Below, piece after piece: positions 1 to 35,388 of a DNA stretch of 35,388 bases. The stretch lies in NCBI GenBank assembly GCA_015063625.1, contig SVTT01000018.1, forward strand, positions 1 to 35,388, read 5' to 3'. This DNA is from Oscillospiraceae bacterium (lineage in GTDB: Bacteria > Bacillota > Clostridia > Oscillospirales > CAG-272). The number at the start of each line of letters is the position of its first letter. The stretch's first letter is position 1. Made by a program: the position numbers and the translations under genes. The notes beneath the pieces were generated by a model. That model was given only the letters and a program-made list of their open reading frames with translations, was not told the origin of the DNA and did not search any database.

Positions 1-234
1 TTGTCATATCCGCATATGACTGCAAGAATTTCCCTTGCGTCTGCAAATATTTGCTCTCTCAAAACTCGGATGACCCTCAAAGCCTTGATTTTAAGATGAT
101 TTTGGTGGCAAGGGCGCGAAGTCAAGTACGGACTTTACAAGCGCACTTGCCGCCGAAAGCGCTGAAAATCACGGCTTTCGGGCGGGTTCAGATTACTCCC
201 TCTTGCCTAGAGGAACGCAGCACTTTGAACTGAA
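1..234. other. Non-coding left edge with two short palindromes
   Basis: No convincing gene is seen here; the one short open frame has no ribosome binding site and an unusual composition. Two perfect inverted repeats sit at the very left: a 7-bp repeat with a 4-base spacer (arms 3-9 and 14-20) and a 12-base palindrome (43-54). They could be operator sites for a gene lying to the left of the window, but nothing in the window tests that. Confidence 0.4.
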
Positions 235-272
235 CAGAAAGCACTGATGATGTGTATCATCAGTGCTTTCTG
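235..272 (-). terminator. Hairpin downstream of the AbrB/PPTase operon
   Basis: A perfect 17-bp stem (arms 235-251 and 256-272) closes on a 4-base loop (252-255). It lies 64 bases beyond the stop codon of the minus-strand phosphopantetheinyl transferase, so it probably ends that transcript. The T-tract after the stem is weak (TTCTGTT), so factor-assisted termination or 3'-end protection is also possible. Confidence 0.65.
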
Positions 273-336
273 CTATTTTGTGACGCACTTGGCGAAAGGG
301 TGTGTGAGGGGCTTTCCATTGGACAGACACGTGCTT

Positions 337-870
337 TTATGCCCTTCGGCAAGCTGTGATACAGTGGCCTTCGGCAATGCACGCGGTAAAAATCACGCCC
401 CGTGTGGCGGCAAAATCGGGAGAGAGGGTGTCTTCTTTGATGTGACGGAGCAGTCCGTCTCCGCAGTATTTTGCATACGCCTCCTTGCGCGTAAAAGCCT
501 CGGCAAAGGCCCTCGCCGGGTCTGTGGCGTCAGCGAGATACTGTTGCTCGGCGATACTGAAAAAGCCGCGCGAAATTCGCGCGACGCGCGCAGGCGAATG
601 TGTGATCGGCTCGGCATCCACGCCGACGCGCGCATGCGGTTGCAGGAGTATGGCACAGGCAACCAGCGTGTCGGTATGCGCAATGCTGAAATCCATGTCG
701 TCGCACCCCCCAAAAAAGGGACGTCCCGCCTCATCCCGTTCGATTGGGGGATGGGGAAGTCCTGCGGCGGTCAGCATATCCCGAAGCAGGCAGATGCCCT
801 CCTCGCTTTGCAATGCGCGCGAGGGACGCCCCCCGCTGATCGGGAGGCGTCGGTACTCAAGCAGCAGCAT
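337..870 (-). CDS. 4'-phosphopantetheinyl transferase, Sfp/AcpS superfamily
   Basis: This 177-residue protein should transfer the 4'-phosphopantetheine arm of coenzyme A to a serine of a carrier protein (acyl, peptidyl or aryl carrier) in the cytosol. The family signature is clear: GRPFF at 49-53, FSIAHT at 61-66, the Mg-binding VGVDAEP at 82-88 (Asp85, Glu87), and FTRKEAYAKY at 126-135 with Glu130 and Lys134. It is somewhat shorter than typical Sfp (about 220 residues) but keeps both halves of the pseudo-dimer. The ATG lies only 2 bases after the stop of the upstream AbrB-like gene, so the two are co-transcribed and probably translationally coupled. No carrier-protein or NRPS/PKS gene is in the window, so the substrate is unknown; it may serve the fatty-acid ACP. 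Confidence 0.88.
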   Translation of the reverse strand: MLLLEYRRLPISGGRPSRALQSEEGICLLRDMLTAAGLPHPPIERDEAGRPFFGGCDDMDFSIAHTDTLVACAILLQPHARVGVDAEPITHSPARVARISRGFFSIAEQQYLADATDPARAFAEAFTRKEAYAKYCGDGLLRHIKEDTLSPDFAATRGVIFTACIAEGHCITACRRA

Positions 871-872
871 GC

Positions 873-1115
873 TCAGAGCGTCTTCAGCTTCCGGATGCAG
901 CTGCGGCAGATCCGCTTGTCCTCAAACAGTACGTTGTCCTCGTCGCTGCCGCAAAAGAGACAGGCGGGCTGATATTTTTTGAGAACGATCCGATCGTCGT
1001 CGGTAAAGATCTCGAGGGAGTCCCTGTTTTTGAGTCCGAGCGTATTGCGGATCTCAACGGGGAGAACAAAGCGCCCGAGCTCGTCGATCTTTCTGGTAAT
1101 ACCGGTGGATTTCAT
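873..1115 (-). CDS. AbrB/SpoVT-family transcriptional regulator with C-terminal Cys4 motif
   Basis: An 80-residue DNA-binding protein of the AbrB/MazE/SpoVT swapped-hairpin family. Residues 1-47 carry the classic pattern: TGITRKIDELGR, then FVLPVEIRNTLGL, then DSLEIFTDDDRIVLKKY. The C-terminus holds two CxxC pairs (Cys52/Cys55 and Cys70/Cys73), which look like a small zinc-binding knuckle; this is common in clostridial AbrB-like proteins. The start at 1115 is chosen because GGAGG lies about 8 bases upstream; a longer in-frame extension would cross the promoter at 1156-1184. Members regulate the shift from growth to stationary phase or sporulation. It is the first gene of a two-gene operon with the phosphopantetheinyl transferase. 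Confidence 0.9.
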   Translation of the reverse strand: MKSTGITRKIDELGRFVLPVEIRNTLGLKNRDSLEIFTDDDRIVLKKYQPACLFCGSDEDNVLFEDKRICRSCIRKLKTL

Positions 1116-1155
1116 CAGTGTACCTCCATGGATTGAATTTTCTGCTTCTGCCCTT

Positions 1156-1184
1156 ATTATACCTTGTCGTTTTTTGGTTGTCAA
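1156..1184 (-). promoter_or_regulatory. Consensus sigma-A promoter of the abrB-like operon
   Basis: On the minus strand TTGACA (1179-1184) and TATAAT (1156-1161) are both perfect and are separated by exactly 17 bases. The predicted start of transcription is near 1149, giving a leader of about 34 bases before the ATG at 1115. Confidence 0.85.
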
Positions 1185-1388
1185 TACCCATTTTTGGTAT
1201 TTAATGGATTTTTTTATTTTTTCGCGGCAGTCCCCGTCAAAAGCTGTCGAAATATATAGGAGCATATCGAATTTTGCAATCATATCCCCTCTGACGGAGC
1301 GAAAAAAGCTCTTTTTCGGTTTGGATTGATTAAGAAAAGCAAATGCCGTCCATTCTTGAGATAGCACTGTCTTTTCGGAGGGATGAGC

Positions 1389-1652
1389 ATGATTCGCGGA
1401 TGTCAGAGGGAAACGGTATATTTGCGCACGCAGGACAGCGACCTGTTCGAGTGCGCGTGGCTGGTGCTTCGTCGGGAAAAGCCGATGGTCGGTGCGGACG
1501 ATATGCTGGCGGAGGCAAATCGGATCGTTGGGCAGGGCGCTGCCTATTCGGGCAAGCGACGGCACCGTCTTGGCGGTTTTCTGCTCTTTTTGTCGGGGGC
1601 TTCGTTTTCGGCGGCGGTTTTGTTGCTGCTGTATGTTTTTCTCGGCGCTTGA
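1389..1652 (+). CDS. Small single-pass membrane protein, unknown function
   Basis: An 87-residue protein not assignable to a named family. The first 55 residues are polar and slightly charged, and residues 61-85 form one hydrophobic helix ending near the C-terminus, preceded by a basic patch (KRRHR). This predicts a tail-anchored or C-in membrane protein with its soluble part in the cytosol. GGAGGG at 1377-1382 stands 6 bases before the ATG at 1389; an in-frame ATG at 1383 directly abuts the GGAGGG and is unlikely to be used. It lies divergently from the AbrB-like gene, 273 bases away, and ends just before the RNase J promoter. A reverse-strand frame across the same region lacks a ribosome site and looks like a shadow. 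Confidence 0.65.
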   Translation: MIRGCQRETVYLRTQDSDLFECAWLVLRREKPMVGADDMLAEANRIVGQGAAYSGKRRHRLGGFLLFLSGASFSAAVLLLLYVFLGA

Positions 1653-1655
1653 GTA

Positions 1656-1684
1656 TTGACAAGCAGGCGCTTGTCGTGTATAAT
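1656..1684 (+). promoter_or_regulatory. Consensus sigma-A promoter of RNase J
   Basis: TTGACA (1656-1661) and TATAAT (1679-1684) are perfect and 17 bases apart. The -35 box begins 3 bases after the stop of the small membrane protein gene. The predicted transcript starts near 1691, which leaves an untranslated leader of about 135 bases. Confidence 0.88.
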
Positions 1685-1761
1685 ATAATGAGTATTTATA
1701 TAAAATATATGCTTTTGGCATTGAAGATACGATATACGGTAGCGTAACGAGGGCGCCTGAT

Positions 1762-1778
1762 CACCGCAGCGTGCGGTG
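1762..1778 (+). other. Leader hairpin upstream of RNase J
   Basis: A perfect 7-bp stem (1762-1768 with 1772-1778) and a 3-base loop sit in the RNase J leader, about 48 bases before the start codon. It may shape the 5' end or feed back on RNase J expression; no T-tract follows, so it is not a terminator. Confidence 0.45.
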
Positions 1779-1825
1779 CTTGCCGGGGGTCTTGTTTCGT
1801 GTCGAAAAGAGAAAAAGGAGGATCT

Positions 1826-3508
1826 ATGCCGAAGATCAGAAAAGATAAAGGTAAAATACGCATCATTCCGCTTGGCGGATTACACGAGATCGGCAAGAAT
1901 TTGACGGTCATCGAATATGAAAACGACATGATCGCCATCGATTGCGGTCTTGGATTTCCCGACGAGGATATGCTGGGCATCGACCTGGTGATCCCCGATG
2001 TGACCTATCTGGAGCAGAATCAGGACCGACTGCGCGGTATTTTCCTGACGCACGGCCACGAGGATCACATCGGTGCCATTCCTTACGTGCTGCGCACCGT
2101 CAATCCGCCGATCTACGGTACCAAGCTGACGGTCGGCATCGTCAAGAATAAGCTGGAAGAGCACACGCTGCCGTGGGATCCCGATCTGCACACCGTGAGC
2201 GCGGGCGAGACCATTCGCGCGGGCGCGATCAGCGTGGAGTTTATCCGCGTGAACCACTCGATCGCAGACGCCTGCTGCCTTGCCATTCACACCCCTCTCG
2301 GCACGCTGATCCACACCGGTGATTTCAAGCTGGACATCACCCCGATCCAGGGTGAGATGATGAACATCACACGTCTTGGTGAGCTTGGCAAGAAGGGCGT
2401 GCTGATGCTGATGTGTGAGTCGACCAACGCAGAGCGGCCCGGCTTTACCCCCTCCGAAAAGAAGGTGGGCAAGTCGCTTGAATATATCTTTACCACCAAC
2501 AAGGAAAAGCGTATCGTGATCTCGACCTTTTCCTCAAACGTGCACCGCGTGCAGCAGATCATCGACATCAGTGCGCAGCACGGCAGAAAGGTTGCGGTGA
2601 CGGGTCGCAGCATGCTCAATATCATGGGTGCCGCGATCGAGCTTGGCTATATGAAGGTCCCCAAGGACGTGCTGATCGACATCAACGATATCAAGCGCTA
2701 TAAGCCCGAGCAGCTGACGCTGGTCACCACGGGCAGTCAGGGAGAGCCCATGTCGGCGCTCTATCGTATGGCGTATTCCGAGCACAGTCAGGTGACGCTC
2801 GGGAGAAACGATCTCGTGGTGCTTTCCTCCAATGCCATTCCCGGCAACGAGAAGCTGGTGGGAAGGGTCATCAACGAGCTGTCAAGAAACGGTGTGGAGG
2901 TGCTCCACGACGCGTCGCTTGCCGTGCACGTTTCGGGGCACGCCTGCCAGGAGGAGCTGAAGCTGATGCAGGCGCTGACCAAGCCGCGTTACTTCATGCC
3001 CGTACACGGCGAATGCCGTCATCTTGCCGCCAACCGTGAGTTGGCGCTGGAGATGGGAATTCCTGACCGCAACATCTTCCTTTCGGAGATCGGTAAGGTG
3101 CTGGAGATCGACGCGAGGGGTGCGCGTTTTTCGGGCACCGTGCAGGCGGGTCAGGTGCTTGTGGACGGCTACGGCATCGGAGACGTCGGAAACATCGTGC
3201 TGCGCGATCGCAGACATCTCTCACAGGACGGTCTGATCGTGGTGGTGGCAACGGTGGATGAGGAAAGCTCTTTGCTCATCTCCGGGCCGGATATCGTTTC
3301 GCGCGGCTTCGTTTACGTGCGGGAGAACGAGGAGCTGATGGAGGAGGCGCGCAAGGTCGTGCAGCGCTCGCTTGACAAGTGTCTGCGCGGCAAGGAGGCA
3401 CGCGACCGCATGCATCTCAAGAACACGGTGCGTGACGAGCTCTCCAAATTCCTCTTTGCCAGAACGGGCAGAAAGCCGATGATCCTGCCTGTCATTATGA
3501 ACGTGTGA
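1826..3508 (+). CDS. rnj: Ribonuclease J
   Basis: A 560-residue metallo-beta-lactamase/beta-CASP ribonuclease. RNase J is a cytosolic 5'-to-3' exonuclease and endonuclease central to mRNA turnover and rRNA maturation in Bacillota. Seen in the sequence: the zinc-binding HGHEDH at 76-81, a later NHSIADA histidine, HTGDFKLD with the metal-binding Asp, the beta-CASP segment, PVHGECRHL (motif C) and the C-terminal oligomerisation region. The length matches the family (about 555 residues in Bacillus RNase J1). The ATG at 1826 is chosen because AAGGAGG (1815-1821) lies just upstream; an in-frame GTG at 1799 has no ribosome site. It has its own promoter. Only one RNase J is present in this window, so J1 versus J2 cannot be assigned. 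Confidence 0.95.
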   Translation: MPKIRKDKGKIRIIPLGGLHEIGKNLTVIEYENDMIAIDCGLGFPDEDMLGIDLVIPDVTYLEQNQDRLRGIFLTHGHEDHIGAIPYVLRTVNPPIYGTKLTVGIVKNKLEEHTLPWDPDLHTVSAGETIRAGAISVEFIRVNHSIADACCLAIHTPLGTLIHTGDFKLDITPIQGEMMNITRLGELGKKGVLMLMCESTNAERPGFTPSEKKVGKSLEYIFTTNKEKRIVISTFSSNVHRVQQIIDISAQHGRKVAVTGRSMLNIMGAAIELGYMKVPKDVLIDINDIKRYKPEQLTLVTTGSQGEPMSALYRMAYSEHSQVTLGRNDLVVLSSNAIPGNEKLVGRVINELSRNGVEVLHDASLAVHVSGHACQEELKLMQALTKPRYFMPVHGECRHLAANRELALEMGIPDRNIFLSEIGKVLEIDARGARFSGTVQAGQVLVDGYGIGDVGNIVLRDRRHLSQDGLIVVVATVDEESSLLISGPDIVSRGFVYVRENEELMEEARKVVQRSLDKCLRGKEARDRMHLKNTVRDELSKFLFARTGRKPMILPVIMNV

Positions 3509-3600
3509 CGGCAGCTGCCTTCACAAGATCGTCATGTGTACAACACGTTCGGTGTTTACAATAGATTTCGCTAAAATACAAACAAAGGTGGATCCTGAAC

Positions 3601-5385
3601 ATGGGAAAAGGAAACAGAAACAAAAAGCAAAGAGCGCAAGGCGTGCTCGCGGCACCTGTCGGTAAGGGCAGTGCCGTGAAAAAGCAAAGACCCACTTGGG
3701 TCGGAACGGTGATCGTTGTAACCGTGCTTGCCATACTGATCGTATTTGCAGGTGCCTGCATTCTCAACGCGCGCGGTGTGTTTGTTCGCAACAAGGTCGT
3801 TGCCAGCACCGAGCATTTTGAGATCACCGTGCCGATGATGTCTTACCTCGTTTATTCCGAGTGTGAGAATTTTGTGTCTACTTACACCGAGTACGGATAT
3901 TTGCAGTACTTCAGGGGTGAGGGCGGTACGGCTCTGAACACCTCGATCGGCTTGCGTGACCAGAATTACAGCGTGGTGACCGATAAGACGACGGGCGTGA
4001 CGACCACCACAACTTGGTTTGACTATTTCGCATCCTCTGCGGGTACGGCGGCTCGCCAGATCCTGATCCTGTGCGAGGAGGCATATCATTTCGGCATTAC
4101 GCTGGATGAGTCGGATCATGAGCAGATCGAGTCCTCGCTGCAGATGATGGAGCTTTACGCTTCGATCAGCGGCTATACCACCACTGCCTATATCAGTAAT
4201 ATGTACGGTCAGGGTGTTTCGCTGAATGACGTGCGCGACATCATGGAGCTTTCGCAGCTTGCCAATAAGTTTGCCGCCATCCGCCAGGAGGAGCTCAAGG
4301 CAGGTGCTACCGATGGCAGAGTCAATGCCTATTACGAGGCGCACAAGAATCAGTTCAACGGCAGCATCAACTATATCTCCTACACCTTCAGCACGAGCTT
4401 TAAGCCCGCAGATGCCTCTGCCGAGGATGCCGCAACCAAGAACAGTGAGGCATATGCGACCTACGAGGCGGAGCAGACCAAGTATCAGGAGCGCGTGGAC
4501 GCTCTGAAGGAATGCAAGAGCGCTGCTGAGTTCAGCAATCTGCTGATGTCCTATCTTGAGGCGGATGCCACCGCCGCAGGTGATGAGAACCCCACCCTGA
4601 CGGCATTGACCAAGGTTTCGGATAACACTCATCTCAATTACGAGAAGCCCTCTTCCTCGACCGATGTGTCGAGCTGGCTCTTCTCCACCGATCCCGCACG
4701 CGCCAAGAACGATACCAAGACCTTCGTCAGCACCAAGGACGGCTATGACGAGGAAAAGACCGAGTACAGCGCGGCTGAATCGACCTATACCGTAGCCTTC
4801 GTCACCGAGCCTCTCCACAAGAATGAAACGCTCGTGCGCAACGTGGGTCATATCCTCTTTAAGACCGATACCTTCAAGGGCCTGACGAATACCGATAAGC
4901 TTTCGGGCAAGACCAAGGAGCTGGCACAAAGACTGCTTGACAAGGGCAAGACCATTTCTGCCGAGGCAATGGCGAACGAGCTGATCGCAATGCTCCTTGA
5001 GGAGGGCAAGATCACCGAAAAGGTCGGCTCGCTCGGCAAGTATTACGTCATTGATAAGGACGTATTCAAGGAGTACGGCGAGACCTATACCGAGGACGCA
5101 AACGTGTTCTACGAGGAGGTCAAAACCGGTGACATGGTGGCAGAGTTTGAGGACTGGCTCTTCGACACGATCCGCGTCGAGGGAGAGATCTCCTATCCCT
5201 CTGCGATCAAGACCGATTACGGATATCATATCATGTACTATGCCGGTGAGGGCGATACTGCCCAGTGGGTCTATGACGTGAAGGACGCGCTCGTATCCGC
5301 AGACTACGACGCATGGTACGAGGTCGTTTCGAACAAGCATGTCATCAATGTGAATAATCATAGCTGGGATTATATCGACGGTTGA
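3601..5385 (+). CDS. Membrane-anchored parvulin-type peptidyl-prolyl isomerase (PrsA/SurA-like foldase)
   Basis: A 594-residue extracytoplasmic foldase. The N-terminus is very basic (residues 1-30) and followed by one hydrophobic segment at about 33-55, which anchors it in the membrane. The hydrophobic segment contains AGAC at 50-53, a weak match to a lipobox, so a lipoprotein is possible but less likely than a plain anchor. A SurA/PrsA-like helical region follows, and a parvulin (rotamase) domain lies at about 411-548, beginning VRNVGHILF and ending DYGYHIMYYAG. Within the parvulin domain there is an acidic insertion. PrsA proteins fold secreted proteins outside the membrane in Gram-positive bacteria. 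AAAGGTGG lies just before the ATG. It follows RNase J by 92 bases; no clear separate promoter is seen. Confidence 0.82.
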   Translation: MGKGNRNKKQRAQGVLAAPVGKGSAVKKQRPTWVGTVIVVTVLAILIVFAGACILNARGVFVRNKVVASTEHFEITVPMMSYLVYSECENFVSTYTEYGYLQYFRGEGGTALNTSIGLRDQNYSVVTDKTTGVTTTTTWFDYFASSAGTAARQILILCEEAYHFGITLDESDHEQIESSLQMMELYASISGYTTTAYISNMYGQGVSLNDVRDIMELSQLANKFAAIRQEELKAGATDGRVNAYYEAHKNQFNGSINYISYTFSTSFKPADASAEDAATKNSEAYATYEAEQTKYQERVDALKECKSAAEFSNLLMSYLEADATAAGDENPTLTALTKVSDNTHLNYEKPSSSTDVSSWLFSTDPARAKNDTKTFVSTKDGYDEEKTEYSAAESTYTVAFVTEPLHKNETLVRNVGHILFKTDTFKGLTNTDKLSGKTKELAQRLLDKGKTISAEAMANELIAMLLEEGKITEKVGSLGKYYVIDKDVFKEYGETYTEDANVFYEEVKTGDMVAEFEDWLFDTIRVEGEISYPSAIKTDYGYHIMYYAGEGDTAQWVYDVKDALVSADYDAWYEVVSNKHVINVNNHSWDYIDG

Positions 5386-5434
5386 TCCCACAGTCATGCC
5401 GCTTCCCGTGCCCATCGGATACGAAAGGCGACAA

Positions 5435-5472
5435 AGGAAAGACTGTCGCCCTGCGGGGCGACAGTCTTTCCT
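5435..5472. repeat. Perfect 16-bp inverted repeat between two genes
   Basis: Arms 5435-5450 and 5457-5472 pair perfectly around a 6-base loop. No T-tract follows on the plus strand, so it is not a standard intrinsic terminator. A third copy of the inner arm sequence (GGCGAC at 5427-5432) can also pair with 5445-5450, which would compete with the main stem. It may stabilise the upstream mRNA end, act as an attenuator, or be a dispersed palindromic element. Confidence 0.6.
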
Positions 5473-5546
5473 GTATGGCGGAGATATTTTTGGATATACT
5501 GACAAGGGACTGCGACAACGCTGCCGCGGCTCGAGGGAGGGAAGAT

Positions 5547-6191
5547 ATGGTACTCAATACAAAGCAAACCACGGTCGCTTACCGCTGCCCGCATTGCGGT
5601 GCGGGCGTCATGAGTGCGGTCAGCCTGTTTGCGCTGCGCGGTAAGATGGTGCGCCTGAGGTGTACCTGCGGAAAGAGCGTGATGGAGATCGAGCCGACGG
5701 CAGAGCAAAAGGTTCGGCTGACCGTGCCTTGTATCATATGTCCCAATCCGCATCGCTTTACTGTGAGTGAAAACGTGTTCTTCGGTGACCGTCTGTTCGT
5801 CCTTCCCTGTCCCTATGCTGATATCAATATTGCCATGATGGGGGAGAGCAATCATGTTAAGGCGGAGCTTTCTCGCACGGAGCTGGAGCTTCTCGACCTC
5901 ATGGAGAAGAACGGCATCACCGATTTTGAGGCGCTTCATAGGGAGGCGGAGCGCGCCGTGACCGATCCGCAGGTGCTTGACATCGTGATGTTCGTGATCC
6001 GCGACCTTGACGACGAGGGCAAGATCTTTTGCCGCTGCGAGGGCGAGGAGGAGCGCGAGTTTGAGGTTGAGATCCTTGGCGAGGGAGTGCGCATCACCTG
6101 TAAATCGTGCGGCGCCACCAAGCTTCTTCCCACCGACTCGCTGCTCGATGCCTATGAATTTTTGAACACCGACGCGCTCCGATTGGAGTGA
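5547..6191 (+). CDS. Multi-zinc-ribbon protein of unknown function
   Basis: A 214-residue cytosolic protein with no signal or membrane segment. It contains several likely metal-binding cysteine pairs: Cys14/Cys17 (CPHCG), Cys39/Cys41, Cys62/Cys65, and a C-terminal pair in CKSCG. The middle (about 100-160) is helical and charged. The pattern suggests a zinc-stabilised fold of two or more ribbons; no catalytic motif is recognised. GGAGGG lies 6-7 bases before the ATG at 5547, which decides this start over an in-frame extension that would read through the palindrome at 5435-5472. It follows the foldase and precedes a terminator, so the two may share a transcript. Confidence 0.75.
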   Translation: MVLNTKQTTVAYRCPHCGAGVMSAVSLFALRGKMVRLRCTCGKSVMEIEPTAEQKVRLTVPCIICPNPHRFTVSENVFFGDRLFVLPCPYADINIAMMGESNHVKAELSRTELELLDLMEKNGITDFEALHREAERAVTDPQVLDIVMFVIRDLDDEGKIFCRCEGEEEREFEVEILGEGVRITCKSCGATKLLPTDSLLDAYEFLNTDALRLE

Positions 6192-6349
6192 GGTACGGGG
6201 GGGCGGCATTATTCATGCTTCGGTTGGAGAGATGAGGTTGCCAAGACATTTTGATACGCTTCGGCGAAAAAAATATGGGATCGGAAGGGCGCTTTGACAC
6301 GCTTCGACCGGAGCGAAATACGGGAATGTCGGGGCATCCCCACCGTAAA

Positions 6350-6388
6350 GACACCGCGCGCGGAGAAATCCGCACGCGGTGTTTTCTC
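6350..6388 (+). terminator. Intrinsic terminator after the zinc-ribbon gene
   Basis: A 14-bp stem with one mismatch (arms 6350-6363 and 6368-6381) closes on a GAAA tetraloop and runs into TTTTCTCT. It lies about 160 bases beyond the stop at 6191 and separates the RNase J/foldase block from the polysaccharide operon. Confidence 0.8.
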
Positions 6389-6707
6389 TCAAAAAACGGA
6401 AAAACTCGCCCCGTTAGGGGGCGTAAACTAAACTTGACGTGTTCTGCGCGCCCTTTTTGCCGCAAATAGCCTTGATGCCTTCGGCGCGAAGGTCTTCGGG
6501 GGCTTCCTGTGTTGGATGAGGCTCGCTTTTCTCAGCCGGATAGAGGCTCACCATTCGCATCCTTGATAGCGCTGCGTCTTTCGCACATGCCGGTTCAACT
6601 CCCCGGGAAACGATCGGCAGACAAAACGTTGTTCTTTCTTGTGCGCCAACTTTTCGCTCTCTTTTTCTGCCTTTTCGTGACAATAAGTGCTAATTTCCGC
6701 AAAACAC
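6389..6707. other. About 320-base intergenic stretch with no supported gene
   Basis: No open frame here has a ribosome site. A minus-strand frame of 89 codons shows low-complexity, non-family-like composition. A GGTTCAACTCCC string near 6590-6601 resembles a tRNA/tmRNA T-loop, but the flanking bases do not form a T-stem or cloverleaf. It may be decayed sequence or hold a small RNA. Confidence 0.4.
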
Positions 6708-6737
6708 TTGATTTTAATGAAAGAGAGTGCTATAATT
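6708..6737 (+). promoter_or_regulatory. Sigma-A promoter of the polysaccharide operon
   Basis: TTGATT (6708-6713), an 18-base spacer and TATAAT (6732-6737) with a TGC just before it (extended -10). Transcription should start near 6744. It is the only clear promoter seen before the terminator at 26702-26742. Confidence 0.78.
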
Positions 6738-6743
6738 AATAGG

Positions 6744-6833
6744 AATATATATTATTATGTGTGCGTGCGAGCGCGCGGTTTGCCCTCGGCTGCTGCGGCA
6801 CGTTGAATTTTTCTGGAAACGAGGTATGTTCGC
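6744..6833 (+). other. GC-rich leader of the polysaccharide operon
   Basis: The predicted 90-base untranslated leader contains a GC-rich block at 6762-6801 whose ends are complementary (GTGC at 6762-6765 with GCAC at 6798-6801) and which can extend with bulges. Long polysaccharide operons often carry a leader RNA structure recognised by a specialised NusG paralogue; that role is only a suggestion here. GAGG at 6821-6824 serves the first gene. Confidence 0.4.
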
Positions 6834-8036
6834 ATGAGAATTCCGTTTTCCCCTCCGGATATGTCTGAGCTTGAAGTGAATGAGGTGGCAGCGGCGCTTC
6901 GTTCCGGTTGGATCACGACCGGACCTCGAACAAAGGCGCTTGAAAAGCAGATCGCCGAATATGTGGGGACAGCCAAGTGCGTGTGCCTGAATTCCCAAAC
7001 CGCTTGCGCCGAAATGGCTCTGCGTGTTCTGGGTGTTGGCGTCGGCGATGAGGTCATTACCTCGGCGTACACCTATACTGCCTCTGCCTCAGTGATCGAT
7101 CATGTCGGTGCAAGGATCGTATTGGTCGATACGCAGGAGGACAGATTTGAGATGGATTATGATGCCGTGGAGGCTGCGATCACCGAAAGGACCAAGGCGA
7201 TCATTCCCGTTGACCTCGGAGGTGTCCCCTGTGATTACACTCGACTGTTTGAGATCGTTGAGCGAAAGAAGGATCTGTTCGTGCCAAGCAGCGACGTGCA
7301 AAGAGCGCTCGGCAGAGTTGCGATCATGGCGGATACGGCGCATTCCTTTGGCGCCGAGTGGCATGGCAAGAAGGTGGGCAGTATTGCGGATTTCTCCTCC
7401 TTCTCCTTCCATGCGGTAAAGAATTTTACGACGGCAGAGGGCGGAGCGCTGACCTGGAACACTATTCCCGGCATTGACGATGACGAGATCTACCGTCAGC
7501 TACAGCTGTTCAGCCTGCACGGGCAAAGCAAGGATGCACTGGCAAAGACACAGCTGGGGGCGTGGGAATACGATATCGTCGGCACGTGGTATAAGTGCAA
7601 TATGACCGACGTGGCGGCGGCAATCGGATTGATGCAGATGAAGCGCTATCCTGAGATGCTTGCGAGGAGAAAGGAGATCATCAGCAAGTACGATGCGGCA
7701 TTGAAGGCGCTTGGCGTCGGGGTGCTTGTACATGATACAGAGGAGTACCGATCCTCCGGGCATTTGTACTTGACAAGAGTCCCGGGGATCACTTCCGAGC
7801 AGCGAAATGAGATCATCGTCAAGATGGCGGAGAGGGGTATTGCCTGTAATGTTCATTACAAGCCGCTGCCGATGCACACTGCTTACCGGAAGCTGGGCTT
7901 TGATATCAAGGACTATCCGAATGCCTATGCTCATTTTGCCAACGAGATCTCGTTGCCCCTGCATACTCTGCTAACCGATGCGGAGATTGCTTACGTGGTC
8001 GAAACATATACTGAAATTTTGAGAGAGTACATATGA
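6834..8036 (+). CDS. DegT/DnrJ/EryC1/StrS-family sugar aminotransferase
   Basis: A 400-residue PLP-dependent enzyme that aminates a keto-sugar nucleotide (usually a UDP-4-keto-6-deoxy-HexNAc) using glutamate. Seen: the N-terminal PFSPPDMSELEVNEV start typical of the family, the GWITTGP segment, the cofactor-binding ADTAHSFGA region, and SFHAVKNFTTAEGG with the PLP-binding lysine at residue 196. Length fits. It is the first gene of the operon and is followed 1 base later by the initiating phosphoglycosyl transferase, a pairing that usually means the first sugar is an amino-sugar such as bacillosamine. No dedicated retaining 4,6-dehydratase is in the window; CapE at 20814 makes a different 4-keto sugar, so the substrate source is open. 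Confidence 0.9.
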   Translation: MRIPFSPPDMSELEVNEVAAALRSGWITTGPRTKALEKQIAEYVGTAKCVCLNSQTACAEMALRVLGVGVGDEVITSAYTYTASASVIDHVGARIVLVDTQEDRFEMDYDAVEAAITERTKAIIPVDLGGVPCDYTRLFEIVERKKDLFVPSSDVQRALGRVAIMADTAHSFGAEWHGKKVGSIADFSSFSFHAVKNFTTAEGGALTWNTIPGIDDDEIYRQLQLFSLHGQSKDALAKTQLGAWEYDIVGTWYKCNMTDVAAAIGLMQMKRYPEMLARRKEIISKYDAALKALGVGVLVHDTEEYRSSGHLYLTRVPGITSEQRNEIIVKMAERGIACNVHYKPLPMHTAYRKLGFDIKDYPNAYAHFANEISLPLHTLLTDAEIAYVVETYTEILREYI

Positions 8037-8037
8037 C

Positions 8038-8790
8038 ATGATGCTGAAGAAGTGGGAAAAGCTTCCGCCTGAGCTGCAAAACGAGGCTGTCAGAAAATAT
8101 TACGATATCCTTCGCAAAAAACGGTTCAGCTTGCTTTTAAAACGGATTTTTGATATCGTGGCGTCCCTGCTGATGCTGGTTCTTCTTTCTCCCTTGTTTT
8201 TGATCCTGGCAATTGCCATCAAGCTGGATAGCAGGGGACCTGTATTTTACCGACAGGTCAGAGTAACCCGCTACAACAGACGCTTCCGAATTTTCAAATT
8301 CCGTTCCATGGTGCAGAATGCGGATCGCGGCTCGCAGGTGACGGTCAGCGGAGATTCCCGCGTGACGCGTGTGGGACGATTTGTGCGGAAATGTCGGCTG
8401 GATGAGATCAGTCAGCTGATCGATGTTCTTCGCGGCACGATGACATTTGTGGGCACGCGACCGGAGGTGCCCAAATATACCGAGCAGTATACTGCGGAAA
8501 TGATGGCAACCCTCTTGCTTCCCGCAGGCATTACAAGTCTTGCAAGTATTTATTACAAGGACGAGGCAGAGCTGCTTGACGGGGCGACGGATACCGATCA
8601 TGTATATGTGGAGAAGGTGTTACCTGCAAAAATGTATTATAACCTGAGGGCGATCGAGCAGTTTGGCTTTTGGCGGGATATTAAGGTCATGCTGATGACC
8701 GTGCTTGCCGTGCTGGGCAAAAAATATCAGGGTGATTATGTGGCTGAGGGTAATGCGGAGGAATCGGAGGAAACCGTGAATGCAGTTTGA
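8038..8790 (+). CDS. Initiating phosphoglycosyl transferase (bacterial sugar transferase, PglC/WcaJ C-terminal type)
   Basis: A 250-residue small phosphoglycosyl transferase that moves a sugar-1-phosphate from a UDP-sugar to undecaprenyl phosphate at the cytosolic membrane face. It has the hydrophobic re-entrant helix at about 38-62, FKFRSM at 86-91, the catalytic Asp-Glu pair in LDEISQ at 121-126, and FVGTRPE at 137-143. It lacks the four-helix N-terminal part of WbaP/WcaJ and so is of the short PglC type, with an extra N-terminal 30 residues. Start is ATG 8038 or the adjacent ATG 8041; GAGAGAG at 8021-8027 is upstream. Confidence 0.92.
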   Translation: MMLKKWEKLPPELQNEAVRKYYDILRKKRFSLLLKRIFDIVASLLMLVLLSPLFLILAIAIKLDSRGPVFYRQVRVTRYNRRFRIFKFRSMVQNADRGSQVTVSGDSRVTRVGRFVRKCRLDEISQLIDVLRGTMTFVGTRPEVPKYTEQYTAEMMATLLLPAGITSLASIYYKDEAELLDGATDTDHVYVEKVLPAKMYYNLRAIEQFGFWRDIKVMLMTVLAVLGKKYQGDYVAEGNAEESEETVNAV

Positions 8791-9604
8791 TTTTTCTGTT
8801 TTGATGTCGCTTTATTTCAAGGAAGCCCCACAGAATTTTCGGGAATGCATGAATAGCATTTTGTCGCAGACCGTACTGCCCGATGAGATCGTGATCGTCA
8901 AGGACGGTCCGTTAACGACAGAGCTCGAGAGCGTTCTGGCGGAATATGTTGAAAGGGCCCCCGACCTTTATCGGATCGTGCCGCTTGAAACGAACAGAGG
9001 GCTTGGCCTTGCGCTTGCGGAGGGGATCCGGCATTGTACCAACGAGCTGGTTGCCCGAATGGATACCGACGATATTGCCCGAAGCGACCGCTTTGAAAAA
9101 CAGCTTGCGGAGTTTAAAAAGGATCCCGAGCTTGATATATGCGGCAGCCACATCGTGGAGTTTGAGGGTGCGGTTGAAAATGTGGTCGCACACAGAAAGG
9201 TCCCCTTGGAGGACGCTGAGATCAAGCGCTACCAAAAGCGAAGAGATAGCTTTAATCACATGACGGTGATGTACAAAAGATCCATGGTCTTGAAGGCGGG
9301 AAACTATCAGTCCTGTCTGCTGATGGAGGATACACTGTTGTGGGTCCATATGATCATGGCGGGCGCGAAATGCAAAAACATTGATGATACACTGGTATAC
9401 GCCAGAATCGGGTCCGGCATGTTTGAACGTCGCGGAGGCTTTTCGTATTACAGGAAGTATAAGCAGGGAAGAAAAAGAGTCCGCCAAACGGGGTATATTG
9501 GATTTTTTGATTATTACTATACTTTGCTGGTGCAGCTTTGTGTTGCGATGATGCCGAACAAGCTTCGCGGCTTGATTTTTAAGAAGATGCTGCACGGTGA
9601 GTAG
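8780..9604 (+). CDS. Glycosyltransferase family 2
   Basis: A 274-residue GT-A inverting glycosyltransferase. The N-terminal FSVLMSLYFKEAP, the nucleotide-binding DEIVIVKDGP and the metal-binding ARMDTDDIA (Asp95, Asp97, Asp98) mark the domain; the last 60 residues are aromatic and basic and may touch the membrane. It overlaps the phosphoglycosyl transferase by 11 bases, with GGAGG about 8 bases before its ATG. Its place directly after the initiating enzyme suggests that it adds the second sugar. Donor sugar cannot be told from sequence. Confidence 0.9.
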   Translation: MQFDFSVLMSLYFKEAPQNFRECMNSILSQTVLPDEIVIVKDGPLTTELESVLAEYVERAPDLYRIVPLETNRGLGLALAEGIRHCTNELVARMDTDDIARSDRFEKQLAEFKKDPELDICGSHIVEFEGAVENVVAHRKVPLEDAEIKRYQKRRDSFNHMTVMYKRSMVLKAGNYQSCLLMEDTLLWVHMIMAGAKCKNIDDTLVYARIGSGMFERRGGFSYYRKYKQGRKRVRQTGYIGFFDYYYTLLVQLCVAMMPNKLRGLIFKKMLHGE

Positions 9605-9615
9605 GAGGTGGATCT

Positions 9616-10713
9616 GTGAAAGCGGGGATTATTACACATTATGACGTTCATAATCACGGAGCACATTTGCAGCTTTATGCGCTGGCTCGTCAATTAGGGC
9701 AGCTGGGATATGATGCCCATGCCCTTCAATACAAGAAGAATTATGATTTTTTGGCGAGTGGAGCCGAGGCGAAATACAGCATTTCTTTGCGTTCGATCCC
9801 GATCTATATCAAATATTTGATGCAGCACGGCATCAAGCGGACGCTCTACAACATCAAAAAGAAAAAAATGCTCGAAGCCTTTCGCCGTAATCAGCGATTG
9901 GTCGGGGAGTATTATTCCAAAGCGAACGATCTCGATGTTGCGGTCATCGGCAGTGATGAGATCTTCAGCATCGAAACAGGCTTGAATCCTTGGTTTTTCG
10001 GCATGGGCGTTCCCTGTCGGCACGTGATCTCGTATGCAGCCAGCTTTGGGCCGACGACGCTTGATTTCATCAAGGAGCACCATGCAGAGGAATTTGTGTC
10101 GGCGGGGCTTAAGAGGATCGATCAAATATCGGTGCGGGATCAGAATTCCGCGGCGGTGGTTGAGCACTACAAGGGCGCGCGGCCGCCGATCGTTTGCGAT
10201 CCCGTGATCCTATACGATTTTTCGAAGGAGCGCGTGAAGCATCAAAATTGTGCGCCTGCCAAGACGAAATACTGTATCGTTTACTCGTATGATAACCATA
10301 TGAACGATCCCGAAACGGTCAAGGCGATCAAACAATACGCCAAGCTTCACCGCATGAAAATATATAGCGTGGGATACCATCATAAGTGGTGTGACAGGAA
10401 TATTCATGCATCGCCGCTGGAGCTGTTTGATTGGTTTGAAAAGGCACAGCTCGTGTTTACCGACACCTTCCACGGCACTGTGCTTTCCCTGGTGACGGGC
10501 TCACAGTTCTTTGCAAAGATCGGCACAAATCAAAACAAGATGATGTATCTTCTGACACAGTTCGGCGTGCAGTCCCAATTGGTATCCTCCTTTAACGAGG
10601 TGAATGGGGAAGCCGAGCGACGTATCGACTACGATGTGGTCAATGAGCGCATTCGTGAGGTGAAGCGTGCTTCGTTGGATTATTTGAAAAGGGCTTTGGG
10701 GATCGTTGAATGA
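9616..10713 (+). CDS. Polysaccharide pyruvyl transferase family protein
   Basis: A 365-residue member of the CsaB/WcaK-like family (polysaccharide pyruvyl transferase domain). These enzymes move pyruvate from phosphoenolpyruvate onto a sugar as a ketal. Seen: the N-terminal GIITHYDVHNHGAHLQLYAL, VAVIGSDEIFS, the YAASFG segment and the VFTDTFHGTVLSLVTG motif near residues 280-295. The start is GTG at 9616, set by the strong AGGAGGTG at 9603-9610. It overlaps the following FrhB-like gene by 4 bases (ATGA), which suggests tight coupling. Many proteins in this subgroup have not been tested; some may not be pyruvyl transferases. Confidence 0.85.
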   Translation: MKAGIITHYDVHNHGAHLQLYALARQLGQLGYDAHALQYKKNYDFLASGAEAKYSISLRSIPIYIKYLMQHGIKRTLYNIKKKKMLEAFRRNQRLVGEYYSKANDLDVAVIGSDEIFSIETGLNPWFFGMGVPCRHVISYAASFGPTTLDFIKEHHAEEFVSAGLKRIDQISVRDQNSAAVVEHYKGARPPIVCDPVILYDFSKERVKHQNCAPAKTKYCIVYSYDNHMNDPETVKAIKQYAKLHRMKIYSVGYHHKWCDRNIHASPLELFDWFEKAQLVFTDTFHGTVLSLVTGSQFFAKIGTNQNKMMYLLTQFGVQSQLVSSFNEVNGEAERRIDYDVVNERIREVKRASLDYLKRALGIVE

Positions 10714-11906
10714 GAGAGAATATCGAACAATGCTCCGCATGCGGCGCATGCGTGCAGAAATGCCCGCGAAAATGTATTGAGCTCAAAGCGGATGAAAACG
10801 GATTTCTATATCCGGTGATCGATCGTGATGCGTGCATTGGATGTGATCTTTGCGATGCGGTGTGCCATCTTGAAGTCCCTCGCAGGGAACGATATGGGGG
10901 GCAAAGGGCATATGCGGCTGTCCACCGCGATAAAAGCGTATTGCGCGCGTCGACCAGCGGAGGGGCATTTACGGCGATCGCGGAGGTGATTTTTTCACTT
11001 GGCGGCGTTGTTTACGGATGCGCCTATGAGAAGCCCCTGAAGGCGGTGCATATCAGAATTGAGGACCGTAAGGATCTTGAGCGATTGAACGGATCAAAGT
11101 ATGTGCAGAGCGAGATCGGTTCTGCTTATTCGGAGGTCGCAAGGGATCTTGCGGCAGATCGTTGGGTCCTTTTTTCGGGAACGCCCTGCCAGATCGCAGG
11201 TCTTTACGCCTTTTTGAACGGCAAGCAATATGACAGATTGATCACAGTGGACATCATTTGTCACGGCGTACCGAGCCATGCATATTTCAACAAATTCTTA
11301 AAGTGGTATGAGGATCGGAACGGCGTTGACGTGAGTAGCTTCGATTTTCGTTCCAAAAAGAATGCGGGCTGGAGCTGTGCAGGCATTTGCGAGGGAACAA
11401 GGCGAAAAGACGGGCGCCCTTACCGGAAGAAGATCTTTCATTTTGAACACTATTATTACAGTTATTTTCTGTCTGCCGATATCTATCGGGAAGGCTGCTA
11501 TGATTGCAAATATGCTAATCTGGACCGCGTTGGCGATTATACCTTGGGTGATCTTTGGGGCGCCGAAGGCTTGGGGCTGCCCTTTTCGGTGGCAGACGGT
11601 TGCTCACTGGTTCTGGTGAATACCGAGAAGGCGAGCGAGATGCTCGGCAAGATCGATATGGAGCTTTTTGAGATCCCGATCGAGGCTGCCGTTGCTCATA
11701 ACGAGCAGCTGCGAACGCCGAGTCAACGGTCCCACAAAAGGGAAGAGCTTCTTGACGAGTTCAGAAAATGCTCGGCGGAAGAGACCCAGAAGAATTATTT
11801 GAAGAAGAATCGGGCGAATATCATAAAGGCGAGGCTGAAGTACATGGTCCCTGCCGGAATGCGGCATCGACTGCTGAAATTGCGCTATCAGATCAAGCGC
11901 CCTTGA
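10710..11906 (+). CDS. FrhB/FdhB-like iron-sulfur protein (coenzyme F420 hydrogenase beta-subunit family)
   Basis: A 398-residue redox protein. The N-terminus holds two 4Fe-4S binding clusters: Cys8, Cys11, Cys14, Cys18 and Cys42, Cys45, Cys48, Cys52. The rest matches the FrhB/FdhB N- and C-terminal domains, with the flavin-site-like STSGGAFTAIAE, LFSGTPCQIAGL and a later cysteine-rich REGCYDCKYANLDRVGDYTLGD region that could hold a further metal centre. F420 is not expected in Clostridia, so the electron carrier is probably a flavin or ferredoxin. Such genes recur beside pyruvyl transferase-like genes in polysaccharide clusters; their role there is not defined. It overlaps the upstream gene by 4 bases. 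Confidence 0.85.
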   Translation: MRENIEQCSACGACVQKCPRKCIELKADENGFLYPVIDRDACIGCDLCDAVCHLEVPRRERYGGQRAYAAVHRDKSVLRASTSGGAFTAIAEVIFSLGGVVYGCAYEKPLKAVHIRIEDRKDLERLNGSKYVQSEIGSAYSEVARDLAADRWVLFSGTPCQIAGLYAFLNGKQYDRLITVDIICHGVPSHAYFNKFLKWYEDRNGVDVSSFDFRSKKNAGWSCAGICEGTRRKDGRPYRKKIFHFEHYYYSYFLSADIYREGCYDCKYANLDRVGDYTLGDLWGAEGLGLPFSVADGCSLVLVNTEKASEMLGKIDMELFEIPIEAAVAHNEQLRTPSQRSHKREELLDEFRKCSAEETQKNYLKKNRANIIKARLKYMVPAGMRHRLLKLRYQIKRP

Positions 11907-11921
11907 AAAAAGGAGAATGTC

Positions 11922-12923
11922 ATGAGCGAACAAAGCAAGCACCCGTTGATCAGCGTGATCGTTCCCGTATACAATGTCGAAAAATATTTGGAGCGCTGTG
12001 TGAAATCGATCCTTTTGCAGACGTATGACCGCTTGGAGATCATTTTGGTGAACGATGGCTCAAAGGACGGTAGCGGCAAGCTTTGTGATGAGCTGGCAAA
12101 AGGTGATCCGAGGATCGTTGTTCTTCACAAGGAAAACGGAGGAGCCAGCTCGGCAAGAAATGCAGGACTTGATCTCGCCCACGGGGAGTACATCGGGTTT
12201 GTTGACAGTGATGATTGGATCGCCCCCGATATGTACGAGTATTGCCTGCGGGCGATCGATGCTCATGATGCACAGGTCGTACAGACCGAATGTGCGTTGG
12301 TGCGCAGTGAAGCCGAGGCTGTCAAGCAGGAGCCCGAGCAGGTAGAGGTCTATGCGGGCAAGGATATTTTGCAATACTACATGCTGTCTACCACGAGAAG
12401 CGGCGGATACTCGGTTTGCCGTTGCTTGTTTGCAAGAGAACTTCTTATGGGCATCCGTTTCCGCGAGGGAAAGACCTGTGAGGATATCGATTATAAGTAT
12501 AAGGCGCTGGCAAGGGCCGAAAAAATGGTGGTCACCAATTTGAAAAAGTATTTTTACTTTCAATCGGTGGGCAGTGTCAGTACGTCGGGGCTGCGGGCGA
12601 AAAATTTCGACCTGTATGATGCGGCAGACGAGCTTTGCAAGCTGACAAAGGATGAACCGTACGGTGATATCAGAAGATTGGGTGAGATCAAAAAAGCAAG
12701 GACAGCCCTTGCGATGCTGTCCCAGATGGCATATTTTGGAATATCCGATCCGACGCTGGATAAAAAAACCATGGTTAAGCGATTTACGAAGGAGCATCGG
12801 CAAAATCTGAAGCTTCTGCTTGGTGCGCCGATTCCCGTCAGTCGAAAATTGCTGTCGGTGATGTTTGCGATCAACTATCAAATGACCGAGCTTGCCGTAA
12901 AAATCGCGAAAAAGATTTTTTGA
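11922..12923 (+). CDS. Glycosyltransferase family 2
   Basis: A 333-residue GT-A enzyme with a textbook N-terminus: ISVIVPVYNVEKYL, EIILVNDGSKDGS, KENGGASSARNAGLD and the metal-binding VDSDDW at 94-99. The C-terminal 120 residues are family-variable. AAAAGGAG lies about 7 bases before the ATG. It probably adds one sugar of the repeat unit at the cytosolic face; linkage and donor are unknown. Its stop overlaps the frame of the next gene. Confidence 0.93.
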   Translation: MSEQSKHPLISVIVPVYNVEKYLERCVKSILLQTYDRLEIILVNDGSKDGSGKLCDELAKGDPRIVVLHKENGGASSARNAGLDLAHGEYIGFVDSDDWIAPDMYEYCLRAIDAHDAQVVQTECALVRSEAEAVKQEPEQVEVYAGKDILQYYMLSTTRSGGYSVCRCLFARELLMGIRFREGKTCEDIDYKYKALARAEKMVVTNLKKYFYFQSVGSVSTSGLRAKNFDLYDAADELCKLTKDEPYGDIRRLGEIKKARTALAMLSQMAYFGISDPTLDKKTMVKRFTKEHRQNLKLLLGAPIPVSRKLLSVMFAINYQMTELAVKIAKKIF

Positions 12924-12955
12924 GCATCGCCGGTGACGAAGGAGTGGAGAGCCCT

Positions 12956-14170
12956 ATGCTGTTTTTGACAAATTTTTACTATCCCGGACCGCAGGCGACC
13001 GGCGTGTGCATTCATCAGCTGGCAAAGGAGATCACTCACACAGGCAAGCAGGCGTACGTGGTCTGCAACAATCAAGGCTCCGAGCCGAAAAGCGAGTGCT
13101 TGGACGGCATTCACGTGCAAAGAGTCGATATGCCACGCTATCGGTATTGGAATTACCCTGTTGTAACCTCCCCTCGCGGGTTGAAGCAAAGGGCGCTCTC
13201 TTTTTTGGGAAAAATGATTGGATTTTCCAAAAAGCTTTTTCATTTTCGCAAATATCCCTTGAGGGACGGTGTCTTGACTCGGCGTTACGTGAGGACCGTT
13301 TCAGCGTTGATCGAGCAACACGGCATACGCACGGTGGTTGCGACCTTTAATCCCGTTGAATGCATCGAGGCGGGGGCGATCTTAAAGAAAAAATATCCGC
13401 AGGTGACCTTTGTCTATTATTCCCTGGATACGCTGTCTAACGAAAAGGGAAGCGGCTTGTTGCCCGTTCGGTTCAGAGAACGGCAGGGCGTGAAAATGGA
13501 GCAACGCTATTTTGCGATATATGATCGGGTCCTCTTAATGAACTGTCATCGGACACATTATTCACAGGCTGCATTTTTGCGTTATGCGGATAAGATCTGC
13601 TATGCGGATTTTCCTCTGTTCTCCCCGATCGAGGGAGCGGGTGGGGCGAGTAAGGACCGCAATAGCATCGTATACACGGGATATCTGTATCGAGGTATCA
13701 GAAATCCGGCTCCGGTGCTTCGGATGCTTTCGCCCGTTTTGGGCGAATATACGGTTCATTTTTACGGATCGGGCGATTGCGATGATATCCTTTCGGGATT
13801 TGAAGATCGGTTTCCCGGTCGTATATGCCGACATGGACAGGTATCGCATGATCGGGTGATCCGGGCGATCCTTTCGGCAGATGTATTACTGAGCATCGGA
13901 AATGCAGGAACCGATATGGCTCCGTCCAAGATCTATGAGTATATGTCGACCGGCAAATCCATTCTTCATTTTTATGCAGACGAGCAAGACCCTTGCCTAC
14001 CGGTATTTGAAAAGTATGGGAATGCTCTTTGCGTGAAGATCGGAGATGAGGATGCCGAGCAGAGCATCAGGGACTTTTTGGAGCAAAGCCACGAAATGCA
14101 GGTGGATGGTATCCGCGAGCTGTTTAAAACGTCGTTGCCGTCCTATACAGTCGACCTCATCGGACGGTGA
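12956..14170 (+). CDS. Glycosyltransferase, GT-B fold (family 4-like)
   Basis: A 404-residue GT-B enzyme. The N-terminal LFLTNFYYPGPQATGVCIHQLAKEI is typical of family 4 acceptors, and the C-terminal half has the donor-site sequence IVYTGYLYRGIRNPAP and APSKIYEYMSTGKSI with the conserved Glu. The ATG at 12956 is chosen because GGAG stands 6 bases ahead; an in-frame TTG at 12920 would overlap the previous gene and has no ribosome site. A retaining mechanism is expected for family 4. It is one of four extending glycosyltransferases in the operon. Confidence 0.85.
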   Translation: MLFLTNFYYPGPQATGVCIHQLAKEITHTGKQAYVVCNNQGSEPKSECLDGIHVQRVDMPRYRYWNYPVVTSPRGLKQRALSFLGKMIGFSKKLFHFRKYPLRDGVLTRRYVRTVSALIEQHGIRTVVATFNPVECIEAGAILKKKYPQVTFVYYSLDTLSNEKGSGLLPVRFRERQGVKMEQRYFAIYDRVLLMNCHRTHYSQAAFLRYADKICYADFPLFSPIEGAGGASKDRNSIVYTGYLYRGIRNPAPVLRMLSPVLGEYTVHFYGSGDCDDILSGFEDRFPGRICRHGQVSHDRVIRAILSADVLLSIGNAGTDMAPSKIYEYMSTGKSILHFYADEQDPCLPVFEKYGNALCVKIGDEDAEQSIRDFLEQSHEMQVDGIRELFKTSLPSYTVDLIGR

Positions 14171-14191
14171 CGGTTTATTTGGGAGATTTTT

Positions 14192-15487
14192 ATGGGATAT
14201 ATCATAGCGGCATTTTGCTTTTTTTGTGCGGCCGTGAATTATTTGGCAACAAAAAAATGGCATGCGCCAATTGTGTTTTTTATGTCACTGTGGGGTGTTA
14301 TCTCACTTTTGGCAGCGCTGAAGCTCTTTGATCTTTATGAGGTCTCGATCCGCACATGGCTGCTTTTTTTGCTTGGATTTGTTGCGTTTTTGCTGGGGTG
14401 CTATTTTGCAAAGGTGCTGCGGGCAAGACCTGTGGCAAATCGTGGTGACAGGGTCCTTTTCTCTGTTCGTTATAGCGTTTTTCATGTTGCGATCGTCATC
14501 GTTGTGCTGGTGTATCTGGTCTATTCCTGGGATGCGCTCAAGCTGTATTTGCAGGGATACGGTATGGACGAGGTCCGTTTGATCTATTATGATCTTCAAA
14601 GCGTGAACGGCGGTGCCTCACACGGTGCTTTAATGGAGATATTCAGACAATATATCGTGACACCGTTTGAGCTGATCGTGACCCCGCTTTGCATCGTAGA
14701 ATACATGCAGAATAACAGAAAAAGATATTTGCTTTGCTCGGTTCTGCTGGTTTTACTGAATGTGGTTGCGACGGGCAGCCGCTTTGTGATCGCATACTAT
14801 ATCATTCAGCTGGCAATTGCGTTTGTTGTCTACAAAAAGCGCATTGTGATGAGCCGACGGATGAAGCGGTTTGTCAAGCTTTTACTGGCGTTGACTGCTG
14901 CCGGCATTGTGCTTGTCACCTTCCTGCGCGCGGGAACTGTTGAGAACATTGTGAAAAAGTATTATCGCTATATCTGCGGATGTATTCCTTATCTCGATAA
15001 TCGGCTTGGTTATATTGATTCGCTCGGATTCTTTTCGGCAGGCATTGCTTCCTTCTTTGGCTTTGTTCAGCCCATTTGGTTTGTTTTGCAGAATCTGGGC
15101 ATTTTCGGGTATTCGGCAAGGTATTTACAGATCATCGACACTGTGCTTGATACCCAGGTTTTTGTAAAGATCGGTTGGGATACCTATACGAACGCCTTTG
15201 TGACCCCGATCTACCATCTTTACGCCGATCTCGGCTTGATCGGTATTATTCTCGGAATGATGCTTTTCGGCATGATCGCTTACGGTGCTTATAATGGGTT
15301 GGAAAGACGCTTTGATGTGAAGTCCGTCACCTTTTATTTGATCATCGCCAGAATGCTGTTTAAATCGATTCAGTTTTATCCGCTGACATCGGTGGAGTTT
15401 GCTCTGGGTCTGGTATTCTTCGGCTTTTTCTTTGCAAAACAAAAAAATTCTCCGAAGGGTGGGAACGGCATTGAAGAGAACGGTTAA
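14192..15487 (+). CDS. wzy: Oligosaccharide repeat-unit polymerase (Wzy-type)
   Basis: A 431-residue integral membrane protein with about ten to twelve hydrophobic segments spread through its length and a larger polar loop near the C-terminal half (about 280-340), the layout of Wzy/O-antigen polymerases. It should link lipid-carried repeat units into polymer on the outer face of the membrane. Family sequences are very divergent, so the call rests on topology, a [12 protein letters not shown] loop typical of the oligosaccharide repeat polymerase family, and the neighbouring flippase. The gene is AT-rich compared with RNase J or capEFG, as polymerase genes often are. Confidence 0.78.
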
Positions 15488-16154
15488 AAAAATGTGGTAT
15501 CGCCTGAAATATCTTGGTAAGGGCGTGGTCCTTTCCCGCGGAAGCAATGTAGGAGGCTTTTCCACGACCTTTGAGGGCGGCAATCGGATCGGTGAGCAAA
15601 CCACCTTTACCGGCAGCATCGGATACGGAAGCTACATCGGACGAAATTGCTATATCACCGCCAAGATCGGGCGATATTGCTCGATTGCGGGGCATGTGAG
15701 AACCGCTATCGGAAGGCACCCGACCGATACGTTTGTTTCTACTCATCCCGCGTTCTTTTCGGTTGCCGAGCAAAGTGGCTTTACCTATGTGAAGCAAGGT
15801 AAATTTGAGGAATTGCGTGCGGCGGACGAAGTGGGAAACAGTGTTGTGATCGGCAACGATGTCTGGATCGGTGAAGGGGCGATCCTTCTTGACGGCGTAA
15901 CGGTTGGCGACGGTGCGGTGATTGCCGCGGGCGCGGTGGTCGTTAAGAATGTACCGCCTTATACGGTTGTGGGCGGCGTGCCGGCGAAGGAGATCAAAAA
16001 AAGATTTTCGGACGCCGAAATTGAATTTCTGCTGCGTACCGAGTGGTGGAACAGACCTAAGGATTGGATCTGCCGCCACGCCGACCTTTTTGAGGATATC
16101 GGTCGGTTGATGAACGCCTTGAACAGCGAGACCTCGGAGGAAGATCATGAGTAG
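15471..16154 (+). CDS. Hexapeptide-repeat acyltransferase (CatB/VatD-like)
   Basis: A left-handed beta-helix acyltransferase, 227 residues from TTG at 15471. Repeats run from about residue 20 to 75 and 125 to 165 (for example [17 protein letters not shown] and [25 protein letters not shown]), with a loop carrying STHPAF, whose histidine is the expected catalytic base of xenobiotic acetyltransferase-type enzymes. It probably O- or N-acetylates a sugar of the repeat unit from acetyl-CoA. Start is uncertain: TTG 15471 has AGGGTGGG about 8 bases upstream and overlaps wzy by 17 bases; ATG 15492 (220 residues) has a poor site. Confidence 0.85.
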
Positions 16155-17310
16155 AGCAAATACGTGTATCGTTGCCGTGGGATATAACCGCCCGGATGCC
16201 ATGGGCAGATTGTTGAACAGCCTTCAAAGGGCGGATTATCAAGGCGACCGTGTTGATCTTGTCGTCAGTATTGATAAAGGAGAGAGACAGGCAGAGATCG
16301 TTGAAATTGCAGAGCGCTTTGGGTGGGAGCACGGCGAAAAGACCGTGCGGGCTTTTCCGCAGCGTCAGGGACTGAAGAGCCATATTTTGCAATGTGGCGA
16401 CTATGCCTTTGAATATGGGGCTGTTGTAGTCCTTGAGGATGATATCACGGTATCGGAATCCTTTTACAATTACGTGAGGCAAGCAGTTTCCTTTTACAGT
16501 AATGATCCAAGGATCGGCGGTATTTCGCTGTATAAGCATTGCATGAACGTTGGCGTGCAGCATTTTTTTGAACCGCAATATAACGGTTATGATGCGTTTT
16601 TGATGCAATACGCCCAATCCTGGGGTGAATGTTGGACAACCAAGATGTGGTCCGGCTTCAGGGAATGGATCGCAGACAAGAGTGAGGATTACTTTGATTC
16701 GGGCAGGGTCGATCGCGATCTGTTTCCCGATAATATCCTTTCTTGGGGAAAGCATTCCTGGATGAAATTTTTTATGGCGTATTTGGTGGAAAAGGATCTT
16801 TATTTCGTTTATCCGCATCATGCGCTTTCCACCAATAACGCCGAGGTCGGACAGCACAACAGCATTGCTGTCAATGACTATCAGGTTGCATTGTCCTTGG
16901 GAAACATCACATATCGCTTCCCCGCCTTTGCCGAGGCGGTCAAGTACGATATCTTTTTTGAGCGAGTGGATCTCAGCGTTCCTCGGTATGCCGATCGACG
17001 TGTGATCCTGGATCTTTACGGCAACAAAAAGAAATTTTCCGATGGTGACGTGTTGGTTTCATCGACGGCACGCCCCTATGCGGTTCTTGCCACGTGGAAG
17101 CTGAAGTACCGCCCACAGGAGGTGAACTGCCTTTATCCGGAGGAGGGCACGGGACTGTTTGTGTATGATCTTCACACACCTGCGAGAAGGCCCGATGCCT
17201 TCAACCGTAATATCAGAACCAAGTACGACATCAGAGCGATCCCCGGAAAAGAGATCCTGCAAATGGGCTTATATGCATTGAAAACAAAAATTTTGAAAAA
17301 GCGCAGATAG
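16147..17310 (+). CDS. Glycosyltransferase, GT-A fold (GnT-I-like EDD motif)
   Basis: A 387-residue protein. The N-terminus [21 protein letters not shown] and [16 protein letters not shown] (Glu97, Asp98, Asp99) indicate a GT-A nucleotide-sugar enzyme; the EDD triplet in place of DxD recalls GT13 (N-acetylglucosaminyltransferase I) relatives. [14 protein letters not shown] segment near 159-171 and [10 protein letters not shown] later in the chain may shape the acceptor site. It overlaps the acyltransferase by 8 bases, with GGAGG about 7 bases before its ATG. The donor is unknown. The C-terminal 100 residues have no assignment. Confidence 0.78.
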
Positions 17311-17375
17311 GGCCTCCGGCGGGTCGTTCCCGATCGAGCGTACCCAATGAAGCAGAAGGGAGCAGACCGTGTTTC

Positions 17376-18716
17376 ATGAATGTTTGTCATAAACTGAAGG
17401 AATCCTTGAACAATAAAAGCGTCAGAAATTCGGGATGGATCATCGGGCAACAGATCTTTCAAATGCTTCTCCAGCTGATCGTCGGTGTCCTGACTGCCAG
17501 ATATTTGGGCCCCGCCAATTACGGAGCGTTGAATTATACGGCATCCTTTGTTACGTTTTTTGTTTCGATCACTACGCTCGGTATGGAGGGCGTTGTCATT
17601 AAAAAGCTGATCGATCATCCCGATGACGAGGGCTTATATTTGGGAAGTGCCATGGGGCTTCGGTTCCTTGCCTCCATGCTGTCCATCGTATCGGTCTCGC
17701 TCCTTGTGTTTGTATTGAATCCCTCCGAGCCGATCAAGCTGACCTTGGTTTTTTTGCAGTCCTTTCAGTTATCCTTCAAGGCGATCGGGATTTTGGATTC
17801 TTGGTTTCAAAGGCATTTGAAATCAAAATATGTATCGATCGGAAAGATGCTGGCTTGCGTGGTCGTTTCGGCATATAAGGTGTTTTTGCTGGTCACTGCT
17901 AAAAGCATTGTATGGTTTGCCCTCTCAAGCTCCTTGACCGAGTGTGTGATCGCGCTTGTGGAGTGCTATTTTTACAAGAGACAGAGAGGTCAGCGGTTAA
18001 GATTCAGGCTGTCGGTGGGCTCAGGGATCCTGAAGGAGAGCTACCATTTCATCATATCGGGTCTGATGGTCGCGATTTACAGCCAGATGGACAGGATCAT
18101 GATCGGAGAAATGATGACCGACGTGGACGTGGGACTGTATACGACGGCAACAGCGGTCTGCGGATTGTGGATCTTTGTTCCGATGGCGCTCATCAGCTCC
18201 TTTCAGCCTGCGGTAATGGAGCTGAAGCGGAACGGAAATGATGAAAGATATCTTCTGCGCTTAAAGCAGCTTTACAGTGCGGTGATCTGGCTTTGTGTCA
18301 TTGTTTCCGGAGGAATCACTCTCTTGGCAAAGCCAATTATTTATATTCTTTACGGTACGCAGTATCTGGGTGCTGTGGGAACGCTTCGTATCGCCATTTG
18401 GAGTGAGACCTTTGCGATGATCGGATCGGTGCGAGGGGTATGGATCCTTTGCGAAAAAAAGAATAAATACGTGAAGTATTATTTGATGATGGGTGCCGCA
18501 GTTAACCTGGTCTTAAATGCGCTTTTGATACCGCGCGCAGGAATCAACGGTGCTGCGTTTGCTACCTTGGTCACACAGGCAGTAACAAGCCTGCTGGCGC
18601 CGGCGCTGTTTAAGGAAACACGCGCGCATGTGCCGATCGTTTTGGATGCCGCCTTGTTGGGGTGGTATTGGAGAAAAAATAAAAGCGCTTCGAAGGAGGA
18701 AGACCATGAGCCTTAA
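17376..18716 (+). CDS. wzx: Polysaccharide flippase (Wzx, MOP superfamily)
   Basis: A 446-residue integral membrane protein with about twelve hydrophobic helices, matching the polysaccharide biosynthesis exporter family. The N-terminal GWIIGQQIFQMLLQLIVGVL and ARYLGPANYGALNY are typical of the family. It should flip undecaprenyl-diphosphate-linked repeat units across the membrane for Wzy. A weak ribosome site (AAGGGAG at 17355-17361) stands rather far, 14 bases, from the ATG. It is the only flippase in the window, consistent with a single Wzx/Wzy-dependent pathway. Confidence 0.9.
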   Translation: MNVCHKLKESLNNKSVRNSGWIIGQQIFQMLLQLIVGVLTARYLGPANYGALNYTASFVTFFVSITTLGMEGVVIKKLIDHPDDEGLYLGSAMGLRFLASMLSIVSVSLLVFVLNPSEPIKLTLVFLQSFQLSFKAIGILDSWFQRHLKSKYVSIGKMLACVVVSAYKVFLLVTAKSIVWFALSSSLTECVIALVECYFYKRQRGQRLRFRLSVGSGILKESYHFIISGLMVAIYSQMDRIMIGEMMTDVDVGLYTTATAVCGLWIFVPMALISSFQPAVMELKRNGNDERYLLRLKQLYSAVIWLCVIVSGGITLLAKPIIYILYGTQYLGAVGTLRIAIWSETFAMIGSVRGVWILCEKKNKYVKYYLMMGAAVNLVLNALLIPRAGINGAAFATLVTQAVTSLLAPALFKETRAHVPIVLDAALLGWYWRKNKSASKEEDHEP

Positions 18717-19629
18717 AACCGCCGTCAAGAAAAATCGAATGCTTGTAGCGGCATACCGCAAGTGCCGTGCCGCAAAGTATAACCTCGCAACCAGGATTTC
18801 TCCGAAATTGAATACTGCCATGCGCTACAAGAAGGCATTTGGGAGGAAATGGGACCCTCAAAACCCCAAGACCTTGAACGATAAGGTTCTTTGGCTGAAA
18901 TTCAACACCTATTGGAACAATCCGCTGGTCAGGCAATGCGCAGATAAGTACCGTGTCAGAGAATACGTGGAAAGGATCGGCTGCAAGGAGCTGCTCAACG
19001 AATTGATCGCAGTTTACGAAAGGGTAGAGGATATTCGTTTTGATGAGCTGCCGGATTCCTTTGCGCTGAAGCTGAATGTAGGATGCGGCTATAATCTGAT
19101 CGTGCCTGACAAATCAAAGCTTGATGTGGAGCAGGCAAAGCGTCAGATCAAGAAATGGATGAAGGAAAAATACCACTTGGCGTTTTCTGAAATGCAATAT
19201 AAGGGTGTAAAGCCCTACATATTGGTAGAGAAATACTTATCCTCCGAAAAGGGAGGACTTCCAGAGGACTATAAGTTTTATTGTTTTAACGGAGAGGCCT
19301 CTTACGTCATGGTTTGCACGGATCGTCAAGAGGGAGGAAAGCAAGCACGTTTTTGGTACTATAATTCCGATTGGGAGATGCAAATGCTGACCTCGGATGC
19401 CTTGAGGTATGGAAAAGAGGCAACCATTGAAAAACCGAAGGGGATCGACGAGGCATTTGAATATGCTCGCAAGCTATCAAAGGGCTTCCCGTTTGTTAGG
19501 GTTGATTTCTACATTGTAGACGGAAAAGTCATTTTCGGTGAAATGACCTTCACACCGAGTGGCGGATTTGATAATGAAAGACTGAAGGAAACCGATGAGC
19601 TGCTTGGCTCGTTTGTCAAGCTCGGTTGA
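18706..19629 (+). CDS. ATP-grasp ligase, TupA-like
   Basis: A 307-residue ATP-grasp protein of the TupA-like family, named after a teichuronopeptide biosynthesis protein in alkaliphilic Bacillus. Seen: KLNVGCGYNLIV (nucleotide-binding region), the YLSSEKGGLPEDYKFYCFNGE hinge and the metal/ATP site FVRVDFYIVDGKVIFGEMTFTPSGG near the C-terminus with the conserved Asp and Glu. ATP-grasp enzymes join a carboxylate to an amine through an acyl phosphate, so an amide bond between a uronic acid and an amino compound is the natural guess. The ATG at 18706 has AAGGAGGA about 7 bases ahead and overlaps wzx by 11 bases. Confidence 0.82.
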   Translation: MSLKTAVKKNRMLVAAYRKCRAAKYNLATRISPKLNTAMRYKKAFGRKWDPQNPKTLNDKVLWLKFNTYWNNPLVRQCADKYRVREYVERIGCKELLNELIAVYERVEDIRFDELPDSFALKLNVGCGYNLIVPDKSKLDVEQAKRQIKKWMKEKYHLAFSEMQYKGVKPYILVEKYLSSEKGGLPEDYKFYCFNGEASYVMVCTDRQEGGKQARFWYYNSDWEMQMLTSDALRYGKEATIEKPKGIDEAFEYARKLSKGFPFVRVDFYIVDGKVIFGEMTFTPSGGFDNERLKETDELLGSFVKLG

Positions 19630-19647
19630 TTCAGCAGGAGGAAACGG

Positions 19648-20718
19648 ATGAAAATTACAATTGCAGGAATAGGAAATGCCGGAACGACCATTGGGGCTGA
19701 TTTAACACGTAAGGGACATGAGGTAACCTTGTTAAAGACCTCAAACAGATTGCACAATGAAAATTATGAAGCGTTGCTGAGAAACAGGACCATCATGGTG
19801 GATGACCTTGATTCCTCCTATCAGGTCACGGTTGCTGATGTTACAGATGACGTTGAGAGGGCAGTGAGCCATGCAGATCTGATCATTATTTATATACAGA
19901 CCAACTACCACAGAGCCCTGATCGAAAAAATGGCACCCTTTTTGCACGATGGGCAAACCGTGTTGATCGAGCCCGGGTATCTCTCAACCTGTTATTTTAT
20001 GGATCGGGTCAGCTGTGATCTGACCATTATTGAAGCCGAGAGCTCTCCTATCGATTGCCGTATCGTTGCTCCCGGACACGTCAAGGTTCTTTTCAAAAAC
20101 GTTTTGAATCCCTTTGGCGTTTATCCCCTTTCTCATAAGGAGCAGGCTGAGAAAATCTTGAGGGAACTGCAATATCCGTTTGCTTTTACAAGCAATGTGA
20201 TCGAAGCGGCATTGCACAACCCCAATTTGATCGTGCATACCATCGGTGCGATCTTCAGTATTCCCAGAATTGAGTATACAAACGGTGAGTATTGGATGTA
20301 CCGGGAGGTTTTTACCCCACATGTCTGGAATGTTGTTGAAGCCTTGGATCAGGAGAAAATGAGCGTTCTGGAAAAATTGGGCTGTAAGCGCTTGCCTTAT
20401 GTAGAGGCTTGCAAATTGAGGAATTCCTTGGATAAGGATGAGGATGCTCTTGCCGTGTTCAGGGCATACGCCGATCACAGCTCGCCCAAAGGCCCCAATA
20501 TTCCCGATTCCAGATATATCACAGAGGACGTGCCGGAGGGTCTTGTTATGCTGGAGTCCTTGGGTAAGATTTTGGGGATTCCAACACCTACAACGACGGG
20601 GTTGATCAACTGCGCGTCTGCCGCACTGAAGACTGATTTCAGAGAGAATGGAAGAACGGTAGAGGCGTTGGGCGAAAGCAATATCAAAGCGATTATCAAA
20701 GAAGGCCTTGGTCAGTAA
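19648..20718 (+). CDS. NAD/NADP octopine/nopaline dehydrogenase family protein (opine dehydrogenase-like)
   Basis: A 356-residue two-domain oxidoreductase. The Rossmann N-terminus reads ITIAGIGNAGTTIGADLTRKGHEV (GxGNxG). The C-terminal helical domain contains HNPNLIVH (His190 to His197), where the catalytic histidine lies in octopine dehydrogenase, and RYITEDVPEGLVMLESLGKILGIPTPTT, the family's second signature. Opine dehydrogenases reductively condense the amino group of an amino acid with a 2-keto acid to an N-(1-carboxyalkyl) amino acid. It starts 18 bases after the ATP-grasp gene, with AGGAGG before the ATG, so the two enzymes probably act together. Amino- and keto-acid substrates cannot be told. 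Confidence 0.87.
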   Translation: MKITIAGIGNAGTTIGADLTRKGHEVTLLKTSNRLHNENYEALLRNRTIMVDDLDSSYQVTVADVTDDVERAVSHADLIIIYIQTNYHRALIEKMAPFLHDGQTVLIEPGYLSTCYFMDRVSCDLTIIEAESSPIDCRIVAPGHVKVLFKNVLNPFGVYPLSHKEQAEKILRELQYPFAFTSNVIEAALHNPNLIVHTIGAIFSIPRIEYTNGEYWMYREVFTPHVWNVVEALDQEKMSVLEKLGCKRLPYVEACKLRNSLDKDEDALAVFRAYADHSSPKGPNIPDSRYITEDVPEGLVMLESLGKILGIPTPTTTGLINCASAALKTDFRENGRTVEALGESNIKAIIKEGLGQ

Positions 20719-20750
20719 GACCGTGATGGCAGTTTTTCAAAGACACGGTC
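20719..20750 (+). other. Short hairpin between the opine dehydrogenase gene and capE
   Basis: Arms 20719-20725 and 20744-20750 form a perfect 7-bp stem around an 18-base loop that contains a T5 run. The 95-base gap here is the longest inside the operon. It marks the seam where base use changes, and may hold an attenuator or a cryptic promoter, though no good -35/-10 pair is visible. Confidence 0.35.
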
Positions 20751-20813
20751 ATCTGTCAATGATATCGGGGCATCTCTGTTAAATAAATTTTAAAGCAAAG
20801 AGAGATTGGATTT

Positions 20814-21860
20814 ATGGGACTGTTTACTAACAAAACCCTCATGATCACCGGTGGTACCGGAAGCTTTGGCAATGCGGTTCTGAACCGTTTTTTGCGCACT
20901 GATATCGGGGAGATCCGCATTTTCTCCCGCGATGAAAAGAAGCAGGATGACATGCGTCATGAATTTCAGGCTAAAATGCCCGACGTGGCGGAGAAGATCA
21001 AGTTCTACATCGGTGACGTGCGCGACATTGCATCGGTGAGAAATGCTATGCACGGTGTGGATTATATTTTTCATGCGGCGGCACTCAAGCAGGTGCCCTC
21101 CTGTGAGTTTTTCCCTATTGAGGCAGTCAAGACCAACGTGCTCGGCACCGAGAACGTACTGACCGCTGCCATCGAGGCAGGCGTGAAAAACGTGGTTTGC
21201 CTGTCTACCGACAAGGCGGCATATCCCGTCAACGCTATGGGTACCTCCAAGGCGATGATGGAGAAGGTCATCGTGGCAAAATCCCGTACCGTATCGCCCG
21301 ATAAGACCAAGATCTGCTGCACGCGCTACGGCAATGTGATGTGCTCGCGCGGCTCGGTCATTCCGCTTTGGATCGACCAGATCCGCAACGGCAATCCCAT
21401 CACCATCACCGATGGCTCGATGACCCGCTTTATCATGTCGCTTGACGAGGCGGTGGATCTGGTGCTCTTTGCCTTTGAGCACGGTGAGAGTGGTGATATT
21501 CTGGTTCAGAAGGCACCTGCCTGCACCATTCAGACTCAGGCAGAGGCAGTGTGTGAGCTCTTTGGCGGCGACAAGAAGAACATCAGGGTCATCGGCATCC
21601 GTCATGGTGAGAAGATGTACGAAACACTGCTGACCAACGAGGAATGTGCCAACGCCATTGATATGGGCAATTTCTACCGCGTGCCCTCGGACAAGCGCGG
21701 TCTGAACTACGACAAATATTTCAACAAGGGCGATGCCGAGCGCAATACGCTGACCGAGTTCAACTCCAACAATACCCGGCTTCTTACGGTCGAGCAGACC
21801 AAGGAGAAGATCGCGGCTCTTGCATATATCAAGGAAGAGCTTGCGAAAATGGAGAAGTGA
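20814..21860 (+). CDS. capE: CapE: UDP-GlcNAc 4,6-dehydratase/5-epimerase (UDP-L-FucNAc pathway)
   Basis: A 348-residue short-chain dehydrogenase (FlaA1/CapE/WbjB group) that converts UDP-GlcNAc to UDP-2-acetamido-2,6-dideoxy-L-arabino-4-hexulose, the first step to UDP-N-acetyl-L-fucosamine. Seen: TGGTGSFGNAV for NADP, HAAALKQVPSCEFFP, and the unusual catalytic MGTSKAMMEK, where Met replaces the Tyr of most SDR enzymes, as in CapE/FlaA1. Followed directly by capF and capG in the order known from Staphylococcus aureus type 5/8 capsule clusters. Codon use is rich in C/G third positions, like RNase J and unlike the genes upstream. Confidence 0.94.
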   Translation: MGLFTNKTLMITGGTGSFGNAVLNRFLRTDIGEIRIFSRDEKKQDDMRHEFQAKMPDVAEKIKFYIGDVRDIASVRNAMHGVDYIFHAAALKQVPSCEFFPIEAVKTNVLGTENVLTAAIEAGVKNVVCLSTDKAAYPVNAMGTSKAMMEKVIVAKSRTVSPDKTKICCTRYGNVMCSRGSVIPLWIDQIRNGNPITITDGSMTRFIMSLDEAVDLVLFAFEHGESGDILVQKAPACTIQTQAEAVCELFGGDKKNIRVIGIRHGEKMYETLLTNEECANAIDMGNFYRVPSDKRGLNYDKYFNKGDAERNTLTEFNSNNTRLLTVEQTKEKIAALAYIKEELAKMEK

Positions 21861-21862
21861 GC

Positions 21863-23062
21863 ATGAAGATATTGATCACGGGCGCGGCGGGCTTTGTGGG
21901 GAAAAATCTTGCCGCGGCACTCAGAAACATCAGGGACGGAAGGGATCGGACACACCCCACGCTTTCGATCGGGGAGCTTTACCTTTACGATATCGATTCT
22001 CCCGCGGGGCTGCTTGATGAGGCATGCCGCGAGGCGGACTTTGTTTTCAATCTTGCGGGCGTCAACCGCCCCAAGGATCCCGAGGAATTTATGCAGGGCA
22101 ATTTCGGCTTTGCCTCTACACTGCTTGACACCCTGAAGAAGCATGGCAATACCTGCCCGGTCATGATCTCCTCGTCGATCCAGGCAACCTGCATCGGGCG
22201 CTATGACAGCGATTACGGAAGGAGCAAAAGGGCGGGAGAGGAGCTTGTCTTTTCCTATGCCGAGGAAACGGGTGCCAAGGTGTTGGTCTACCGCTTCCCC
22301 AATCTGTTCGGCAAGTGGTGCAGACCGAACTATAACAGCGCGGTTGCCACGTTTTGCAATAACATCGCCAACGATCTCCCCATCACTGTGAGTGATCCTG
22401 CCATTGAATTGGAGCTTCTTTACATCGATGATCTGATCGATGAGATGCTGGCAGCGCTGAAGGGGGCAGAGCACCGTTGTGAATTTGACGGCATCAAGAC
22501 CGTGCTGACCGACGGCGGCAGATACTGTGCCGCGCCCGTGACGCACAAGGTCACCCTTGGTGAGATCGTTTCGTTGCTCGATTCCTTCAAGGCACAGCCC
22601 GACACGCTGACGATGCCCGAGATCCCTGCAAACAGCTTTGCCAAAAAGCTGTACAGCACCTACTTGTCCTATTTGCCCAAGGAGAAGATCTCCTTCCCCT
22701 TGAAGATGAACGTCGATGCGAGGGGCTCCTTTACCGAGCTGCTCCGCACCGAGAAGTGCGGGCAGTTTTCTGTGAATATCTCAAAGCCCGGCATTACAAA
22801 GGGACAGCATTGGCACCATACCAAATGGGAGTTTTTCATCGTTGTCAGCGGTCGGGGGCTGATCCAAATGCGAAGGATCGGCTCGGACGAGGTGCTGAGC
22901 TTTGAGGTCAGCGGTGAGAGGATCGAGGCGATCCACATGCTGCCCGGCTATACGCACAATATCATCAATCTTTCGGACACCGAGGATCTGGTGACCGTGA
23001 TGTGGGCAAACGAGTGCTTTGACCCCCAGAAGCCCGATACATTTTTTGAGGTGGTGGAATAA
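21863..23062 (+). CDS. capF: CapF: UDP-2-acetamido-2,6-dideoxy-hexulose epimerase/reductase
   Basis: A 399-residue bifunctional enzyme, second step of the UDP-L-FucNAc pathway. The N-terminal two-thirds is an NAD(P) Rossmann reductase (ILITGAAGFVGKNLA; FNLAGVNRPKDPEEF; SSSIQA and YGRSKRAGEE). The C-terminal part (about 275-399) is the cupin domain that does 3-epimerisation, with metal ligands in GQHWHHTKWEFF and PGYTHNI. GGAG stands about 9 bases before the ATG at 21863; an in-frame GTG at 21857 is less likely. It begins 2 bases after the capE stop. Confidence 0.94.
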   Translation: MKILITGAAGFVGKNLAAALRNIRDGRDRTHPTLSIGELYLYDIDSPAGLLDEACREADFVFNLAGVNRPKDPEEFMQGNFGFASTLLDTLKKHGNTCPVMISSSIQATCIGRYDSDYGRSKRAGEELVFSYAEETGAKVLVYRFPNLFGKWCRPNYNSAVATFCNNIANDLPITVSDPAIELELLYIDDLIDEMLAALKGAEHRCEFDGIKTVLTDGGRYCAAPVTHKVTLGEIVSLLDSFKAQPDTLTMPEIPANSFAKKLYSTYLSYLPKEKISFPLKMNVDARGSFTELLRTEKCGQFSVNISKPGITKGQHWHHTKWEFFIVVSGRGLIQMRRIGSDEVLSFEVSGERIEAIHMLPGYTHNIINLSDTEDLVTVMWANECFDPQKPDTFFEVVE

Positions 23063-24246
23063 TGGAAATCAAGCTTGACTATTCTGATGTCAAATTTCAG
23101 GATAACGGGAAGCTGAAGCTTCTGATCATCGTGGGTACTCGCCCCGAGATCATTCGCCTTGCCGCCGTGATCAACAAGTGCCGCCAATATTTCGATTGCA
23201 TACTGGCGCATACGGGGCAGAATTACGACTATAATCTCAACGGGGTCTTTTTCAAGGACCTCAAGCTTGCCGACCCGGAGGTCTATATGGACGCGGTGGG
23301 TGATGATCTCGGTGCTACCGTGGGTAATATCATCAATTGCTCCTATAAGCTGATGAACAGGATCAAGCCGGATGCTCTGCTTATTCTCGGTGATACCAAT
23401 TCCTGTCTTTCCGCGATCGCGGCAAAGCGCCTGCACATTCCGATCTTCCATATGGAGGCGGGCAACCGTTGCAAGGACGAATGTCTGCCCGAGGAAACCA
23501 ATCGCCGTATCGTGGACATCATCTCGGACGTGAATCTGGCATATTCCGAGCACGCGCGCCGCTATCTGCACGAGTGCGGTCTGCCCAAGGAGCGTACCTA
23601 TGTAACGGGTTCTCCCATGGCGGAGGTCCTGCATGCCAATCTTGCCGAGATCGAGGCGAGCGACGTTCATGCAAGGCTCGGGCTTGAGAAGGGAAAATAT
23701 ATTCTTCTCTCTGCACACAGGGAGGAGAATATCGATACCGAAAAGAATTTCCTGTCGCTCTTCGGCGCCATTAACAAAATGGCACAGAAGTACGATATGC
23801 CCATTCTTTATTCCTGCCACCCGAGAAGTCGCAAGCGCCTGGAGACAAGCGGCTTTCAGCTTGACCCCCGCGTGATCCGCAACGAGCCCCTCGGCTTCCA
23901 TGATTACAATTGCTTGCAGATGAACGCCTTTGCCGTGGTGTCCGATAGCGGAACACTGCCCGAGGAGAGCTCCTTCTTTACGTCGGTGGGGCATCCGTTC
24001 CCCGCGGTCTGCATCCGCACCTCTACCGAGCGTCCCGAGGCACTGGATAAGGCGTGCTTCATTCTTGCGGGGATTGATGAGAAAAGCCTGCTGCAGGCAG
24101 TGGAAACCGCCGTGGAGATGACCGAAAACGGCGACCACGGGATCCCCGTGCCCAACTATGTGGAGGAGAACGTTTCGACCAAGGTCGTTAAGATCATTCA
24201 GTCCTATACGGGTGTGGTCGATAAGATGGTTTGGAGAAAGTTTTAA
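23062..24246 (+). CDS. capG: CapG: UDP-N-acetyl-L-talosamine 2-epimerase (UDP-GlcNAc 2-epimerase family)
   Basis: A 394-residue GT-B-fold epimerase that completes UDP-L-FucNAc. Seen: [60 protein letters not shown] and the C-terminal [13 protein letters not shown]. These match the WecB/CapG/FnlC group. Its ATG overlaps the capF stop by one base (TAATG). Because capE and capF are next to it, the L-talosamine epimerase role is favoured over ordinary UDP-GlcNAc 2-epimerase. Confidence 0.93.
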
Positions 24247-24257
24247 GGAGGAGTGCT

Positions 24258-25496
24258 ATGAAGATCGCAGTTGCAGGAACCGGATATGTAGGGCTTTCCA
24301 TAGCAGTGCTGTTAGCACAGCACCATCGCGTGACAGCGGTGGATATCATCCCTGAGAAGGTGGAGATGATCAACCAAAGAAAATCCCCCATCCGAGATGA
24401 ATATATTGAAAAATACCTTGCCGAGAAGCAGCTTGATCTCGTTGCAACGCTCGATGCCGAGGCGGCGTATCGAGATGCTGATTATGTTGTGATTGCGGCG
24501 CCTACGAATTATGACAGCGTCAAAAAGTTTTTCAACACCTCTGCCGTAGAAGCAGTGATCGAGCTGGTGACAAAATGCAACCCTCGCGCTATAATGGTGA
24601 TCAAGTCAACCATTCCGGTGGGATATACAAAGTCGATCCGGGAAAAGACGGGAAATCGGAATATTTTATTCAGCCCTGAGTTTTTGCGGGAGAGTAAGGC
24701 CCTTTATGATAATCTCTATCCATCCAGAATCATTGTGGGTACGGATACCGATGATCCTGATCTTGTTGAGGCTGCGCGCACGTTTGCCGATCTTTTGAAG
24801 GAGGGTGCGATCAAAGAGGACATTGATACGCTGCTGATGGGCTACACTGAGGCAGAGGCGGTAAAGCTGTTTGCCAATACTTATCTTGCTTTGCGCGTAT
24901 CTTATTTTAACGAGCTTGATACCTATGCGGAGATGAAGGGGCTTGATACGCGGCAGATCATTAACGGTGTTTGTCTTGATCCGAGAATCGGAACGCATTA
25001 TAATAACCCCTCCTTCGGATACGGAGGATACTGCTTGCCAAAGGATACCAAGCAGCTGCTTGCCAATTATCAGGACGTTCCTCAGAACATGATGTCGGCA
25101 ATTGTGGAGTCAAACCGCACGCGCAAGGATTTTATTGCCGATCGCGTTCTTCGCATGGCAGGCTATTACGGCTATGAGGAGGACAACGATTACAGCAAAG
25201 CAAAGGAAAAGCCCCCTGTAATTGGTGTGTACCGTCTGACGATGAAATCCAATTCGGATAATTTCCGTCAGAGCAGCATCCAGGGCGTTATGAAGCGTAT
25301 TAAGGCAAAGGGCGCAAAGATCATCATTTACGAGCCCTCGCTTCAAGACGGCGAAAGCTTTTTTGGCAGCACGGTTGTAAACGATCTCGCAAAATTCAAA
25401 AAGAAATGCGATGTCATCATCGCCAATCGTTACCATACGGAGCTGGAGGATGTGCTTGATAAGGTATATACCAGAGATCTTTACTTCAGGGATTGA
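24258..25496 (+). CDS. ugd: UDP-glucose 6-dehydrogenase
   Basis: A 412-residue NAD-dependent enzyme oxidising UDP-glucose (or a related UDP-hexose) to the uronic acid. Seen: GTGYVG at 7-12, [18 protein letters not shown], the catalytic Lys213 and Asn217 in [11 protein letters not shown], and Cys259 in [14 protein letters not shown]. Slightly longer than E. coli Ugd (388). It starts 11 bases after capG with AAGGAGGAG before the ATG at 24258. UDP-glucuronate from this enzyme would supply a carboxylate for the TupA-like ligase. Base use returns to the more AT-rich style of the front of the operon. Confidence 0.93.
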
Positions 25497-25526
25497 TGAG
25501 TATCTGCCGATGAAGAGAGGGCAATT

Positions 25527-26696
25527 ATGAATCATCAAAGTCAAAAAATTCTGTTATCTCTCATCAAAGAGCGTGTATGCGGCGGTGACGATTGTTTGGA
25601 TATCGGCAAGGAGCAGCTTTCACAAATGGGATCAGCTCTTTACCGTGACGCCAAGCGACACGATATGGCACATATTGTGGCTGATGTGCTGGAGAAGAAG
25701 CATGCCTTGTTTTCCGAGGAGGAGTGCTACGCGAAATTCCGAAAGCAGAAGATGCTGGCGGTGTTTCGCTATGAGAAAATTTGTCATGAATATCAGCAAA
25801 TTTGTGACGTTTTTGACCGAGAGCATATCCCATATCTGCCACTGAAGGGTGCCGTGATACGTCAATATTACCCTGAGCCTTGGATGAGAACCAGCTGCGA
25901 TATTGACATATTGGTGCACCAAGGGGATTTGGATCGTGCCTGCCGGGTGTTGGTGAGCGATCTTGCTTATCGAAAAGGCGAACAGGGTACGCATGATATA
26001 TCGCTTTATTCGCCGGGCGAGGTCCATCTTGAGCTGCACTATGCTTTGGTTGCCGAGCACAATGCGAGCGATCATGCGGCGATCTTAAAGAGGGTATGGG
26101 ATAGCACTGCATTATCCTCGGGTGACGGCTCTCGCTTTGAAATGAGCGACGAGATGTTTTTCTTCTATCATGTTGCGCATATGGCAAACCACATCGAGAT
26201 CGGTGGGTGCGGAATCCGACCTTTTTTGGATCTTTGGATACTGGAACACAGAGTTGAGCATGATGATGGCAAAAGAAATATCCTGCTGGAGCAAGGAAGA
26301 CTTCTGAAATTTGCTGATGTGGCACGACGGCTTGCCGAGGTTTGGTTTGGCGAGCTTGCGCATTGTGATGTGACACGCCAGCTTGAGCAATATGTTTTAC
26401 ATGGTGGTGTATACGGAACCCTCGGGAATCGCATTGCGATCCAGCAAAAAAAACGCGGCGGAAAAAAGGGATACATGCTCTCCAGAGTATTTATTTCCTA
26501 TGAGCTGCTTCAATATTATTACCCCGTTCTTCGAAAGCATAAGTGGCTATTTCCCTTCATGCAAATACGCAGATGGGGAAGGATACTGTTTGGGGGCGGC
26601 GTGAAGCGATCGGCAAGAGAGCTTGCCATCAATCAGCGCGTCACCAAGGAAGAGGCGGAGCGCACGGCGGCATTCCTTGCCGACATCGGATTATAA
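25527..26696 (+). CDS. Nucleotidyltransferase family protein (NTP_transf_5 type)
   Basis: A 389-residue cytosolic protein. Residues about 105-140 carry a nucleotidyltransferase-like active site, LPLKGAVIRQYYPEPWMRTSCDIDILV, with the DxD of the fold; a His/Glu-rich segment VHLELHYALV follows. Members are found in many polysaccharide and peptide clusters but have no proven reaction. It is the last gene of the operon, 30 bases after ugd, and a strong terminator lies 5 bases past its stop. AAGAGAGGG lies ahead of the ATG. It might adenylylate, or transfer a nucleotide or phospho-group to, a sugar or protein; nothing in the sequence settles this. Confidence 0.78.
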   Translation: MNHQSQKILLSLIKERVCGGDDCLDIGKEQLSQMGSALYRDAKRHDMAHIVADVLEKKHALFSEEECYAKFRKQKMLAVFRYEKICHEYQQICDVFDREHIPYLPLKGAVIRQYYPEPWMRTSCDIDILVHQGDLDRACRVLVSDLAYRKGEQGTHDISLYSPGEVHLELHYALVAEHNASDHAAILKRVWDSTALSSGDGSRFEMSDEMFFFYHVAHMANHIEIGGCGIRPFLDLWILEHRVEHDDGKRNILLEQGRLLKFADVARRLAEVWFGELAHCDVTRQLEQYVLHGGVYGTLGNRIAIQQKKRGGKKGYMLSRVFISYELLQYYYPVLRKHKWLFPFMQIRRWGRILFGGGVKRSARELAINQRVTKEEAERTAAFLADIGL

Positions 26697-26701
26697 AGCA
26701 G

Positions 26702-26742
26702 AACCGACGGATCGATCCGGGGATCGATCCGTCGGTTTTTTT
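26702..26742 (+). terminator. Strong intrinsic terminator of the polysaccharide operon
   Basis: Arms 26702-26717 and 26722-26737 pair perfectly over 16 bp with a 4-base loop and run into seven T residues (26736-26742). It begins 5 bases after the last gene's stop codon. Confidence 0.93.
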
Positions 26743-26876
26743 GTTTCGACAAAATTCTTGCTTGCATATACTGAAAATGGGCGGCGCGTCAGTGCGTGCT
26801 GATGCCGCGTGCCGCCGCTATTTCCGAGCGAATTTTGACCCCGTTTGGGGCGATCTCGGTGATCAAGGAGAAGAAT

Positions 26877-27128
26877 GTGAGCAATCAGAATGAAGCATTG
26901 TTTCGCTTTTTGAGCGGAGAGGATGCGAGTATGCGGCAGGGAGAGGTGACGCTTGACTGTCGGGGAGAGAGCGAGCGTCACAGTGACTGCTTGCACGGGC
27001 ACAGCCTTGCAATGGTGTATTCGCCCTGCCAGGCGTTTCGAAATATGCACGAGCCCGCAGAGGGTCTTTGTCGCGGCACGATATTCGCAGAGCTTGAAAA
27101 GCCTTTTATGGGTGGGAGGGGAAGATGA
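26877..27128 (+). CDS. cotJA: Spore coat protein CotJA
   Basis: An 83-residue spore-coat-associated protein. The hallmark C-terminal region is present: LAMVYSPCQAFRNMHEP, then AEGLCRGTIFAELEKPFMGG. CotJA and CotJC form a complex placed in the inner coat of Bacillus spores. The start is taken as GTG 26877 because AAGGAG stands 6-7 bases before it; the longer in-frame reading lacks a ribosome site. It overlaps cotJB by 4 bases. Its presence says that the organism makes endospores, or descends from one that did. Confidence 0.87.
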   Translation: MSNQNEALFRFLSGEDASMRQGEVTLDCRGESERHSDCLHGHSLAMVYSPCQAFRNMHEPAEGLCRGTIFAELEKPFMGGRGR

Positions 27129-27400
27129 TGAACGGCATGATGCAAAACGGTGACAGAAGCCGTCTGCTCCACCGTATCCAGGCAGAGGATTTTGCGCTTT
27201 ATGAGGTCGTGCTCTATCTCGATGCCTATCCGACCAACCAAAAGGCACTTGCCTTTTACGAGGAGCACAAAAGACTCCTTGCGGCACTCAAGGAGGAGTA
27301 CCACCAAAAATACGGTCCTCTGACCGTCTATGACAACCGCAACACGAGCGAATGGGATTGGGTCAAGGGTCCTTGGCCTTGGGAAAAGGAGGCGAACTGA
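27125..27400 (+). CDS. cotJB: Spore coat protein CotJB
   Basis: A 91-residue protein matching CotJB: LLHRIQAEDFALYEVVLYLDAYPTN, then ALAFYEEHKRLLAAL, and the aromatic end SEWDWVKGPWPWEKEAN. It is predicted to assemble in the coat with CotJA and CotJC. ATG 27125 and ATG 27128 are both possible; GGGAGGG at 27114-27120 fits either. It is followed 1 base later by cotJC. Confidence 0.92.
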   Translation: MMNGMMQNGDRSRLLHRIQAEDFALYEVVLYLDAYPTNQKALAFYEEHKRLLAALKEEYHQKYGPLTVYDNRNTSEWDWVKGPWPWEKEAN

Positions 27401-27401
27401 T

Positions 27402-27998
27402 ATGTGGATGTATGATAAGAAGCTGCAATATCCCGTCAAGATCAAAAACCCGAATGCCAACTTTGCCAAGATCATCATCAGTCAGCTTGGCGGTCCTGAC
27501 GGCGAGCTTGCCGCCTCCATGCGCTATTTGCATCAGCGCTATTCGATGCCGTACGATAAGGTCGTGGGGATCCTGACCGACGTGGGTACAGAGGAGCTGG
27601 CACACCTGGAGATGATCGCTGCCATCCTGTATCAGCTGACCAAAGGGCTTTCCCCCGAGGAGATCAAGAAGGCAGGAATGGATATCTATTTCGTCGACCA
27701 TACCGCAGGGCTTTATCCGGTGTCGGCAGCGGGTGTGCCCTTTGATATGAAGTATGTCGGCGTCAAGGGCGATGTCCTCGCCGATCTCAATGAGGACCTT
27801 GCCGCAGAGCAAAAGGCGAGAGTGACCTACGACAATATCCTGCGCATGGTGGACGATCCCGACGTGCGCGACCCGATCAAGTATCTGCGTCAGAGAGAGC
27901 TTGTGCACTATCAGCGCTTCGGTGATGCTATCCGCATTGCACAGGACCAGCTTGACAGCAGAAACTTTTACGCCATCAATCCCTCGTTTGACCGCTGA
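27402..27998 (+). CDS. cotJC: Spore coat protein CotJC, manganese catalase family
   Basis: A 198-residue ferritin-like four-helix protein of the manganese catalase family. Metal ligands lie in ELAASMRYLHQRY, EELAHLEMIAA, EDLAAEQKARVTYD and RELVHYQRF. CotJC is a coat component and may remove hydrogen peroxide. The ATG at 27402 is set by AAAAGGAGG at 27385-27393. An upstream in-frame extension has no ribosome site. Confidence 0.93.
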   Translation: MWMYDKKLQYPVKIKNPNANFAKIIISQLGGPDGELAASMRYLHQRYSMPYDKVVGILTDVGTEELAHLEMIAAILYQLTKGLSPEEIKKAGMDIYFVDHTAGLYPVSAAGVPFDMKYVGVKGDVLADLNEDLAAEQKARVTYDNILRMVDDPDVRDPIKYLRQRELVHYQRFGDAIRIAQDQLDSRNFYAINPSFDR

Positions 27999-28086
27999 CA
28001 TCCTCTCTGTTAAGAGTCGAACACGCCTGCGGTGCATTTTGCGGGCATCTTTGCCCCTGCGCTCTCGGTTCTAAGCGAACAGAACG

Positions 28087-28124
28087 ATACCCCGTCGCGC
28101 CTTTGTGGCGCGACGGGGTATTTT
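28087..28124 (+). terminator. Intrinsic terminator of cotJABC
   Basis: A perfect 15-bp GC-rich stem (28087-28101 with 28107-28121) with a 5-base loop and a short T4 tail. It lies about 90 bases after the cotJC stop. Confidence 0.8.
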
Positions 28125-28166
28125 GCGATCACAAGGCGGGAATTGATCGAGTGTTGCGGATGAGTC

Positions 28167-28195
28167 TTGACATTTTTTGGCGGATTCTTTATAAT
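28167..28195 (+). promoter_or_regulatory. Consensus sigma-A promoter of the ABC transporter gene
   Basis: TTGACA (28167-28172) and TATAAT (28190-28195) are perfect with a 17-base spacer. Transcription should start near 28202, about 28 bases before the ATG. Confidence 0.88.
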
Positions 28196-28229
28196 AGAGC
28201 ATATACCGATCAAAGGGAAAGGAAAACTT

Positions 28230-29942
28230 ATGTTAAAGCGCTTTCTTGCCTATTACCGCCCCCATAAACGAATCTTCCTCCTTGACATGCTGGCTTCCTT
28301 GCTCGTTTCCTTGGTAGGCATTTTTTATCCCATCGTCACCCGCACGATGCTCAATGACCTGATCCCCAATCGCAATTACCGCATGGTGGTCATCTTTGGC
28401 CTGACGCTTTTCGGACTTTACTTCATCCGTATGCTGCTCAATTATTTTATCCAGTATTACGGGCATGTGATGGGCGTGCGTATGCAGGCGCAGATGCGCA
28501 GCGACATGTTCCGACATCTTGAAACGCTGCCCTTTTCCTATTTTGACGATCACGAAACGGGCAAGATCATGTCGCGCATGACCAACGACCTGATGGAGGT
28601 CAGCGAGCTGGCGCACCACGGACCCGAGAATCTGATCATTTCCACGGTGTCGATCATCCTTTCCTTTATTTATCTTTCCACTATCAACATCTGGCTCACG
28701 CTGCTCATTTTTGCCTGTGCCCCATTGCTGCTGGTCGTTTCCTTCTCGTTGCGCCGCCGTATGCGACGAGCCTTCACCGAGAGCCGCAAGGCGGTCGCCG
28801 AGATCAATGCCGCGCTGGAGAGCAGCATCTCCGGTATTCGTGTCACTAAGGCATATCATAACGCGCAAAAGGAGCACGAAAAATTTGAGGTGGGCAATGG
28901 CAACTTTGTCAAGTCGCGCCGTGCCGCATACAAGGCGATGGGGCAGTTCCATTCGGGAACCTCCTTCATCACCGATGTGTTCAACGTCGTGGTGCTGATC
29001 GCGGGCGGTCTGTTCCTTTACAACGGGCAGATCCTGTTTGGAGATTACTCTGCCTTCATTGTGTCGGTGGGACTTTTTATCACCCCTGTGATGACACTGA
29101 TCAATTTCATGGAGCAGTATGAGAGTGGCGTGACGGGCTTTACCCGTTTCCTTGAGATCATGGACGCCGTTCCCGAGCAGGATGCCGAGCGCGCCGTTGA
29201 GATCGGCAGGGTGGAGGGGCATATCGAGCTTGTGGACGTGCACTGCAGCTATGACGGAAAGCGCGAGATCCTTGATGGGATCGATCTGGATGTCAAGGCG
29301 GGCAAGACCCTTGCCCTGGTGGGTCCCTCGGGTGGAGGCAAGACCACCATTTGCCATCTGATCCCTCATTTTTATGAGATATCCGAGGGTAAGATCCTGC
29401 TTGACGGCAAGGATATCAAGGACATCAGCCGCGAGTCACTCCGCCGCAATATCGGCATCGTGCAGCAGGATGTGTATCTGTTCAATGCCACCATTCGCGA
29501 GAACATTCTTTACGGCAGACAGGATGCCACCGAGGAGGAGATCATCGAGGCGGCGAAGCGCGCCAATATTCACGACTACGTCATGTCGCTTGAAAACGGC
29601 TACGATACCGAGATCGGTGAGCGCGGCGTGCGCCTTTCGGGCGGACAGAAGCAGCGACTCTCCATTGCTCGCGTGTTCCTCAAAAATCCTCCCATCCTCA
29701 TTCTGGATGAGGCGACCAGTGCGCTGGACAACGCCACCGAGATCCTCATTCAAGAGGCGCTTGATGAGCTTTGCAAGGGCAGGACCACCATCGTGGTTGC
29801 CCATCGGCTTTCCACCATTCAACATGCCGATGAGATCGCGGTCGTAACCGACGGTGTGATCGCAGAATGCGGCACGCACCGAGAGCTGCTTGAAAAAAAT
29901 GGGATCTATGCCTCGCTTCATCGCAGTCAGTTCCGTTCCTAG
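28230..29942 (+). CDS. ABC exporter half-transporter (permease plus ATPase)
   Basis: A 570-residue type IV ABC exporter. Six membrane helices span about 15-300, followed by a nucleotide-binding domain with Walker A GPSGGGKTT, a Q-loop, signature LSGGQKQRLSIAR, Walker B ILILDEATSALD and the H-loop VVAHRLSTI. It should work as a homodimer or pair with another half-transporter to export a lipid, drug or peptide. Start ATG 28230 is set by AAAGGGAAAGG and by the promoter at 28167-28195; an in-frame codon further upstream overlaps the promoter. It stands alone between two terminators, so its substrate cannot be read from context. Confidence 0.92.
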   Translation: MLKRFLAYYRPHKRIFLLDMLASLLVSLVGIFYPIVTRTMLNDLIPNRNYRMVVIFGLTLFGLYFIRMLLNYFIQYYGHVMGVRMQAQMRSDMFRHLETLPFSYFDDHETGKIMSRMTNDLMEVSELAHHGPENLIISTVSIILSFIYLSTINIWLTLLIFACAPLLLVVSFSLRRRMRRAFTESRKAVAEINAALESSISGIRVTKAYHNAQKEHEKFEVGNGNFVKSRRAAYKAMGQFHSGTSFITDVFNVVVLIAGGLFLYNGQILFGDYSAFIVSVGLFITPVMTLINFMEQYESGVTGFTRFLEIMDAVPEQDAERAVEIGRVEGHIELVDVHCSYDGKREILDGIDLDVKAGKTLALVGPSGGGKTTICHLIPHFYEISEGKILLDGKDIKDISRESLRRNIGIVQQDVYLFNATIRENILYGRQDATEEEIIEAAKRANIHDYVMSLENGYDTEIGERGVRLSGGQKQRLSIARVFLKNPPILILDEATSALDNATEILIQEALDELCKGRTTIVVAHRLSTIQHADEIAVVTDGVIAECGTHRELLEKNGIYASLHRSQFRS

Positions 29943-30173
29943 GCTCTTTGAAAAAACGACGGGGGATACAGGGTGGTTTTCTTAGGCGAGTTGAACACGC
30001 ACGCTCGAAAGACCTCTGTTTTCGGCCTCCTCGACGACCTCTTTTCGGCAACCCGTTTGTTGGCATCCTCGCGGCACGTTTGGACATGATCAAACCCGAT
30101 GGGGGTCGGCGCCCTCGACGACCCGTTCACGGATGCCGCTTGTCCGGAGCTTCGCTTCGGGTCCCCTATACAA
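29943..30173. other. Intergenic stretch with a dispersed repeat
   Basis: No gene with a ribosome site is seen. Positions 30101-30150 match 34991-35040 at about 36 of 50 positions (22 of the first 25). The shared core GGGTCGGC..CCCTCGACGACCCG can form a 6-bp hairpin. This looks like a dispersed intergenic palindromic element. Confidence 0.55.
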
Positions 30174-30229
30174 ACAGAAAAAGCAGACACGCAAGACGGA
30201 AAAATCTTGTGTGTCTGCTCTTTTTCTGT
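30174..30229. terminator. Long bidirectional terminator
   Basis: Arms 30174-30196 and 30205-30229 pair over about 23 bp with one G-U pair and a 2-base bulge, closing on an 8-base loop. The outer arms are A5 and T5 tracts, so it can stop transcription from either side. Confidence 0.8.
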
Positions 30230-30404
30230 TAGTGATGTTTTTGCTATCGCAAAAGTGATGTTATTCGCTTCGCTCATAATGATATTGCTCGCCAAGGCTC
30301 GCAGTGATGTGATGTTTGCCCACTGTGCCGAAGGCACAACATCATTCACGCAGTGAACATCACAAGGTGAAGCCGACATCACTTGCCCGTAAGGGCAAAC
30401 ATCG
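30230..30404. repeat. Array of small hairpins joined by GTGATGTT/AACATCAC motifs
   Basis: The stretch holds a chain of short stem-loops: 30239-30254 (6 bp, 4-base loop), 30311-30343 (outer GATGTT/AACATC and inner 5-7 bp stem with a GAA loop) and 30383-30398 (6 bp, 4-base loop). They are separated by GTGATGTT at about 30232, 30255 and 30308 and the reverse form near 30338, 30356 and 30398. It is not a CRISPR: units are palindromic, unequal and lack unique spacers. Confidence 0.6.
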
Positions 30405-30405
30405 T

Positions 30406-30439
30406 ATAGCGTGATACTCCGTTAAGAGCATCACGCTAT
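30406..30439 (-). terminator. Hairpin at the 3' end of the C-GCAxxG-C-C gene
   Basis: Arms 30406-30419 and 30426-30439 pair over 14 bp with one mismatch and a 6-base loop, starting 1 base beyond the stop codon on the minus strand. The following T-tract is weak on the minus strand and better on the plus strand (TTTTAT). Confidence 0.6.
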
Positions 30440-30440
30440 T

Positions 30441-30893
30441 TTATCGGTGTGTCGCAATATACGACTCTAAAATATCCGCCGCTTCGCCCACCAGCTCGGC
30501 GCAGGGGCGTTTTTTGTAGTAGTCGGCGGTGCGGGCGTCGGGCTTGGGCGCCATGTCGTTCCCGATCTCGCCAAGCAGCTCGCGACAGATCATACTGCCC
30601 CCGCAGCGGGAGCGAAATTCTGCACAAAGCTCCTGCACGTCGCGGTAAAGTGCGGCTTTTTGCACGTCGTCCCCGGGAGCGTCGTAGCCAAAGAGTGTGC
30701 CGAGAGTCAGGCACATGCCCGATACGGCACCGCAGACCTCGCGCTGTCTGCCAAAGCCGCCTCCGAAGGGGGAAGCCATGCGCGCGGCGGCGTCCTTTTC
30801 AATACCTGTGAGATCGCAAAAGGCGAGAAATACCGCTTGCGCGCAGTTATAGCCCTCTTTAAAAAATGCAATCGCTTGATCCCTTCTGCTCAT
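30441..30893 (-). CDS. C-GCAxxG-C-C family (redox-active) protein
   Basis: A 150-residue soluble protein of the C-GCAxxG-C-C family. Conserved cysteines are at 17 (GYNCAQAV), 54 (REVCGAVSG), 61, 90, 97 and 103, with FGGGFGR at 43-49. The family is thought to bind metal or a redox centre but has no firm function. GGAGGTGA lies 4 bases before the ATG at 30893. It has its own promoter upstream. Confidence 0.9.
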   Translation of the reverse strand: MSRRDQAIAFFKEGYNCAQAVFLAFCDLTGIEKDAAARMASPFGGGFGRQREVCGAVSGMCLTLGTLFGYDAPGDDVQKAALYRDVQELCAEFRSRCGGSMICRELLGEIGNDMAPKPDARTADYYKKRPCAELVGEAADILESYIATHR

Positions 30894-30923
30894 AGGGTCA
30901 CCTCCGCAGCATATGATGGTATT

Positions 30924-30952
30924 ATTTTAGCATATTTTGGCGTAGGATGCAA
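30924..30952 (-). promoter_or_regulatory. Promoter of the C-GCAxxG-C-C gene
   Basis: On the minus strand TTGCAT (30947-30952), a 17-base spacer and TAAAAT (30924-30929) preceded by TGC. Four of six and five of six matches to consensus, well placed about 30 bases before the ATG. Confidence 0.6.
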
Positions 30953-30973
30953 GACGGGGCTTGAGATTTTGCC

Positions 30974-31012
30974 AAAAAAAGCGCGGATGCACACAGTGCA
31001 TCCGCGCTTTTT
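30974..31012. terminator. Bidirectional terminator after the symporter gene
   Basis: A perfect 13-bp stem (30980-30992 with 30996-31008) with a 3-base loop is flanked by A7 and T5 tracts. It lies just past the stop of the minus-strand symporter gene at 31016 and shields the next gene from read-through. Confidence 0.9.
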
Positions 31013-31015
31013 GGA

Positions 31016-32641
31016 TTATCCGAGCGAATCGGTAATATCGGTGGTCACAGAACGGTCAAAGCAGCCGAAGATCTCCTCGGTCTTCTCGGGGACCCATTTT
31101 TGCGTGAAGGCGCTGACGAGAGGAACGATGCAAAGCCCTGCCAGCATGGCAAAGACGCCCGAGTAGAGCGAGTTCTTGAAGATAAATCCGAAGAAGCCGC
31201 CGCTGACGGTAAAGACCTTCATGCTGATCAGAAGCTGCACGATCTCGAGCCCTGCACCGAACACAAAGCAGGCGGCGACGGCAGGCTTGGAGATCCTTTT
31301 GCTGTAAAGCCCGTAGAGGAAGGGGGCGAGGAAGGCACCCGCAAGTGCGCCCCAGGAAACGCCCATCATCTGCGCGATAAAGACAGAATCTGCCCAAACG
31401 GTGTCCTTTAGGATCGCAATGACCGCCGACAGCGCGACAAAGAAGACGATCAGAAGGCGCATGGCAAGCACCGATTTTTGTTCATCCACCTTCTTTTCCT
31501 TCTTTTTGTTGGCAAGAGGCAGGATCACGTCAAGCGCCAGTGTTGACGAAGAGGTCAGCGCAAGAGAGGAGAGGGTGGACATGGATGCCGAAAGCACCAG
31601 CACGATGACCAGAGCAATGATGATGGCGGGCAGAGAGGAGAGCATGGTGGGGATAATGCGGTCGTTCATCACGACGCCGCCCACGATGCCGTCCTTGTAG
31701 ATGGCGGGGTTTTCGCTGTAAAGTCTGCCAAAGCCGCCGAGGAAGTAGCAGCCGCCTGCCACAACGATGGCGAAAACGGTGGAGATCACGGTGCCCTTTT
31801 TAATGGCGTCCTCGTTTTTGATCGAGTAGAACTTGCCGACCATCTGGGGAAGCCCCCACGTGCCGAGTGAGGTCAGCAGTACGACCACCATCAGGTAGAG
31901 GGGCTGCGTGCCGAAGAAGGAGGTGAAGGCGCCTGCCTGACCTGCGGTTTCCGGGTAAGCAGAGGGAACCTTGGAGAGGTTGAAGATCGCCTCGCCCGCG
32001 CCGCCGTTGGCGTTCAGCACTGCGGCAATGACCACCACAATGCCCACAAGCATGATCAAGCCTTGAATGAAATCGTTGATGGCGGTTGCCATGTAGCCGC
32101 CGAAGATGACGTAAACACCGGTCAGCGCTGCCATGACCACGACCACGATCCAGTAGGGAATATGGAATGCAGAGTTAAAAAGACCCGAAAGACCGTTGTA
32201 AAGCGATGCGGTGTAGGGGATCAGAAAGATAAACACGATGAAGGAGGCTGCGATCTTCAGTGCAGGGGAGCCGTAGCGCTTCTCGAAAAAGTCGGGCATG
32301 GTGCGCGAGCCGAGGGCCTGCGTCATGATGCGCGTGCGGCGGCCGAGAATGACCCATGCAAGAAGCGAGCCGATGAAGGCATTTCCAAGACCGATCCAGG
32401 TAGAGGCAAGACCGAAGTTCCAGCCAAACTGTCCTGCGTAGCCGACAAAGATCACCGCCGAAAAGTAGGAGGTGCCGAAGGCAAATGCAGTGAGCCAGGG
32501 ACCGACGCTTCGACCACCCAGCACGAAGCCGTTGACGTTGGTGGCATGGCGACGGCAATAGATGCCGACGAAGATCATAAGCCCAAAGAAGAGCAGAATG
32601 AAAGGGAGGGTAACGAGTGCATTTGTGAGTTGCGGTGACAT
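31016..32641 (-). CDS. Sodium:solute symporter family transporter
   Basis: A 541-residue integral membrane protein of the sodium/solute symporter (SSS) family with about thirteen hydrophobic segments. Seen: GGRSVGPWLTAFAFGTSYFSAVIFVGYAGQFG near the N-terminus and LSASMSTLSSLALTSSSTLALDV in the Na-binding region about two-thirds along. The ATG at 32641 is preferred because AAAGG stands 9 bases ahead; ATGs at 32647 and 32650 are close alternatives. A T-box riboswitch lies directly upstream, so expression should rise when one tRNA is uncharged. This argues that the substrate is an amino acid or close relative, and the likely specifier codon UAC points to tyrosine. Confidence 0.9.
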   Translation of the reverse strand: MSPQLTNALVTLPFILLFFGLMIFVGIYCRRHATNVNGFVLGGRSVGPWLTAFAFGTSYFSAVIFVGYAGQFGWNFGLASTWIGLGNAFIGSLLAWVILGRRTRIMTQALGSRTMPDFFEKRYGSPALKIAASFIVFIFLIPYTASLYNGLSGLFNSAFHIPYWIVVVVMAALTGVYVIFGGYMATAINDFIQGLIMLVGIVVVIAAVLNANGGAGEAIFNLSKVPSAYPETAGQAGAFTSFFGTQPLYLMVVVLLTSLGTWGLPQMVGKFYSIKNEDAIKKGTVISTVFAIVVAGGCYFLGGFGRLYSENPAIYKDGIVGGVVMNDRIIPTMLSSLPAIIIALVIVLVLSASMSTLSSLALTSSSTLALDVILPLANKKKEKKVDEQKSVLAMRLLIVFFVALSAVIAILKDTVWADSVFIAQMMGVSWGALAGAFLAPFLYGLYSKRISKPAVAACFVFGAGLEIVQLLISMKVFTVSGGFFGFIFKNSLYSGVFAMLAGLCIVPLVSAFTQKWVPEKTEEIFGCFDRSVTTDITDSLG

Positions 32642-32684
32642 AAACATCATCCTTTCTTCAGAGTGTACAGAGTGACGTAAATAC

Positions 32685-32719
32685 AAAAAACCGCCCCTCT
32701 GCCAAAACAGCGAGGGCGG
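32685..32719 (-). terminator. T-box-controlled terminator
   Basis: On the minus strand CCGCCCTC pairs with GAGGGGCGG (one bulge), followed by six T residues (32685-32690). The 5' arm can instead pair with the GAGGTGG of the T-box to form the antiterminator. Confidence 0.85.
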
Positions 32720-32954
32720 ATCAGAACGATACGCGGTACCACCTCATTTTACCGTGCTCTCACGGGCACGGCCTCCTTGACACAAGCATGTCATTTCGCG
32801 GTAACGGGCGACCCCGTCACAGCCTACCGGGCAGTTGCCTTTCGGTGTGCAGCTCTCGAAATGTATTCGGAACAGTGCCCCTACCGCCTTACACCACCCG
32901 ACGGCTCTCTATGCGTGAGCGCTGAACCTACTGATTTTCGGTCATAGCCTTTAT
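32685..32954 (-). promoter_or_regulatory. T-box riboswitch leader, probable tyrosine specifier
   Basis: The minus strand carries the conserved T-box GAGGTGGTACCGCG (within 32732-32746). Upstream are an AGAGAG motif of stem I at about 32905-32910, a GGTGGTGTAAGG apical region, and stem III (32752-32757 with 32766-32771). A GAATACATTTCGAGAG segment places codon UAC at 32863-32865 followed by A, the usual specifier setting. The terminator is at 32685-32719. Uncharged tRNA should stabilise the antiterminator and allow transcription of the symporter. Confidence 0.88.
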
Positions 32955-32960
32955 GCTGAA

Positions 32961-32989
32961 AGTTTAGCACACCAAAATCGGTTTGTCAA
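32961..32989 (-). promoter_or_regulatory. Promoter of the T-box/symporter transcript
   Basis: On the minus strand TTGACA (32984-32989), a 17-base spacer and TAAACT (32961-32966). The transcript should begin near 32954. Confidence 0.8.
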
Positions 32990-33021
32990 GCGTTTTTTAA
33001 ATTTTTATGCAAATTTTTGAA

Positions 33022-33061
33022 AAAAGGAAGGCGTGCGACCGCAGTGTGCGGACCGCACGCC
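33022..33061 (-). terminator. Terminator of the MBL/methyltransferase operon
   Basis: A two-part stem (33030-33037 with 33054-33061, and an inner 5-bp stem with a 3-base loop) is followed on the minus strand by TTCCTTTTTT. It lies about 60 bases after the methyltransferase-like gene. Confidence 0.75.
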
Positions 33062-33121
33062 CATAGCCACACGGGTGCATGTGTCTTGAAAACTGCTGAG
33101 GATCAAGGTATTCGGTCGGGC

Positions 33122-34039
33122 TTAAGATTCCCAGAGCGTTTTGTCAAGATAACACCGAATGGTGTCCTCCAGCCAGAAGGCGAAACGGATATCGGGGTGT
33201 CTTTGCTCGTAGGCTTTCATGCGGAGGTAGAGATCCTTGCCGTCCCCCGCGTCGTGCCAGATGTCGGCAAATACAAAATCAAAATTTCCCTTCATTTTGG
33301 TATCGGCAAAGGTGAAGGCGTCTTCACAGACCAGATCGATCTTTTCCTTGTGCGGAAATTGGGGTAGGATGTGCGTGCGGAAAAGCTCCAGCACGTCAGG
33401 GCTGATGTCCACCACTGTCACCGAGGTGACCTCGGGCTTCTCTGCCGCGTGGTAGGCGAAGTAGCCAAGCCCCATGCCAAAGGTCAGCACGCGCCCCGAC
33501 GCAGCACGGATGGCGGGGTAGGTGGTCACCATTTCGTTGGGCTGCAGCGTCATCCACTCTCTGCCGTTTTCAAGCATTGCGGGAAAGGGATATTCTACGG
33601 GGAAAAAGCCGATCTGCGGGATCATGCGGCGGTCATGTGTGATCTTGAAATCCTCACAGACGAATGCCTCAAAGGGCGCAAGACACTCTGTTTTGAGCTC
33701 CCATTTGCCGCGGATATCATGCGGAATGCGGATGCTTTTAAAATAAGGATCCTCGAAAAAGGGGGTGGGATCAAGCTCACGGATGGCGGGACGAAGCCAG
33801 TAGTTGAAGAAGATGCGGTCCTTGCCTGCGGCATCGATCTCGGCGAGCGCGGCAAGATACTGTGCGTATGCCTCGGCGCGCGTGATGCGACAGTCGCGGC
33901 AGAGCGTGTCGATCATCTCAGCGTCAATGGCGCGGGGCATCAGATTGAGATACAGACTGAAAAGCTCGGCAAGGCGACTGTTATAGGCGCGGATGACCTC
34001 GGGCGGCAAGCCCGTGCTTGCCTTTAACAGATGTTCCAT
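33122..34039 (-). CDS. SAM-dependent methyltransferase-like protein (spermidine synthase-like fold)
   Basis: A 305-residue soluble protein. A helical N-terminal half (1-165) precedes a Rossmann-type class I methyltransferase domain: VLTFGMGLGYFAYHAA (motif I), SVTVVDISPDVLELF (acidic loop, motif II), LVCEDAFTF and FDFVFADIWHD (motif IV). This order resembles spermidine synthases and related methyltransferases, but the N-terminus is not that of SpeE. Substrate unknown. GAGGAG lies just before the ATG, only 10 bases after the stop of the metallo-hydrolase, so the two form an operon. Confidence 0.72.
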   Translation of the reverse strand: MEHLLKASTGLPPEVIRAYNSRLAELFSLYLNLMPRAIDAEMIDTLCRDCRITRAEAYAQYLAALAEIDAAGKDRIFFNYWLRPAIRELDPTPFFEDPYFKSIRIPHDIRGKWELKTECLAPFEAFVCEDFKITHDRRMIPQIGFFPVEYPFPAMLENGREWMTLQPNEMVTTYPAIRAASGRVLTFGMGLGYFAYHAAEKPEVTSVTVVDISPDVLELFRTHILPQFPHKEKIDLVCEDAFTFADTKMKGNFDFVFADIWHDAGDGKDLYLRMKAYEQRHPDIRFAFWLEDTIRCYLDKTLWES

Positions 34040-34049
34040 AGCTCCTCTT

Positions 34050-34877
34050 TCAGATCTCGATCACCATGCCGTCAAAGGAAACCTTGAAATCGGCATCGGC
34101 GGCGATCTTGACAAACTCATCGTAGGTCACGTTTCCGCCATTATGGGAAAAATGATTGAGAACGAATTCGGTATTTTCGTCGGCGGCGCCGATACGAAGC
34201 AGCTCCTTGCGCAGTGCGATGCATCGGGAGAGGGTGAGATGACCGCGATAGGTATGATGATTGCATGCCTCGGTACAGTCAAGCGAGATGAGGTCACAGG
34301 GCTTTTTCAGTGTGGCAAGATAGGAAAAGCTTTCCTCGGGGTATTCGCTCGTGTCGTTGGAATAAAAAACGGTTTTCCCATCCTTTTCGATCAAGAAGAC
34401 CACGGGCGAGGAGGCGTCATCATGCGCTGCGCGCAGTGCTACCACGGTGTAATCTCCCACCGTAAAGGGGGTAAAAAGCTCGATCTGCTTGACAACGACC
34501 TCGGTGAGCTTGTATTTGTCGATCGCGGCACCGATCTTTCGGCAACCATCGGTGTCCGAATAAAAGGTCAGGGGTGAGGGGTCCGAGAGATGAGCATAGC
34601 CCTTTTTGCGCATTTCAAGCTCATTTGCGTAAAGATGATCCTCATGCGAGTGTGTAAGCAGGCAGTGCTTGATCTTATGTAATGGGATCGCGTGCTGCAG
34701 ATAATGCAGGTAGGTGTCCGCGGGGAAATCGACGAGGAGCGTATCATCGATCAGCGCCTGACTTCTTGTGCGGATGTTTCTGCCGCCGAGGGCTCTTGCC
34801 CTTTTGCAGGTTTCACATTCGCAAAAAATGGCGGGGATGCCTTCTGCCGCTGCCGTGCCGAGATATTGAAGCTTCAT
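34050..34877 (-). CDS. Metallo-beta-lactamase fold hydrolase (PhnP-like)
   Basis: A 275-residue hydrolase. The zinc site HSHEDH lies at 76-81, with later ligands in the ISLDCTEAC and LNHFSHNGG regions. The N-terminal Cys19, Cys21, Cys24 (CECETC) is the structural zinc site of PhnP-type phosphodiesterases. PhnP opens a cyclic phosphoribosyl phosphate in phosphonate use; no other phn gene is here, so only a phosphodiesterase-like role is inferred. The ATG at 34877 is set by GGAGG 8 bases ahead; the ATG at 34892 lacks such a site. Confidence 0.83.
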   Translation of the reverse strand: MKLQYLGTAAAEGIPAIFCECETCKRARALGGRNIRTRSQALIDDTLLVDFPADTYLHYLQHAIPLHKIKHCLLTHSHEDHLYANELEMRKKGYAHLSDPSPLTFYSDTDGCRKIGAAIDKYKLTEVVVKQIELFTPFTVGDYTVVALRAAHDDASSPVVFLIEKDGKTVFYSNDTSEYPEESFSYLATLKKPCDLISLDCTEACNHHTYRGHLTLSRCIALRKELLRIGAADENTEFVLNHFSHNGGNVTYDEFVKIAADADFKVSFDGMVIEI

Positions 34878-34911
34878 ATTTATGTCCTCCATTTGTCAAA
34901 GCTTTGATATC

Positions 34912-34940
34912 ATTATAGCATACGGAGCATTTAAAATCAA
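34912..34940 (-). promoter_or_regulatory. Promoter of the MBL/methyltransferase operon
   Basis: On the minus strand TTGATT (34935-34940), a 17-base spacer and TATAAT (34912-34917) preceded by TGC (extended -10). It lies 35 bases before the ATG at 34877. Confidence 0.8.
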
Positions 34941-35331
34941 CTGAATATAAGAAAAATACTGCGGCATGTTCGAACATCCGCCAACCCGGCAAGGGTCGGC
35001 TCCCTCGACGACCCGATTGTGGATACCATTTGTTTGTAACGGGCTGTCGTGGGCGCCAGCCCCTACCATGTATGGTGTGATTTGGGCATCGGCAGATCGA
35101 ACCACGGGTCGCGATCATCAAGGGAACAACCGTCGGTCGTTCGTTGCAACAGTGAGGTACACATGCGCGCCTGTATCATCCTGAGCGAAGCGCAGCATGC
35201 GGATAAAACCTGCGGGAAACAGAGGAAGCTTTCAGGGTTCTCCTCCGCACATCATCCACCCCCGAGAAAAAACAAGACACCCCCAAGGGATACCTACCAT
35301 AAAGCAGGTTTTGGCAACCGCCAATACAACA
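34941..35331. other. Non-coding right edge with dispersed repeats
   Basis: No supported gene. Positions 34991-35040 are the second copy of the repeat seen at 30101-30150. Next to it 35041-35070 holds GGGCTGTCGTGGGCGCCAGCCC, another short inverted repeat (GGGCTG with CAGCCC). At about 35176-35192 a TCATCCTGAGCGAAGCG string, common between genes in gut Clostridia, is present. The stretch reads as an accumulation of small intergenic elements. Confidence 0.5.
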
Positions 35332-35366
35332 AAAAGGAGTACGGGCATTTTGCCTGTACTCCTTTT
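35332..35366. terminator. Bidirectional terminator at the right edge
   Basis: A 16-bp stem with one G-U pair (35332-35347 with 35351-35366) has a 3-base loop and A/T tracts on both sides. It probably belongs to a gene beyond the right edge of the window. Confidence 0.8.
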
Positions 35367-35388
35367 CACACTTCTTGCTCTGCAAGTA

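Follow-up and report, generated by a model that had tools for sequence, protein, structure and literature searches.

A TupA-like ATP-grasp ligase beside an opine-dehydrogenase-family enzyme: a putative opine-decoration module in a clostridial polysaccharide operon

The gene pair and its operon

The window analysed here is the whole stretch of 35,388 nucleotides of contig SVTT01000018.1 from an Oscillospiraceae bacterium. Its forward strand carries a polysaccharide operon with the following genes.

6834-8036, + strand: DegT-type sugar aminotransferase (PF01041, E = 1.9e-93)
8038-8790, + strand: initiating bacterial sugar transferase (PF02397, E = 2e-55)
8780-9604, + strand: glycosyltransferase (PF00535)
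9616-10713, + strand: pyruvyl transferase (PF04230)
10710-11906, + strand: FrhB-like Fe-S protein (PF04432)
11922-12923, + strand: glycosyltransferase (PF00535)
14192-15487, + strand: Wzy-type polymerase (TIGR04370, E = 1.7e-28, 99.7 bits, above the cut-off of 40)
17376-18716, + strand: Wzx-type flippase (PF01943, E = 2e-24)
18706-19629, + strand: TupA-like ATP-grasp carboxylate-amine ligase, 307 aa (PF14305 ATPgrasp_TupA, E = 3.9e-47, residues 61-304)
19648-20718, + strand: opine-dehydrogenase-family oxidoreductase, 356 aa (PF02317 Octopine_DH, E = 1.5e-39)
20814-21860, + strand: FnlA-like (TIGR04130, 519 bits, below the curated cut-off)
21857-23062, + strand: FnlB-like (NF047837, 348.8 bits, below the curated cut-off)
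23062-24246, + strand: FnlC-like (PF02350, E = 2.8e-75)
24231-25496, + strand: UDP-glucose 6-dehydrogenase-like, Ugd (TIGR03026, 315.8 bits, above the cut-off of 189.8)

The ligase gene begins with an ATG at 18706, preceded by AAGGAGG, overlaps the 3′ end of the flippase gene by 11 bases and ends with its stop codon at 19629. After a spacer of 18 bases the gene of the octopine-dehydrogenase-family enzyme (ODH) follows, with an ATG at 19648, an upstream AGGAGG and a stop codon ending at 20718. The arrangement described in an earlier note on this DNA, a TupA-like ligase followed by an ODH in a Wzx/Wzy operon that also carries Ugd, is thus confirmed: both members of the pair have Pfam support, and flippase, polymerase and Ugd-like genes are all found. 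In the whole assembly, 1.76 Mb long with a completeness rating of 93.66%, PF14305 and PF02317 each match once. The Ugd-like gene has its best match to PRK15057, UDP-glucose 6-dehydrogenase, with 581.3 bits (below the cut-off of 757), and is a possible source of a glucuronate acceptor. The three Fnl-like genes probably encode a UDP-N-acetyl-L-fucosamine pathway, to judge by their matches.

The dehydrogenase

The ODH consists of an N-terminal Rossmann domain of the ApbA/G3P-dehydrogenase type and the helical Octopine_DH domain (135.8 bits, cut-off 30). By sequence (E = 8e-29) as well as by fold (E = 1.5e-24) the nearest solved relative is 1bg6, the Arthrobacter N-(1-D-carboxylethyl)-L-norvaline dehydrogenase (ArODH), with about 23% identity. 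Domain match, fold match and catalytic dyad place the protein in the PF02317 family. The His-Asp dyad, which the available text of PMC10787698 describes for opine dehydrogenases, corresponds to His197 and Asp294; these align with His202 and Asp297 of ArODH and are invariant in 81 of 81 aligned ODH sequences, as is Arg289 of the RYxxED motif.

The pocket positions Ala111, Trp258 and Glu261 of ArODH are Tyr111, Cys255 and Arg258 in the window protein. An active-site tryptophan is reported as conserved in opine dehydrogenases, unnumbered in the available text of PMC10787698; at ArODH Trp258, the only tryptophan after residue 190 in the alignment used, 79 of 81 sequences have cysteine, in a region where the alignment is weak. 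To judge from the sequences, the active-site tryptophan appears to be lost in this subfamily, and because of this apparent loss opine formation by the ODH is not certain. Arg258 (81/81) and Lys281 (62/81) bring in further positive charge. The Arg111/Gly198 pair tied to aspartate preference in the accessible part of PMC10787698 is absent, with Tyr111 and Asn193 in its place in all 81 sequences. At the cofactor site, Asp34-Ile35-Asp36 of ArODH, an NADH enzyme, aligns with Lys30-Thr31-Ser32, which by itself suggests NADPH as a possible cofactor, but the arginine named as a sign of NADPH use in that same part of the source is absent from the window ODH.

The ligase

A PF14305 match above the cut-off and an ATP-grasp fold assign the ligase to its family. 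The predicted structure (pLDDT 91.6) resembles the ATP-grasp ligases Ddl, LysX/ArgX and RimK. Residues K81, K122, R265, D267 and E279 are invariant in 21 aligned sequences; by analogy, not from a structure of the TupA-like family, we take K81, K122, D267 and E279 to bind ATP and Mg. Among solved structures, a profile search with the ligase gave just two matches, which at E = 0.22 and 0.54 we attribute to chance. According to the available text of PMC11800379, the TupA-like domain Cj1438C amidates the C6 carboxylate of glucuronate in a capsule, and by analogy this precedent backs the role proposed below for the window ligase.

Recurrence of the pair

The earlier note had named co-occurrence of the two families in other genomes as a check. 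We examined the best 80 of 124 relatives of the window ODH (49-71% identity). Among these 80 loci a TupA-like ligase directly adjoins the ODH in 17 and a PF14397-type ATP-grasp enzyme in 45; one or the other adjoins it in 50. Beside more distant ODHs, ATP-grasp enzymes of these two families occur in 0 of 46 control loci, which stem from a different collection and are short (about 1.5 kb on each side, some cut). Fisher's test gives p = 2.3e-14 for 50/80 against 0/46, a value that is overstated since the loci are related. The pair thus recurs in other genomes, so that the refutation named in the earlier note, absence of such co-occurrence, did not come about, and on these counts the pairing is not due to chance. 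Three contigs (L079, L098, L121) are, judged by their length, those of L061, L059 and L060, the seeds of the alignment and of the PF14397 profile; without them the count is 48/77, and restricting it to loci that keep 1.5 kb or more of flank on each side gives 43/65. Both ligase labels are profile-based, and Pfam confirms TupA in the window, L069 and L134, and PF14397 in L059, L060, L118, L131 and L134. Of the relatives that carry a name, almost all belong to Bacillota, which fits the clostridial setting given in the earlier note.

A third ATP-grasp profile, 'PylC' (seed L060), was dropped from the counts because it had drifted, its match in L106 being a D-Ala-D-Ala ligase. It also matches 6 of the 46 control loci, and counting it would weaken the control.

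Several observations speak against a module. An adjoining ATP-grasp gene of the two families is absent from 30 of the 80 ODH loci, although in 6 of these the contig stops within 600 bases; there are also ODH and ATP-grasp units that sit among unrelated genes. No ODH was found within about 1.5 kb of independently fetched TupA genes, neither of 29 (the best-scoring of 45 places in the order sample, own locus apart) nor of 20 from phylum genomes (fragments L199 and L200 omitted); TupA-like genes are thus mostly found without ODH. In 196 sampled genomes of the own GTDB family an ODH occurs in 7 and a TupA-like gene in 17, side by side only in the own genome.

Four other ODHs measured in this family (G020, G057, G133, G127) are distant, with 24-30% identity to the window ODH, and no TupA-like gene lies beside the other ODHs of the family. 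In G057 the ODH gene (24% identity) directly follows a DegT gene after 20 bases, and a sugar-transferase homologue is found 4 kb further along; polysaccharide clusters that lack these ligases may therefore still make use of a distant ODH. ODH matches occur in 287 plasmid records, and the 15 matches listed are all below 30% identity.

Explaining the TupA label on the ODH tree takes eight or more changes, forced by well-supported branches, and on the TupA tree the ODH-paired ligases fall in three separate groups. The window ligase belongs to a clade of 13 rows, every member of which comes from a locus with a window-type ODH, the other 12 rows having been gathered via the ODH. All 52 ligases fetched regardless of ODH fall outside this clade, the 20 genes from phylum genomes included; a search with the window ligase in 398 phylum genomes reached 45% identity at most (44% once a fragment is set aside) and so bears on the clade only indirectly. 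TupA-like matches occur in 143 plasmid records, and the three examined (two from Pantoea, one from Pseudomonas) are ODH-free and form the sister group of the clade. The nearest kin of the window ODH is L069 (71% identity); that of the ligase is L107 (52%), with just 39% identity to L069. That the two proteins have different nearest kin, together with the 50/80 pairing and the several separate pairings, supports reading the pair as a module.

Glycan context

Cerasibacillus quisquiliarum (L107) has its polymerase, flippase, TupA, ODH and Ugd genes in an unbroken row, and in Ruminococcus flavefaciens Y1 (L069) the TupA-ODH pair is accompanied by an EpsG-type polymerase, an epimerase and Ugd. A Ugd-like gene adjoins the pair in L107 and lies near the ODH in L069, L071 and L106. 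Within the sequence stretch examined, such a gene is present in 4 of 6 rows of the window ODH clade, in 5 of 17 TupA-adjacent loci, in 2 of 33 PF14397-only loci and in 4 of 30 other loci; a DegT-like gene is found in TupA-adjacent loci as often as Ugd (5/17). The link to Ugd drawn in the earlier note therefore recurs in R. flavefaciens Y1, Cerasibacillus and others but holds in only 5 of 17 TupA-adjacent loci, and because of this count glucuronate is, on present evidence, not a general acceptor. In the window, the Ugd-like gene of the operon is circumstantial evidence that the ligase would use a glycan uronate.

FnlB-, FnlC-, FrhB-, pyruvyl-transferase- and nucleotidyltransferase-like genes were rejected as general partners, each being found in at most one locus of any group; the pyruvyl-transferase profile lacks sensitivity, as Pfam finds one in L134.

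Discussion

Since the two genes are found side by side in other bacteria as well, the pair looks like a real decoration module of predicted chemistry. On balance we favour the reading that the two enzymes make an opine and couple it through an amide to the repeat unit, perhaps to the C6 carboxylate of glucuronate. The ODH-family enzyme would join an amino acid, through its amino group, to a 2-keto acid and reduce the resulting imine with NAD(P)H, yielding an N-(1-carboxyalkyl) amino acid, that is, an opine. The ligase would then activate a carboxylate as acyl phosphate and form the amide that joins the opine to the repeat unit. The acceptor would most likely be the glucuronate supplied by the Ugd of the operon, and the decorated unit would be exported by Wzx and polymerised by Wzy. 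We infer both chemical steps; the gene identities, the intact catalytic residues and the recurrent physical pairing are observed. A secondary amine is a poor nucleophile. A simple opine would therefore need attachment via its carboxylate or another amine, which speaks against this reading; in a variant of the second step an opine with a free second, primary amine (a lysine or ornithine opine) would be joined instead. By chemical reasoning such a polymer could be zwitterion-like.

As a tentative generalisation, this ODH subfamily and its ATP-grasp partners may follow a common, as yet undescribed biosynthetic logic in Bacillota. Between one and five ATP-grasp ligases (TupA-like and PF14397-type) would incorporate the opine into amides. 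Surface glycans would thereby gain opine-capped or opine-peptide side chains, and the small units located away from glycan clusters would perhaps produce free opine amides.

Alternatively, the opine might sit on an amino sugar: the ligase would activate the opine carboxylate and couple it to the amine of a DegT-made sugar, not to glucuronate. Such a route would sidestep the poor nucleophilicity of the secondary amine, the operon does carry a DegT aminotransferase, and so does the locus of the distant G057 ODH, directly ahead of it; the available text of PMC10609480 moreover gives alanopine on Qui4N for Providencia alcalifaciens O35. However, a TupA-like domain with a published reaction, Cj1438C, uses a sugar carboxylate according to the available part of PMC11800379, and it is the Ugd-like gene, not DegT, that adjoins the pair in Cerasibacillus and lies near the ODH in three further loci. 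We consider an amino-sugar acceptor unlikely, although it deserves to be kept in mind.

It is also conceivable, with a smaller probability, that the dehydrogenase does not form opines and reduces a 2-keto acid or another carbonyl, the ligase coupling a hydroxy acid or an ordinary amino acid. Its fold is common to ketopantoate reductases and D-mandelate dehydrogenase, the weakly aligned tryptophan position holds cysteine, and the pocket carries Arg258 and Tyr111. Yet no other match comes near those to PF02317 and 1bg6, and the dyad and the RYxxED arginine are invariant, so we regard this as rather improbable.

Very unlikely in our view is a product that stays free of the polymer, with the opine or its amide acting as a small molecule in the manner of a metallophore or osmolyte and merely encoded within the capsule operon. 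ODH and PF14397 units are found in L084, L096, L098, L099 and L114, where the ten neighbours scanned include no polysaccharide family; a gut cassette with TupA and ODH (L130, L144) has a sodium:solute symporter; and in opine zincophore systems the partner of the ODH is a nicotianamine-synthase-like enzyme (available text of PMC7438024). In the window, L069, L073, L106 and L107, however, the ODH lies amid flippase, polymerase, capsule or glycosyltransferase genes. Finally, capsule clusters swap genes often and the side-by-side pair was met in only 1 of 196 genomes of the own family, but two unrelated enzymes in a shuffled cluster, with no common pathway, are hard to reconcile with 50/80 against 0/46 and with several separate pairings on both trees, and we regard this as highly improbable.

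If the decoration-module reading is true, the pair would mark, at the gene level, Bacillota whose surface glycans carry opines, the cultured R. flavefaciens Y1 and C. quisquiliarum among them. Sequence alone would then allow part of the surface chemistry of such Bacillota to be predicted, and biocatalysis would gain further dehydrogenases and amide ligases of interest.

Comparison with known systems

The earlier note did not recognise the pair as described, and in the open-licence PMC literature we likewise found no gene module of ODH and ATP-grasp ligase for glycan decoration. The 2009 amidoligase survey of Iyer and co-workers may, reportedly, mention such neighbourhoods. ArODH shares with the window ODH the two-domain fold and the aligned dyad and differs at Ala111, Trp258, Glu261 and Asp34/Asp36. 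The TupA of Bacillus halodurans gave the TupA-like ligase family its name. Its gene is reported to take part in the synthesis of teichuronopeptide, an acidic polymer made up of polyglutamate and polyglucuronate; unlike our model for the window, this system yields a glutamate polymer, and opines are not mentioned in the available text (PMC8153356).

Like the window, the opine zincophore systems CntL/CntM (staphylopine, pseudopaline) combine an ODH of similar fold with a second joining enzyme. They differ in that this partner is nicotianamine-synthase-like, not ATP-grasp, and in that the product is a zinc-scavenging small molecule (available text of PMC7438024). No nicotianamine-synthase-like gene lies beside the window ODH, whose neighbours are the TupA-like ligase upstream and the FnlA-like gene downstream.

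Closest in reaction is the C-terminal domain of Cj1438 of Campylobacter jejuni, a TupA-like ATP-grasp fold encoded in a capsule cluster as the window ligase is; its amide at the glucuronate carboxylate is the working model for the window too. Unlike the window ligase it is fused to a glycosyltransferase and uses (S)-serinol phosphate or ethanolamine phosphate, and the available text of PMC11800379 does not mention an opine dehydrogenase; we set the two side by side by description, not by sequence. The proposed product type is known from Providencia: the polymers of O14 and O35 carry opine amides, in P. rustigianii O14 an amide-linked N-(1-carboxyethyl) lysine derivative on GalA (available part of PMC10609480). 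These are Gram-negative O-antigens known as polymers, whereas the window is known from its genes. The parts are thus known, opine-bearing polysaccharides as structures and TupA-like amidation of glucuronate as a reaction; what we did not find described in the open-licence PMC literature is a gene module that joins them.

Gene pair and operon

The earlier note had proposed that a TupA-like ATP-grasp ligase gene (PF14305, TupA) and an octopine-dehydrogenase-family gene (PF02317, ODH) act as an opine-decoration module of a capsule operon, an opine being an N-(1-carboxyalkyl) amino acid. Both genes are present at the claimed position and with the claimed 18-base gap.

18706-19629, + strand: TupA-like ATP-grasp gene, GGAGG-type ribosome site ahead
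19648-20718, + strand: ODH gene, 18 bases after the TupA-like gene, GGAGG-type ribosome site ahead
1799-3508: RNase J, upstream of the operon

The TupA-like gene is overlapped by a Wzx-type flippase gene. Further genes on the same strand code for a DegT aminotransferase, an initiating sugar transferase, glycosyltransferases, a pyruvyl transferase, a Wzy-type polymerase, FnlA/B/C-like proteins and a UDP-glucose-6-dehydrogenase-like protein (Ugd). The operon is followed by a nucleotidyltransferase-like gene, beyond which lie Mn-catalase-like and ABC-transporter genes. The assembly (1.76 Mb, 93.66% complete) holds a single PF02317 and a single PF14305 match.

Inside the operon, an FrhB/FdhB-like Fe-S protein gene directly follows the pyruvyl transferase (9616-11906). 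Two genes, 12920-14170 and 16147-17310, match no Pfam family over the cut-off and are perhaps divergent glycosyltransferases.

Co-occurrence of the two families

Among 196 sampled genomes of the organism's own GTDB family, a PF02317 gene occurs in 7 and a PF14305 gene in 17. Only the genome studied here has them side by side; one other (G127) has both, but on different contigs. Samples of 394 genomes of the order and 398 of the phylum yielded three close relatives of the window's ODH (53-57% identity), the remaining matches reaching at most 38% (at most 34% near full length). Two of the three have a gene of a second ATP-grasp family, PF14397, directly adjoining the ODH, and in one of these (G387) such a gene lies on each side, in a polysaccharide cluster. 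The third (G826, locus L079) has neither a TupA-like nor a PF14397 gene adjoining its ODH.

An alignment of the four ODHs retrieved 124 relatives from GTDB contigs; the analysis went on with the best 80. Ligases were searched with profiles grown from Pfam-checked seeds and counted as adjacent when they shared the strand of the ODH and lay at most 200 bases from it. In these best 80 of 124 loci, a TupA-like gene is adjacent in 17 and a PF14397-type gene in 45 (either in 50, both in 12, neither in 30). Either ligase is adjacent in 48 of 77 loci after dropping the three contigs that seeded the search, and in 43 of the 65 whose ODH has 1.5 kb or more of sequence on each side. The same profiles found neither ligase family in 46 loci of distant ODHs (23-34% identity) with about 1.5 kb of flank. 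Thus the TupA-ODH pairing does recur in other genomes, and it does so near close ODHs (17/80 vs 0/46). Fisher's test of close against distant loci gives 2.3e-14, a figure weakened by the kinship among the loci; it helps against this that the TupA label, traced on the ODH tree, requires at least eight changes forced by well-supported branches. Not foreseen by the earlier note, ODHs of this subfamily pair with PF14397 even more often than with TupA.

Histories of the partners

On the TupA tree the ODH-adjacent ligases form three separate groups: the window's, that of loci L069, L073 and L119, which is interspersed with ODH-free TupA genes, and that of L137, L145 and L148. L106 and L136 have in-locus copies that stand apart from all three. 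The window's ligase falls in a clade of 13 (support 99/89) whose members all come from loci with a close ODH (12 adjacent, L140 in-locus), all except the window's having been collected via the ODH. The 52 TupA genes picked regardless of ODH all fall outside this clade, and an ODH was found in none of the stretches fetched for them; 29 of these genes come from the order, 20 from the phylum and 3 from plasmids. The ODH nearest to the window's is that of R. flavefaciens Y1 (71% identity), whereas the nearest ligase is that of Cerasibacillus quisquiliarum (52%, vs 39% for R. flavefaciens). The partners therefore did not simply travel together.

Two Pantoea plasmids (L201 7775-9885, L203 7721-9831) carry a two-gene unit of an oligosaccharide flippase and a TupA-like "ATP-grasp fold amidoligase" without an ODH; these ligases belong to the group that is sister to the window's clade.

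Surroundings of related loci

C. quisquiliarum DSM 15825 (L107) has an uninterrupted run of Wzy-type polymerase, Wzx-type flippase, TupA, ODH, Ugd and phosphoglucomutase genes, preceded by genes for an initiating transferase and a GT2-like protein. The order in R. flavefaciens Y1 (L069) is EpsG-type polymerase, TupA, ODH, a 504-aa protein with no Pfam match, epimerase and Ugd, and the ODH of L106 and that of L071 are preceded by genes for a Ugd-like protein and an epimerase. Of the six members of the clade that holds the window's ODH (100/98), four show a Ugd-like gene within the available stretch. Over all 80 loci the tally for Ugd-like genes is 5/17 TupA-adjacent, 2/33 PF14397-only and 4/30 other loci, and glucuronate as acceptor is therefore a fair guess for the window and no rule. 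CapA-like PGA_cap genes recur in 13 of the 80 loci (e.g. L073 11076-12212), a hint of a peptide or poly-amino-acid component.

One distant ODH (24% identity; genome G057, L062 4565-6538, the same as L003 29-2001) follows a DegT aminotransferase gene by 20 bases. A sugar-transferase homologue lies downstream of it, and neither a TupA nor a PF14397 gene was found nearby.

A Lachnospiraceae cassette (L134, 4154-13149) has the order PF14397, PF14397, pyruvyl transferase, two glycosyltransferases, TupA, ODH, PF14397, PF14397. By profiles, L123 and L133 have the same gene order; L130, L135 and L144 are alike, with a sodium:solute symporter gene added in L130 and L144. Among the scanned genes of these cassettes, none was recognised as a flippase or polymerase. 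The several ligases per locus suggest a stepwise assembly of opine-containing side chains. Beside the ODH and TupA of L131 lies a 1026-aa open frame (5789-8869, predicted start) that joins a PF14397 ATP-grasp domain to BspA-type leucine-rich repeats.

Units of ODH and PF14397, two or three genes long, also occur elsewhere:

L098, 10001-12227
L084, 9911-13315 (one ATP-grasp gene flanked by two ODH genes)
L096, 4134-6472
L099, 8861-11077
L114, 8736-11098

Their neighbours are prolyl-tRNA synthetase, peptidases, transporters and the like, and the ten scanned include no polysaccharide family; free opine amides are thus possible products there.

Predicted enzymes and proposed chemistry

The ODH model (pLDDT 95) matches best the fold of 1bg6, the Arthrobacter N-(1-D-carboxylethyl)-L-norvaline dehydrogenase (ArODH), followed by octopine and staphylopine-type dehydrogenases. 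Arg289 of the RYxxED motif is invariant (81/81) and aligns with Arg324 of octopine dehydrogenase, a residue with a role in keto-acid binding. The catalytic His-Asp dyad of the family (PMC10787698) corresponds to His197/Asp294, equally invariant (81/81). Three pocket positions differ from ArODH: Ala111 is Tyr111 in the subfamily (81/81), and, where the alignment is weak (around 255-258), Trp258 is Cys255 (79/81) and Glu261 is Arg258 (81/81). With the catalytic residues kept and the pocket changed, the sequences point to the same type of reaction on a likely different substrate. The ligase model (pLDDT 91.6) has the ATP-grasp ligase fold.

PMC11800379 reports that Cj1438C, a TupA-like domain of C. 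jejuni, amidates capsular GlcA at its C6 carboxylate, ahead of chain growth. From the ODH model and residues, the ligase fold and this precedent we infer the whole chemistry: the ODH would make an opine, which would then probably be amide-linked to the polysaccharide repeat unit. The simplest linkage would join the free amine of a diamino-acid opine to glucuronate; in Providencia O14, according to PMC10609480, such an opine is amide-linked through its free amine. A close rival has an amino sugar as the acceptor, coupled to the carboxylate of the opine, which the same paper describes for Providencia O35. The earlier note did not recognise the pair as described, and our searches of open-licence PMC papers likewise showed no description of a glycan cluster that combines an ODH and an ATP-grasp ligase; polysaccharides with opine residues are already known, and so is TupA-like amidation.
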